Shown here piece by piece: positions 1 through 64,000 of a DNA stretch of 64,000 nucleotides. The DNA comes from Hygrophila difformis (taxonomy: Eukaryota > Streptophyta > Magnoliopsida > Lamiales > Acanthaceae), in the NCBI GenBank assembly GCA_030278955.1, contig JAOANR010000002.1:1550001-1614000 (forward strand), in the 5' to 3' direction. Position 1 is the first letter of the stretch. Every line of letters begins with the position of its first letter. The notes beneath the pieces are model-generated. The model was given only the letters and a program-made list of their open reading frames with translations, did no database searches and had not been told where the DNA came from. A program made the position numbers and the translations under genes.

Positions 1-1881
1 GTACCTTCCCAGATTTCAAGGTTATTGCTTTGCATTGCGGGTTCTTTTCCGCAGTACTTGGCAACGTCTCTTTATCCCTTTTCTGCATTTCATTAGCCGT
101 CTGAGTAACTTGGGTCTCCACATTTCTGATAGAGGCCTGCAGCTAAGTGTTAATCTCCTTCTGGCTAGTGATAAAATCAGTCATCAAATTCTCCAGCCTT
201 GAAGGAGGTTTTTGATTTTGATTCTGATTTTGGTTTTGGTTCCATTAGCCTTGGTTTGGAACAAATTGAGGCTGGAAATTTTGGGGCTGAAAGTTTTGGA
301 GGTTCTGGGTAGGCTGTTGGAAATTTTGAGGGGGTCTCTGCTGGATCTGAGGTTGGAAACCTGGGTTCTGAAAATTCTGTCCCCTGTTCTGATTGAATCC
401 TTGATTCTGCTAAGGATTGAATTGCTGCTGTTGTGGTTTGTTCAAGAGGTGGGAGTTAAGGGCATTGTTGTTTGAGTATGACAAGTTTGGGTGTCTATTT
501 GGGAAAGCCCCTGTATATTACAGCTTTCAGCTGAAATCTGTTCGCATGTATCAGTTGCGTGAGCACCTTGACACAGTCCACAAATCACATCTGTTTGCTG
601 TCCTTGAGTAGAGCTCCCAGCTCCCTGATTAACAGACAATGCTGCCACCTGCTCTTGAAGCTTTTCAATATCTGATTTTTCTGTTGTACCTACAGAACAC
701 AAACCACGAGGGGGAGGGGAATTAACATCATCAGTTAGAACAGATCTGTTTACACTCATTGCTTCAATCTTGCCCCAAGCTTGATCCATTGGAATGTATA
801 GCAGATGTTGACCGCCGGCAGCATCAAGCATGTTTTTCCATGCTGCGGTCAAACCGCTGTAGAACTTTCTTAATTTATCCCAATCATGGAAACCATGTTG
901 GGGACATTTCCTGAGCAAGTTGAAGAACCGTTCCTTTCCGTCATACAGGGACTCATCTGGCTTCATCTTAAATTCCGCAATCTTAGAGTGGCATTCATCC
1001 ACCTTGGACTCCAGGAAGTATTTCGTCAGGAAATTTCTGATCACGTCCTCCCATGTGGACTTCTGATTCACGGGCAGTGATTTGTACCATGTTCGTGCTC
1101 CGCTAGTCAGAGAGAAAGGAAACAGTCTTAATCGAATGGTGTTAGCAGATACATTCTGGTTCTTGATAGTATCACACAACTCTAAGAAAGTCTGCAGATG
1201 ATCATGGGGATCTTCATGACTTGCCCCTGCGAACTGGTTGCTCTGAACAAGATTGATGAGGGCCGGCTTTAATTCGAAATTCCTGGCCAAGAATGGAGCT
1301 TGTCCAGGAATGTTCAAATATGGCTCTAAGATTGGCTGCATGTAATCAGCGGCTGCTGCTTGTTGATTGTTCTCAAACCCTCCTTGATATTGCTGTGGGT
1401 AGTAGTTCTGATGCATATAATAGTTCCTAGGATCATTGAAGTCATTAGGATTCGGGGGATTCTGGTGGGGATTCTGGTACTGCTGATTTTGCTGGTTTTG
1501 GAAGTTTTGGTGGTTTTGGTGATTTTGGTTATTTGGTGGGTTTTGAGGGTTTGGATTGGGAGGAGGTGCCTCGAAGTGTTGCTGTTCAATGTTTGGTGGG
1601 TTCCCGCCTCCTTGTATGATCTGAGGAGGGGGATCATCCAAATCATCGTTATCAGCATCTTCGGGGTCTTCCTCGATGTTGTGAAGTGGTGGATTGGGTG
1701 GGATGATTGGAGGAAGGTCAGGGTTTGCCATATCGGATATGTCGCTACTGGTGCTTGGTGAATGTAGTGCCTGTCTTTCCCGCTCCCGTCTTCGTTTAGT
1801 CTCCGCCCTAAGACGTCGAGCTGTCTTTTCTATCTCTGCGTTGTACGGGATTTCGGCTGGCGTCTGCTTCCTCATTTGCAT
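1..1881 (-). pseudogene. gag: Athila gag, decayed (frameshift and three in-frame stops), partial
   Basis: Gag forms the structural particle of the retrotransposon. From the ATG at 1881 the frame is open for 479 codons to 442. A basic N-terminus is followed by a Gln/Asn/Pro-rich stretch, then a retrotransposon Gag core (about residues 190-340, including the SGARTWYKSLP region), then a zinc-knuckle-like CGLCQGAHATDTC. The core and knuckle align with the Gag of element A. Near position 505 the homology moves to another minus-strand frame. That frame carries stops at 410-412 (TAG), 245-247 (TAA) and 143-145 (TAG), all in register, where element A or the local repeat pattern has glutamine. One frameshift and three stops make this a pseudogene. 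It continues beyond position 1. Confidence 0.9.
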
Positions 1882-2022
1882 AGAACAACGGCTTCAATGA
1901 TGACGGTACCTTTACAATCCCCAGGTTAGAATTTGTTTTGAAGGTAAATATTTATATTTATATGTATAAGCTAACTAGGAGCAATGAGGAATGTCATTCT
2001 CTAATAAAACGGCGCTGCATCC

Positions 2023-2040
2023 TCCTCGGCAACGGCGCCA
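2023..2040 (-). other. Primer binding site (tRNA-Asp type), element C
   Basis: The minus strand reads TGGCGCCGTTGCCGAGGA directly after the LTR end TTTCA. It differs by one base from the 18 nt complementary to the 3' end of plant tRNA-Asp, which is perfect in elements A and B. Minus-strand cDNA synthesis would start here. Confidence 0.85.
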
Positions 2041-4821
2041 TGAAACTTTTGACAATTTCGTCACACGAGTATTTTTAAAATATCCCAGGTTAGATTTATT
2101 AAATGAAAAGAATTATGATTTGTGGAAAGGGGGTTTAAGGATATAGTTCACTTTTTATTATTCATGTGGGAAACTTTGATTTCAATTGGCGCGATGAAAA
2201 TCCCCGGCCATGAAACTTTTGACAATTTCCCACTATATAAGTATTTTCTGAAAAACAATAATCCCGGTTTTCAATTTTATTTAATGAAACCAAATTATGA
2301 GGATGGAGTTGGGATTAGGGATATATTTATAGGTTGTCACATTTTTATTACTCGTGTTAAGAAACTGTGCCCCCGAAAGCGCACGGTGTCGAAAATTGCA
2401 GTAATTTATAGTAAGACCGGATCGTTCACTGGAGGATGTGTGATGGAAGCAGAGCCCACGTCGTTTTACTAGATTTTCCTTTCGTATTTCTCCAATTGGT
2501 TTGAAAAGGTGATTAATCATCTACTGACTGAATTTAAACTAAATTACAAAAGCGTTTAAATCTATTCTACAAAGCATATAAATTCTATTCTAGAAAACGG
2601 GTAAAGTAATTCTAAGAATGCAATAAATACTATCTGTAAAAGCAATGAAAATTTACACTATGCTAGCTATGAAGCTGATTCACAGTGTGGACAGAAGGGA
2701 CAGGAAGAAAAGAATAAAAATTGGACAAGATTTAGATAGGGCAATATTAAACTTCCATTTTTATACACAAATCTTTGCTTGGGATAATCCTGTCAGATAG
2801 CTAATTCTCATGCTCTCAGTACTGCGTTCCCTTTAACAGACAGGTACTTACAGAGACCGCAAACTCTAATATACCACCGATTTGTAACTGCCCTGGCCAG
2901 GGTATGTTATTTCATATGTGGTGGATAAGCAACACCTGACAGATCATTTATTGAAATGCCAAGTACTACTATCATTCTCCCATGTCACACCCAAAGATTC
3001 TAATCAAGCCTGAACTATCCATTAACTATCAATCCTAGTAGCAGTTACACAACTCTCAATACAACCGAGTGACCTCTAATGAAAGCATTTAAAAGAAAGC
3101 AATAAAGAAAGCATTTAAAATTCTATCACTCGGAGGTTTTGAAGGTCTGACCCTGGTAGTAAAAGACAGCTCCCCATCAGAATGAAAGAGTATGGATCAA
3201 GAATTCCCGGCTCTCGGTGAACTGCTCATGTGTTCACTTCCTTCCGGGTGGTTATGAGATACAAACTAATGAAATGGACTAATAAATTAGTTCATTCCGG
3301 ATGCACTCACTCAGGACTCAAACATAGGCTTTGGCAAAAGAGGATAGCAGTTGAAAGAATACTCAACCCTATCTTAGAAAATAACCAAGGCCTGGGTGTT
3401 GTTCCTCTAAGATTATTTACTACACTGTATTTGAATCCAAGTGGACCCCATCTCGGTGTAATATTTAATCTCAGATTCCCAATAAACAGCAATTTCGGAA
3501 AATAATGAGTTTGAAAACCATTCCCTAAACAGGTACTAGACTCTCAATTAAAATACAGATCCTTTCAGTCTAAATGAGACCTAATCGCTGACTCTGCTTC
3601 TAATTTCCCAAAATCAACCCTTGACAGAAATTGAACTAGTCATAACTGAAGAGTTTATCCCTTACTCAGATCCGGATTTTATAAAGGAGTTTTTGTTGGA
3701 AATTTAATTCACAATATCTGTTTAAAGTCTAGACTTCTATTGTCCAAGGGAAGGATCCCAAAATGTTATAGACCAAAATAAGACATAATATTATCATGCA
3801 TAAGAATATATGGAAATGTAAAATTAATTAACCCAAAATATAGAGGTGGGTTTAGACAGAGGGCGAGACACAAACATGAAGTGGCCAGAGGACCAAAGTA
3901 ATGGCAGAATAATCGGGTGGACTGTAAACATCGAATGTTCAATTTCCCAATTACTCGGATGAAGCGAATTTGGACAGCTTAGACCCTATAATGGCAGTGT
4001 CAATGCCAGTTGGGCCTCCACTGTCTGTGAATTCAGATAAAAACCTGCATGCTTCTTTTCTGTAATGATCCTTATTCAGCATTGACAGATGTTAACTAGT
4101 TCACACTACAGGTTAGAATTTGGGTTTGGAAATTAAAATAAGAAATGGAAACTGTATCTGGATAGGAGTCAGCTGAGCAGCTATTATAATCCCGAATGGA
4201 CGAACCGCCAAGGCTTCCACTGACTGCCATCCAGACCATGCAAAATAACACTTAGTAACTAATACCCAGAATACGAGCTAGTTATCCGTGAGGGAATACC
4301 CGCCAACATTAGTCTGATGTATTCTTTACTAATTGTTACACACAATACGCAAAAGACAAAAGAAAATAAAATAAAATAAAGATAAGAACTTGTATGAGAG
4401 ACATTGGTTTCTCATGCAAGGTTATGGAATCAATCCATAATTGATAGCTTAAATAATCCCTCCTACCATAATTAATTACAGTCCGGATTATCTGTTTAAG
4501 GCATCATGGTTTTGTTTATAGAAAAATGTTTTAATGACAATTGAACCAAGATCCTTTAATCATAACAATTAGGGATTTAACCATTGCTAATTACAATCAT
4601 TAATCATTACTGACTAGAGGGTTCAATTAATTAAGCGATGGAAATGGAGAATCAAAATTTTGGCAGCATAACGCCTTATATTGCAATTCCGGGATATTAC
4701 ATCTTAATCCGTGAGATTAAGATGTGAGTGTTTGCAACATAATAGAGGGTAAGAGATCAGAATTTTCGGGACAAAATAGAAGAGAGGATTCTATCGAAAC
4801 ACCATAAATTGTGTCATGAGC

Positions 4822-5331
4822 CTAGACCCGCGACATGGGTACCTCGACAGGTTTTCAGAAACTTGACAGAATGTCACCTTGTGTCGCTAAGCAGGGGTTG
4901 TGTCCGGACCGTGGGTCCGCGACAGGAGTTTAGCGACACAAGATTTTCTGAAAATTTTAAAGTATTTGGCTCCCAGTCGCTAATCTGGAAATTGTGTCGT
5001 GAGGCGTGGCCTCGCGACAGGGTGTCTAGCGACTGGGTTTTCAAAAATATTTACCAGGCATAATTTCCTGTCTCGGAATAAAGAGTGCTGTCGCGGACCG
5101 TCCGCGACAGGGGTGTTCCGCGACAGGAGCCATGCAGAGAAAAATAGCAAGAGTTTGGGTCCCTGGTCGCTAAGCAGGGTTTGTGTCGCGGACCGTGGGT
5201 CCGCGACAGGAGTGCCTCGCGACCGAGGGTTTCAAAATTTTAAGACAAGTGTCCCTAAACATCCATGTTGCGGAACAGCCTCCCTGTCGCTAGACGTGGC
5301 CTCGCGACAGGAGTCGGTTAGCGACATGGAT
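4822..5331. repeat. Hairpin array 2 of LTR C (GTCGC modules, downstream of TATA)
   Basis: This is a series of two-tier inverted repeats. One module has outer arms TGTCGCTAA / TTAGCGACA around inner arms ending GGACC / GGTCC (about 4890-4938). Another has outer arms CCAGTCGCTA / TAGCGACTGG around inner arms TGTCGTGAGGC / GCCTCGCGACA (about 4973-5036). A third has outer GGTCGC / GCGACC around TGTCGCGGACC / GGTCCGCGACA (about 5164-5224). Arm sequences differ between modules, but both sides change together. Confidence 0.85.
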
Positions 5332-5970
5332 GGTTCAGGACACAAGTCAGTAAAAGCAGAGTTGAACAGTGGCATGCAAACAGCGTGATCTCACCCTATT
5401 TCGGATTAAAAAGCTATTCTAAGCTAAAAACAACCAAACAACAATGGAAATATGCAAGAACATGCTAGAACAGAAATAAACTAAACTGGAACAGTATTTA
5501 AAAATAAAGCACTATCCTAATCTAGGGTTTGACCACACACATACATAACATCATCCATAAAAATAATGACAATAAGCATAATAAAGGGAAACGGGGGTCA
5601 AATGACTCCAAAATGAAAATGAAAGCATTAAATCCATGGGGTGTGAGACCCATTTCATGATTTGGGACACGTGATGCGAATATTTTCCCATATTATTAAA
5701 TGGGTTTGTTAATACCCATCATTTGGGTATTACAAAACCCTAAAAACAGAGTTTACATGGAAAAACATGGTGAAAACTGGCTACCTAACCACTGGAACAG
5801 TGGAAAACAGTAAACAAAATACTACACTAAGCTAAACTATGGACATAATTAAATAATACAAAAAAAAAATTAAAAACTAATCTACACTACCTAAGAACTG
5901 GGCGCTGATCTTGCCTTAAAGAGGATGAATTCTAATTTTTCCAACCCTGAGCTCAAGGGGGTCACCTCAT

Positions 5971-5977
5971 ATTTATA
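5971..5977 (-). promoter_or_regulatory. TATA box of LTR C
   Basis: TATAAAT on the minus strand, in the same context as the TATA box of LTR B (after an AGGGTTYC stretch, followed by ATGAGGTG). It is the probable core promoter for the genomic transcript and lies just downstream, in LTR orientation, of hairpin array 1. Confidence 0.65.
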
Positions 5978-6047
5978 GAAGTGGAACCCTAGGCCCATGG
6001 GCTTGATCTGAGGCCCACTGTGTCTCAAGACATCACACACATCACAC

Positions 6048-6300
6048 TGTGTCGCGGAATTTGAAGTCTGTCGCGGAACATCACTGCATGTGGTAAGGCT
6101 TCTCGACTGGGTCTTGGGTCTCTATTGGTGCGTCTGTGTCGCTAATCAGGCATGTGTCGCTAAACCATGGTCCGCGACTCGGGCCTAGCGCCACAGCCTA
6201 TCTGGACTTGTCTCTTCTTCATGCTGCATGTTGTGTCGCTAAACCCTCCTGTGTCGGTAGGCCATGGACCGCGACACAGGAGCTTCCGCGACCGGGTGTT
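6048..6300. repeat. Hairpin array 1 of LTR C (upstream of TATA)
   Basis: Repeated TGTCGCGGAA, TGTCGCTAA, GTCCGCGAC and TAGCG words in both orientations form degenerate versions of the modules at 4822-5331. In LTR orientation the array lies 70-330 bp upstream of the TATA box. Confidence 0.75.
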
Positions 6301-6611
6301 CCAGGACTGGGCTGAATGGGCCAGATGGGCCGAAATTGTTCTTTTTGTGGGCTTTTTCTATCTCTTCCCATCTTTTTGTATTCCTTCTCCTTTTCTTTTC
6401 TTTTTCTCATGTTTTTTGATTTTTCTAACATAAATGTGTAATAAAATTACATATTTATGCATTTTTCATACCAGCTAAATATTATTACAATTATGCATAA
6501 ATCAGTCCAATTCAACTGCTTTCTTATTTAATATAAGACCGGAATGCGATCAAATGCCCGTTTTAGACACGGAAATGGATTGAAAATAATGGTCATTTCT
6601 GGCCATTATCA

Positions 6612-7130
6612 CATGCTCTGTGACAAAATTGCCTGTTCGTCAATATAATCGATTAAATTGCAGAAACTGAAATGAACCCTCAAGCGAGTGTGAAGCCTAA
6701 ATTGTTAAGATAGAAACCGATACATTGTAATACAAACCTGATAAAATTTGATTAGATTTATATTCAAGGAGCAGTAGCTCAACTTCCCCAGGCTCCAGAT
6801 GATTTAGCTGTAGAAGCAGAGCCTTTTGGTACAGCTTGAATCCCATCAGCCACCTGAATGCGAGTACACATCGATATCTAAAATCCATGTAAATGTTTCT
6901 ATATCTATGGAGAAACACAACATGTAGCAGTCAATAAATAGACTCAGCTCAGGGAAAGAAGAATGTTGCTTCTTCTGCAGCAAATGGCAAAGTGAAATCA
7001 CGAAATATTCGATAATAAACATTTTTCAATCAAGAATACTTTGGTTTCAACCTTCAACCTAACCGTTACTGTGATAAAAATTTTGGGGGAATAAAATGAG
7101 ATCACATGATGTCAATTTAATGCGCATATT
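6612..7130 (-). other. Unassigned DNA beside element C; possible exon
   Basis: No gene is recognised. On the minus strand a stretch at about 6744-6864 is bounded by ATTCAG (acceptor-like) and TCAG followed by GTTTGT (donor-like), so it could be an exon of the same minus-strand unit as 7784-7866. Its translations match no family I know. The rest is AT-rich with no structure seen. Confidence 0.3.
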
Positions 7131-7685
7131 TAGGGCTGGGGAAAGATACCGAATATACCGCATACCGCACATACCGTACCGGAAAAATACCGAGAATACC
7201 GAAATTTTCAGTATACCGTAATTGATACCGTACCGTAAGATTTCGGTACGGTAACGGTATAAATTTTTTGATACCGCGGTATACCGTTACCGTACCGAAC
7301 TTCGGTATATACCGCGGTACCGGTATATTGGTATATACCGATTGTTCGGTATGTCGGTATATACCGCGATACCGTTATATACCGTAATACCGGTATGCGT
7401 GTATGTAGCGAAAGTTCGGTATGTCGGTATATACTGCAATATCGGTATGTAGCAAATGTTCAGTATGTCGGTATATACCGCGATACCGGTATTTCGGTAT
7501 GTACCAAATGTTCGGTATAGCGGTATATACCGAACTTACCGAAATGTCGGTAAGGCAACGGTATGAAAACATTTCATACCGAAAGGTTCGGTACGGCAAC
7601 GCTACGAAATTTTTCCTACCGTAAAGTTCGGTATGGTATACGGTACGACGAAATTTGTACGGTATACCGTACCGACCCACCCCTA
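7131..7685. mobile_element. hAT-like MITE made of ATACCG/CGGTAT repeats
   Basis: A 555-bp non-coding element whose ends read TAGGGCTGGG (left) and, on the reverse strand, TAGGGGTGGG (right). It is flanked by near-identical 8-bp target duplications, CGCATATT (7123-7130) and CGCGTATT (7686-7693). Eight-base duplications and TAGGG termini are typical of hAT elements. The interior consists almost entirely of ATACCG, GGTATACCG and CGGTACGGTA words in both orientations, so it is highly self-complementary. No transposase is encoded, and open frames inside it are repeat artefacts. Confidence 0.75.
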
Positions 7686-7783
7686 CGCGTATTTGTCCTA
7701 ACCCCAGATCTCAAATCGCCCATTGCTGCGCAAAGTGCAGATGGAATTAAGTAATGGCAAAAAGGGAAAATAAAGAGCAATAC

Positions 7784-7866
7784 CTTTTCGGAAGCATGTC
7801 TCCGTCACCACGCAGCACCACCGGCGATTCCGGCGGCCTCGCACAGAAAATCCCACCGAATTCTTC
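7784..7866 (-). other. Possible exon of an unidentified minus-strand gene
   Basis: On the minus strand an 83-bp GC-rich segment sits between an acceptor-like TTTTCAG and a donor (AAAAG followed by GTATTG). It has coding-like composition (the frame reads EEFGGIFCARPPESP and ends DMLPKR). The sequence upstream on the minus strand, 7886-8250, looks like 5' UTR or a first exon. I cannot assign a family. It may be the 5' end of a host gene disrupted by element C, or a relic. Confidence 0.35.
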
Positions 7867-7999
7867 CTGAAAATCCCAATTAGTGCAAAAAGATGATAAA
7901 ACTACAGAATTTAATCGAAGCACGGAGCCGACAGGGAACAACGGCGAAGAAAGGGTTACACTACAAGAAATCAACAACAACCGTACCTACTGCCTTCTA

Positions 8000-8222
8000 A
8001 TCGGAGCATTAGGGTTCAGCCCAAAACGCGAAACACACGAACGCTCGAAACCACCGGCGATAGACCCTGCGAACTGGAACAGATTCCGAAAGGAATTGGG
8101 GAGCTCAGAGCCAAATCGGAGCATTAGGGTTCAGCCCAAGATGCGAGACACACGAACGATCGAAACCACCGCTGATTCACCCTACGAACTGGAGCAGATT
8201 GCGAAAGGAATTGGAGAGGTCG
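8000..8222. repeat. Diverged tandem duplication (115-bp period)
   Basis: ATCGGAGCATTAGGGTTCAG begins at 8000 and again at 8115. The two copies continue in parallel to AAGGAATTGG near their ends with about 10-15% difference by eye. It lies at the 5' side of the possible minus-strand gene and looks like a duplicated 5' UTR segment. Confidence 0.75.
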
Positions 8223-8465
8223 GAGGTAAACGTCGAGAAGAAGAAAATAGATGAAAGCGGGTGAAACCCGACCCACATGATTATCAATGGAAGACTCAAT
8301 CGAACGGACAGAAATTCAATTGAACTTTTGATCCAATGGTCAGAATCAAGATTCAGCAAGGGGGATTGGGAGCTCTCCCTCTAATAAGATATAATAGATA
8401 TATATCTAATATATATATATGTAACTTGGTAATGAATAGTAACTAAACGAGGAATAGTACTATTT

Positions 8466-8952
8466 ATGTTGCTTGAAATTACGCCGCGTGCCCTCCTCCA
8501 ACCTATTCTTCCGCTCCTCATCGGCAAAATTGTATTTTCCTCTCATCCCCCAACCTATTCACCCGTACCCGCCGTCCTCGCCTCCAGCTTCAGCCGTCGT
8601 CGTCTCGCCCATACCCCACGAGCATTTCGCAGTGCAATTCTCGGGGGTGGAATTGCTACCATCTTCGATTTCGTTTTCGGCCTCCCGTTCCCACAACTCT
8701 GTCTTGCCCTGCAACCTGCTGCGCTTTCAGGCTTCCATTTCGAAATTGCAAACCCCGCTGCGCCTCCGCTGTTGTGCCTTCGTCTGCGCCGCCGTTGCCC
8801 TAGAATCAGTCGTCTGGCTCGCCGCCGCCCGCTCCGGTAGAAAGATTCACGCCGTTCAAGCCTGTCCACGCGCAAGATCGCCGCCCGCCGCAGGCCACCT
8901 GCGCGCGCCACCGCCTGCTGCGCGGGATTTCAAGTATTGCGTCTTACGTTGA
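8466..8952 (+). other. GC-rich segment, unidentified gene 5' region
   Basis: This block is far richer in C, G and CpG than its surroundings and is open in two plus-strand frames (from 8466 and from 8473). The predicted peptides are Ser/Pro/Arg/Ala-rich with no recognisable domain. It is probably the promoter-proximal region or first exon of a captured gene rather than a functional CDS. Confidence 0.35.
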
Positions 8953-10324
8953 TTACTATTGCCCGGTCTAGGCTTTGTGTACAGATTAATACCACCCCCA
9001 TCCATGTCTTGCCCTTGCCCTAATTTCCCTTTCCGCATAACCTCTGACGCGGTCAGTTTTAGATCTCAAGTGCCCTTGCCCTAATTGCCCTTCATCATTC
9101 TTGGTTTTTGGTTGTGTCTTATGGAATTTTATGAGGTGGTTGTGTCTATTCTTTATTTGCAGTGAGGTTGTTAATTTACGAGGGTTATGTGCCTCCGATT
9201 GATTTCGTGCAGAGTGCTAAAATTTATGTTGGGTATTTTTTTATCTGATTGGGTCGGTAATTGGGGCCAAGGGTTTACTTCGATTGGGATTTTGTACAAA
9301 ACACTTGAAAATACTGTTTATCTAAATGAAGTAACATGCTTGATGGCCTGTGGACATTGTATAAATGATAAGACACATGTTTATATGTTTCTGTTGCAAA
9401 TTAGAGTTTTGAAGAGCAGACTTCAGCCAATTTTCCTGTCACACTGAGAGGCGCAGCATTGCTGAGAAGGGAAGAGAAGTTTACAGAGGTGAGCAGGGAG
9501 CAGGAAAATATTTTGGATTGAAAATTAATGTGCATTGAGAATTGAGTTGGGGATATTTGCAGATTGAATTATTCTTTTTACAATGTTTCACTAATTTCAT
9601 TTTTGGTTCTTGGATTAATTTTGATTGGTTGATGTTGTTTAATCCTTGCTTCAGTAGGAGTCCTTTTCATAGGGAATACTTGCATTGTGTGTATAACTAT
9701 TTAGATTTTGAGATTATAATGGAGGCACCAGCAATGCCAGATGTTGCAATCCTTGGAGCATCGGTCCCTAATCATGCTTCTTATTTTCACAGGGCTCAAG
9801 GAGGCATGTAATTATTTTTAGTCATTTTCAGTAATTAGTGATTTTATCTAAACCCTAAGCCCCACAAAAATTCCTATATTGACATTCAATTACAATTTAT
9901 GCAGCATAAAAATTCAAAGCTATTTGTTGTAAGGGGCATTTTTTCTGTGTTTGTGAAGGAAGCTGTGAGTGTTGTTTCATTTCTTTACTTTTTTTTGGGA
10001 ATGCCCTTACTCTGTCTTATTCTTCGTGTTAATGATATTAATTTTGAAACTTGTGGTTTTGATGGTGATTTGATGATTTTATTTTTGGTTGGATTTTATG
10101 GATGTATTTCATTATTGTTCCTGTTCTAAATTATGAAAAGATCTAAGCCGTGTTTGGTTTGATTGGTTTGGATTTGACTGATGAATTTACCACCAAATGG
10201 CAGTGGCATGCTTTACTTATTCTTCCTTCAAATCCGAATGCATGTAGCGAAACGAGGCCTTGAGTGTTTATATCCTTTGTGTTCCTCTGGATGTTACTTT
10301 CAGGGCTCTAATGTGATCTTATTT
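8953..10324 (+). other. Helitron interior without recognised genes
   Basis: AT- and T-rich DNA resembling plant introns. Scattered short plus-strand frames match no family I know. Nothing further is supported. Confidence 0.5.
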
Positions 10325-10648
10325 CAAGTGTTTTTACTTTTCTCGAAAGATACTCAGACATTATTTTACAACTACAAGCAATTGCCCATTCAGCAGATGC
10401 TTGATTTTGACTTCCTTTGTGGTAAGTTTATCTGAAGCATTTTCTTCCGTATGACTTCTTCAATTACGTGTATATTCCATAACTTAATGATTGGACTTTT
10501 TTTTTTTTTTCTGTTAATTGACTTTTGATTTTGTTATTTCTGATTAAGGGAGAGAAACACCTTGTGCTGCTAGAATCATTCACCCAGGTTCTGAGGTTTC
10601 CAGAGACTGTTTTTCAGTCAAGAGGAAATTGCTATTCCTGTTGATTCA
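10325..10648 (+). pseudogene. ATP-citrate lyase subunit B (ACLB) 5' fragment
   Basis: ACLB is the cytosolic citrate-cleaving subunit that supplies acetyl-CoA. The first exon piece ends in TLFYNYKQLPIQ and QMLDFDFLCG at 10421, followed by the donor GTAAGT. After a 127-bp intron, the exon from 10549 (acceptor ATTAAG) starts RETPCAARIIHPGSE. Both match the N-terminus of plant ACLB in order and at the expected exon junction. After GSE a one-base deletion shifts the frame, and the conserved GFQ..FF.QEEIAIPV region continues in the next frame. The start codon region is changed and the rest of the gene (several hundred residues) is missing. It is a non-functional captured fragment. Confidence 0.85.
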
Positions 10649-11252
10649 GAATGGGTTTTATTTCTATTGTCATCCGCTGTTATTTATTTTTGGTTTCTGT
10701 AGCCATGTTTTCTTCAATAAACCATCAAAGATTGTGAAGTTGGAATCGTCTCCTCCTCGCCTCTCTGCCTCTATGGATCTCTGCACACGCTGTCCCTCCG
10801 ACGGATTAATAAACATAACAAAATGAGCTTTTAATATTTTCTATGTTTGATATAAAGGCATTTCAAATCGTAGCGTTATGTTGAATTTCCATGAATGATA
10901 ATGGTTCCATGGGAAGGATTATTTTTACCTACTATTTATTATTGATCTGTATATGGGATTCTCAATTGGCTCTGAATCTAATTTAGATATATATCTTTTT
11001 TCAAAATTTTTACTTTCTAAAAGTGAACTATAAGGGCTTGAAGGTGTTACATTTAGTTGCCTTTGGAATCATACGTGTCGTAGTATGATAAGTTACCAGG
11101 TTTGCTTTGCTGCAACTTGAATAATTCTTGAGCCATAAAGTGCATTGTGTCATGATTTATGAATTGCCTGTTATTTCACAACTGTTTGGCGGGCTCAGAT
11201 TGCCTATTGATTTCAGTTCTCATTTAAAATTCACTCCTAATTGATGTTGCAG

Positions 11253-11455
11253 TGGTGGACGAGATATCAGTGGGGATAAAAGGACAAACAAGTCTCAGTC
11301 TTTTTACCAAACATTCGAAAAATTAGTGAAGTGTTGCGCATCAGTTGTCGAAAAGGATATCCTGTCCGAGTTGTGCGGTCAGATGATTTTTTTCTACTAT
11401 GAGTGATTAAAACATTTACTCTTTTTTTTTGTAACCTCAAGTTTAAAGTGCATTA

Positions 11456-11500
<45 letters not shown>

Positions 11501-11932
11501 TTTTTTTTTTGATTTTCTGCCATGAATGCTACGAGTGAAGTAAATTTGGCACCCAATGTAGCATTCAATATAAATCGAATAAATATTTTAGTTGTAGTTT
11601 TAGTTAGAATTTTCTCTGATGCTAATTTATACCATGTACACATTCAAAAATTTATTGTTTTACTAAATTTTCCATTTCATTGTCTCACAAGGAGAAACCA
11701 TCATTGTATGCATCCCAGGTAGGTGTACGCTATGATGGGGTTTACAGGATTGAGAAATGCTGGCGGAAACCTGGAAGTGATGTATACATTTCTCTAAAAA
11801 CACCAAATATTATGTGCTCTCTGATTAATATATTTCTTACTGTGTTTTTGATGAATTATTACAGGGGTTTAAGCTCTGCCGTTACCTATTAGTTCGGGTG
11901 ATATTGATCCAGCACTATGGACAAGGTTACTT
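11253..11932 (+). pseudogene. ORTHRUS/VIM-type SRA-YDG domain fragment
   Basis: VIM/ORTHRUS proteins are E3 ubiquitin ligases whose SRA domain binds methylated DNA and maintains CG methylation. Exon 11253-11385 (acceptor TTGCAG) reads GGRDISGDKRTNKSQSF, then FEK, and after a frameshift the conserved RKGYPVRVVRS. Exon about 11690-11779 reads HKEKPSLYASQVGVRYDGVY followed by RIEKCWRKPGSD. The next exon from 11865 begins GFKLCRYLLVR. These are consecutive SRA-domain segments in the right order. The second donor site is lost and no RING or PHD part remains, so this is a captured, decayed fragment. Confidence 0.85.
11454..11500. repeat. (ATT)n microsatellite
   Basis: About fifteen ATT units followed by a T run, inside an intron of the VIM fragment. 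A minus-strand poly-isoleucine frame across it is an artefact. Confidence 0.95.
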
Positions 11933-13129
11933 ACAATGGCCGATTAGGTCTGTTTCAGCATTCACCTCTCATATTCTTTTCCTTGCTTTCATATTTAAAT
12001 TGGCATGGTGTATACAATTCTGTTCATCAATATCATGGGTAGATGGGTTTATGGTTTCTGTAACACCCGAGGAAAAACAAATTCAAATTGTTTTGAACTA
12101 CGTCATGACTTGATCCCTTCACAGGGTACGTAGGCAGCTTAGAACTAATTTCTAAGTTCAGTCACGAAATAAATCACAAAATACATCACGAATTAGACCA
12201 CAAGGACGATAGGGGATGTTGAAACCAATTTAGACTAGGCTAAGTAGGACCCGGAAATGTTGCGAGCGATAAGCCGGACTCGTAACAAGATTAAGGAGAA
12301 GATTCCGCAACGAAGACGCCCCAGAGAATCGAGCTAACACGTAGAAAACCGATAGGGGAAAGCGAGGGAAGACCCGACGGAACACGCGGAGCCGAACCGG
12401 CCGGTCCGGCCGGCCCGCGCTGTCCGCGCGCCGCCGCGCGGCCACCGCGCGGCCAAGGGCGTCGCGACGCCAGGCCTGGCACGCGTGCTCCGCGCGGACA
12501 AAAGCTTAGGTGCGCGCCACCAGCGCGCCAGAGGTGCTGAAAGTGTAAACTTTCCTTCCATGGTGATTTTCTTGCCAAAAACCATACCCCTAACCATGGC
12601 AACCGAATCCCAGCCTTAGGGAAGGCTATAGGACGGTAATAGGGCGTCCCAAACCCTAAGTTTTCAGAAACATACCAGCCTCCACCCTCAATTTTCTCTC
12701 CAAGTCCAAAATCCCTCCGAATCCACTTTCCGGCGAGTATTCCGGCGACGACAAGGCAAAAGGAACCAAGCCCTGCCCTCTAGACTCTTGGTAAGCCATT
12801 GTGCAATGTTTCAATTCGTCCATAGATCTCTGAAACTCGAATTCTAACATTATTTCCTTACTACGATTTCACGTCGGAAAACGAACAAAAAGCGATCGGA
12901 GAAGTTGGCCGTTCGTCGTGACCCTAGGACATCCGGAAACCCAATCCAGCGACCCTAACATCATTCTAAGTAAGTTAACACCTTACTCACAAATTTATGC
13001 GGTTGTTTGTTGTTTAAATCTCGAGATATAGGCTTGTAACAAAAATCGGTTTTCAAAAACCCTATTTTCGTCCAATTTTAAAGACTCGCCAAAAACTCGA
13101 CCTTCGGGAATTCAAACCGAAAACTTTTC

Positions 13130-13770
13130 AACATAAAAGTTGTTCCTAACACCTTTAACTATCTTGTGTCCAAATTTCAGCCATTGACATTAAGTTTTGC
13201 TATCCCAATTTTCGCCATGAACTTTCTGTAACAAACCGAACGTTTTAAATCTGTGACAGAATCCTTCATTCAACTTGATGCATGTTTTACACCCATTTTT
13301 CGAATGATTTAACTTTGAATTTCTAAACAAAAGTTGTAGATAATTGTGTCTAGATTATGCCTACAAAATTTCACGAATTTTGGTGTTCATTTGATATGTC
13401 AATCGGCCAAGTTTTTAGAACTATTTTGAATTCGTTTTAAGGGCCATGAGTATGCAGTGTGTTGCACACGATTTTTGAGTACCAAGAATTCATTATTTCC
13501 AAAAACTTAAAACATGAAAGTTGTTCCTTAATGTGTCGTGTAGCTACTGTAAAAATTTCACATCGATTGGTTTTGAAATGGATTTTTAATCGGCGTTATA
13601 CGAACCTGTGACGGAAACAGTTTTTAAGACGTAAATTATTCTTTGCAATAAACTCAAATTTCAACTCACTTCGGAACCTTATTTCCGAAAACTTAAAACA
13701 TGAAAATTGTTCGTGTGTGTGTTTTTGAATTACTGGCCAAGTTTCAGAATTTTTGGAGGAAAAACGAATT
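13130..13770. repeat. Four degenerate repeats (AAAGTTGT ... AAATTTCA) in LTR D
   Basis: AAAGTTGT-like words at about 13136, 13330, 13517 and 13706 are each followed 45-60 bp later by an AAATTTCA or AAGTTTCA word. Flanking words such as AAAACTTAAAACATGAAA also recur. The repeats are too diverged to be recent. The same block is at about 20102-20742 in the 3' LTR. Confidence 0.7.
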
Positions 13771-13932
13771 TTAAATTAAGAAAGGCGTAAACTGCCTCGA
13801 ATAGGATTTTTCGAACTTGAGAAAACTCGAACTATGAAAACGCGATATCGATCTTTTGTTAACTTTGAAATACGAACTTTCGAAAAATCCCGTTCACTAG
13901 GCTGAGCCGATCTTCATACTATCATTATCTTT

Positions 13933-14148
13933 GAGACTGCCTCGTTAGTGGCCTCCTTACTATCTGAGATTGCCTCGTTAGTGATCTCGCGCGCTGTATT
14001 TGTGGATCGCCTCGTTAGTGGTCCTACTATCTTTTGGATCGCCTCGTTAGTGGTCCTACTATCTTTGAGACTGCCTCGTTAGTGGTCTCCCATTGTTTGG
14101 ACTGCCTCGTTAGTGGTCCTATGTTGAGATTGCCTCGTTAGTGATCTC
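13933..14148. repeat. Seven mini-hairpins with a constant loop, 5' LTR of D
   Basis: Seven units share GCCTCGTTAGTG and are flanked by short complementary arms. They are 13933-13955, 13966-13988, 14004-14024, 14036-14056, 14067-14089, 14099-14119 and 14126-14148. The arms are GAGAC/GTCTC (unit 5; unit 1 has GCCTC in this copy), GAGAT/ATCTC (units 2 and 7), GGAC/GTCC (unit 6) and GGAT/GTCC with one wobble (units 3 and 4). The arms change together while the loop does not. Confidence 0.9.
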
Positions 14149-14819
14149 CCGGTATGGTGTCCTCTTCTTAGTTTACGGGATGAAAAGTAAAAGACTCGTG
14201 TGAGTGTTTCATTATGCTTAAATCGTATTTATCCTGCCTTCAATTACGTATTTAAATTTTATGCATCTTAAATTATGCTTTAAATTTCGCTTTTTAAATT
14301 AAGTTCTTTAATCATGATTTTCCGCTGCTAATAAATCAGGTATTTTTAAATTCCCGTACGATAAGCGAAATCTTTAGTTTAAACACTTGTAACCCCTTTT
14401 ATTTGTTAGTTAGGGATTAACTTACTCAGTATATTTTTATACTGACAACCGTTGTCATTTCTTTTTCTTACAGAGTACGTCGAGTGACGCATTGCATATG
14501 CACTTGGGGGAAATCATAATGGACATTTTAAATTTCTGCATCGTACTGTTTTTACCGGGTCTGTTAAACCCGAGGATTTGGCTATGTTGGCCGTGATTTT
14601 ACTTTCCGCTGCACTTACTTTATTTATTTTCCGTACGTGATAATTTCTACTATCGTACTAAGTATTATAAATTTCCGGACTAAATCTTGAAATGTTTTTA
14701 AATCTTTCTCATACCCACAAGCCTTGCATTTCCTTAGCAAGCTCGGGAAGCCGTGTCTTACTAGGGAATTGCGGCGGTGACATCCCGGCCTGGGTTATCA
14801 AATCCGGGGTGTTACAAGT

Positions 14820-14831
14820 TGGTATCAGAGC
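14820..14831 (+). other. Primer binding site (initiator tRNA-Met), element D
   Basis: TGGTATCAGAGC, complementary to the 3' end of initiator tRNA-Met, lies three bases after the LTR end. This is the usual primer of plant chromoviruses. Confidence 0.95.
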
Positions 14832-15154
14832 CCGGAAAATTTTTAAAGCTACTACTATTATTTTAAACCAATATTTTTAAGCCCAAGTAATATTTCTTCT
14901 AAAATTTATTTATTTGACTACTAGTACTATTTTTAGCCCAAAAATCTATAATCCTTTTTACATAGCCCAAATCTTAGCCCAAGGAATATTAAATTTTGGC
15001 CCACTATAGAGGCCCAACCCTTAGCAATTTATTTTAAACTAAAATTTTATGGGGGAAGGGACTTGCACTTGCATGTTGCATATAGATTTAAATTTATGCA
15101 TATCTTAACTTTGCCTGAAAAACATCTAACTCTAACCTCCCTTGTTGACATTAG

Positions 15155-15553
15155 ATGGCCGAGCCCAACGCGAACATGGTCAATTTGATGGTGAAATTAA
15201 TGAACGCATACCTTGAGGGCCAACAGCACATCAATTACTTCAAAACGCGGGTAGGACAGTTGGAGGGTAACCTGGCCCATTTGGGTCACCTTAGGGAAAC
15301 AGACCATCACCACATAACCCAGCTGCAGGAGCAAGTCACCCACCTCCAAGCCCAAGTGGCCCAGCTCCAAGACAAGGGAGATGATTTGGAGGAGCAGATA
15401 GAGACCATAGGCTGGGAACTGACTAACCTGGCCCAGGACGTGGATGGAGCGGTCCTTCAGAACCCGGGGCCTGCTCCCAATGTCGCCATACCCATCGATG
15501 TATCGAGCGATGAGGATGATCCCATCAAGGCCGAGCCTACCCACTCGTTTTAG
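15155..15553 (+). CDS. Short coiled-coil ORF at the gag position of element D
   Basis: A 132-aa protein starts at the first ATG after the leader, where chromovirus gag normally begins. Residues about 50-90 form leucine/glutamine heptads (coiled coil). The C-terminus has a hydrophobic-acidic stretch (IPIDVSSDEDD) that looks like a SUMO-interacting motif, followed by IKAEP, a SUMO-site-like motif. There is no Gag core, zinc knuckle or protease. It is far shorter than any Gag-Pol and may be a truncated gag N-terminus or a separate accessory protein. A function in particle assembly is not supported by the sequence. Confidence 0.6.
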   Translation: MAEPNANMVNLMVKLMNAYLEGQQHINYFKTRVGQLEGNLAHLGHLRETDHHHITQLQEQVTHLQAQVAQLQDKGDDLEEQIETIGWELTNLAQDVDGAVLQNPGPAPNVAIPIDVSSDEDDPIKAEPTHSF

Positions 15554-15699
15554 ATCTAGAGATCCAGCTACGCATTATCAGTAGTATATTTTCCTTTCCG
15601 TACTATTAGCAGCACTCCTATCTCTATTTCAAACGCTTGTAACCCAAAATTTATTTCTTGAGTAATAAAAATACAAGCCTATTTAAATTTATTCATGCA

Positions 15700-15860
15700 T
15701 TTAGTTCTTTAACAAAAAAAAAAAAAATATAATAATAATAATCATAAAAACAAAAATATAATAATAATAATAATAAATGAAAATAAAAATATAAAAATAA
15801 CAATGGAAATAATAATAATAAAGATAATAAAATACGTACATATAAATAAATAAATTCCAG
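15700..15860. repeat. A-rich and (AAT)n low-complexity tract
   Basis: A run of A followed by AAT/AAATA words. It lies between the sense ORF and the 3' end of the antisense gene. Tyr/Phe-rich frames across it are artefacts. Confidence 0.9.
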
Positions 15861-16307
15861 CAACCTTTACAAGAAAACCCCAATAAATTGATACCTATTA
15901 AAAGACTAACCTTCATTCAATAAAATTTTCCCCTTGCAAGCAGCTATTTATTTAACATATAAACTCTACCCCTTATATCTTAATCACACTAGTTTATCTA
16001 AGTTCCTTGAAGCGGTTTAGTCAAGCAACAGTGTAAGTATTGTTGGGCAACCCACACACATGTAGATACGATAGGAAGGTAACAGTAAATCCAGAACATC
16101 TCAAACCATAAAATGGACAGAACAATTAAACCATGGTTCTGAAACAGCAGCACACAACCAACACATGTCAAACACCTAACTAAGCAACAACATAACGAAA
16201 ATATAAATCACAAACACCAGGCAACATCAACGTCCTCATAAGGAGGAGCCTAACAAAGTACGTCTAAACGCAAAACCTAAACGAAAACACGAAACCAAAG
16301 GGAGACA

Positions 16308-17642
16308 TCACTGATCGGGAGGCGGGAACTGTCGGCGCATGAAGTCGTCCATCTGCCGCACATAGGCGTACATGTCGGACATGGTGGCCTGCTGCTGAGC
16401 CTGCCTCGTAGCAAACGAGTCCATGCGGGTCTGATAGAGGTCCAACCTAGCGTCGAGGGCGTCATAACGAGCCTGCCCAGCTGCAAACCCGGCGTCCATA
16501 CCGACCCGCATCTCCTGCATCATCTGCAGCATCTGAATCATCTCCTGCCCCTGAGGTGCCACGGCAGGAGGTGCCCCAGCAGGAGGTGGAACCACTGGAG
16601 GAGGGGGTGGCTGCTCCGGTGGTACAACGAGGATCAGGCCGCCGTCGTCAGGCTGCGGGCGAAGTACAGCACGGGGAGCCCCACGACGTAAGGCGCTACG
16701 ACGCTCAGCATAAGACGGAATACGGTAGCAACGGCCAGGTGCTAGGTCGTACGGATCTGTCTCCGGTGTAGTGCGAATCCCCTGTGCCGCGCACAACCCA
16801 CAGATGAGGTGAACATGGGTAATCACCCTACTCCCTCGTCCTCTGCGCATACCCCGCAAGTTGTCCTCGATGCAAGCCCCTACATTCACCCTACCGTCCC
16901 GCGCGATGAAGCAAATGGTCTCGTAGACGTGATCCAAGACAATGTGGCTCCGGGACATCGGCCGGACACGCCCGAACCATAGCTGAGCGAGCTCTCGCCA
17001 AGGGGAGTCCATCGACGTCAAACGAAGCTCATGACTGTGCTCGAACGTAGGAGGCACTAGGGTGCATAAGGTGTTCCATGCAGGAGCAAGAACGCGCCCC
17101 TCAGGCTGGGGCCGGAACACGCCATCGTCGGGCAAGCCAAAATAGACGTTGATCGCCCGAGCACTGAAGTCGAGGTAGCGACCACGGACCCATACTCGGG
17201 ATAGATCGTCACCCTCCCCGAGACCGCCGATGTTGGCAATAACCTCCATAGCCAAATAACCGGAGGCGACGCCCTCGGGGTGACGTGCCAGACCAGTCCA
17301 CTGTAAATACTCCAAGACCGCACTGACCCTGTCATCGCCCATATGAAGAGGATATATGCCTCTCTCAGGGACGTAAGCCCTGTTTCGACGAAGCTCGTCG
17401 AAGTAAAAGTCCTGGGCAGCCCTCGTCCTAAACCGGAACCTGTCATGCCAGTGAGGACGCACCTCGTCCGGGAGGCCCCTGAGACGCGGGACCCTCTGCG
17501 CCTCATCCTCCTCTGACTCGCTCTCGTCGAAATCCGGCATCGCCGGAGCAGCATGACTGGGGCCAGCCTCATCAGCAACCCGTCTCCTAGTCCTCGGAGG
17601 ACACATGAGAGACGCCAAGACGACCCACAAAAAGAGCAACAT
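16308..17642 (-). CDS. Antisense PTP-domain (plant transposon protein) gene inside element D
   Basis: A 444-aa frame runs opposite to the element. It shares with Athila ORF3 (42602-46006 and 61195-63237) the order VP[ED][RK]G, W-T, WVRG with a following [DN][FI]S and GLP/GTP, [KR][IV]RP, [IV]NVG and C.AQG[IV]. This matches the family annotated as putative plant transposon protein. An Arg/Asp-rich N-terminus precedes the domain (about residues 85-290, WVRG near 150). A Pro-rich linker (about 340-370) and a C-terminal coiled coil ending RRQFPPPDQ follow. An acceptor-like TATCTTGCAG lies just upstream of the ATG at 17642; the next ATG (17606) would drop a short hydrophobic stretch. The frame has no stops, unlike a shadow frame. 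Function is unknown. Confidence 0.75.
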   Translation of the reverse strand: MLLFLWVVLASLMCPPRTRRRVADEAGPSHAAPAMPDFDESESEEDEAQRVPRLRGLPDEVRPHWHDRFRFRTRAAQDFYFDELRRNRAYVPERGIYPLHMGDDRVSAVLEYLQWTGLARHPEGVASGYLAMEVIANIGGLGEGDDLSRVWVRGRYLDFSARAINVYFGLPDDGVFRPQPEGRVLAPAWNTLCTLVPPTFEHSHELRLTSMDSPWRELAQLWFGRVRPMSRSHIVLDHVYETICFIARDGRVNVGACIEDNLRGMRRGRGSRVITHVHLICGLCAAQGIRTTPETDPYDLAPGRCYRIPSYAERRSALRRGAPRAVLRPQPDDGGLILVVPPEQPPPPPVVPPPAGAPPAVAPQGQEMIQMLQMMQEMRVGMDAGFAAGQARYDALDARLDLYQTRMDSFATRQAQQQATMSDMYAYVRQMDDFMRRQFPPPDQ

Positions 17643-18267
17643 CCTGCAAGATACCAAACACCAATTATAAGGCTAAGTCCCACACAGAAGTCAAGCGAAA
17701 ATACGAATAGGGCATTAATATATAGTTCCAACGTGAATGTACCGTAAGAACAACAAATCCTACCGTTTACTAAGACCAACCAGGAGGTGACCTAGACAAA
17801 GAATATGCTAAAACTAGTGCCTAAACCCTATGTGGCATTTCGTCGAACACGTCATGTGCACAATAAACCAAAACCTAAGTTACTAACAACACACGGAAAT
17901 CGCCCACAGAACGAAACAATCATTCTAATAACAATACGGCAAATCCTACAGCACTAAACAACGAGGGAACAAACCAATAATCACACCCCAACAGCAACCA
18001 AGCACCAGTAACTTCATAAGCCTTTCTAAGGATTCGAATTCAACAAGAAATTGCCAAAAACATAAACACATTATAACATAAACATAGGCAAGGCAACAAG
18101 AGTAACAACAATTGCCACATACACTTGCTAAATTGCACAAATCCAGCCTAAAAATCATAAACCCCCAATTTTTGTACACAAACCCTAATTTCCTAAATCT
18201 CTTCACAAATCGAATCATTCAAAACATAAAAGTTGAAATTAGGAAGTGGGTTTAGTAGAATCGTACC
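17643..18267 (-). other. Predicted 5' intron of the antisense gene
   Basis: On the minus strand CATCCAG at 18268 is followed by GTACGA (donor), and TATCTTGCAG ends at 17643 (acceptor). The intervening 625 bp is AT-rich and without a long frame. The segment 18268 to about 18460 would be a 5' UTR exon. A TATA-like GATAAAA on the minus strand (18467-18473) could be its promoter. All of this is inferred from consensus only. Confidence 0.45.
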
Positions 18268-18719
18268 TGGATGAGTGAAATTGAAGTCGAAATCGAGCAA
18301 AAAGGAAGGTAACTCGCCGGATTTAGAGAGAATTGGGGGTGTGTTCTCGGATGAGAAATGGGGAAGTGGCTCGCGCGGAGCGCGAGCCCTATTTTTTTCG
18401 AACAGGGGTTGCCGCGCGCTCCCCGCGCGCCAACGCGCGGCCACCGCGCGGGACCCGGGTGGAGTTTTATCTTTCCTGTTCTGCTCGATCTCTTTCGCTG
18501 TACGCTCCTCACTGAACCCGGGCATACATTGACAGAGAAATACGTCGACATGGAGCATCGCCTGGCATTATTCCGGGCAAGGACGGCGGAATTGCCTCAC
18601 GCCCTCCTTTCGCATGACTATGGGAAACCCCCGGGACGTAAATACCTAGGGACCCTAAGAAATTCCGTAGGGAAATGAGAGCGGCATGTTAACTAACGAC
18701 CCCACCACCGTTTGCTCGT

Positions 18720-19007
18720 GACCACAATGTGTTCCACGACCCCCAACTAAAGAAGTATGTGCCCGACACGTCGCGTGTACTCCAACCGGACGTAATCGAA
18801 TTGGATGATGACTTGACCTATGAAGAAACCCCGGTGCAAATACTCGACTACAAGAAAAGGGTGACAAGGAATGAAACTGTAAAGATGGTCAAGGTCCTGT
18901 GGTCCAACCACGAGACGGAGACGGCAACCTGGGAATTGGAAGCCGACATGAGGCAACGTTACCCTACCCTCTTCCCAGACGACCCGACCACAGTTATGGG
19001 GACATAA
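18720..19007 (+). pseudogene. Pol C-terminal remnant with chromodomain, element D
   Basis: The frame reads VFHDPQLKKYVPD, then IELDDDLTYEE and PVQILD, then VKVLWSNHETETATWELE and MRQRYPTLF before stopping at 19007. In Tekay-type elements this is the extreme C-terminus of integrase: the LxKYVPD segment followed by the chromodomain with its ValLys-ValLeuTrp and TrpGlu core. Chromodomains direct integration to chromatin marks. The rest of pol is missing upstream, so no enzyme can be made. Why this tail persists is unclear; it may simply be retained with the 3' end of the element. Confidence 0.9.
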
Positions 19008-19017
19008 CTGTATTCTT

Positions 19018-19030
19018 AAGGGGGGGAGGA
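19018..19030 (+). other. Polypurine tract of element D
   Basis: AAGGGGGGGAGGA lies directly before the 3' LTR tip TGTAAC. It is the primer for plus-strand cDNA synthesis. Confidence 0.92.
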
Positions 19031-21788
19031 TGTAACACCCGAGGAAAAACAAATTCAAATTGTTTTGAACTACGTCATGACTTGATCCCTTCACAGGGTA
19101 CGTAGGCAGCTTAGAACTAATTTCTAAGTTCAGTCACGAAATAAATCACAAAATACATCACGAATTAGACCACAAGGACGATAGGGGATGTTGAAACCAA
19201 TTTAGACTAGGCTAAGTAGGACCCGGAAATGTTGCGAGCGATAAGCCGGACTCGTAACAAGATTAAGGAGAAGATTCCGCAACGAAGACGCCCCAGAGAA
19301 TCGAGCTAACACGTAGAAAACCGATAGGGGAAAGCGAGGGAAGACCCGACGGAACACGCGGAGCCGAACCGGCCGGTCCGGCCGGCCCGCGCTGTCCGCG
19401 CGCCGCCGCGCGGCCACCGCGCGGCCAAGGGCGTCGCGACGCCAGGCCTGGCACGCGTGCTCCGCGCGGACAAAAGCTTAGGTGCGCGCCACCAGCGCGC
19501 CAGAGGTGCTGAAAGTGTAAACTTTCCTTCCATGGTGATTTTCTTGCCAAAAACCATACCCCTAACCATGGCAACCGAATCCCAGCCTTAGGGAAGGCTA
19601 TAGGACGGTAATAGGGCGTCCCAAACCCTAAGTTTTCAGAAACATACCAGCCTCCACCCTCAATTTTCTCTCCAAGTCCAAAATCCCTCCGAATCCACTT
19701 TCCGGCGAGTATTCCGGCGACGACAAGGCAAAAGGAACCAAGCCCTGCCCTCTAGACTCTTGGTAAGCCATTGTGCAATGTTTCAATTCGTCCATAGATC
19801 TCTGAAACTCGAATTCTAACATTATTTCCTTACTACGATTTCACGTCGGAAAACGAACAAAAAGCGATCGGAGAAGTTGGCCGTTCGTCGTGACCCTAGG
19901 ACATCCGGAAACCCAATCCAGCGACCCTAACATCATTCTAAGTAAGTTAACACCTTACTCACAAATTTATGCGGTTGTTTGTTGTTTAAATCTCGAGATA
20001 TAGGCTTGTAACAAAAATCGGTTTTCAAAAACCCTATTTTCGTCCAATTTTAAAGACTCGCCAAAAACTCGACCTTCGGGAATTCAAACCGAAAACTTTT
20101 CAACATAAAAGTTGTTCCTAACACCTTTAACTATCTTGTGTCCAAATTTCAGCCATTGACATTAAGTTTTGCTATCCCAATTTTCGCCATGAACTTTCTG
20201 TAACAAACCGAACGTTTTAAATCTGTGACAGAATCCTTCATTCAACTTGATGCATGTTTTACACCCATTTTTCGAATGATTTAACTTTGCATTTCTAAAC
20301 AAAAGTTGTAGATAATTGTGTCTAGATTATGCCTACAAAATTTCACGAATTTTGGTGTTCATTTGATATGTCAATCGGCCAAGTTTTTAGAACTGTTTTG
20401 AATTCGTTTTAAGGGCCATGAGTATGCAGTGTGTTGCACACGATTTTTGAGTACCAAGAATTCATTATTTCCAAAAACTTAAAACATGAAAGTTGTTCCT
20501 TAATGTGTCGTGTAGGTACTGTAAAAATTTCACATTGATTGGTTTTGAAATGGATTTTTAATCGGCGTTATACGAACCTGTGACGGAAACAGTTTTTAAG
20601 ACGTAAATTATTCTTTGCAATAAACTCAAATTTCAACTCACTTCGGAACCTTATTTCCAAAAACTTAAAACATGAAAGTTGTTCGTGTGTGTGTTTTTGA
20701 ATTACTGGCCAAGTTTCAGAATTTTTGGAGGAAAAACGAATTTTAAATTAAGAAAGGCGTAAACTGCCTCGAATAGGATTTTTCGAACTTGAGAAAACTC
20801 GAACTATGAAAACGCGATATCGATCTTTTGTTAACTTTGAAATACGAACTTTCGAAAAATCCCGTTCACTAGGCTGAGCCGATCTTCATACTATCATTAT
20901 CTTTGAGACTGCCTCGTTAGTGGTCTCCTTACTATCTGAGATTGCCTCGTTAGTGATCTCGCGCGCTGTATTTGTGGATCGCCTCGTTAGTGGTCCTACT
21001 ATCTTTTGGATCGCCTCGTTAGTGGTCCTACTATCTTTGAGACTGCCTCGTTAGTGGTCTCCCATTGTTTGGACTGCCTCGTTAGTGGTCCTATGTTGAG
21101 ATTGCCTCGTTAGTGATCTCCCGGTATGGTGTCCTCTTCTTAGTTTACGGGATGAAAAGTAAAAGACTCGTGTGAGTGTTTCATTATGCTTAAATCGTAT
21201 TTATCCTGCCTTCAATTACGTATTTAAATTTTATGCATCTTAAATTATGCTTTAAATTTCGCTTTTTAAATTAAGTTCTTTAATCATGATTTTCCGCTGC
21301 TAATAAATCAGGTATTTTTAAATTCCCGTACGATAAGCGAAATCTTTAGTTTAAACACTTGTAACCCCTTTTATTTGTTAGTTAGGGATTAACTTACTCA
21401 GTATATTTTTATACTGACAACCGTTGTCATTTCTTTTTCTTACAGAGTACGTCGAGTGACGCATTGCATATGCACTTGGGGGAAATCATAATGGACATTT
21501 TAAATTTCTGCATCGTACTGTTTTTACCGGGTCTGTTAAACCCGAGGATTTGGCTATGTTGGCCGTGATTTTACTTTCCGCTGCACTTACTTTATTTATT
21601 TTCCGTACGTGATAATTTCTACTATCGTACTAAGTATTATAAATTTCCGGACTAAATCTTGAAATGTTTTTAAATCTTTCTCATACCCACAAGCCTTGCA
21701 TTTCCTTAGCAAGCTCGGGAAGCCGTGTCTTACTAGGGAATTGCGGCGGTGACATCCCGGCCTGGGTTATCAAATCCGGGGTGTTACA
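19031..21788 (+). repeat. 3' LTR of element D
   Basis: Same length as the 5' LTR (2758 bp). Differences seen by eye fall at about 20288, 20395, 20517, 20536, 20659, 20679 and 20923. The change at 20923 makes hairpin unit 1 a perfect GAGAC/GTCTC pair. The hairpin array is at 20905-21120. Confidence 0.95.
20905..21120. repeat. Seven mini-hairpins, 3' LTR copy
   Basis: The counterpart of 13933-14148, with all seven units kept. Unit 1 pairs perfectly here. Confidence 0.9.
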
Positions 21789-22172
21789 GTTTCAGGTTGC
21801 ACTTCTAAAGGTTTTGTGTGCTCAGATCTGAAGGATTAAACTCATCTTTTATATGTTGTTTAAAATTAATTTATTATCTTGTTTCTTAGAGTTTGTGAAC
21901 GTGTCAGCCAAACCAAGAGAACATTATTTTAGTGCGCTGATGTAGAGTAGGGATTTGTTGCTTCCTTCAGTATTTTTGCTAGCTCAGCACTTTATTATAT
22001 TTATCTACTATTTTTGCTTACGAGTTTAGCTTTTACTTAATATGCAGAACACCACCTCCAAGCATTTCTATGGTCGTTTTAAAGTTTTTACTTCCTCATA
22101 TTAAGCTCATGTTAGAGAAACGATGTAACTTTATCTTACTGTTCATTTTTTCTTTTTGGTTATTGATCACAG

Positions 22173-22732
22173 AGCAAATTTTTGTTGGATCATGCATTCA
22201 GACGGAAGCAGATGTAGCAACCCTGGCTACTACCACGGTTAAAGTTATCATTCCTCAATTTTATTTACTACTACGATCTTTTTCATTTTCATGCTCTTTG
22301 ATTTATATACAGCTATTGTCTACATCGAAATGGTAAATTGATCTAATTCATTTTGTAGAATCTGAAACTGTGTGTTGCTAATTACTCTTTTCTCAAGGCT
22401 ACCCTGGAATTCAGTCAGGTTGGCAGTCTTTGTCAAGTGTTCTGTCCAACAATTCTCACTACGACTTTCCTTATGCAAATGCAATATGTGTGCATGTGTG
22501 TGTCTCCCCACATGCATTTTGGCCATTATCTCTCCAAAACTATGTTGACATTTGATCCATAATTGTTTAAAAGCTCACCCAAAACTGATTGGAATACCTG
22601 CATCAGGGAGTCCCTGCAGTGCTTAATTTCCAGAGCACAGTTCAAGCAGCAAATTGGGGAATTGATTCAAATGCAATCAATGAATTGTGCCAAAATTATA
22701 ATATCCTTATGATTAACTATTCAATAAGGTAA
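22173..22732 (+). pseudogene. LSF1-like starch phosphatase (DSP domain) fragment
   Basis: Exon about 22173-22242 (acceptor TCACAG) reads EQIFVGSCIQTEADVATLA. A second exon about 22608-22732 reads GVPAVLNFQSTVQAANWGID, then SNAINELCQNYNILMINYSI. Both resemble consecutive parts of the dual-specificity phosphatase domain of plant LIKE SEX FOUR 1 (At3g01510 type), a plastid protein of starch breakdown. The catalytic CX5R exon is not present. I am confident of the phosphatase family and less so of the exact member. Confidence 0.65.
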
Positions 22733-22917
22733 TAACTGTTGTGCTTTCTGGAGACCGTGTTACCTTTTCCCATTTCCTGTCTAATATTGAATTTAAATAG
22801 CTCATGCTATTTAATAAAGATCATGCATTCTTTAATTGGTTGTATTCAATCTCATTTAGCATTCCTATCTGAATTGATGTAATTTGACTAATTACTGTTG
22901 CCTTTTGTCTGTCTTTC

Positions 22918-23371
22918 AGCGACTATTTGTTCAAACGGCTTCTAATTGGTGATTCCGGTGTTGGCAAATCTGTCTCCTCCTTCGATTTGCTGTAAGCTTC
23001 TGATAATGTTTAAGCATAGCATTTGGATTGAAACTACAGTAGTCTGCTATTCGATTGTGCTGCTATAAATTAGTAAAATTTTTCCCATGCTCATCCCTTG
23101 TAGCAAGATTTTACCTGTTCTTTGTCTAATCCAATGAGATTTATCTCAAGCAAATAGAGCATATAATTGTCCAGTGCATCTTCTGCTCGTCAATTGACTC
23201 AATCCCTTAATTCATTCTATTGAAGTCATTATCACCCTTGTAGTAAATACTTCAGTCAGATTATATTTGCTTCGGTGCAATATGGGCATTGATTGCACTT
23301 TGTGTTTTTCATACAGGATGATTCATACCTTGACAGTTGCATCAACACAATTGATGTCAACTTTGTAAGAC
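22918..23371 (+). pseudogene. Rab1/RabD small GTPase fragment
   Basis: Exon about 22918-22993 (after TTTCAG) reads DYLFKRLLIGDSGVGKSVSS, which includes the Rab P-loop GDSGVGKS. After an intron, 23316-23369 reads DDSYLDSCINTIDVDF, the switch I region of Rab1/RabD, where the family has ISTIGVDF. Rab1 proteins act in ER-to-Golgi traffic. Only two 5' exons remain, with substitutions in both, so it is a captured fragment. Confidence 0.85.
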
Positions 23372-24649
23372 TTGTACTTAAAGATGATTTTGTTTTTTTT
23401 TTTATATCTGTCTGGATGATTTTTGTCTGTTAGACTTACAATTCCTTTCTTTCACAGTTACATTAGCACAATTGTTTCTTTTGTAACTGAGTCATTGTTT
23501 GCAAACTGGTTTGAGATTTGACATCTTTCTTTGAGCTGCATACCACTGCATTGTTCATACTGTAAGAATAATGACCTCGGTATGTATAGGTGTTGCATCT
23601 GGTGTTGGTGACCCCGATGCATCTGCTGCATCTGGTGTTGGCTACTCCATATGTCTGGCATCTTCTCGTCACTTTTTGCTCTCTACAGGTGGCTTTATGA
23701 TGAAATTATTGAGCACAAAACCGTTTGATCCTAGAGCAGTTATGGGGTTTGGAATTCTGAATGGAACTTCCATTTGACTTCTCAATCATGGTTTGGGTTT
23801 CACCTTTGATGGTTTCCATCAGGTTGCTCATTTATCCTTATGTAGTTTACATTTCATCCATTTACGAATTACACTTGCACGATCCAAACACAAGAGCTTT
23901 TCTGTTCAATCTGAACAGATTTTCAAAGAACATGAAGGAGGCTCAAGTGCCTTAGGGGAGCTCTGGCATTGGTTGTGCTAACAAATGCTTGAGAATGCAG
24001 TCTTCTATTTTTCTAGGTGCTTTTACATTGTCTGACTCTTCTTCTATATGCTACAAAAATGTGCTCCATGTTTTCAGGATTAGAAATATGGAGAATCCAA
24101 AATGACACGTCGCGAACATATTATATGGACTATCAGCTAATCCTCTAAACCATATTGCTATCTTCTTTATGGTGAGCACAGGGCAACATCCATTGACAGG
24201 TACAACCAGATGCATGGGGTTTGGAATTCTGAATGGAACTTACATTTGGCTTTTCATAATTCTAAATATTATTTATCTTAATTCTGTATGGACATATTTA
24301 TTCAGGTTTATTGTTTTCCAGGTTTTTTGGATCTTGCTCCACCATTGCTACTGTATTCTTGATTTAATGTATGTTTAACTGTTGTCTCCTTATCATGTTC
24401 CCTGCTTTGGTTTAGCCTCCCAACTACAGGGTGTCTGTCTTCCCAAGTACAAAGTGCACGGTCCTCTTTGAGTTATATTCACCAGATTCCAACTTTTATT
24501 CAAGGTATACATTAATTTTTTAATTTTCTGACTACACTGCATTTTTCAAGTTCAATACAGTGATTGTGTTCGGCATTTCTGTCTTGCCAGTTAGCTTCAT
24601 CTATTTCCAAAAGAATCACCAATACCGACTAAAAACTATGAGTTTAAAT
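23372..24649 (+). other. Helitron interior with a small internal duplication
   Basis: GGGTTTGGAATTCTGAATGG with flanking bases occurs at about 23743 and again at about 24214. A segment at 24422-24505 and others could be exons, but I recognise no family. The rest is T-rich intron-like DNA. Confidence 0.4.
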
Positions 24650-25572
24650 TGATGAGATTCACTGGGATTCCAGGAGAGGTTGCGTTGCCCGGAGGAAAGT
24701 GGGAGGAGAGTGATGCGAATGACGCAGAAACGCCACTGAGGGAGGCGAAGGAACAAACTAGATTGGTGCCTTCAACCGTCGGAATGGTAATCGTTCTTGA
24801 ACCCTATTACACAAAGGTCAGAGCTTTTGCGATCACTATTAAATTTTCTATTGTTGGATCCTACACCGTTCCCTTAATACGGTAAATTTGCATCCGTCTT
24901 TAGTTTCTGATGTACTTCTGTAGGATTATGTTTCATTTTCTCTCTAGGTAGTCAGTTCAAGTTTCATGTTCTTTTCCCAAGAATAGGCATGGTTTGATCT
25001 GGTCTGGAAGATTTGACTATGTTGGATTTTAGTTATAACCTTTTATTGCCATGGATTTTGAAATCTGATCTATTTTTTGGAATTATGTCTAAAGGCTCTT
25101 TCAAATGCTTATGCAAAACTGTCTGCCTAAATGGATCCTTATTGATTTTGCAAATCTGAAATCTGTTGTCGTTCAATTTCTTTGTAGCGAAGTCTTATTA
25201 TCTTTCCGGTTGGTGGAATATTGTCGGACAAGAATGGTTTTAACCCTGTTCTGAATACTATTGAGGTGAAATCTGTGTTTGATGTTCCCTTGGAAATGTT
25301 TCCGAAGTTTTGGTTTGTGTAGAAAGTATCTATTTACCTTTTCATGCTTTACATATTGGATCTTTCTTTGATCTACTTAGCACAGTATTTTCTATTATAG
25401 TGTGCAGAATAGAAATCAAAGAGAAGCAAAGGGAGAGTTGATGGGCCATAAATTTGATGTTCATCTCTTTAGTTACCAAACTGAGAACAGGACATATGTT
25501 ATATGGGGTCTGACTGCTGCGATTTTGATCAAAACAGCATCAGTTGTATTTCAACGACTACCTGTTTTTTAA
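24650..25572 (+). pseudogene. Nudix hydrolase (CoA diphosphatase-like, NUDX11/15/22 type) 3' part
   Basis: Nudix enzymes of this group cleave CoA-type diphosphates. Exon 1 (to about 24821) reads GIPGEVALPGGKWEE, then ETPLREAKEQTRL. The Nudix box is present but damaged: the usual REAKEEIGL has lost its second catalytic-region Glu and the Gly. Exon 2 (about 25189-25320) reads FPVGGILSDKNGF and VFDVPLEMF. Exon 3 (about 25402-25572) reads FSYQTENRTYVIWGLTAAIL, then ASVVFQRLPVF and stop, the normal C-terminus of plant NUDX15/22. The order is right, but exon 2 runs into a stop and the N-terminal exons are missing. Confidence 0.85.
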
Positions 25573-25663
25573 GAGCGTAGGCCTTTCTTTTGAGGCTGAA
25601 TTTTAATTTTTATTTTTTTATTCCGAATTAGCATAATTTTAATTTTGGAAACTGGGATGCAGG

Positions 25664-26223
25664 GAGAAAGGCGCGGCAATGGTGACGAAATTGGGGAGCA
25701 ATGTTGAGTTCTGTGAAGTTGACATCAATGATATTAAATCATTCGAAGTAGCTTTGAAAGGTATGCGATTCTTCAACTTGATAGATAGATCAACAATATA
25801 AGTATTCAAACCAGAGTCATTTTGGTAGTTTCAGTTAGTGCCTTTGGTTAATCATCTGTTAGCACTGTGTAGATGTGGATCTCGTTGTTCACACTGCTAG
25901 GCCATTTCTGCAGGCTGAAAAACCCATTGTGCTTGAACCTGCAATTCAGAACAAGGTGAGATAAAGGTAATGAAGATCATGGGTGCGACCTTAATTCTTT
26001 GTTCATTGATTTCTAAAGTCCTGCAAATAAATGAGTTTGATTTTGACTGTTTTCTACTCAACAGACTGCATATATTGATGTTTGTGATGATACAGGCTAT
26101 GCATTGCATTCTAAATCCTACATGAACAGAGCACTTGATGCGAATGTTCCAGCAATAGTAACTGGGGAAATCTATCCAGGCGTCAGCAATGATGCAAACC
26201 CCTTGCAAATTTCTGTTATTTAA
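25664..26223 (+). pseudogene. Saccharopine-dehydrogenase-like (Rossmann) protein fragment
   Basis: Three exon pieces run in order. 25664-25757 (after GATGCAG) reads GREKGAAMVTKLGSNVEF, then EVDI. 25873-25956 reads VDLVVHTARPFLQAEKPIVL. 26065-26223 reads TAYIDVCDDTGYALHSKSY, then VPAIVTGEIYPGVSN and stops soon after. These match the NAD(P)-binding half of plant saccharopine-dehydrogenase-like oxidoreductases. The N-terminal nucleotide-binding start and the C-terminal half are missing. The fragment begins 91 bp after the Nudix stop, so two unrelated genes lie almost joined in the same orientation. Confidence 0.82.
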
Positions 26224-26769
26224 TATGGATTCAAACTGCTGCAAATTCCTTCTTGAAGAGGTACATGCAACCCATTTAGCAATCTGGATTCATATATGTA
26301 GCAATTTTATTTACAATTCTTATTTTCATTTTTTGTACTTGTGATAGTTGCTTCTTTTACTTGATAATTAAATTACTATTTCACGAATGTTAATGAATGC
26401 ACAAAGGTTGATGGTGCTCTCTATTGCAGGTAGTATGATTGTTTTCTATTGCAGGTAGTATGATTGTTTTCCATAGTGAAATCATTAGTTCCCTTAGGTC
26501 TTTATACTCTGTATACATAAACTTGGAAATTATTTATTTCTTTATCTTCAATGTCATCCTCTTTATATAAACTTGTGCTGCCTTCTCTAGGACAAAGATG
26601 AAGTGGTGTTGCTATATTTCTCTCTTTATTATTATGTCTGAAATATCTTGCTTAGCATAATTCTGTTTCTTACCCAATCTGTCTTGCTACTGGAAACCTT
26701 AAACGGCATACTATGAATATGCAATAATGTATGTCATTCCAAATCCAGCTTCAAATTTGACAATCGCCC

Positions 26770-26802
26770 CGCGCGGCATCGCGCGCGCTCCACGAGTTCT
26801 AG
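26770..26802 (+). other. Helitron 3' terminus (hairpin plus CTAG)
   Basis: CGCGCG, loop GCAT, CGCGCG, 13 nt, CTAG, then T in an AT repeat. This is the standard plant Helitron 3' end and target-site context. Confidence 0.75.
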
Positions 26803-26828
26803 TATATATATATATATATATATATATG
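26803..26828. repeat. (TA)n microsatellite at the Helitron insertion site
   Basis: A run of TA directly after the CTAG end. A similar AT-rich word lies at 8397-8420 by the proposed left end. Confidence 0.9.
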
Positions 26829-26933
26829 TACTACTATGTAGTATATTACACATGCAACACTCACTCTCCCAATAGTTTGGATCAGATCGTGTTAACAATT
26901 TATTTAATCGTAGAATAGATGATTTCTTAATAT

Positions 26934-27512
26934 GTACTTCCTCCGTTTTCTTATAATAGCCCCATTTGAGTATTTGACACTATTCACTTATTGCCTTTCA
27001 CTTAAAATTTTATCATAGTTATATAAATTAAAATATAGTCAAGTGAGATTTTGTTAAATTCGTCTTTTCGTGTAGTTTTTAAATATTGAACTTTTAGAAT
27101 TTTTACATGTACGAATTTGAGCTATTAATAATTTAAAATGTGATTATTATAGCCTGCTCGTGATGATTGCATTTGCATCGTCAATAGTGTAATACTGCTA
27201 CAGTAGGAGTATATCTGTATATATATACTTTTTGGGAAAGGACGACCGTATAGTATTACCTCCGTTCTCAAGAAAGTGAAACATTTTACTTTTTGTTACT
27301 GTTTATTGTGTAAATTTGATTCAATTTTTTATCATACTTATACAAGAAAAAATATAATCATGTGAGGTCTTGTTAGATTTGTCTTATCTTATAGTTTAAT
27401 AATTATGAAATTTTTATAATTTTTACTTCTATACAATTTTAGTTATTAATCATTAAAAATGTGCATTGAATTGTGTGTAAAAAGTAAATGTTGCACTTTC
27501 AAAAAAAGAGAT
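26934..27512. mobile_element. Two degenerate Stowaway-like MITE relics
   Basis: Two AT-rich segments (about 26934-27155 and 27257-27512) each begin with CCTCCGTT and share a diverged interior (TTTTATCATA, GTGAG.T.TTGTTA, TTTTTAAT). TACCTCCGT-type starts are typical of plant Stowaway MITEs with TA duplications. I cannot find a clean right-hand inverted repeat for either. Confidence 0.45.
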
Positions 27513-28062
27513 ATGCTATATTATATTGTGGCAATGTAGTACTAAATAATTTGTGTGTGCGCATGTAATTATATAGGCAAGTGGTCCGCAATCTATAATA
27601 GTAGTATATAATTAACGGCAAATTATTGAAAAATCCCCCGATGGGGTCCGAAATTCCCGCATACCCCCTGGAGGATTTCAATTGTAAGAAAACCCCCTCG
27701 ATTGGTAAAAAATAAGTAAAAGCAAAAATAAAAAGAAAAGGACTGACTCATTATAATAATAAAGACCCAGTGGACCACCAAATCGAGTGATGTCCTTTCT
27801 CTTCTCACATGCATCCCAACACTATGGGAAAATCCAAAATGAAGTGAACGGGGAAGGTCCGTGTTCCGACGGTGCGGGAAGAAATAGATTGCGGGTGAGG
27901 GGTTTGTAAATCGTAATTAATTTGGGGGAATTCCTATTCCAGAAGGGGGACGGTGCAGGCGACTTGGAAGATCGAGTGGGAGGGCTTTGGTGGAGAGGAA
28001 ACGGCCAGAGCAGTACCAACAGCGGAGGTTGCAGCCGGAGGCGGAGGTTCGCCGGGGGGTGG
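27513..28062 (+). other. Left flank of element A: 5' exon of a split transposon-associated gene
   Basis: 27615-27720 holds C-rich words (CCCCCGATGGGG, ACCCCCTGG) like those at some MULE ends. 27820-28062 is GC-rich. On the plus strand one frame is open up to the insertion point and stays open for eleven codons after it (from 52442), reaching GAGCCGG followed by GTAAGT, a good donor. This suggests one exon cut by element A. The next exon would carry the CDS at 53097. No upstream ATG is certain. Confidence 0.45.
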
Positions 28063-28397
28063 TGATAATGGCCAAAATTGTCCATTATTTCCAATCCATT
28101 TCCGTGTCTGAGACGGACATTTTGATCGTGATTCCATCTTATTTCAATAAGAAAACAGTTGAATTTGACAGATTAATGCGAGTTTGTAAAAACATCGAGC
28201 CGGTAACAAAAAGACACAAAATATACAATTTTAAATTGTATTTGTGTTAGAAAAATCCAAAAACATGAAAAAAGGAAAAAGAAAAAGAAAAAGGAATGAA
28301 AAGATGGGCAAAAGAATAAAAGAGCCCACAAAAATCCAAAAAGATGGGAAAAAGATTGAAAATCCCACAACTGAAAATTTGGTTAAGTGATTGAAGC

Positions 28398-28974
28398 ACA
28401 ATTCGAATTGTGAGCAATTCGAATTAATTCGAATTGCACAACAATTCGAATTGCTAAAGAGAGCAAGAAATGGTTAAGTGTTGGAAGGGATGCAGAAGGC
28501 TAGTTCGAATTATTCAAGTTCGAATTAATTCGAATTAGGGAATGAAGAGAGAAGAAGCCTAATTCGAATTGTTCAAGTTCGAATTAATTCGAATTAGGGA
28601 ATGAAGAGAGAAGAAGCCTAATTCGAATTCTTCAAGTTCGAATTAATTCGAATTAGGGAATGAAGAGAGAAGAAGCCTAATTCGAATTGTTCAAGTTCGA
28701 ATTAATTCGAATTAGGGAATGAAGAGAGAAGAAACCCAAAGGCAAGAAGAAGATGCAATTCGAATTGTCCAATTCGAATTAATTCGAATTGGCACAAACA
28801 ATTCGAATTGCCAACAAGTGCAAGGAAGCCAAGCAGAAACCCTCATCCAATTCGAGAAATACCAATTCGAATTATCACAACAATTCGAATTGACTACTGA
28901 AGGCTACAACTCCAACTCAAAGAAGGGATCTCACAATTCGAATTAATTCGAATTGGTTGAGATAATTCGAACTT
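28398..28974. repeat. TTCGAA hairpin array 1, 5' LTR A (upstream of TATA)
   Basis: Modules combine a central palindrome AATTCGAATTAATTCGAATT with outer AATTCGAATT half-sites 4-10 nt away. Four tandem 59-bp units (about 28503-28736) repeat one module with a GGGAATGAAGAGAGAAGAAG spacer. The array ends 44 bp before the TATA box. Confidence 0.95.
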
Positions 28975-29018
28975 CAGCTGTGGAGCAAGAACACAACACT
29001 GGTGGGCCTAGGGTTTTC

Positions 29019-29025
29019 TATAAAA
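29019..29025 (+). promoter_or_regulatory. TATA box, 5' LTR A
   Basis: TATAAAA after GGGCCTAGGGTTTTC. The equivalent context in LTR B carries TATAAAT (54610-54616). It is the probable start region of the genomic RNA. Confidence 0.65.
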
Positions 29026-29893
29026 GCAGACCTTCCACAACAGAATCAAGGGATCAAGAATTTTAACCAAAAGGCAGCTTGGGACAAAAAGAACAACAGG
29101 AGGTTCCACACCCCTTAAGGGTTAGGTAGGTAGTTTAGATTAGTTTAGTTTATTTTTCTTGCAAGTACTATAATCTTTACATGCTTTAATCTTAGTTTAG
29201 TGTAGAAGCAGTTTGTGTAACCCTTAGAGTAGCCATTTTCCATATGTCTACATGCTTTCTAGTTAGAATAAACCCTACCTTCAAGCCAATGATGGTTTTG
29301 GGTTCTTTATTTTGCTTTCAAAGTGTCAATACAAGAAAAATTTCCAGAAATGGTGTTATTCATGTGTTTTGGCACTCTTTAATGCTTTCTTTAGAAATCA
29401 ATGCTTAGTGTGTTTGTTTGTTTCAACTAGATTACATTTATTATGTCCTAGTTGACATTCAAACTCAATAAATGCATGTTTGTTGGGTTTTTGGCTTGAT
29501 TTAGTACCTTAGAGCTTCGAATAAGTGTTCTTAGGTTTTAGATGTTTTTAATGTCTGTGTTTAGTTGTATTTTAATTTTATTCTTCCTGCCTTAATCTTA
29601 TTTCGTGCTTCCTTAGATAACTTGTGTGTTCTTAGTTTACTCATGTAGTTCTTAGATAACTAGATGTTTTAGGCTCTTTGATCTCTGATTTCTTGTTTGT
29701 AGAAATAGGGTTTGAATCTGGCCAATACCCACTAGACATGTATTTGTTTATTTCTTGAAAATCTCACTAGGGTGGCTGTGAAATGACACTGATGTGAGAT
29801 GAGGGATTTAGTAAATCTAAACCCATCATTACAGTACAGTGTTCACCTAACCCATACTTGTGAGAACAAAAATTGTGTTGTCTGAAAATATGT

Positions 29894-30357
29894 GATTCGA
29901 ATTGAGGTAATTCGAATTAATTCGAATTGCTAAGGGAAATTCGAATTGCATATCCAAACTATTCTCTTCATGTGGTTTTCAACCAATTCGAATTATGTCA
30001 TTCAAGTTAATTCGAACTGCTCAACAATTCGAATTGGGTTAAAAACCACATTGTATCCATTGCCACCCATTCATGCCTTAGTTTATTTTCCATCCTTTAC
30101 CAATTCGAATTGTTGCAATTCGAATTAATTCGAATTGCTGTACAATTCGAACTCACCCTCCCTTTGAGGTAAATGCCTTAGTCAATTTGAGCAAGAAAGG
30201 GACTTCGCCAATTCGAATTGTCCAATTCGAATTAATTCGAATTGGCCAATAATTCGAATTGGATGATGCTCCAATTTCTAGCAATGATCAATTGAGTAAG
30301 TAATACTTCATCCTTCATGCATTCTCAATTCGAATTACCCCAATAATTCGAATTGGA
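29894..30357. repeat. TTCGAA hairpin array 2, 5' LTR A (downstream of TATA)
   Basis: Same module type. One has outer and inner arms beginning CCAATTCG and ending CGAATTGG (about 30209-30262); another is GC-flanked (29905-29950). It should be part of the transcript if transcription starts at 29019. Confidence 0.92.
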
Positions 30358-32952
30358 CTATCCCTTCTATTTTGGAAACTCCAAAAATATTTTCTTTCAT
30401 GATTTGTGTAAGTTGCATGGGTGTATTGGGCCTAGGCCCAATTCATCTGATTTCTGTCCACTACACATTTCAACCCATTAAGTGTCCACTTATTGTGTGC
30501 TTAACACCCACACAATACCAAAAATATTTTCTTACTTTTATTTTTTTCTTTCATTGTGTGTATGAACAGCTAATGAGAAACACCACAGATTAATGTTGGT
30601 GAAAGGTCCCTTCACAGGGATATCGACTAACCCGTCTTCTGTGTGTCAATCATTATCTGTTATTTTGCATGATCTGGTTAGTGGTTGGTGGAAGCTTCGG
30701 CGAGCGTTCTCTTCACTAAGAGTTTCGATTAGTCACTCAGCCAATTCCTAATCAGATACAGTTTTAATTTTCCTTATCTTAATTTCTCAACCTGAATTCA
30801 AGTTGCAATAGTATCAACTGATGTCGACCAACATCAGTTGAGAAATATTACAGTGAGAAATATGTGGGTCTTTCTTCCACTCACAGACAAAAGAAAACTA
30901 AATGACGGCGGTCACCGTTGTTTGGGATTCTTTCTGTCTACAATCATTCATCTTGGATAATTGGGAACCGGACAGCAGATGTTTGCAGTCCGGAAAACCT
31001 CAATTATCTCTGGCACTCTTTTCAGCCGATTTCTTCTCATCTCAGGCTAATCCATCTTGTGTATCGCATTCTGTCTAACCCCACCATATATTTTGGGGTG
31101 TTTTATTTTCCTTTTCATATACTTGTATGCATGATACTATTATGTAGATGTTCTTGTCATATCATTATTTTGGGGATCCTTCCCCTTGGACACAGAAGTC
31201 TTGATGTAAATCAGATGCCGCATAATAAATTTCCAACAAAAATTCCTTATTAAAATCCGGATCTGAGTAAGGGATAAATTCAACAGTTATGACTAATTCA
31301 TCTTCCACTGGGGGTTGATTTTGAGAGCTCAGAAGCAGAGTCAGCGATTAGGTCTCACCTAGACTGAAAGGATCTGTGTTTTAATTGAGAGTCTAGTACC
31401 TGTCTAGGGAATGATTTTCAAATATTCATTTGCTTCTCAAAATTGCTGTGTGTTGGAAATCTGATATTAGATATCGCATTAAGTCAATATCCACTTGGGT
31501 GTAGATGAGATGTGATAAATAATACTAGAGGAACGACATATAGGCCTTGGTGAATTTATAAGGTAAGGTCGAGTATTCCTTCGACTACTATCTTCTTCTG
31601 CCAAAGTCTAGAATTGAGTCTTGAGTGAGTACATCCGGAATAGGTTCATTTATGGATCTGTTTCATTTAGTTTGTATCTCATAACCACCCAGATGTTGTA
31701 AGCTCTGTGGCTTATTGATATCTCGGGGGTTCTTGATCTGCATCTGGTCACCAAGACCAGGGGCTCTTTTATACTAACGGAAAGAGACGTTTTTAACAAT
31801 TCCGAGTGATAGATTTAAATGCTTTCTTTACAGCTTTCTTAAACTGCTTTCCTTTAAATGCTTTCATAGAGGTCACTCGGAAGAATTAGGGGCTGTCCAT
31901 CTGTTAAAAGGTTTGAGAGTTATGGATTGGTTTGGGACTTCATTTGAAACTTTGGGTGTGACATGGGGGAATGATAGGAGTACTTGGCATATCAACTAAT
32001 GATATGTTAGGTGTTGCTTGTCTACCACAGATAGGTAATGTAACTTCACAAGGCCTGTGGAGGGAGTTATAAGTCTGTGGTATCTTAGAAATTGCTGTCT
32101 TAAGAGCATGTAAATTCTCATCGTAAGTACCTGTCTGTTAAAGGGAACATGGTGTAGAAAGCATGAGAGTTAGCTAACTAGAGGATTATCCCAAGCTAAG
32201 ATCTGTGTATAAAAAAAATTGGAAGTTTAATTGTGTTTCGTCTGAATCTTGTCCAATCTTTATTGTTTCCTCCCTGTCCCTTCTGTCATATTTTAAAACT
32301 GCTTTCTAGATAGCGTAGCATAATTTTATATTGCTTTCGTAGGATAGATTTAATTGTTTTCTTCGATCTAGTTTACCATGCTTTGTAGAATAATTTTTAC
32401 TGCTTTTATGATCTGGTTTAATTTATGTCAAGTAGTTGTTAGAAACCTTTGCAAAACTTGAAGCGAGTAACCGAGTGGAAAATCTTAGTAAACGACGTGG
32501 GGCCTGCTTCCATCGCACATCCTCCAGTGAACGATCCGGTACTTACTATAAATTACTGCAATTTTTTACCCGTGCGCTTTCGGGAGCACAGCTTCTTGAC
32601 ACGAGTAAATAAAAATAACATTTTGGGAAAATACTCATACAGTGGGAAGATGTTCAAGAATTTCATGGCAGGTATCTCTTTGACATGAAATTTAGAGAAG
32701 CATCATGGTGCAGATATCAGGGACTTTCAGGGTGACAGACTGAAGGTCCATCCCTATTGCACCGTGATATTTGTCAAAAGTTTCATGGCTGGGAGGACCA
32801 CAGCGCCGTTTGAACCCCACGGGAGTAATAAAAAGGGGAAATCTTAGCATATCCTTAAACCCTTCCCCCAATCATAACTCTTCTCATTTAATAAATCCAC
32901 ACCTGAGATTTCAGAAAATTACTCGTGTCGGCGAAGCTCGTCAAAAGTTTCA

Positions 32953-32970
32953 TGGCGCCGTTGCCGGGGA
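32953..32970 (+). other. Primer binding site (tRNA-Asp), element A
   Basis: TGGCGCCGTTGCCGGGGA directly abuts the LTR end and is perfectly complementary to the last 18 nt (with CCA) of plant tRNA-Asp. Position 32971-33099 is leader without a gene. Confidence 0.93.
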
Positions 32971-33099
32971 GGATGCAGCGCCGTTTACTAGGAGAATTAC
33001 ATTCCTGATTTACTCATAGATAGTTCTTGTATATGTTCTCGAGCTGTTACTAACCTGGGGGTTGTACAGGTACTGTCAAAAGTTTGATACCACCTGCTT

Positions 33100-36000
33100 A
33101 TGCAACGGAGAAGGAGCACATTACCGGAGCTACCGTTCGATCTAGAAATAGAAAGGACCGCTCGCCAACTGAGGGCAGAAGCTAGAAGACGGAAGGAGCA
33201 GGAGCGTCGGAGCCGCACTTCACCTGAAACATCAAGCAGCGATCTATCAGATATGGCAGAAAACCAAAACATTCCCCCGATCTTACCCATAGACCAACCA
33301 CCACATAACCCTGGTAATGGAGCTGACAGAGGAGTGGTAGAGCATCCTAATCGTGCCAATGAAGAGGAGAATCTACCAAATCCTAATCAGCAACAATACC
33401 AGCAATTCCACCAACAACCACCACCACCCGTAAATCAATTTCACCAAAACCAAAACTTACCAAACCAACAATACCAAAACCAAGCTTTCAATCCAGATCA
33501 ATTTCAGAACAACCCACAAGATCCACATAACTTCCAGCAATTTCCAAATTATCACCAACAGTACCAGAACCAAGCTGAACAAGGAAATCAACAGCAGCAG
33601 CAAGCAGCAGCAGACTTTATGCAACCAATTGTAGAGCCCTATCTGGATGGACCTGGGAGAGCATATTTTCCTGCACGCAATTTCGAGCTCAAACCGGCAC
33701 TCATTAATTTGGTGCAAAACAATCAGTTCTGCGGGGCAAATCATGAGGACCCTCATGATCATCTCCAGACCTTCCTGGAGCTCTGCGACACGATCAAAAA
33801 TCAGGGAGTCTCTCCTGATGCTATAAGGCTAATGTTGTTTCCATTTTCTTTGTATAGTGGTGCCAGGGACTGGTATAAGTCATTGCCTATCAATCTGCGG
33901 AGCACTTGGGCAGACTTGGTGAGGAGCTTTTTGCTGAAGTATTTTCCAGAATCAAAGATTGAGGAAGGAAGAGCTAAGATTGGAGATTTTAAAATGAAGC
34001 CAGACGAATCATTATATGATGCGAAGGAGAGATTCTTGGGCCTCATCAGGCGATGCCCCCAACATGGGTACGCACCATGGGAGCAATTGAGGAAATTCTA
34101 CGGAGGACTCACCCATCCATGGAGAACAATGTTAGACGCCGCTGGCGGACGACATTTACTCCACTTGCCTATGGATCAAGCTTGGGAAAAGATTGAGACA
34201 ATATCTGTCAACAGATCCATCCTAAACACAGACGATAGGAAGGAGAATCCTCCTAGAAAAGTCTTTGCTGTAAGTGAAGGGAAAACAGATTTTGAAAAAT
34301 TGCAAGAACAGGTAGCTGCGATACAGCTGAGTCAGGATAAAGGGAAGGGAACGGACGCTTCTCAGGCAGGAACCTCATCAGACCAAGTTCAAACACAGCA
34401 ATCGGGAGTTGTCTGTGGACTGTGTCAGGGACCTCATCCAACTGACACATGCCAACAGATAGCTACCGAAAGCTGTAATTATGCCGGGAACTACCAAAAT
34501 CGCCATCCCAACCTCTCTTATTCCAACAACAATGCACTTAACGCGCATTTGTTGCAGCCAAACCAGCCCAACCAGTTCCAAAACCCACAGCAAAACTTCA
34601 GACCTCAGAACCAAGGATTCGTCCAGCAAAGAGTGCAGAACTTCCAAAATCAGAATCAGAATTTCCAACCTCAAATCCAACAAAGGCCTAATCAGAACCA
34701 AGGCCAGAATTTCCAGAATTTCCAGCCCCAACCTGATCAGAATCAGCAATATAACCAAAGGCCACCATCTCGTTTGGAGAACCTGATGACTGAATTTATA
34801 GCCAACCAGAAGGATATAAATCAGCAACTGCAGTCATCAATCAAGAATGTGGAGACGCAAGTCACCCAATTGGCCAAGGAACTACAGAACAGGGGGAAAG
34901 GAACACTTCCAAGCAGTACTGAAGCTAACCCGCAGTGTAAAGCAATCACATTACGGGGAGGCAAGACTCTGAAAGAAATTGTTGGACATGGAAAAGAGAC
35001 GGCCGAGGAGGAAAAGGATCTAGTGGAGGGTGAAAAAGGGAGTGAAAGGATCGAAGGAGGAGATGGTATTGGATTGGACAAGGACAAACCAGAAACAGCT
35101 ATTCCGCAGGTTGAAGCTGCAAAGGGAGCTGAAAAGGGTAGGGTTGAAGGTAAAATTTCCTTCTCTTTACCACCAAAAACAAATAATAATAAGTACATGC
35201 CAAGGGTGCCATACCCGGCACGTCTTAAAAATAAGGAGCAAGATGAAAAATTTAAAAAGTTTTTAGAAAGACTGAAAGCTGTCGAGATCACTATTCCATT
35301 GGTCGAAATGATTTCAGAAATGCCCGTCTATGCTAAATTTCTTAAAGAAATGATTTCAGGGAGGAGAAAAGCTGAGCAGGAGGAAGTAGTGATTTTGAAC
35401 AGTAGCTGCAGTGCCATTATCCAAAGAGTGCTACCGGAGAAGAAGGAAGATCCAGGATGCATTACATTGCCAATCCACATCGGGAAAACTAATGTTGGAA
35501 AAGGGTTGTGCGATCTAGGATCGAGCATCAACGTTATGCCACTTGCCATGGTGAAACGTCTTCACTTGGGGACAATTGAACCGGTTACAATGAAGTTACA
35601 GCTGGCAGACCGATCAATTACCCATCCAATCAGAATCCTGAAGGACGTAATTGTCAAGACGGGAGGGACACTCTTCCCCGTCGACTTCATTATTTTGGAT
35701 ATAGAGGAGGATTACGAGATGCCACTGATCTTAGGCCGCCCCTTTCTCTCAACCGGCGGTGCACTTATAGACGCTCGATCAAATCAAATCAAGCTCCGAG
35801 TCGGAGAAGAAGAATTGGATTTCAACATGGGAAAGCTGCAGAAGTTCCCGTCTGAGGGATCTTGTTCCATTTTTGATGTAATAGATAGTAGGAGTGAGGA
35901 TGAGAGCATAGACTCTGTGACTGATGAGCCGAGCAAAGTTTCAAAACAGGTACTGAAGCCTGAAGGTGCAGAGCAACCAAGGAGCTGCAACGCTGTCCAC

Positions 36001-39000
36001 TTCGAGGATCCTATCTCTGGGGACCTTGAAGAATTCGATGGAGTTGAGTTCATCCCGGAGGAAGAGGAAAGCACTGCTGAGGAGGAAATGGATCCTGTAC
36101 TGACACAGGGTCCTGAAGGTAAATCTGATCTCTCCCTCCCACCCATTTCTCGCAAATTACTGCCTTCCGTTGAATGCCCACCAGAGCTTGAACTTAAAAT
36201 ACTTCCGGATCATCTTACGTACGTTTTTCTCGCTGAACATAAAAGATTACCGGTGATTGTGTCAGCCAAGCTGACACAAGAACAAGAAAAAGCTCTGGTA
36301 GACATTCTAAAGAAATATGTACATGTAATCGGATGGACCATTTCTGATATAAAAGGAATAAGCCCCTCTGTTTGCATGCATAGAATTTTAATGGAAGAGG
36401 AGTATAAGCCCTCAAGGCAACCACAAAGGCGTCTGAACCCCCATATGCAGGAAGTGGTAAGGAAAGAAGTTATCAAGCTCTTAGATGCTGGTATCATCTA
36501 TCCTATCTCTGATAGCAAATGGGTTAGCCCAGTGCAGGTCGTACCGAAACGTGGGGGGATCTGTGTAACAACTAATGAGCAAGGAGAAGAAGTGGCGACG
36601 CGTCCAGTGACCGGTTGGAGAGTTTGCATCGACTACCGGAAGCTCAATACCGCTACCAGGAAGGACCATTTCCCCTTGCCATTCATTGATCAGATGCTGG
36701 AGAGGTTGGCCGGAAGGGAGTACTACTGCTTTTTGGATGGGTATTCTGGCTATAATCAGATTGTAATAGCTAGCGAGGATCACGACAAGACCACGTTCAC
36801 ATGCCCATATGGAACTTTTGCATACAGGCGCATGCCTTTTGGACTTTGTAATGCGCCTGCCACATTTCAAAGATGCATGATGTCAATTTTCTCAGAATTT
36901 ATCGAAAAATGCATTGAAGTTTTCATGGATGACTTCTCTGTGTATGGAGATACTTTTGATGAATGCTTGACTAATCTTGCACAAATTTTGAAAAGGTGTG
37001 AGGACACCAACCTAGTTTTGAACTGGGAGAAGTGCCATTTCATGGTCACCGAAGGAATAGTGTTGGGTCACCGCATCTCGCGCGCTGGTATCGAAGTCGA
37101 CAGAGCTAAGGTTTCCGTCATCTCAAACCTCCCATTGCCTAATTCAATAAAAGCAGTTAGGAGTTTCTTAGGGCATGCCGGTTTCTACCGGAGATTCATA
37201 AAAGACTTTTCTAAAATTGCCAAGCCGCTCACTAACTTGCTTTGTAAAGAGAACCCTTTTGTAATAAATGAAGCGTGTGTTCAAGCCTTTGACACGCTCA
37301 AAGAAATGTTGATTTCTGCTCCAATAGTACAACCACCCGATTGGTCAATGCCTTTCGAGGTAATGTGTGATGCAAGTGATCTTGCCGTGGGTGCAGTTCT
37401 AGGGCAACATAAGGAAGGGAAGCATTGCGTAATTCATTACGCAAGTCATGCCCTGAATGAGGCCCAAATTAACTACACCACTACGGAGAAGGAGATGTAT
37501 GCTGTGGTTTTTGCGTTTGACAAATTCAGACAATACCTCATTGGTACGAAAACCACAGTGTACACAGATCACTCTGCACTGAGATACTTGTTTAGCAAAC
37601 AAGACGCCAAACCTCGATTAATCAGGTGGGTACTTTTGTTGCAAGAATTTAACATCATAATAAAAGATAGAAAAGGCAGAGACAATGGTGCTGCTGACCA
37701 TTTGTCTCGACTAGAAAATGATAAAAATGAGCTAGCCGTAAATGAGAATTTTCCGGACGAGCAACTGTTCGCCTTGCATCTTCATGATCAAGCTTGCCCG
37801 TGGTTTTCCGATATTGCTAACTTTTTAGCATGCGGAATAACCCCACCATTTCAAAGCAGAGGCCACAAAGCAAGGTTCAACCGAGATGTAGTTAACTACT
37901 TCTGGGAAGACCCTTATCTCTTCAAGCATTGTGCAGATTCGATTATTAGACGATGTGTAACTGAGCACGAGGCTTATCAAATCGCTAAGAAATGCCATGA
38001 ATCGGAATATGGAGGTCACCATGGCCCCACTCGAACAGCTCATAAGGTACTCGAGTGCGGTTTTTATTGGCCTACCATTTACGAGGATTGCAAAGCGTTT
38101 GTTAAAGCTTGCGACAGATGCCAAAGACTAGGGAATATCTCCAAGAGGGATGAGATGCCTCAACAAGGAATTCTCACTCTCGAGATTTTGGATGTATGGG
38201 GTATTGACTTCATGGGACCATTTCCGACGTCTGATGGGAACCATTACATCTTGGTAGCTGTCGATTACGTTTCCAAGTGGGTTGAGGCTGTTGCACTGCC
38301 AACCAATGATGGCAACCAGGTCGTCAAATTTTTGAAAAATAACATTTTCAATAGATTTGGTGTACCCAGGGTGATCATATCAGATGGAGGAACCCATTTT
38401 GTTAATAAAGCATTTGCAAATCTCATGAACAAAAATGGGATTCTCCACAAGATCGGCACGCCTTATCATCCCCAAACCAGTGGTCAGGTCGAGGTCTCTA
38501 ACCGCGAAATCAAACATATACTCGAGGCCACTGTGGGGACAACTCGCAAAGATTGGTCACGTAAGCTCAATGATGCTTTATGGGCATACCGCACTGCATT
38601 CAAGACTCCCATTGGGATGTCTCCTTACAGACTCATCTTCGGAAAAGCCTGTCATTTGCCCGTAGAACTAGAGCATAAGGCTTACTGGGCCGTACGAATG
38701 CTCAATTTTGACCCCCGAGTTGCTCAGAGTAAGCGCAAGTTGGACCTCAATGAAATTGAGGAAATACGTGCGCAAGCTTATGAAAGCTCGAGGATTTATA
38801 AAGAGCGGACCCAGAAGTTACATGATCGTCGTATTAAATCTAAACACTTCTATGTTGGCCAGAATGTCTTGTTATTTAATTCTAGGTTGAAGCTATTCCC
38901 CGGAAAGCTTAAATCCAGATGGGAAGGGCCATACGAAGTGATGCACGTGTTTGAAAGTGGAGCTGTCAGGATCCGAACTGACAAGGGAGAGCTGGTGGTG

Positions 39001-39087
39001 AATGGACACAGACTGAAGGAGTATCTTGGGCAGTTCGACCCCGAAAAAGAAGCTCAGATGACAACAGAACCGGCTTATGTTCAATAA
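33100..39087 (+). CDS. gag-pol: Athila Gag-Pol polyprotein, intact (1995 aa)
   Basis: One uninterrupted frame encodes the particle protein and all replication enzymes. Gag: Gln/Asn/Pro-rich N-terminal third, Gag core about residues 180-350, zinc-knuckle-like CX2CX3HX4C at 439-451. Protease: DLGSS with Asp805. Reverse transcriptase: [10 protein letters not shown] with Asp1213 and FMDD at 1275-1278. RNase H: Asp1424, Glu1465, Asp1490. Integrase: zinc site His1633, His1641, Cys1671, Cys1674; catalytic Asp1703, Asp1762, Glu1798 with exact D-35-E spacing. There is no chromodomain, as expected for Athila. The ATG at 33100 follows the primer site by 129 bp and the N-terminus aligns with Gag C. All catalytic residues are present, so the protein could be active. 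Confidence 0.95.
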
Positions 39088-39167
39088 ATATTATACATAT
39101 ATTTACTTACTTATTTATTACTTTCTTCATTTATTTTATTGGGACAAACTATCCAAAAATCAAGTGA

Positions 39168-39206
39168 ACATTTAGAGTACTAACACTCTAAATGTGAGGA
39201 TGTTGA
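39168..39206 (+). other. Stem-loop plus PPT-like motif, copy 1 (after pol)
   Basis: ACATTTAGAGT, loop ACTAAC, ACTCTAAATGT (perfect 11-bp stem, 39168-39195), then GAGGATGTTGA. The last motif equals the junction of polypurine tract and LTR tip at 47608-47618. It starts 81 bp after the gag-pol stop. Confidence 0.8.
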
Positions 39207-39529
39207 TATTTGGAGAAAATCTAATACCTTGTCATAATTATGTTGCAGGAATTCGAGGAACCAACAAAAAGAAAGATAAAGCTTCCAAAAACCAGGTTCC
39301 CGGTTGGGGTAACATTATATTTGATGGAGGTTAATTTTGGAATTTAGAGAAATCTAAAATCCAGAATACATTCATAAAATAAAATTGTTAACCCAACCTA
39401 ATTTATGCAAGCAATATGTTTTAGATTCTCATTCGGTGTAGATATGTTTGCTTTTGAGTTCATATAATTTTTGGAAAAACCTAAAAATTTTCCTAAGTCT
39501 TGAATGTGGTATACTTCTCATTTCAAGAA
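39207..39529 (+). other. Spacer after pol, with an acceptor-like site
   Basis: TATGTTGCAG at 39238-39247 is followed by a segment (39248-39296) matching the sequence after TCTTGCAG in element B (58749-58757 onward), where it starts the ORF3 coding region. In A the match ends after about 50 bp. It is likely an older ORF3 acceptor displaced by the inserted 2.4-kb block. No long frame is present. Confidence 0.5.
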
Positions 39530-40071
39530 AATTCGAATTAATTCGAATTGCTTGGAACATACCACATAAGACATTTTGCCTTGGAATTTTTCACTCTCGG
39601 ATCTGTTAATTCGAGTTATTCTAGCAATTCGAATTAATTCGAATTGCCATGAAAATTCGAATTGGCAACCAAGGCAAACAAATTTTCGGATTTATTTAGG
39701 CCAAGTAGTGCAATTCGAATTATAAGGCAATTCGAATTAATTCGAATTGCCTAACTAACTCGAATTGGCAGGCACAAGGCATTTTCCTTAGCAAGTGAGC
39801 AATTCGAGTTATTCTAGCAATTCGAATTAATTCGAATTGCCTGAATAATTCGAATTAGCTCATTTCAGCCTTGTGCAAATTTTGCCCACATTCTCAAGTT
39901 CGAATTGTGAGTCAATTCGAATTAATTCGAATTGATCTCAATAATTCGAACTTGCTTGGTTTCTCTGTTTTTCAAGCCAATTCGAATTAATTCGAATTGG
40001 CCTGAATAACTCGCATCTCTCACAGATAGCATCAATTCGAATTAATTCGAATTGATGCAATAATTCGAACT
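39530..40071. repeat. TTCGAA hairpin array 3, between pol and ORF3
   Basis: Same modules as in the LTR. Outer arms covary: CAAGTTCGAATT / AATTCGAACTTG around an inner palindrome flanked by TC and GA (about 39894-39956), versus GC- and GGC-flanked modules at 39620-39845. It ends 15 bp before a TATA-like box. Confidence 0.93.
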
Positions 40072-40085
40072 CCCCTTCCAAATCC

Positions 40086-40095
40086 TTTTTATACC
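40086..40095 (+). promoter_or_regulatory. Predicted internal promoter for ORF3 (TATA-like)
   Basis: TTTTTATACC directly downstream of hairpin array 3. It is followed by a pyrimidine-rich, CT-repeat leader of about 135 nt and an ATG at 40231. This repeats the array-then-TATA layout of the LTR promoter. Confidence 0.5.
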
Positions 40096-40230
40096 TTTCT
40101 TTCCCTCTCATTCCCCTCACTTTCACTTTCCACACTTCCAAAACCCACCGTTCCCTCTCTCGCGAAACCCTTCCCCCTCGCGAAAACCAGTCGCTTATTT
40201 CAAGCTTTCCTCCGGCCAAATCACTCGGAA

Positions 40231-40268
40231 ATGGCTTCGTCGTCATCCAACCCTAGTGGGAGCAGGGG
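40231..40268 (+). CDS. Predicted first coding exon of ORF3
   Basis: The ATG opens twelve codons (Met-Ala-Ser-rich, ending Ser-Gly-Ser-Arg) plus two bases, followed by the strong donor GTAAGT at 40269. Joined to the acceptor at 41709, the two leftover bases complete a codon and the frame runs into ORF3 without a stop. The eight codons between that acceptor and ATG 41735 resemble the same region of element B, which shows that coding starts upstream of that ATG. The splice is predicted, not observed. Confidence 0.55.
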
Positions 40269-41709
40269 GTAAGTGTTTCTTTTCCGTTTTCGCACTTGGT
40301 TTCGCAGTTTACAGTTTTGTCTTTTCATCTCCCGTGCGAAATCAAGGTTGGGGAGGGGAATGCTTTTGTTTCTCATGACGGGAAGAGTGGGAAAGTGGTC
40401 GGAGTGCGTTGAGTTTGTTCAGAAACGGGGTAGAAATCGACTAGGCAGAACCTAGGGCTCTAGGTTTTGTGTTCTTAACTATCATTTAAGGGTTCGAAGT
40501 TTTCTGTGGTAAAGGAGATGTTCTTATTTTGAAAATGAGGGTCTCATAACCCTTAAAAATTTGATTTTTGTTCTTAGTACAGTATTGTTGTTTCATTTAT
40601 ATCTCTGGGTGCATTTGTATTATCTGTATTTGTGTTTTGCTAATCTGTGAATAGGGTTAACACGGTGGTCATGCTTGTTCAGCCATTGTGTTGTTTTTCA
40701 ATAGATAATTGGTGATGATGACTGAAAATGTATACTGATAATATCTGCAAAATTCATGTTTTTAAAGCATGAGTTTTGTTGGTGACATTAGTACATTACA
40801 GTAGTATAGATGGATCAACTGTTCTCGTTTCTAATAATGTTTGCATGTATAATATTATATGAATACTTTGGCAATAAATGCTTTTGTCGGGTACATGTTG
40901 CCCACATTTTGCAAACTCAACTCTAGAAGTTGATTTTTGCACATCCGGGACACATGGTACAGACGAAACCATGCCAAAATTTTTCCAACACTTGAAGCAT
41001 GGCATTTATGTGTAAAAAGACAAAATGATAGATTGTTCTTTTTGTTTAAAGTGTTTGATCTTTGTCAATTTGGAACAAGTGGGAAATACTTGTAAGGAAT
41101 GTTTTGTTTTATTCCTTAAAACCCCACTTTCCAAAACAAAATCCAAATGGGGGACCACTTACACCCCAAATTTCATTAAATAAACAAGTCAACACCTTTT
41201 CATAAAAATCCAAAAATCGCCTTTTGTATGTATGCATGTCTATTTTTATCTTTATTTTTTTATTTTTGGTCATGGTCCATTATACATACTAGTAATTGTA
41301 TGATTTATCGCTTGCATTCGATTTTCATCATTAATCTCTTATCTTCACTGCCTCACATGATTTAAATCACTTCTTAAGTGATAAAAATCAAATCCCTTCG
41401 TAGGCTCAATAACCTACGAAATTCTCTCTTTTTGGTCCTTTTACCACCCAAAAACATCTTAGACTATTTATAGTCCAAGAAAAATTTCTAAGGATCCAAG
41501 ATCCTTATATCTCTCTTGCTTTCTTTATTTTTGTTGTATTAAGAGTTCGATTTAACAATCCAGCTCTATGTTTTTCTTTCTATAAATTCGATTAGAAACC
41601 AATTAACTCACATTTAGAGCTTAGCTCAAAATGTGAGGATGTTGACTTTCAACTCGGATCCACTAAAAAAAAAAAAAATTTAAAATAGTTCCAACTCTTT
41701 TCTCTCCAG
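40269..41709 (+). other. Predicted ORF3 intron (1441 bp, GT-AG)
   Basis: Donor GTAAGT, acceptor CTTTTCTCTCCAG. It is AT-rich with an A run at 41667-41680. It holds a second copy of the stem-loop/PPT-like motif (41610-41645) and no long frame. Confidence 0.5.
41610..41645 (+). other. Stem-loop plus PPT-like motif, copy 2 (before ORF3)
   Basis: ACATTTAGAGC, loop TTA, GCTCAAAATGT (10 of 11 pairs), then GAGGATGTTGA. Copies 1 and 2 bracket the 2.4-kb block holding array 3, the internal promoter and the intron. Confidence 0.75.
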
Positions 41710-42592
41710 GGATCAATTCATTATAAAATCCCTGATGGGGCTTCCAAAGACAACTCCAGATCTTGCCTTCTTGGAAATCGAAAGGATGAAGAAAGAGGCA
41801 GAGGAAAATAGGGTAGCCATACGGAATGAGCATAACCTACCTATGGACCACCAGATTGAATGGAGGTTCGGAATGAAGGACCATTGGTGGAATACGATTC
41901 CAGAGGAAGAAAGAAATGATAAAGCAACAGGCCTCGAAAGAGACTTTTGCAAACATGTATGTAACTTCTGGAACCAAGAGTTCGATGAGGCAAGGTATGA
42001 TCAACGGTTTAATGAGCCGAGAGTTCACTATGAACGGATGGTTTGGAGGATGAAACGACAAAAGGCGTATTGGAACAGAATGCTTGAAATCCACTTCGGA
42101 GACAGGAGAGCTGCAGCCTTTGAGCCAGTCCTCATCCAACCACCCATTTCTAGGGAAGTGAAAATGCACTATGCTCCCAAGACACCTCCACCATACTTAG
42201 TTGCGTCAACTGGTGTACTCTCCATGCCGGAGACCTTTCCATTTACATACAAAAAGGAACTATTCGACAATGGGACCATTTGCGGACCAGAGGAGCAGCT
42301 ATGGCTGACATTGCATGCAAAAGAGCGTCATACTGAGATGACATTCAACTTCAGGGATTCCCTCCAGGCGGTACTGAACTACGGACAAGCTCACCACACT
42401 CCAATGCTGGATTCTATCATTGAGAAAACAAAAGCAGCCAGGAAACTGTGGGGGGAATACATAACTGCATGGGGAAAATGGGAAAGAGACATCAGGGAGT
42501 CTGTACTAAAACCGGGACTCGTGATACCACCGGGAAAAGTGGAGATTCTGCCCGTCTTCATACCACAAAGAATTCCGGCAGTTGAACCATGA
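41710..42592 (+). pseudogene. Athila A ORF3, N-terminal part up to an in-frame stop
   Basis: This is the third gene of Athila, downstream of pol; the first ATG in this exon is at 41735 (285 aa). It is rich in charged and aromatic residues and aligns along its length with element B (58795-59660), including the VL/AISMPETFPFTYK-like segment and LFDN ... EEQ.W. No signal peptide, transmembrane segment or enzyme motif is visible. The frame ends at TGA 42590-42592 and the same frame reopens immediately, so a single substitution truncates the protein. Function is unknown; the usual env-like label is not supported by any membrane feature. Confidence 0.8.
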
Positions 42593-45500
42593 GAGACCAC
42601 AATGAAGGGGATGCCAAATTTCGAGCTAATGAGAGCTGAATGCATTGCAATGATTCAAAACAGATCATGGGACAGAATGGGACGCAAGAGGAAACAGATC
42701 TCAGTCATGGGCAAAAACAAGTGTTTAGAATATCTCAACATTCCACCAATCCGAGACTTAGGATATTTAAAGGAGAGAGAGGCAGACATAGTGGACACCT
42801 TGTACACAGAAATGAAAAAGAGATTCATCGACCTGCTACGTGAAATGGATGCAGAAGGTCTGAGGCACTGTCAAGAACACCGGCCTCGTCTGCAGTATAA
42901 CACGGGATTCCAAGGTGTCCTAGGCAGATATTACACACTAAAATGGACTGCGCAACTCACAGCCATGTCTGAACCTAAATTCATTCAAAAATTTCTGAAG
43001 ATCAAAGGACCGGAATTGGGATTGAATGTTGAGGACGAAGAACAGATCATTGATGACTACGTTGATCCGACCTCCGAGCAATCTGAGCCTGCCGAACATG
43101 AACCCTCTCAAACTGAATCCGAGCTAGAGCCACCTAAAAAGAAGAGGAAACTGATAAGGTTGGCGGATAAAGAAAAGTCTGAAAAGTCTGCTGAGCCTCA
43201 GATCAGAAACCAAGAACCTCCGAATCAGCCAACGATCATTCCCCCTGTGCCAAAATTCTATGATGAGCCTCCCAAGCGAAAAGACAGAGGCAAGGATCAA
43301 GCCATTGAGCTATCCAAGGAAGAACAACAGCGTAAGGCCCAAGAGCAAGCCGATGCAGAATTGGCAAAGAAGGCTCAGGAAGAAGCTGACGCAGAAGCAG
43401 CAAGGATAGCTCAAGAGGAAGCTGAGATAGATAGGAGTGAGGCACAGAGGAAAGCCGAGTACGATGCCCGACGAGCCGAAAGGGCAAGAAGGGAGAAGGA
43501 GAAGGCTGAGATCGAAATAGCAAAAGAAACGGAGGAATGGAAACAACAAATGGAAGCTGCAAGGGCCGAGAAAAATCGACTCTGGAAAGAACAAATGGCC
43601 AAGGCAGCTGAAGAGGAGGCAAAGAAAGCAGAAGAAGACACCAAGAAGGCAGAAATGGAGGAGAATATCAGAAAAGCCCGAGAGGAAGAGGAGAATAGAA
43701 AAGCTGCTGAGAAATTGCAGGCTGAGCTGGAGAAGAAGAAGAAAGCGGACACTGAAACTCAGGTTGAGATCGGGGATGATGATTGTCAGATAATCAGCGG
43801 AACCGATATTATTCCTGTTAAAGTGAAAGCTGAGCCAGTAGAATGGGCAAGGAAGAAGGAGGAACAGGTGAAAAGATCAACTGTTCGCAGAAATGACGCA
43901 AACACGGGTGTTGAGAAAACAATGGAGGCAATGCGGCCCACAGAGGAGATAGAGGAAATGGTGCACGAGGGCAATGTCAGATTTGAAGAATCAAAGAAAA
44001 AGTTCGCTGAGCTTGCGAATGATCTGCATGACATAACTGCACAAGCTCTAGTGGCAGCCGCTGCCCAACCGCAACCCACAATACAAGAAACAGTAAGAAC
44101 TGAAGGTAGCAGTGGAGGTGAGCAAGCAGAGATGGGCACCATAGAAGATATCTTCAAGGATAAGACATTTCTGCAGATCCTCCATTACGATCTCAATATT
44201 CCCATAGCGCAAGGAGATGACACGGAAGAACAATTGGGAGACTTTAACATCGGGAAGGAAATTGAGGCATCACAACAAGAATACCAGCATGTTGCCGATC
44301 CCTATCTTTCCGAGGATTTCCTTAATTCTGTATTCCATGAAGATCTTCGTAATGCACACGAGCAGGGAGCTACTCAAGGAGGTGAAGAAACTGAGTTGAA
44401 ACAAACTGAGGAGGAGTCACAACCGAATGCACAGGCTGAGACAGAACAGCACGAACAAACTGAACAACGGGAACAACCAAGGGAAAGTTCTGACTCTGAT
44501 GAAGAACAAGCAGGAACTGAAGGGACCCAACAATCAACCGGATCAGTGCGATCGGCTGGTTATTGGGTCAACTCAACTTCAAGGGGCAGACTGGGTGTGT
44601 CTACAAAGAAGTTCAGAAAATTCCGTATCACAGATGATGCTGACATAATGAGGAGGTTCAACGGGAACGAGCAGAATGCGGGACGATACATGTCACTGAG
44701 TGGAGTATTTGTCCCTGATAAAGGGTTCAGTCCAGAATTGATTGATCATCCAATGCTGCGCACATTGAAAGAAAACCATGGATGGACTGAATTCCTTAAG
44801 CATCACGCTGAACCCGGGATAGCAGAATTGGTTCGGGAATTCTACTGCAACATCAATGCCACACAAAAGACAAGTTGGGTGCGAGGAGTTAACGTAGACA
44901 TCTCTGCAGACTACTTGAATTACTTCCTTGGTACACCCAACTGGAGGTCAGAAATCCCAACATCTGAACATTTCGAGAAGGGAGCAAGCAGGGCAGTTGA
45001 CAGGCAATATCACGACAACATCGCTCGGTCCCTTACTGCTGAAAGCTACACTGGTGAGATCCCCTTCAAAGCAAAGCACCTGAAATTGGAATTTCAACCC
45101 TCCTATGACTTCTACATGTCGAAGATCAGGCCAAACCCGCAAGCGCATGAAACATCTGGTCGAATGTTGAAGGGTTTTGCCAAGATTTGGCATGGACTGA
45201 AGATCAACGTGGGGGAGCAGATTTTCCATGTCATGACAACAAAAGTCACAGGCACCAGAGCTGCTGCTTTATGCTATCCCAACCTCATCAGGAGAATCTG
45301 TGAAGCCCAAGGAGTAGATCTATCAGATTTCGCAGAGAGTGATCTTATTGATATGAACCGGCCGATCCCAGTCCCAAAGACAAGGATAATTGAACCAGTC
45401 ACATACATTATGCCGGAAGAATCAGACGCTCAATCTAGATACACTCCGAGGACACCAACAGCCGGACGCAAGGGGCATAAGAAGAAGGACCGTCCTGAAG

Positions 45501-46006
45501 CGGTGCCTTCAACTGAAGAAGCTGCAGTCGCACCAACAGAACCTGCTCCCACTGCCACTCATCCTGGAACCGATGTTTCCACTCCAAGCTTATCACGAAG
45601 ACATCCAGTCCGACCCTCGCGTAGAAGTCCTACTGTGTCTCAACACCCAGCTGAATCTCAAACTCTAGAAGCAGTGAGCAGAATGGGAGAGTCAATGATG
45701 CAGAGTGTCAAGTCTTTGGCCGATGCCATTGTCTCAACTCACGAAAAACAAATGCAGAAGGAGGAAGAGTTTAGGTTGAAAATGTTTGAGAGAGAAGAGG
45801 AGTTCAGAAAGGAAGCCGCCAGGCAGCATCAAGAAAGGACTGAGAATGAGGAGAAGAATAGAAGAATGTTCGAAGCAGTGTTCGCCAGCCAAGCCAGGAT
45901 GTTCGAAAACCAAGCCGAAATGATGAAGACCATCCTCAGTAAATTCCCATCACCCCCAGGAGATGCCACCGGATCCTCCACACAGCCCACGGAGAAGAAG
46001 GACTAA
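42593..46006 (+). pseudogene. Athila A ORF3, main part with NLS, helix and PTP domain
   Basis: The same frame continues after the stop (first ATG at 42602, 1134 aa from there). Counting from 42602: an N-terminal segment homologous to element B; a basic PPKKKRKL (177-184), a classical nuclear-import-like motif; a very long Glu/Lys/Ala helix (about 235-385); VKAEP near 407, a SUMO-site-like motif. The PTP domain runs from about 665 to 910 (FVPDKG near 703, WVRG near 760, CEAQGVDL near 900). A Ser/Pro-rich linker and a C-terminal coiled coil ending near FPSPPG follow. The layout suggests a nuclear, self-associating protein. It could be made only by readthrough or internal initiation. Confidence 0.82.
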
Positions 46007-47607
46007 GTGATCACATTCATGCAAGCTCCCTTGTAAACATCATGCATTAGATTTTCCATTCATTCAGTACACTTTCAATCCCCACCATGGAAATCTATTG
46101 TAACTGATATACAATTACTGCTTTCCACAAGAGAATTTCGTCTTGAGTTCTCCATTATTCGAAAAAAGATGTGTGACAGTCCAAGATGAATAAGTGACTG
46201 TCATGCCAAAAACAAGCTGTGACATGCTTGCATGCTCACAGTATCTCTTTTTACTGCTTTCAATTAAACAAACCGGCATAAAACAAACATAAATCTGTCA
46301 CCTAAATTCACATGTTGAATTTAGGCTGATGACGAAATCTTCAGACTATTACATTGGGATAAAACAATTAAAAATATGCATGACATAAATTCTTGAAGTT
46401 TTGAGCTATAAAAATCCAATGATATGATCACTTGAAAGACTAACAAACTTTCATGTTGAGAATTTGATTGAATAAGTTGTAAGAATTTTTCAAAGGATAA
46501 ATTTGAGAATAAATGTATGACATGATCAAACCGTCCCTTGTGAGATCTGAGCCGAGTCATTTTTACTCAATACTTCTTTGATTGTGTGAATCAATTCGAT
46601 TAAAGGGCACTAGAACTTGCAATTGGGACCGATTCAAGACCATGCCATATTCCCGAAATCGAGCATATGATCGAGGCACTTAGAAAAAACCAAAATTTTG
46701 GCTTTCGTTTGAATTCCAAACCCAAAAACATTTTCCCTTTAGGATTGACCAATCTGAGCCTTTACACCTAATTTTTCTTTGAAGCCACTATATTACTCCT
46801 AGCCTTACAAAAGACCAAGAAAATCAAACCCAAGTGTACATGAGCCATCCCATCAAGGCATAGTAACTTTTAATCATCCAGTATGTATCAATCGGTATGC
46901 TGTAAACCGATTCAAAAAAAAAAAAAAGAGTAGAAAAGAAGTTGAGACCTATTCAACAAGAATAAATTGCAAAAGACAAAGTCTAATGTCATGCAATGGA
47001 AAAAGAAAAACAAAAGAAAGATAGAAATGATGATGATCATAGATTCTACAAAATGCCAGGTTGTGGTGGAATGGTGTCATGTCACTTTTAACCCAATAAT
47101 CCCTTTTCCTACCAAACGTTACAACCGTATGCCCCGTTACAACCTTAAATAAGACCTCGGGATCTCGGTTTGAGGAAATGAGCAGGTGGCAAGTTGGTCC
47201 AATTGCAAGCTTATGGGAGAATTTAATTGAATTTGATCTTGAGCGTTAATGATAAAAGCCAATCTTGAGAGTGAGTGAACTTTCCGATTCTACTATATGT
47301 GAGGCTCTGCTTTGATTGATTAATGATTCATGCCATGCTTGAATTCAAGAATTAAGCCAATGCAATTTTCTAAACACATATTCAAGAAGAATTAACAATA
47401 ATGATTGATTTGTGTGTTCACTCAAGTGAGAAGTATCATTCCATTAAACACTGCAACCAAGAGAGTTTAATACTTGTAATTTTGATTGTCTTATCCCAAT
47501 ATAAAATGAATGAAATTTCTGAGGCCACGCAAATGGATTGAATATGCAGAGTCCAAGCTCCTAGGAGCACTGACTCTGACTGCTCGGGGACGATCAGTAT
47601 TAAATGT
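46007..47607 (+). other. 3' non-coding region of element A
   Basis: No gene is seen. Much of it aligns with 63238-64000 of element B. It includes a 71-nt block identical in both (46609-46679) and an A run at 46914-46927. Confidence 0.7.
46609..46679 (+). other. 71-nt block identical between elements A and B
   Basis: From ACTAGAACTTGCAATTGGG to GATCGAGGCAC it is identical to 63844-63914, while adjoining sequence differs at about one base in six. It contains CATATGATCG and CGATT/AATCG words that could pair. Confidence 0.8.
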
Positions 47608-47615
47608 GAGGATGT
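47608..47615 (+). other. Polypurine tract of element A
   Basis: GAGGATGT, preceded by AAATGT, directly abuts the 3' LTR tip TGATAATGG. It is a weak purine tract but is fixed by its position. Confidence 0.75.
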
Positions 47616-50600
47616 TGATAATGGCCAAAATTGTCCATTATTTCCAATCCATTTCCGTGTCTGAGACGGACATTTTGATCGTGATTCCATCTTATTTCAA
47701 TAAGAAAACAGTTGAATTTGACAGATTAATGCGAGTTTGTAAAAACATCGAGCCGGTAACAAAAAGACACAAAATATACAATTTTAAATTGTATTTGTGT
47801 TAGAAAAATCCAAAAACATGAAAAAAGGAAATAGAAAAAGAAAAAGGAATGAAAAGATGGGCAAAAGAATAAAAGAGCCCACAAAAATCCAAAAAGATGG
47901 GAAAAAGATTGAAAATCCCACAACTGAAAATTTGGTTAAGTGATTGAAGCACAATTCGAATTGTGAGCAATTCGAATTAATTCGAATTGCACAACAATTC
48001 GAATTGCTAAAGAGAGCAAGAAATGGTTAAGTGTTGGAAGGGATGCAGAAGGCTAGTTCGAATTATTCAAGTTCGAATTAATTCGAATTAGGGAATGAAG
48101 AGAGAAGAAGCCTAATTCGAATTGTTCAAGTTCGAATTAATTCGAATTAGGGAATGAAGAGAGAAGAAGCCTAATTCGAATTGTTCAAGTTCGAATTAAT
48201 TCGAATTAGGGAATGAAGAGAGAAGAAACCCAAAGGCAAGAAGAAGATGCAATTCGAATTGTCCAATTCGAATTAATTCGAATTGGCACAAACAATTCGA
48301 ATTGCCAACAAGTGCAAGGAAGCCAAGCAGAAACCCTCATCCAATTCGAGAAATACCAATTCGAATTATCACAACAATTCGAATTGACTACTGAAGGCTA
48401 CAACTCCAACTCAAAGAAGGGATCTCCCAATTCGAATTAATTCGAATTGGTTGAGATAATTCGAACTTCAGCTGTGGAGCAAGAACACAACACTGGTGGG
48501 CCTAGGGTTTTCTATAAAAGCAGACCTTCCACAACAGAATCAAGGGATCAAGAATTTTAACCAAAAGGCAGCTTGGGACAAAAAGAACAACAGGAGGTTC
48601 CACACCCCTTAAGGGTTAGGTAGGTAGTTTAGATTAGTTTAGTTTATTTTTCTTGCAAGTACTATAATCTTTACATGCTTTAATCTTAGTTTAGTGTAGA
48701 AGCAGTTTGTGTAACCCTTAGAGTAGCCATTTTCCATATGTCTACATGCTTTCTAGTTAGAATAAACCCTACCTTTAAGCCAATGATGGTTTTGGGATCT
48801 TTATTTTGCTTTCAAAGTGTCAATACAAGAAAAATTTCCAGAAATGGTGTTATTCATGTGTTTTGGCACTCTTTAATGCTTTCTTTAGAAATCAGTGCTT
48901 AGTGTGTTTGTTTGTTTCAACTAGGTTACATTTATTATGTCCTAGTTGACATTCAAACTCAATAAATGCATGTTTGTTGGGTTTTTGGCTTGATTTAGTA
49001 CCTTAGAGCTTCGAATAAGTGTTCTTAGGTTTTAGATGTTTTTAATGTCTGTGTTTAGTTGTATTTTAATTTTATTCTTCCTGCCTTAATCTTATTTCGT
49101 GCTTCCTTAGATAACTTGTGTGTTCTTAGTTTACTCATGTAGTTCTTAGATAACTAGATGTTTTAGGCTCTTTGATCTCTGATTTCTTGTTTGTAGAAAT
49201 AGGGTTTGAATCTGGCCAATACCCACTAGACATGTATTTGTTTATTTCTTGAAAATCTCACTAGGGTGGCTGTGAAATGACACTGATGTGAGATGAGGGA
49301 TTTAGTAAATCTAAACCCATCATTACAGTACAGTGTTCACCTAACCCATACTTGTGAGAACAAAAATTGTGTTGTCTGAAAATATGTGATTCGAATTGAG
49401 GTAATTCGAATTAATTCGAATTGCTAAGGGAAATTCGAATTGCATATCCAAACTATTCTCTTCATGTGGTTTTCAACCAATTCGAATTATGTCATTCGAG
49501 TTAATTCGAACTGCTCAACAATTCGAATTGGGTTAAAAACCACATTGTATCCATTGCCACCCATTCATGCCTTAGTTTATTTTCCATCCTTTACCAATTC
49601 GAATTGTTGCAATTCGAATTGCTGTACAATTCGAACTCACCCTCCCTTTGAGGTAAATGCCTTAGTCAATTTGAGCAAGAAAGGGACTTCGCCAATTCGA
49701 ATTGTCCAATTCGAATTAATTCGAATTGGCCAATAATTCGAATTGGATGATGCTCCAATTTCTAGCAATGATCAATTGAGTAAGTAATACTTCATCCTTC
49801 ATGCATTCTCAATTCGAATTACCCCAATAATTCGAATTGGACTATCCCTTCTATTTTGGAAACTCCAAAAATATTTTCTTTCATGATTTGTGTAAGTTGC
49901 ATGGGTGTATTGGGCCTAGGCCCAATTCATCTGATTTCTGTCCATTACACATTTCAACCCATTAAGTGTCCACTTATTGTGTGCTTAACACCCACACAAT
50001 ACCAAAAATATTTTCTTACTTTTATTTTTTTCTTTCATTGTGTGTATGAACAGCTAATGAGAAACACCACAGATTAATGTTGGTGAAAGGTCCCTTCACA
50101 GGGATATCGACTAACCCGTCTTCTGTGTGTCAATCATTATCTGTTATTTTGCATGATCTGGTTAGTGGTTGGTGGAAGCTTCGGCGAGCGTTCTCTTCAC
50201 TAAGAGTTTCGATTAGTCACTCAGCCAATTCCTAATCAGATACAGTTTTAATTTTCCTTATCTTAATTTCTCAACCTGAATTCAAGTTGCAATAGTATCA
50301 ACTGATGTCGACCAACATCAGTTGAGAAATATTACAGCGAGAAATATGTGGGTCTTTCTTCCACTCACAGACAAAAGAAAACTAAATGACGGCGGTCACC
50401 ATTGTTTGGGATTTTTTCTGTCTACAATCATTCATCTTGGATAATTGGGAACCGGACAGCAGATGTTTGCAGTCCGGAAAACCTCAATTATCTCTGGCAC
50501 TCTTTTCAGCCGATTTCTTCTCATCTCAGGCTAATCCATCTTGTGTATCGCATTCTGTCTAACCCCACCATATATTTTGGGGTGTTTTATTTTCCTTTTC

Positions 50601-52436
50601 ATATACTTGTATGCATGATACTATTATGTAGATGTTCTGGTCATATCATTATTTTTGGGATCCTTCCCCTTGGACACAGAAGTCTTGATGTAAATCAGAT
50701 GCCGCATAATAAATTTCCAACAAAAATTCCTTATTAAAATCCGGATCTGAGTAAGGGATAAATTCAACAGTTATGACTAATTCATCTTCCACTGGGGGTT
50801 GATTTTGAGAGCTCAGAAGCAGAGTCAGCGATTAGGTCTCACCTAGACTGAAAGGATCTGTGTTTTAATTGAGAGTCTAGTACCTGTCTAGGGAATGATT
50901 TTCAAATATTCATTTGCTTCTCAAAATTGCTGTGTGTTGGAAATCTGATATTAGATATCGCATTAAGTCAATATCCACTTGGGTGTAGATGAGATGTGAT
51001 AAATAATACTAGAGGAACGACATATAGGCCTTGGTGAATTTATAAGGTAAGGTCGAGTATTCCTTCGACTACTATCTTCTTCTGCCAAAGTCTAGAATTG
51101 AGTCTTGAGTGAGTACATCCGGAATAGGTTCATTTATGGATCTGTTTCATTTAGTTTGTATCTCATAACCACCCAGATGTTGTAAGCTCTGTGGCTTATT
51201 GATATCTCGGGGGTTCTTGATCTGCATCTGGTCACCAAGACCAGGGGCTCTTTTATACTAACGGAAAGAGACGTTTTTAACAATTCCGAGTGATAGATTT
51301 AAATGCTTTCTTTACAGCTTTCTTAAACTGCTTTCCTTTAAATGCTTTCATAGAGGTCACTCGGAAGAATTAGGGGCTGTCCATCTGTTAAAAGGTTTGA
51401 GAGTTATGGATTGGTTTGGGACTTCATTTGAAACTTTGGGTGTGACATGGGGGAATGATAGGAGTACTTGGCATATCAACTAATGATATGTTAGGTGTTG
51501 CTTGTCTACCACAGATAGGTAATGTAACTTCACAAGGCCTGTGGAGGGAGTTATAAGTCTGTGGTATCTTAGAAATTGCTGTCTTAAGAGCATGTAAATT
51601 CTCATCGTAAGTACCTGTCTGTTAAAGGGAACATGGTGTAGAAAGCATGAGAGTTAGCTAACTAGAGGATTATCCCAAGCTAAGATCTGTGTATAAAAAA
51701 AATTGGAAGTTTAATTGTGTTTCGTCTGAATCTTGTCCAATCTTTATTGTTTCCTCCCTGTCCCTTCTGTCATATTTTAAAACTGCTTTCTAGATAGCGT
51801 AGCATAATTTTATATTGCTTTCGTAGGATAGATTTAATTGTTTTCTTCGATCTAGTTTACCATGCTTTGTAGAATAATTTTTACTGCTTTTATGATCTGG
51901 TTTAATTTATGTCAAGTAGTTGTTAGAAACCTTTGCAAAACTTGAAGCGAGTAACCGAGTGGAAAATCTTAGTAAACGACGTGGGCCCTGCTTCCATCGC
52001 ACATCCTCCAGTGAACGATCCGGTACTTACTATAAATTACTGCAATTTTTGACCTGTGCGCTTTCGGGAGCACAGCTTCTTGACACGAGTAAATAAAAAT
52101 AACATTTTGGGAAAATACTCATACAGTGGGAAGATGTTCAAGAATTTCATGGCAGGTATCTCTTTGACATGAAATTTAGAGAAGCATCATGGTGCAGATA
52201 TCAGGGACTTTCAGGGTGACAGACTGAAGGTCCATCCCTGTTGCACCGTGATATTTGTCAAAAGTTTCATGGCTGGGAGGACCACAGCGCCGTTTGAACC
52301 CCACGGGAGTAATAAAAAGGGGAAATCTTAGCATATCCTTAAACCCTTCCCCCAATCATAACTCTTCTCATTTAATAAATCCACACCTGAGATTTCAGAA
52401 AATTACTCGTGTCGGCGAAGCTCGTCAAAAGTTTCA
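47616..52436 (+). repeat. 3' LTR of element A (4821 bp)
   Basis: 69 bp shorter than the 5' LTR. It has three rather than four 59-bp units (about 48056-48229) and lacks 10 bp in one palindrome near 49612. Hairpin arrays lie at 47951-48468 and 49389-49840, with the TATA box at 48513-48519. Confidence 0.96.
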
Positions 52437-53096
52437 GGTGGGAATTGCGGCAGATAGTGAGCCGGGTAAGTAATTTCCCTTGTATATGGGTGAATCTGTA
52501 GGTTGGGAGAAATAGGGTACACGACCGGTGCCGGAGGCGGTACTGGGGGTGGGGTGTTTAGGATCGAGGCATAGGCGTTGGGTGCATAGCACTTATTTGG
52601 AACAAATTTTGGTTTCACTAAGATCTTTGACAAAAAATGAAGGATGGTGTCGTGATTTTTGAATGAATTTGGTTTGCCATGTGATATGTGTTTGGGGATT
52701 AGTAGCAGATATTATGAAATAGGGCCGAATATGTGCTTCCTCTGCCACAATGGATTTGGAATGTTGGTTGATAAATTAAGGGGCAACAGTACTAAGTATA
52801 AGCATAATTGGGAAATTTGTATATTGTAAATGGTATATATGCCATAGTATGATGGATTTATATGTTCTAAGAAACATCAGGTGCTAGTAATGTATTTTGG
52901 TTATTCAGATTGTGTTAATTTGTAGTATCTGCAAGATTGAAATCATAGGTAGGTTGTAGAGTGGAATGTTGTATGTGCTGGTTGAACTTTGTTGGAGCAT
53001 TTCAGTGTAGTATAATTTGTGGTTTAGTGGTGATGTGTATTTTAATTTGATGCAGGGAGTTTGGTCTGCGGGAGGCATTTTGCAGGGTGATCAGGA
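52437..53096 (+). other. Right flank of element A: donor, intron and acceptor of the split gene
   Basis: The interrupted exon ends at GAGCCGG followed by GTAAGT (donor about 52466). The segment to 53056 is AT/GT-rich like an intron and ends TTTGATGCAG. Forty bases later the ATG at 53097 opens the next CDS. Confidence 0.45.
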
Positions 53097-53990
53097 ATGG
53101 CAAGAAAGTCATACGAGAAGACAGGTGGGAAGAAAGCGGCCGACAGTTCAAAAGAGAAAGGAGTAAGTAGGGATGGGGTGGTTGTGGATGGGAGAGGGAA
53201 GGAGATAGGGCAAAGTAGTGAGGGGAAGTGTGTGGAGGATGGATCACAGGTGAGAGGGCAGAGCAGCAAAGGGAAAAATAGGGATGAAGGAAAGAAAAAG
53301 AAAGTGGTACAGAAGAAAGAGGGAAAAAGGAGTGTTAGGAAGGGTAAGGAAGGGGAGGAGGCGGGGTTGACGACGAGGTGCTCACCACAATTTTTCAGGG
53401 CGACTATGGATGGAATCATTGTGGAACTTACCGAAGAGCAGAAAGTAGCAATGAGGAGGACCCCTTTCTGGCATTTCATGCAATGTCCAACGGGTTACAG
53501 TAGTTTATCGTGGTTAGAAGCTTTGGTGGGGTGCTACTGTGCAGAGGGTACGAGTTTCCTCATTGTGGAGGATTTGGAGTTGAAGTTTCCAGTAGCGGAG
53601 TTCTGTTGCGTCATGGCACTGCAGAAGGATGGGCAGTATGTCCACCCAAAATTTCAAGAGAAGAGTACGACAGTTGATAAGTATTTCGGGAGAAGTGTTG
53701 CTAATGTGAAGCGGAAGAAGATTATTAAGGTGTTAAGGAAAATGTGTGGGGGTGAGGCTGCGGTGTTGGGTAGAGATGACCCCGAGGATGCAGCAAGGAT
53801 GTATGTATTATTGGTGTTCAACTGCATATTGTTCCCCACTGCACACCAGTATGTTCCACCTTTTGTCATACACTACGTTGATGACCTTCAAAGAATAGGG
53901 AATTACGCTTGGGGAGCTGCGGCGCACACATATCTGTTGGATTGCCTGAAGAATTGCCATGAAGGGAAGAAGTACGCCGATGGCTGCTGA
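53097..53990 (+). pseudogene. Plant-mobile/Ulp1-associated (DUF1985-like) protein, truncated by element B
   Basis: A 297-aa frame. Residues 1-95 are Lys/Gly/Ser-rich and basic. From RCSPQFF the sequence follows a pattern known from the N-terminal domain of plant transposon proteins that often precede Ulp1-type proteases: T-EQ-A-R, an FPVAEF segment, a DDPEDAARMYVLLVFNCILF helix, then VDDLQRIGNYAWGAAAHTYL. Element B starts at 53988, and its first bases TGA supply the stop codon after GlyCys. The true C-terminus lies beyond element B, outside the window. Together with the cut exon at 28062/52442, this gene was hit by two Athila copies. The family is assigned by pattern only. Confidence 0.6.
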
Positions 53991-54292
53991 TAATGGCCAG
54001 AATTGACCATTATTTTCAATCCATTTCCGTGTCTTAAACGGGCATTTGATCGCATTCCGGTCTTACATTAAGTAAGAAAGCAGTCGAATTGGACTGATTT
54101 ATGCATAATTGTAAAAAATAATAAGCTGGTGTGAAAAAGGCATAAATATGTAATTTTACTACATATTTATGTTAGAAAAATCCAAAAACATGAGAAAAAG
54201 AAAAGGAAACAAAAAGATGGGAAAAAGATAGAAAAGCCCACAAAAAGAATATTTTCGGCCCATCTGGCCCAATCCAGCAGGCCCAGGAAGAC

Positions 54293-54541
54293 CTTTGTCG
54301 CGGAAGCCCCTTGGCGCGATGCAGTGTTCCGCGACAAAGGAGGGGTTCCGCGACCAAGTGGCCCAGATGAAGAGGAGACCAGCCAAGCCCTTTGTCGCGA
54401 TGACCTTTGTCGCGATGGCATGCTCCGCGACAAAGGCATGTTCCGCGACCAAGATGCACAATTAGAGACACAAGACCCAGTCGAGAAGCCTTGCCACATG
54501 CAGTGTGTTCCGCGACCAACTTGATGCTCCGAGACAGAGCT
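54293..54541. repeat. GTCGCGG hairpin array 1, LTR B (upstream of TATA)
   Basis: Repeated TTTGTCGCGGAA, GTTCCGCGAC and CGCGATG words in both orientations, ending about 70 bp before the TATA box. Confidence 0.85.
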
Positions 54542-54609
54542 GTGATGTGTGTGATGTCTTGAGACACAATGGGCTCAAATCAAGGCCCATGAGCTTAGGG
54601 TTTCCCCTC

Positions 54610-54616
54610 TATAAAT
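54610..54616 (+). promoter_or_regulatory. TATA box, LTR B
   Basis: TATAAAT in CCCCTCTATAAATATGAGG, matching LTR C (5971-5977) and the position of TATAAAA in LTR A. Confidence 0.68.
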
Positions 54617-55236
54617 ATGAGGTGTCTCCTTTGAGCTAGAGGTTGGAAGAATTTTAGAGAAAATACTCACTCTTGAAGACAAGTGGGAAGTTCAGTAGTT
54701 AGTTTAGTTTAGGGTAGTTTAGTTAGATTTTTTTTGTATTATTTAATTTATGCACTAGTTAGAAGTAGTTTACTGCACTTGGGTTAGATAGCCAGTTTTA
54801 CACCTTGTTTCTTGTTCAAAACTTTTGTTTAAGGGTTTGTGGTACCCAAACCATGGGTATGAACAACACCGTTTAATAATATGGGAAAACATTCTCCATT
54901 TGTGTCCCAAAATCATGAAATGGGTCTCACACCCCATGGATCTTACTGTTTTCGTTTTCCTTGGGTCATTTGACCCTCGTTTTGCATTTTAATGTCACTG
55001 CTTGGTGACTTTTTCTTGGGATAATGTTGCATGCTTATGGGTGATCAAGCTCAGATTAGGGTTTTTTAAGTTTTAAGTTTGTTTTGTTTCTTTTATGTTC
55101 AAGCATGTTCTAGCTAGATTCAAATTCTTTTTGTTATTTTGAGCTTAGTTTAGCTTTTGAATCTGAAATGGGTGAGATCACACATAATGCATGCCACTGT
55201 TCCACTTTACTTTTCTGACATGTGTACTGGACACAC

Positions 55237-55707
55237 TTTTGTCGCGGAACAACTCTTGTCGCGGAACCACGTTCCGCGACAAAATGGTGCTTTGGCGACA
55301 AAGGTGCCAAAGAACATTTGTTGACCATTATTTTAAAACCCTTGGTCGCGAAACACCCCTTGGCGCGGAACCACGTTCCGCGACAAAATCTTGATTAGCG
55401 ACCAAGGACCCAAATACTTGTGATTTTATTCTGGAAGGGCTTTGTCGCGAAGCAACCTTGTCGCGGAACCACGTTCCGCGCCAAAACCTCTTGTTCCGCG
55501 ACAAGAATTATGCCTTGTCCAATTTTCAACCTTTTTGTCGCTATGCCCTTGTCGCGGAACCACGTTCCGCGACAAAATTTTCTTTACTTAGCGACAAAGC
55601 AAACCCTAAGTTTTCAAAATTCCATTCCTCTTATTTCCCACCCCTTTGTCGCGAAACCTTTGTCGCGGAGCCACGCTCCGCGACACAAACTCTGCATCGC
55701 GACAAGG
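55237..55707. repeat. GTCGCGG hairpin array 2, LTR B (five two-tier modules)
   Basis: Five modules have inner arms TGTCGCGGAAC / GTTCCGCGACA around CAC; the fifth has GGAGC / GCTCC. The outer arms differ by module but pair: CTTTTGTCGC / GCGACAAAGG (55237-55304), CCTTGGTCGC / GCGACCAAGG (about 55340-55407), TTGTCGCG / CGCGACAA (about 55442-55504), TTTGTCGCTA / TAGCGACAAA (about 55533-55598), and CCTTTGTCGCGA / TCGCGACAAGG with a bulge (about 55642-55707). Confidence 0.93.
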
Positions 55708-58533
55708 TGGCACCTTTTTGCCAAGTTTTCATTCTTCATCTCACTTCATTAATTAATTGAACCTTTATATAATATTTTGAGGTTGAGATCCAATGATCTC
55801 AACCCACGATCAATTTGATATAAAGAACTTTGTTCAATTTCCCATTAAAAGATCCTTCTACAAATCATTAAACTCTAATGATCTAAGCATATAATCCGGA
55901 CTGTAATTAATTAATTATGGAATGAGTGATTATTTAGATATAAAGAGTAATTATGGATTCATTTCCATACCTTGCATGAGAAACCAATGTCTCTCATGCA
56001 AGATGACCCAAAATATTTTTCTTTTATTTATTTTGTTTTGTCTTTTCCGTGATGTGTGAAACAGCTAATAAGGAATATATCAGATTAATGTTGGCGGGTA
56101 TTCCCACACGGATAACTAGCTCGTGATCTGTATATTAATTACTAGTTGTTATTTTGCATGGTCCGGATAGTGGTCGGTGGAAGCCTTGGCGGTTCGTCCC
56201 TCCGGGATTATAATAGCTGCTCAGCTGACTCCCATCCGGATACAGTTTTCTTTTCTTTATTTTAATTTCAAACCTGAATCTAGAGCTGTAGTAATGTTAG
56301 ATGATATATGCCAATGTTATCTAATAATTATTGTAGTAATAGAATATGTGGGTTTTTATCCAAATTCACAGATAGTGGAGTCTGAGATGACGGCGGCAAC
56401 TGTCATTTGAGGCAATTCACTATCTAAAAATCATCCCACCTGAAATGATTAGGACCTGGATAGCAGATGTTTGCAGTCCGGATTATCCTGATTATTTTTG
56501 TCATCTTTTTTTTAGCCAAATAAATTCTTCTTATCTCCGGCTATTTCATCTCTGTGTTTCACATTCTGTCTAAACCCACCTTATATTTTGGGTTATTTTA
56601 TTTTACACTTCTCTATAAATTTATGCATGATATTACTATGTAGATAGTGTGGTCATATTATTTTGGGATCCTTCCCTTGGACATAGAAGTCTTGATTTAA
56701 ATCAGATGTTCCACAATAAATTTCCAACAAAAATTCCTTAATAAAATCCAGATCTGAGTAAGGGATAAATTCAACAGTTATGACTAATTCACATCCGACT
56801 GGGGGTTGATTTTGGGAAAATAGAAGCAGAGTCAACGATTAGGTCTCACCTAGACTGAAAGGATCTGTGTTTTAATTGAGAGTCTAGTACCTGATAGGGA
56901 ATGATTTTCAGATTTATTATTTTCCAAAATTGCTGTTTGTTGGAAATCTTGTATTAAATATTGCACTGGGTCAGATTCCACTTGGCTTCCGGTAAGGTGT
57001 AATAGATAATACTAGAGGAACAACATCCGGGCCTTGGTTATTTTCTAAGGTAGGGTTGAGTATTCTCTCAACTGCTATTTTCTTCTGCCAAAGCCTATTT
57101 TTGAGTCCTGAGTGAGTGCATCCGGAACGAACTAATTTATTAGTTTGTTTCATTAGTTTGTATCTCATAACCACCCGACGGGAAGTGAACACTGCGAGCG
57201 GTTCACCGAGAATAGGGAATTCTTGATCCACATCCAGCCATTCTGACTGGGGGGCTTTCTTTTACTACCAGGGTCAGACCTTCAAAAAACCTCCGAGTGA
57301 TAGGATTTTAAACGCTTTCTTTACCGCTTTCTTTTAAATGCTTTCGTTAGAGGTCACTCGGTTGTATTGAGAGTTGTGTAACTACTACTAGGACTGAGAG
57401 TTAAGGGATAGTTCAGGGCTTGATTAGAATCTTCGGGTGTGACATGGGGGAATGATAGCGGTACTTGCCACTTCAATAAATGATTTGTCAGGTGTAGCTT
57501 GTCCACCACAGATGAATAACATGCCCCTACACGGCCGTGTGAGGGCAGTTGTGAGTCTGTGGTATCTTAGATTTTGTTGTCTTAAGAGCATGTAAACTCT
57601 CACTGTAAGTACCTGTCTGTTAAAGGGAACATGGTATAGAGAACATGAGAGTTAGCTAACTGATGGATTATTCCAAGCTAAGATCTGTGAATTAAACTGG
57701 AAGTTTAATTGTGTTTCATCTGAATCTTGTCCAATCTTTATTCTTTTCTTCCTGTCTCTTCTGTCTCATTTTAAATCTGCTTTCTTAGAATAATTTTAAT
57801 CGCTTTCTTAGAATAATTCTATTGCTTTCTTAGATTAAATTTAATTCGCTTTCTAGAATAATCTTATATGCTTTATTTTAATTGCTTTCATAGCCTAATT
57901 TAAATTATGTCAAGTAGTTGTTAGTCATTTCACACACTTGAATCGAGTAACCGAGTGGAAAATCTAGATAAATGACGTGGGCCCTGCTTCTATCGCACAT
58001 CCTCCAGTGAACGATCCGGTCTTACTATAAATTACTGCAATTTTTGACACCGCGCGCTTTCGGGGGCACAGTTTCTTAAACACGAGCAATAAAAACATGA
58101 CTACTTATAAATATATCCCTAATCACAACCCTGCCATCATAAATTGATTTCATTAAATAAAATCTAAACCAGGATCATGATTTTTCGGAAAATACTCATG
58201 TAGTGGGAATCAGTCAAAAGTTTCATGGCAGGAAATCTTATGACAAGGATTGATGAGAAGTATCATGGCATATTTGTCGGGGATCCTCACTGTGACAGGC
58301 TGAAGGGTCAACTTATCCCGGCTGTGCCATGAGATTTGTCAACATTTCATGACAGAGAGGACCACAGCGCCATTTGAAACCAACGCACCATACTTGAGTA
58401 ATAAAAAGACTGTTAAGCTTAGTATATATATCCCTAAACCCCTTCCCGAAAATCATAACTCTTTTCATGTAATAAATCTAACCTGGTATATTTTAGAAAA
58501 TGCTCGTGGGACGGAAATTGTCAAAAAGTTTCA

Positions 58534-58551
58534 TGGCGCCGTTGCCGGGGA
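58534..58551 (+). other. Primer binding site (tRNA-Asp), element B
   Basis: TGGCGCCGTTGCCGGGGA, identical to element A. Confidence 0.93.
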
Positions 58552-58673
58552 GGATGCAGCGTCGTTTATTAAGAGGATTACACTCCTGATTACTCCTAGA
58601 TTAGCTTAGATCAGTCTAGTTTAGTGTAATATATCGAATCAAGAACAGAAAAAGTACCCTCAAGATTAATTGA

Positions 58674-58712
58674 ACATTTAGAGTACCAAGACTCTAAATG
58701 TGAGGATGTTGA
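58674..58712 (+). other. Stem-loop plus PPT-like motif, element B
   Basis: ACATTTAGAGT, loop ACCAAG, ACTCTAAATGT (perfect 11-bp stem), then GAGGATGTTGA. It lies 22 bp before ORF3. The loop differs from copy 1 in A but the stem is the same. Confidence 0.8.
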
Positions 58713-58734
58713 ACTGAGGAGAAAACCTAACCTA

Positions 58735-60975
58735 ATGGGTATTTATCTGTCTTGCAGGAAATTCGGAACCACCCAAAAAGAAGGAGCAGAAAAAGCAAGG
58801 AAAACCAGGAATGAATTAGTGATTAAGTCAGCTATTGGATTGCCCGATTGCACTCTGCATCAGGCAGCAGTAGAAGCATCTGCAAACAGGACTCAGATTA
58901 AGAAGCTCAGGGAAGCTTTGATAAGCGTGTACAATGTCCCACTGGACCAGGGTACTGAAGCTGAGCTGTCATTGAGGCCCGGATGGGACGTAAAAATCCC
59001 CCCTGAAGATAGATCAACCGCTCTGACAAACATAGAAAGAGATTTCTCCCATCACATGCTGAAGTTTTGGGAACTAATGACAGACCATGCTCCGCATGAT
59101 TCCATAATGACACCCGAAGTGCATTTGGAAAGAATCACGCTGAAGTTCCAAATACATACAGCTGTCTGGCAACGTCATCTAGAAGATGGAACAGTGGGAA
59201 TCGATATCTCAAACTATGATATACTCATTCCCGACCAGCCCATAGACCCAGAAGTGCGATTGCAGTTCGTGGAAAGACCTTTACCGGTAAGCCTGATACT
59301 GTCAAAGGGAGCCATTTCAATGCATGAAGCTTTCCCTTGCATTTGGAACCCGAGGTTATTTGATAACATGGGAAGAGAAGAGCAGAGATGGGTGGCCAGG
59401 CAGGCTAAGCTAAGGCATCGGGAGATGAGTTACAACCTGCGCCACAAACTGAGGAGAATTGAGGAGTTCAACACAGAAAGGAACTCCACCATGATAAACA
59501 AGTTTAGAGAAGCAATCAATGCAGCTCGAAAAGAATGGCACGAAATGGCACTTCTGTGGGGGCAAGGCAAGGGTTTCATAACACAAGAAAGATTGGATGA
59601 AGGATTGACCTTGCCAGATGAGGATAATTTTGAGACAATTTTCATAAACAAGCGGTTTGGCCAGACAAGACCAGCGGAAAAGGGAACTCAAGTGGACCCT
59701 GGATTTCCCGAGCACATCAGAGAACTAAGGGAAAAAGCCCTATATGAGGTGCAGCACCACAATTGGTCAGTACTGACCAAAAAGAAGGTGCAGCTCAGAT
59801 TAATGACCGAGGCTGAAGCAAAGGAATATCTGACGTTTGACAAAGCACAGATGATGACCTATGTGACAGAAGAGCTAGAAAGAGACATGATCAACACCAT
59901 GATGGAGCAATATAGGACCTCATATCTTGAACTCCTCATGGAAATGGATAGAGAAGCCTTGAGGTATGGGAAGGAAGGAAACAAGACAAAGGTCATGCAC
60001 TATGACCACAAAGTCAGGCGCCTGTTTTGCACACGGATTAAGGAGGCTTGGGAACTTAAATTGGTTCGGGTAACAAGTCAGACATTCGTGCATGATTATC
60101 TGAGATTCGCACACAAACTGTTTGGAACTCAAGAAGCCCAGGAAGATCCAGAGGACCCAGATGCTGAGATTAATGCTTATTTTTCCACCCCTCCTGAGGC
60201 CAACCCACAGCCTACCCAGCCAGCAGTACAAGCTTCGGCTTTGCCGCTTAGAGGGCAGACTGACGTGCAAGAAGTTGCTACGTCCGAGCCAGTGGTGCAA
60301 CAAGAAGCAACCCGGACTCCAACGCAGCCAGCTCAATCTGAAGTACCAGCACCCGCCACCACTAAGGCACCCATACAGCCCGAGAAAACCTCCACTACTG
60401 TTGTTACATCTGAAGGTCATCAGCCAGCACCTCAACCGGGAACGAGGAGAAGGTTGATAAAGTCCGCTGACAAGGATAAACCAGCAAGAGCTCCGGAAAA
60501 GAAAGTGGAGATCAAGGAACCTGAGCCAACTGTTAGGAAAGTGGTAGAGCCCACAGATCCCAAGGACAGAGGTAAGAAACCAATGCCACCACCACCCCCG
60601 AAAAAGAAGCATCAAGTGGCATTCGATGCTGAGCTAGCCAGAAAAATGCACAATGATGAACTTGCATTAGCTGGTTTGCTGGATCAAGTAACAGGTGGTT
60701 CGGGAGTAGAGAAGGTGACTGAGGAAGAACGCGTGGCAATGGAAAAGAAAGCTGCAGAGGAAGAGCAGATCAGAAAGAATATCCAGCAGACAAAGGATGA
60801 AGAAACTGCCAGAAAGATGCAGGCTGAGCTGGAAAGCAGGAAATCTGGAGAGGCTGAACAGGGTGATGAGGAAGACTTCGAGCTGAAGATCACTGGAGAA
60901 GTGCAGGGGCATGGATTGAAAATTAAAGAAGAACAACCTCCTGCATGGACTGGCCCCACTGCACATGATGCTTAG
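58735..60975 (+). pseudogene. Athila B ORF3, N-terminal part up to an in-frame stop (746 aa)
   Basis: Homologous to the N-terminal part of A ORF3, here in one piece across the position where A has its TGA. The ATG at 58735 lies 15 bp upstream of an acceptor-like TCTTGCAG, so the native start may be in an upstream exon. A Pro/Thr/Gln-rich region (about 480-580), a basic RRRLIKSADKDK, a charged helix and IKEEQP (SUMO-site-like) follow. The frame ends at TAG 60973-60975. No membrane segment is present. Confidence 0.8.
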
Positions 60976-63237
60976 ACTATCCGGGGAGATATTAGGAAGA
61001 GGCTTAACGAACAGATCGAAGCAAGGATTGATAGAGGAGAAGGGCCTGAACAAATCCGTCATCACACAGAAGCATCACGAATCATTGATCCTCTTGTTGG
61101 CTCGGCCAGAATTGAGGCAGTCATCACTAAAGAAGGATCATCGCATCAAGCTGAACAACCCCAAGGCTCGCACGAGTCCATTGATCCAGCAGCATTGGCA
61201 AAAACATTGGAAGAACAGCCAGACGACCATCTCATGGCCTCTGCGCTTAAGGAAAAGGTTCAAGGAATTGTGAACGAAGCTGCAGGTGGGGAGAATGTTG
61301 AACCTGAGGAGGGAGCAGATCCCATTTCGCTTTCTGATTTGGTAAAAGAGAGAGTTGTTGAACTGCAAGAAGCTGAGAAAAAGCGAAAGGCTAGAGAGGA
61401 AGAGGATGCCACTGAACGCGAGGAAGCTCGGCAGGAGGAGCAAGAATTCATGAACCAGATGGCGCCTATTTTGCAACGTCCAGTTGGACAAGCTGCAAGA
61501 ATTAGGGAGGAGGAGGAGGTATCAACTGATGATGATGACCGTAATTTTCATGTAACTACATCTTCTTTGCCTGTAAATTGTGAACTCAATACGATGAAAC
61601 ATGTAATTGAACAGGTTGAGGAGAAATTCGGAAATGAAACAGCTCGTGGAGAAGGAGAGCCAAGTCAGAGGGGAGATGAGGCTGAACCAAGGGATGACCA
61701 GCCACAGGAGGGAGACGATCAAACAGACTGGCACACGAGCGACGACGAATCTGTCGGATCCATTCGACCAGTCGAGTTTTGGTCTGAGAATACTGTAAGG
61801 CAAAGAATGGGCGTTTCAAAGGAATATGGGAAGAAAAAGTTAAGTGAAGAACAGATTCAGATCAAGTTCAATGGCAACAAAGAGAATGCAGAAAAGTATA
61901 AGAAGTTGCAGAAGATGATAGTGCCAGATAAAGGGTTCAGACCCGATGCGTTGTCGCACCCCACTGTTGAGACTTTCTACAGAAATCAAGAGTGGGGTCA
62001 CTTCATGCTGCATCACGACGAAGATGGCTTCGTGGAACTGACAAAGGAATTCTTATGCAACATTGATAAAGATGCCAGAACAACATGGATTCGTGGACAA
62101 GTGATTAACATTGCACCTGACTGGCTGAACCAGTTCTTCGGGACTCCAGATATCCAAAGTGAATTTCCCCCTGATGAGATCATGACAAAGAGAGCCAAAA
62201 CGAGTGAATATGCGAAGTATGCAACCTTGGCTAACAGCATGACAAGCGTGACCGCCCCTGGACACACATTCAATGCAAAATGGCTGCGGATACAGTTCAT
62301 GCCAACTTATGAGTTCTACATGTCCAAGATCCGGCCCAACTCGCATCCGCACACCACATCTGGAAATGTGCTAATGGGATTTGCAAGAATGTGGAGCGGA
62401 GCAAAACTAAATATAGGGAGGCATGTATTCGAGGTGATGATAACCCGGATAAAGGATAGACAGGTGTTATGCTACCCGAATCTGATTAGGAGAATCTGCA
62501 TAGCTCAGGGAGTTGATTTGAGCGCTTTTGAGGGTGACACAGTGGTGAAAGTGAACCCACCTATCAGTGTGCCGAGACTTCCCCTGTGTGAGAGTATCAA
62601 ATATTCCCTTCCCCAACTGTTCGGCGGAGGAGATTCAGACGCTCAATCTTCTTTCATATCAAGTGGGCAGACATCAAGAAAACGAAAGAGGCAGCCCAAG
62701 ACAAAGAAGGGAACACAGAAAACCTGTGCTGATGCAGGACCTTCGAATGTTCAAGAGGAGCCTCCTGCGGACCAAGAACGGACAGAGATTCCAATTCCAC
62801 CTCCGACTCAACCTCAACCTCAGATGCCTCCTCAAAGCCAGAACGTATCTCAGTTCCCTGCTGATTCCCAAACGATTGAGATGGTGAGCAGAATTAGTCA
62901 ATCTATGCTCGAGGGAATGAAGTCCATGACTGATGTAATTATGGCAAGCCAAGAGGAACAGCAGAAAAGGGCAGAAGAGGAACGCGAAGAGCGTAGGAGA
63001 GAAAAGGAAGAGAAACGGAAGGAGAAGCAGGAGAAGGAAAGGAAAGAGGCGGAATTCAGGCAAATGATGATGGAAAGGGAAGAGCGCATGCATAGAGAAA
63101 GAGTGGAGAGTGAAGAAAAGCAGCGCAAGATGATGGAAACACTGATGCAAGCACTCATCAGTCAACTCCCCAAGCCACCCCCACCTCCATCAGATGTAGC
63201 AGAGCCGTCGAATCAGCCAGAAGAGAAAACAGATTGA
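60976..63237 (+). pseudogene. Athila B ORF3, C-terminal part with PTP domain
   Basis: The frame continues open directly after the TAG to 63237, with no further stop; 60976-61194 is already coding in character. The PTP domain has VPDKG near 61924, WIRG near 62089 and C.AQGVDL near 62500. A Lys/Arg-rich linker, a Pro/Gln-rich stretch and a strongly charged C-terminal coiled coil (about 62930-63150) follow, with a PKPPPPPS end. The architecture equals that of A ORF3 and the antisense gene of element D. Function is unknown. Confidence 0.82.
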
Positions 63238-64000
63238 GCGTGTAATTGTCATTTCAATCGAGCATAATTGTAAATATCATATAAGAGAATTTCATTTCCC
63301 TTGTGCAAAATCGTTCTGATTGCAATGGAATCTCGTGTAATTGATATCATTCACTGTTTTACTTTTGGAATTTTGCAGTCCAAACAATTTTATTCTTGAA
63401 AAGATGTCTGCACAGTCCAAGATGAATAAGTGACTGTCAGGCCAAAAATATGCTGTTGACATACTCAGTAAGTCAGCAGTGCCTCTTTACTGCTTTCAAT
63501 TAAATAACCAGCAAAAATATGCATAAACTTGCTCTAAATTCACAGGTTGAATTTAGGCTTATGATTAAATTTTCAGACTTTTAAATTGGGATAATATAAT
63601 TGAAGACATGCATGACATGAACTCCTGAGGTTTTGAGCTATAAAAATTTAATGATGCGATCAGCTTATTGGGTAATAAATCTGCATGTTAGAGATTTCGA
63701 TTGAATAAATTGTTAGAATTAAGCTTTGATTAAATTTGAGAATATTGTATGACATGAATCAACCCAACCTTGTGAGATTTGAGCCATGAGTCACTTTTAC
63801 TCATTCATTTTCTTTGATGTGTGAATCATTTTGATTAAAGGAAACTAGAACTTGCAATTGGGACCGATTCAAGACCATGCCATATTCCCGAAATCGAGCA
63901 TATGATCGAGGCACCTAGAAAACCCAAATTCTTGGCCTTCTTTTGAAATCCAAACCCAAAAATATTTTCCCTTTAGGATTAACCACTTTGAGCCTTAAGC
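63238..64000 (+). other. 3' non-coding region of element B (incomplete)
   Basis: Aligns with 46007-46790 of element A at roughly 80% by eye. It contains the identical 71-nt block at 63844-63914. No gene is seen. Confidence 0.75.

What the first reader, a model, noticed from the sequence alone, without database searches (positions are those of the whole stretch)
55237..55707. Two-tier hairpin modules with covarying stems in the GTCGCGG-type Athila LTRs (B and C)
Seen: five modules in LTR B and at least three in LTR C each nest an inner stem within an outer stem. Inner stems change on both sides together: GGAAC/GTTCC, GGAGC/GCTCC in B; GGACC/GGTCC, GAGGC/GCCTC in C. Outer stems do too: CCTTGGTCGC/GCGACCAAGG, TTTGTCGCTA/TAGCGACAAA, CCAGTCGCTA/TAGCGACTGG. 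Paired change with varying sequence points to selection on a folded RNA or cruciform, not on a protein-binding word. Inference: a structural element in the retroelement RNA (packaging, translation, protection or dimerisation) or a DNA structure affecting transcription. I know of no description of it.
Basis: partly seen in the sequence, partly recalled or inferred. Interest (0 to 1): 0.88.

Follow-up and report, generated by a model that had tools for sequence, protein, structure and literature searches.

The report
Swappable palindrome arrays in Athila LTRs
Large plant retrotransposons of one family group carry, at matching places around their promoter, evenly laid-out sets of hairpin-forming repeats whose layout stays much the same while the repeated 'word' differs between subfamilies, much like regulatory palindromes known from an unrelated retrotransposon group.

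Summary
LTR B has five two-tier inverted-repeat modules; LTR C has five orthologous ones (plus a degraded sixth). Between B and C, 18 of 124 usable pairs changed on both sides and still pair (null mean 4.1, max 12).

The RNA reading is only partly supported. Forty B copies show no paired change. Forty C copies (90-100% identical) show excess paired change only in the inner palindrome. G·U and A·C mismatches are balanced.

A larger pattern emerged. LTR A in the window and LTR E nearby fill the same slots with five leader modules about 100 nt apart (A's fifth is half) and similar four-word geometry, but with unrelated words: AATTCGAATT in A, ACGACGCTA in E, GTCGC in B/C. E's 5' end is 92.6% identical to C. 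Element A also has an array upstream of its env-like gene.

Best reading: the Ty3/gypsy counterpart of the palindromic repeated-motif arrays of Sireviruses, probably a transcriptional cis-regulatory array whose transcript also folds into hairpins that may feed small-RNA silencing. A new variant of a known kind; function was not tested.

The parts
53988..58533 (+). LTR B (start good to about 20 bases); primer-binding-site-like TGGCGCCGTTGCCGGGG begins 58534
   Evidence: further B LTR downstream at C8:1614860-1619412, taken as the 3' LTR of the same element
2041..6611 (-). LTR C (TGATAATGG... to ...TTTCA, primer-binding-site-like sequence follows)
28063..32952 (+). 5' LTR of element A (target-site duplication GGTGG at 28058-28062 and 52437-52441)
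47616..52436 (+). 3' LTR of element A; 17 substitutions in 4821 aligned bases against the 5' LTR
54290..54452 (+). LTR B, U3 array: two four-word modules upstream of the TATA box at about 54609
55237..55303 (+). LTR B leader module 1
55340..55407 (+). LTR B leader module 2
55441..55505 (+). LTR B leader module 3
55533..55599 (+). LTR B leader module 4 (outer TTTGTCGCTA/TAGCGACAAA)
55638..55710 (+). LTR B leader module 5 (inner GGAGC/GCTCC)
4877..5332 (-). LTR C leader array: five modules orthologous to those of B
4791..4850 (-). degraded sixth module of LTR C
6125..6300 (-). LTR C, U3 array: two modules upstream of the TATA box
28396..28975 (+). LTR A, U3 array of AATTCGAATT words, part of it tandemly amplified in 59-base units with a different word spacing
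29891..30357 (+). LTR A leader array of AATTCGAATT words: four four-word modules (one with a degenerate inner word) and one two-word module
39530..40072 (+). element A internal array of the same word, between the gag-pol frame (33100-39087) and the env-like frames (41735 on); four complete modules and three partial ones; z = -20.4
40088..40275 (+). TATA-like and pyrimidine-rich stretch, ATG at 40231, 5' splice-site-like GTAAGTG at 40269: candidate internal promoter and first exon of the env-like gene (inferred)

Best explanation
Each LTR family of this Athila-like group examined here carries an array of its own short, CpG-containing inverted word in two fixed slots. One lies just upstream of the TATA box (two clusters of words in B, C and E, more in A). 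The other is a row of five modules about 100 nt apart in the leader downstream of it. A leader module has four words, outer-left, inner-left, inner-right, outer-right, with gaps of 14-17 nt, a gap that is constant within A, B and E (10, 18, 15), and 17-22 nt. [Shown for four LTR families.] Element A has a third array upstream of its env-like gene. [Shown in one element.]

I infer that the array works as the palindromic repeated motifs of Sireviruses are thought to work: as a transcriptional cis-regulatory array, a dense dyad platform for a DNA-binding host factor, acting on the LTR promoter and, in A, on an internal env promoter. The layout is kept because spacing and dyad symmetry matter. The word changes when the recognised sequence changes, and spreads to the modules by conversion or selection. 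A transcript of the leader would fold into hairpins, a likely entry point for Dicer and siRNA silencing. The flanks that co-vary between B and C are best explained by strand-neutral maintenance of dyad symmetry (compensation or arm-copying) rather than by a conserved sense-RNA fold. [All of this paragraph is inference.]
For: Word positions: 42 of the 43 TTCGAA in A's 5' LTR lie in the two slots. All GTCGC/GCGAC in B and C lie there, on both sides of the TATA box.
Similar layout with three unrelated words: A, B/C, E. Outer-left words of successive leader modules are 91-117 nt apart in A, 93-111 in B, 92-116 in E.
All four LTRs with Athila anchors found in the 200 kb beside the window carry a leader array (two C-like, one E, one B).
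E's 5' end is 92.6% identical to C and its R region 82.7% to B, yet the word differs.
Arrays keep CpG (observed/expected 0.96-1.65) against 0.46-0.54 in the rest of the LTRs and 0.61 in gag-pol.
Internal array before the env-like gene of A, as in env-bearing Sireviruses (PMC2829016: section 9 read, passages). Candidate ATG-to-donor length 38 plus acceptor-to-ORF length 25 equals 63, in phase.
No strand bias of mismatches. Stem sites are less often polymorphic than non-stem sites in young B copies: 34 of 258 against 63 of 283, p = 0.007.
Against: No expression, methylation, small-RNA or binding data were available, and no host factor is named. Five of the modules lie 600 nt or more downstream of the TATA box, which is unusual for an enhancer. 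A word-binding protein alone does not explain why module-specific flanks pair: word-masked flanks in A are cognate (p = 0.001 over 11 modules, 0.025 internal, 0.08 leader), and outer flanks co-vary between B and C. U3 clusters do not share the leader's layout throughout: in E each has one left and three right words, and part of A's U3 has another spacing. The two plant-like relatives L001/L002 have no such array in the 3-4 kb after their pol at the threshold used, and B has none before its Transposase_32 frame. In the C family, stem and non-stem sites do not differ in the share that is polymorphic (125 of 252 against 125 of 229, p = 0.31).
Confidence: 0.5

Rival explanations
1. Selected RNA structure: the leader hairpins work in the retroelement RNA (packaging, dimerisation, translation, protection), and compensatory mutations keep them.
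For: 18 double changes of 42 changed pairs between B and C, in all five modules; arms pair cognately in C; strong folds, z = -12 to -20; lower polymorphism in B stems; paired changes are not seen as one-step events in young copies, which fits stepwise compensation; in B the commoner stem variants are G.U-forming (35 cells against 8 A.C-forming).
Against: No G.U over A.C preference in standing mismatches (13:14), nor in distinct new changes pooled over B and C (54:55); in C the cells even lean to A.C (124 against 70). Outer stems of 40 C copies show no covariation. A mismatched state is common at some pairs (26 cells A.C at 5026/4988). The words recur in U3 upstream of the TATA box.
Confidence: 0.2
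2. Mutational self-maintenance without function: reverse transcriptase or polymerase copies one arm of a hairpin onto the other (quasi-palindrome correction), and modules convert each other. Palindromes then stay paired and words homogenise by themselves.
For: Strand-neutral mismatches; double changes often adjacent (55534-55536, 55557-55559); inner palindromes homogenised within B, and the word of other modules found in module 4 of some C copies.
Against: 0 of 34 distinct stem changes in 40 young B copies are double, whereas a one-step mechanism should produce some; but many of these changes may postdate insertion and so never passed through reverse transcription. It does not explain the fixed slots, five modules, conserved asymmetric spacing and retained CpG in families with unrelated words.
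Confidence: 0.22
3. Small-RNA source: the hairpins are kept as, or mistaken for, precursors of siRNAs or miRNA-like RNAs.
For: Maize Sirevirus LTR palindromes are small-RNA hot spots (PMC5311732 and PMC10760457, passages). Weak Rfam resemblance of the B leader to the plant microRNA family MIR6297: 35.5 bits, gathering 114, E = 6e-4.
Against: The Rfam match is far below gathering, fits both strands and spans two modules; C gives no such match, and A's palindromes give similarly weak matches to other microRNA families. In Arabidopsis no genome-wide correlation of DCL3-RdDM target elements with palindromes or inverted repeats was detected (PMC4977677, passage). No small-RNA data here. A cost to the element does not explain why it keeps the arrays.
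Confidence: 0.08

Closest known systems
Sirevirus palindromic repeated motifs (RM boxes), Bousios et al. 2010, PMC2829016 (section 9 read in full; other passages)
   Same: High-copy palindromic word clustered in the LTR upstream of the TATA box, with differing words between families; [quoted passage not shown] CpG-rich clusters; short distance to the TATA box.
   Different: Sireviruses are Ty1/copia, these are Ty3/gypsy. Core CGG-CCG there; TTCGAA, GTCGCG or GACGCTA here. Here there is a second, downstream cluster of five regularly spaced modules, and four words are nested as two tiers with asymmetric spacing, which the parts I read do not describe.
Maize Sirevirus LTR palindromes as siRNA hot spots and fast-evolving regions (Bousios et al. 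2016, not held; known from passages citing it in PMC5311732 and PMC10760457)
   Same: Strong secondary structure from palindromes in the LTR cis-region that evolves fast; expected target of small-RNA silencing.
   Different: No small-RNA evidence here; different superfamily; different words in LTRs otherwise about 83-92% identical (C and E 5' ends, B and E R regions).
Grande retrotransposon accessory gene with its own internal promoter (title seen only, in a reference list)
   Same: Gene after pol in a plant LTR retrotransposon, transcribed from its own promoter.
   Different: The title names no palindromic array; here the promoter is predicted only.

Membership tests
Sirevirus-type palindromic repeated-motif array | many copies of one palindromic word clustered upstream of the LTR TATA box | tested here: met
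   A, B, C, E; a second cluster lies downstream of the TATA box
Sirevirus-type palindromic repeated-motif array | extra copies upstream of env in env-bearing elements | tested here: inconclusive
   met in element A; no word cluster after the LTR of B in the window nor in the 3-4 kb after pol in L001/L002
Sirevirus-type palindromic repeated-motif array | core CGG-CCG signature | tested here: not met
   absent from AATTCGAATT and ACGACGCTA; B's inner stem does hold CGG/CCG, but the word shared by the arms is GTCGC; one listed Sirevirus, Tnd-1, also lacks it
Sirevirus-type palindromic repeated-motif array | clusters form CpG islands | tested here: inconclusive
   CpG observed/expected 0.96-1.65 in arrays against 0.46-0.54 elsewhere in the LTRs; the G+C criterion of a CpG island was not applied, and A's word is A+T-rich
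Sirevirus (as an element) | Ty1/copia order, integrase before reverse transcriptase | tested here: not met
   in 33100-39084 reverse transcriptase (1171-1326) precedes integrase (1698-1791)
Athila (Ty3/gypsy) | gag, RT, RNase H, INT in this order, long LTRs, additional env-like gene after pol | tested here: met
   element A: (the extra frame 42602-46003 matches Pfam Transposase_32; that it is env-like is inferred from position)
Athila (Ty3/gypsy) | position in an RT phylogeny; primer binding site of the Athila type | not tested
   no tree was built; the primer-binding-site attribution is recalled, no call
conserved structured RNA element | compensatory base-pair change above chance in orthologues | tested here: met
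   B against C, leader modules; U3 modules weak; within the C family only the inner palindrome; none within B
conserved structured RNA element | G.U tolerated over A.C on the transcribed strand | tested here: not met
   13:14, 41:48, 13:7
MIR6297 microRNA | Rfam gathering score | tested here: not met
   35.5 bits against 114

The most novel reading that the evidence does not exclude
Athila LTRs carry a modular 'address' with a rapidly switching word: a fixed scaffold of U3 clusters and five leader modules, plus an env-promoter array, whose recognition word is replaced in every slot while the LTR's 5' end and R region stay about 83-92% alike. That would be an arms race or code between families and a host DNA- or RNA-recognition system (transcription factor, or siRNA-guided silencing), with pairing and dyad geometry under selection rather than any one sequence.
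Probability: 0.25. Interest if true: 0.82.

Novelty: new variant of a known kind. Interest (0 to 1): 0.6.

Why it matters
If the arrays are regulatory, two unrelated superfamilies of plant retrotransposons have converged on the same solution: family-specific palindrome arrays at the LTR promoter and before env. The Athila arrays add a countable scaffold (five modules, four words, narrow spacings) on which word, pairing and position can be varied separately. They would also offer a concrete candidate for an internal env promoter, which the Sirevirus work could not conclusively identify, and a natural series of swapped words for asking what the host recognises when it silences or activates these elements.

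Tried and rejected
Rejected: simple gene conversion of one perfect palindrome as a full account. Inner palindromes fit it in part; the outer parts are closest to their orthologues (0.659) and not to paralogues (0.533 and 0.466).
Rejected: descent of A's leader spacers from B's as shown fact; with words masked the alignment is weak (z = 2.6 against B, 0.65 against C). E's spacers against C are also weak (z = 2.8); the stronger E-B score (10.7) may come from the shared stretch just after module 5. So whether words were swapped in place, or whole array segments were exchanged, stays open.
Rejected: heat-shock, E2F, CAMTA or auxin-response sites as a common factor; by eye the words do not fit across families (recalled consensus sequences, no call).
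Rejected: the palindrome-rich stretch 7146-7690 as a relative; it looks like a hAT-type MITE (label recalled).
Led nowhere: exact-word scans of viral contigs, gag-pol in viral contigs, protein search with the env-like frame, pattern search for LTR starts (not completed).
Weak or negative results: U3 modules of B and C; B inner (rank 42 of 120) and B outer (14 of 120) pairing is not clearly cognate; with the core masked, outer ranks are 34 (B) and 9 (C) of 120; flank pairing of the three double words in A's leader alone p = 0.33.
Literature searches on Athila with palindromes, hairpins, inverted repeats, CpG islands or internal promoter. No listed title or abstract start describes these arrays; only the papers named in this report were opened, by passages or one section (PMC6911290, PMC4029996 and PMC11963269 too, without passages on such arrays); most subscription papers are not in the library.

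Full report
WHAT WAS CHECKED. The window lies in a 915-Mb, 246-contig genome (contig C8, 1550001-1614000). It holds an element A with two LTRs and a matching 5-base target-site duplication (LTRs 28063-32952 and 47616-52436, GGTGG), LTR B (about 53988-58533) and, on the minus strand, LTR C (6611-2041). Element A has one open gag-pol frame with RT before integrase (Ty3/gypsy order) and further frames after pol, of which 42602-46003 matches Pfam Transposase_32; I call them env-like from their position.

THE OBSERVATION. B's leader has five two-tier modules and C's has five. They align one to one, spacers included. With pairs taken from folds of B and read in C, 124 of 129 pairs were usable: 82 unchanged, 26 changed but still paired (18 on both sides, 8 on one), 16 broken. 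Permutation gives 4.1 double changes on average, 12 at most, in 20,000 trials; the reverse direction gives 18 against 3.8, at most 10. Split by tier: 9 inner and 9 outer double changes, null means 2.65 and 2.39. The upstream U3 modules show little or none of this (3 against 2.2, p = 0.38; reverse 5 against 1.8, p = 0.013). Strong local folding as such is not confined to the arrays: of 1278 windows, 66 have z below -4, some of them elsewhere.

HOW MUCH OF IT IS SELECTION ON A FOLD. Four tests cut both ways. First, inner palindromes are partly homogenised: B paralogues 0.913 alike, B-C orthologues 0.742, C paralogues 0.666; outer parts show the opposite, orthologues 0.659 against paralogues 0.533 and 0.466. 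Second, in 40 B copies (98-100% identical, the window's own and LTR pairs of one element included) stem sites are less often polymorphic than others (34 of 258 against 63 of 283, p = 0.007), yet none of 34 distinct stem changes is double. Third, in 40 C copies (the window's own, one, 38; 90-100%) double changes exceed the null only in inner stems (19 cells in 5 pairs, null 8.7, max 16), not outer ones (2 cells, null 1.6, p = 0.48). Nucleotide diversity there is 0.054 in stems and 0.068 outside, and the share of polymorphic sites does not differ (125 of 252 and 125 of 229). The permutation ignores relatedness of the copies, so even the inner signal may be inflated. Fourth, an RNA helix on the transcribed strand should keep G·U and lose A·C. 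Standing mismatches in 26 modules are 13 and 14 (9 and 9 in the 15 leader modules), and distinct new changes are 41 and 48 in C and 13 and 7 in B. A sense-RNA fold is therefore not what is visibly being protected, although paired change over the longer B-C distance is real. Many of these copies may be dead and drifting, which dilutes any signal.

THE LARGER PATTERN. In A's LTRs the word GTCGC does not occur at all. Instead TTCGAA occurs 43 times in the 5' LTR, all but one in two slots that correspond to those holding GTCGC in B and C: upstream of the TATA box and in the leader (homologous anchors on either side). A's leader has four four-word modules, one with a degenerate inner word, and one two-word module. 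Word-to-word spacing is 14-15, 10, 17-19 in A's leader, 14-17, 18, 18-22 in B, and 17-18, 10, 18-19 in the four complete internal modules of A. In C the left gaps are 14-17 and, where the words were found, inner 18 (14 in C3) and right 19-20. In 200 kb around the window four LTRs with Athila anchors were found, and all four carry a leader array: two C-like, the other B LTR, and E. E (C8:1470758-1475073, minus strand) has a 5' end 92.6% identical to C, a TATA zone 75% identical to B over 104 bases and an R region 82.7% identical to B, but its arrays are made of ACGACGCTA/TAGCGTCGT. It has five leader modules, outer-left words 92, 97, 116 and 107 apart, left gaps 14-17, inner 15, right gaps 19-20, and two U3 clusters of four words each, oriented one left and three right, unlike the two-and-two of the leader. 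Scaffold largely constant, word exchanged: that is the finding I would put in front of a reader. In A, the flanks of the words also pair module by module: 17 inner double words, flank-run total 53 against 39.1, p = 5e-5 (four of the 17 are near-identical tandem copies; internal seven alone p = 0.005, leader three alone p = 0.33). With words masked, p = 0.001 over 11 modules, 0.025 for the internal seven, 0.08 for the leader four.

A THIRD ARRAY. Element A has the same word at 39530-40072, between pol and the env-like frames, folding far better than shuffles (z = -20.4). It is followed by a TATA-like and pyrimidine-rich stretch, an ATG at 40231 and GTAAGTG at 40269. A splice acceptor-like CAG ends at 41709. 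The lengths 38 and 25 add to 63, so the frame of the ORF at 41735 could be entered; the agreement of phase alone has a one-in-three chance.

WHAT IT IS. Bousios et al. 2010 (PMC2829016; section 9 read in full, passages elsewhere) describe palindromic repeated motifs in Sirevirus LTRs. They are high-copy, with differing words between families, clustered upstream of the TATA box, forming CpG islands, with extra copies at the 5' side of env. The arrays here match in position, palindromy, family-specific word, CpG retention (0.96-1.65 against 0.46-0.54 in the rest of the LTRs) and, for A, the env-side cluster. They differ in superfamily, in the core word and in the regular two-tier, five-module leader scaffold. 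I therefore file them as working like Sirevirus repeated motifs, not as members of that family. Later papers (passages of PMC5311732 and PMC10760457) report that such palindromes are small-RNA hot spots in maize; an Arabidopsis study saw no genome-wide link of its DCL3-RdDM targets with palindromes (passage of PMC4977677). Neither could be tested here.

MECHANISM. Most likely (0.5): a cis-regulatory dyad array with hairpin RNA as by-product and silencing liability. Rivals: mutational self-maintenance (0.22), selected RNA structure (0.2), small-RNA source (0.08). The combination of strand-neutral decay, narrow spacing, repetition of one word on both sides of the promoter and before env, and retained CpG is what tips me to the DNA-level reading. 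The module-specific pairing of flanks is what it explains least well.

LIMITS. Only one window plus 200 kb and 80 leader copies (40 B and 40 C) were read. The searches had 3,031 and 3,209 first-look candidates for the B and C leaders; only the 40 best of each were scored and read. How often words switch, and whether segments are exchanged or words replaced in place, is open.

Noticed in passing
53988-64000 and C8:1614860-1619412: Element B appears non-autonomous: soon after its primer-binding-site-like sequence it continues with sequence that in A follows pol, and its two long frames (58735-60975 and 61195-63237) match no gag, RT or integrase Pfam, yet the 40 copies scored for its leader are all 98-100% identical.
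   Followed up: partly
39191, 41630, 47603, 58697: Four exact copies of AATGTGAGGATGTTGA, the polypurine-tract-like sequence that precedes the 3' LTR of A. At 39191 and 58697 the copy overlaps the right arm of a perfect hairpin ACATTTAGAGT/ACTCTAAATGT, reminiscent of the multiple tracts and inverted repeat of Sireviruses.
   Followed up: partly
12059-14820 and 19031-21791: A second repeated pair, 99.7% identical and probably LTRs, with only about 4 kb between them and a Transposase_32 frame on the minus strand; it has a direct tandem array (AACGAGGC) but no inverted-word array was found, a useful control.
   Followed up: partly
7120-7695: TACCG/CGGTA palindrome-rich element with terminal inverted repeats (TAGGGCTGGGG ... 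CCCACCCCTA) and an 8-base near-duplication, probably a hAT-type MITE; a similar word cluster near C8:1540808-1541358 (label recalled).
   Followed up: partly
L001 and L002: Two bacterial assemblies in GTDB (Geminicoccus harenae and Solirubrobacter sp., both CPCC strains) contain contigs of 9.0 and 9.8 kb, 99.6% identical over 9 kb, that encode an Athila-like gag-pol (46% identity in the best segment; open throughout 452-6010 in L001): probably plant contamination.
   Followed up: partly
C8:1713108-1713368, C8:1483567-1483813, C8:1523861-1524046: Further clusters of inverted words (TGGCGCCA, GTCGGTAA, CTTCGGTC) near the window with no Athila LTR anchors detected around them; nature not determined.
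   Followed up: no
L004-L042 and the window, pairs 55367/55379 and 55237/55303: In young B copies the two commonest stem variants are a G.U-forming change (15 of 40) and a wobble-to-Watson-Crick change (11 of 40), while A.C-forming changes never exceed 2 copies; by distinct changes (13 to 7) this is not decisive but worth testing on more copies.
   Followed up: partly
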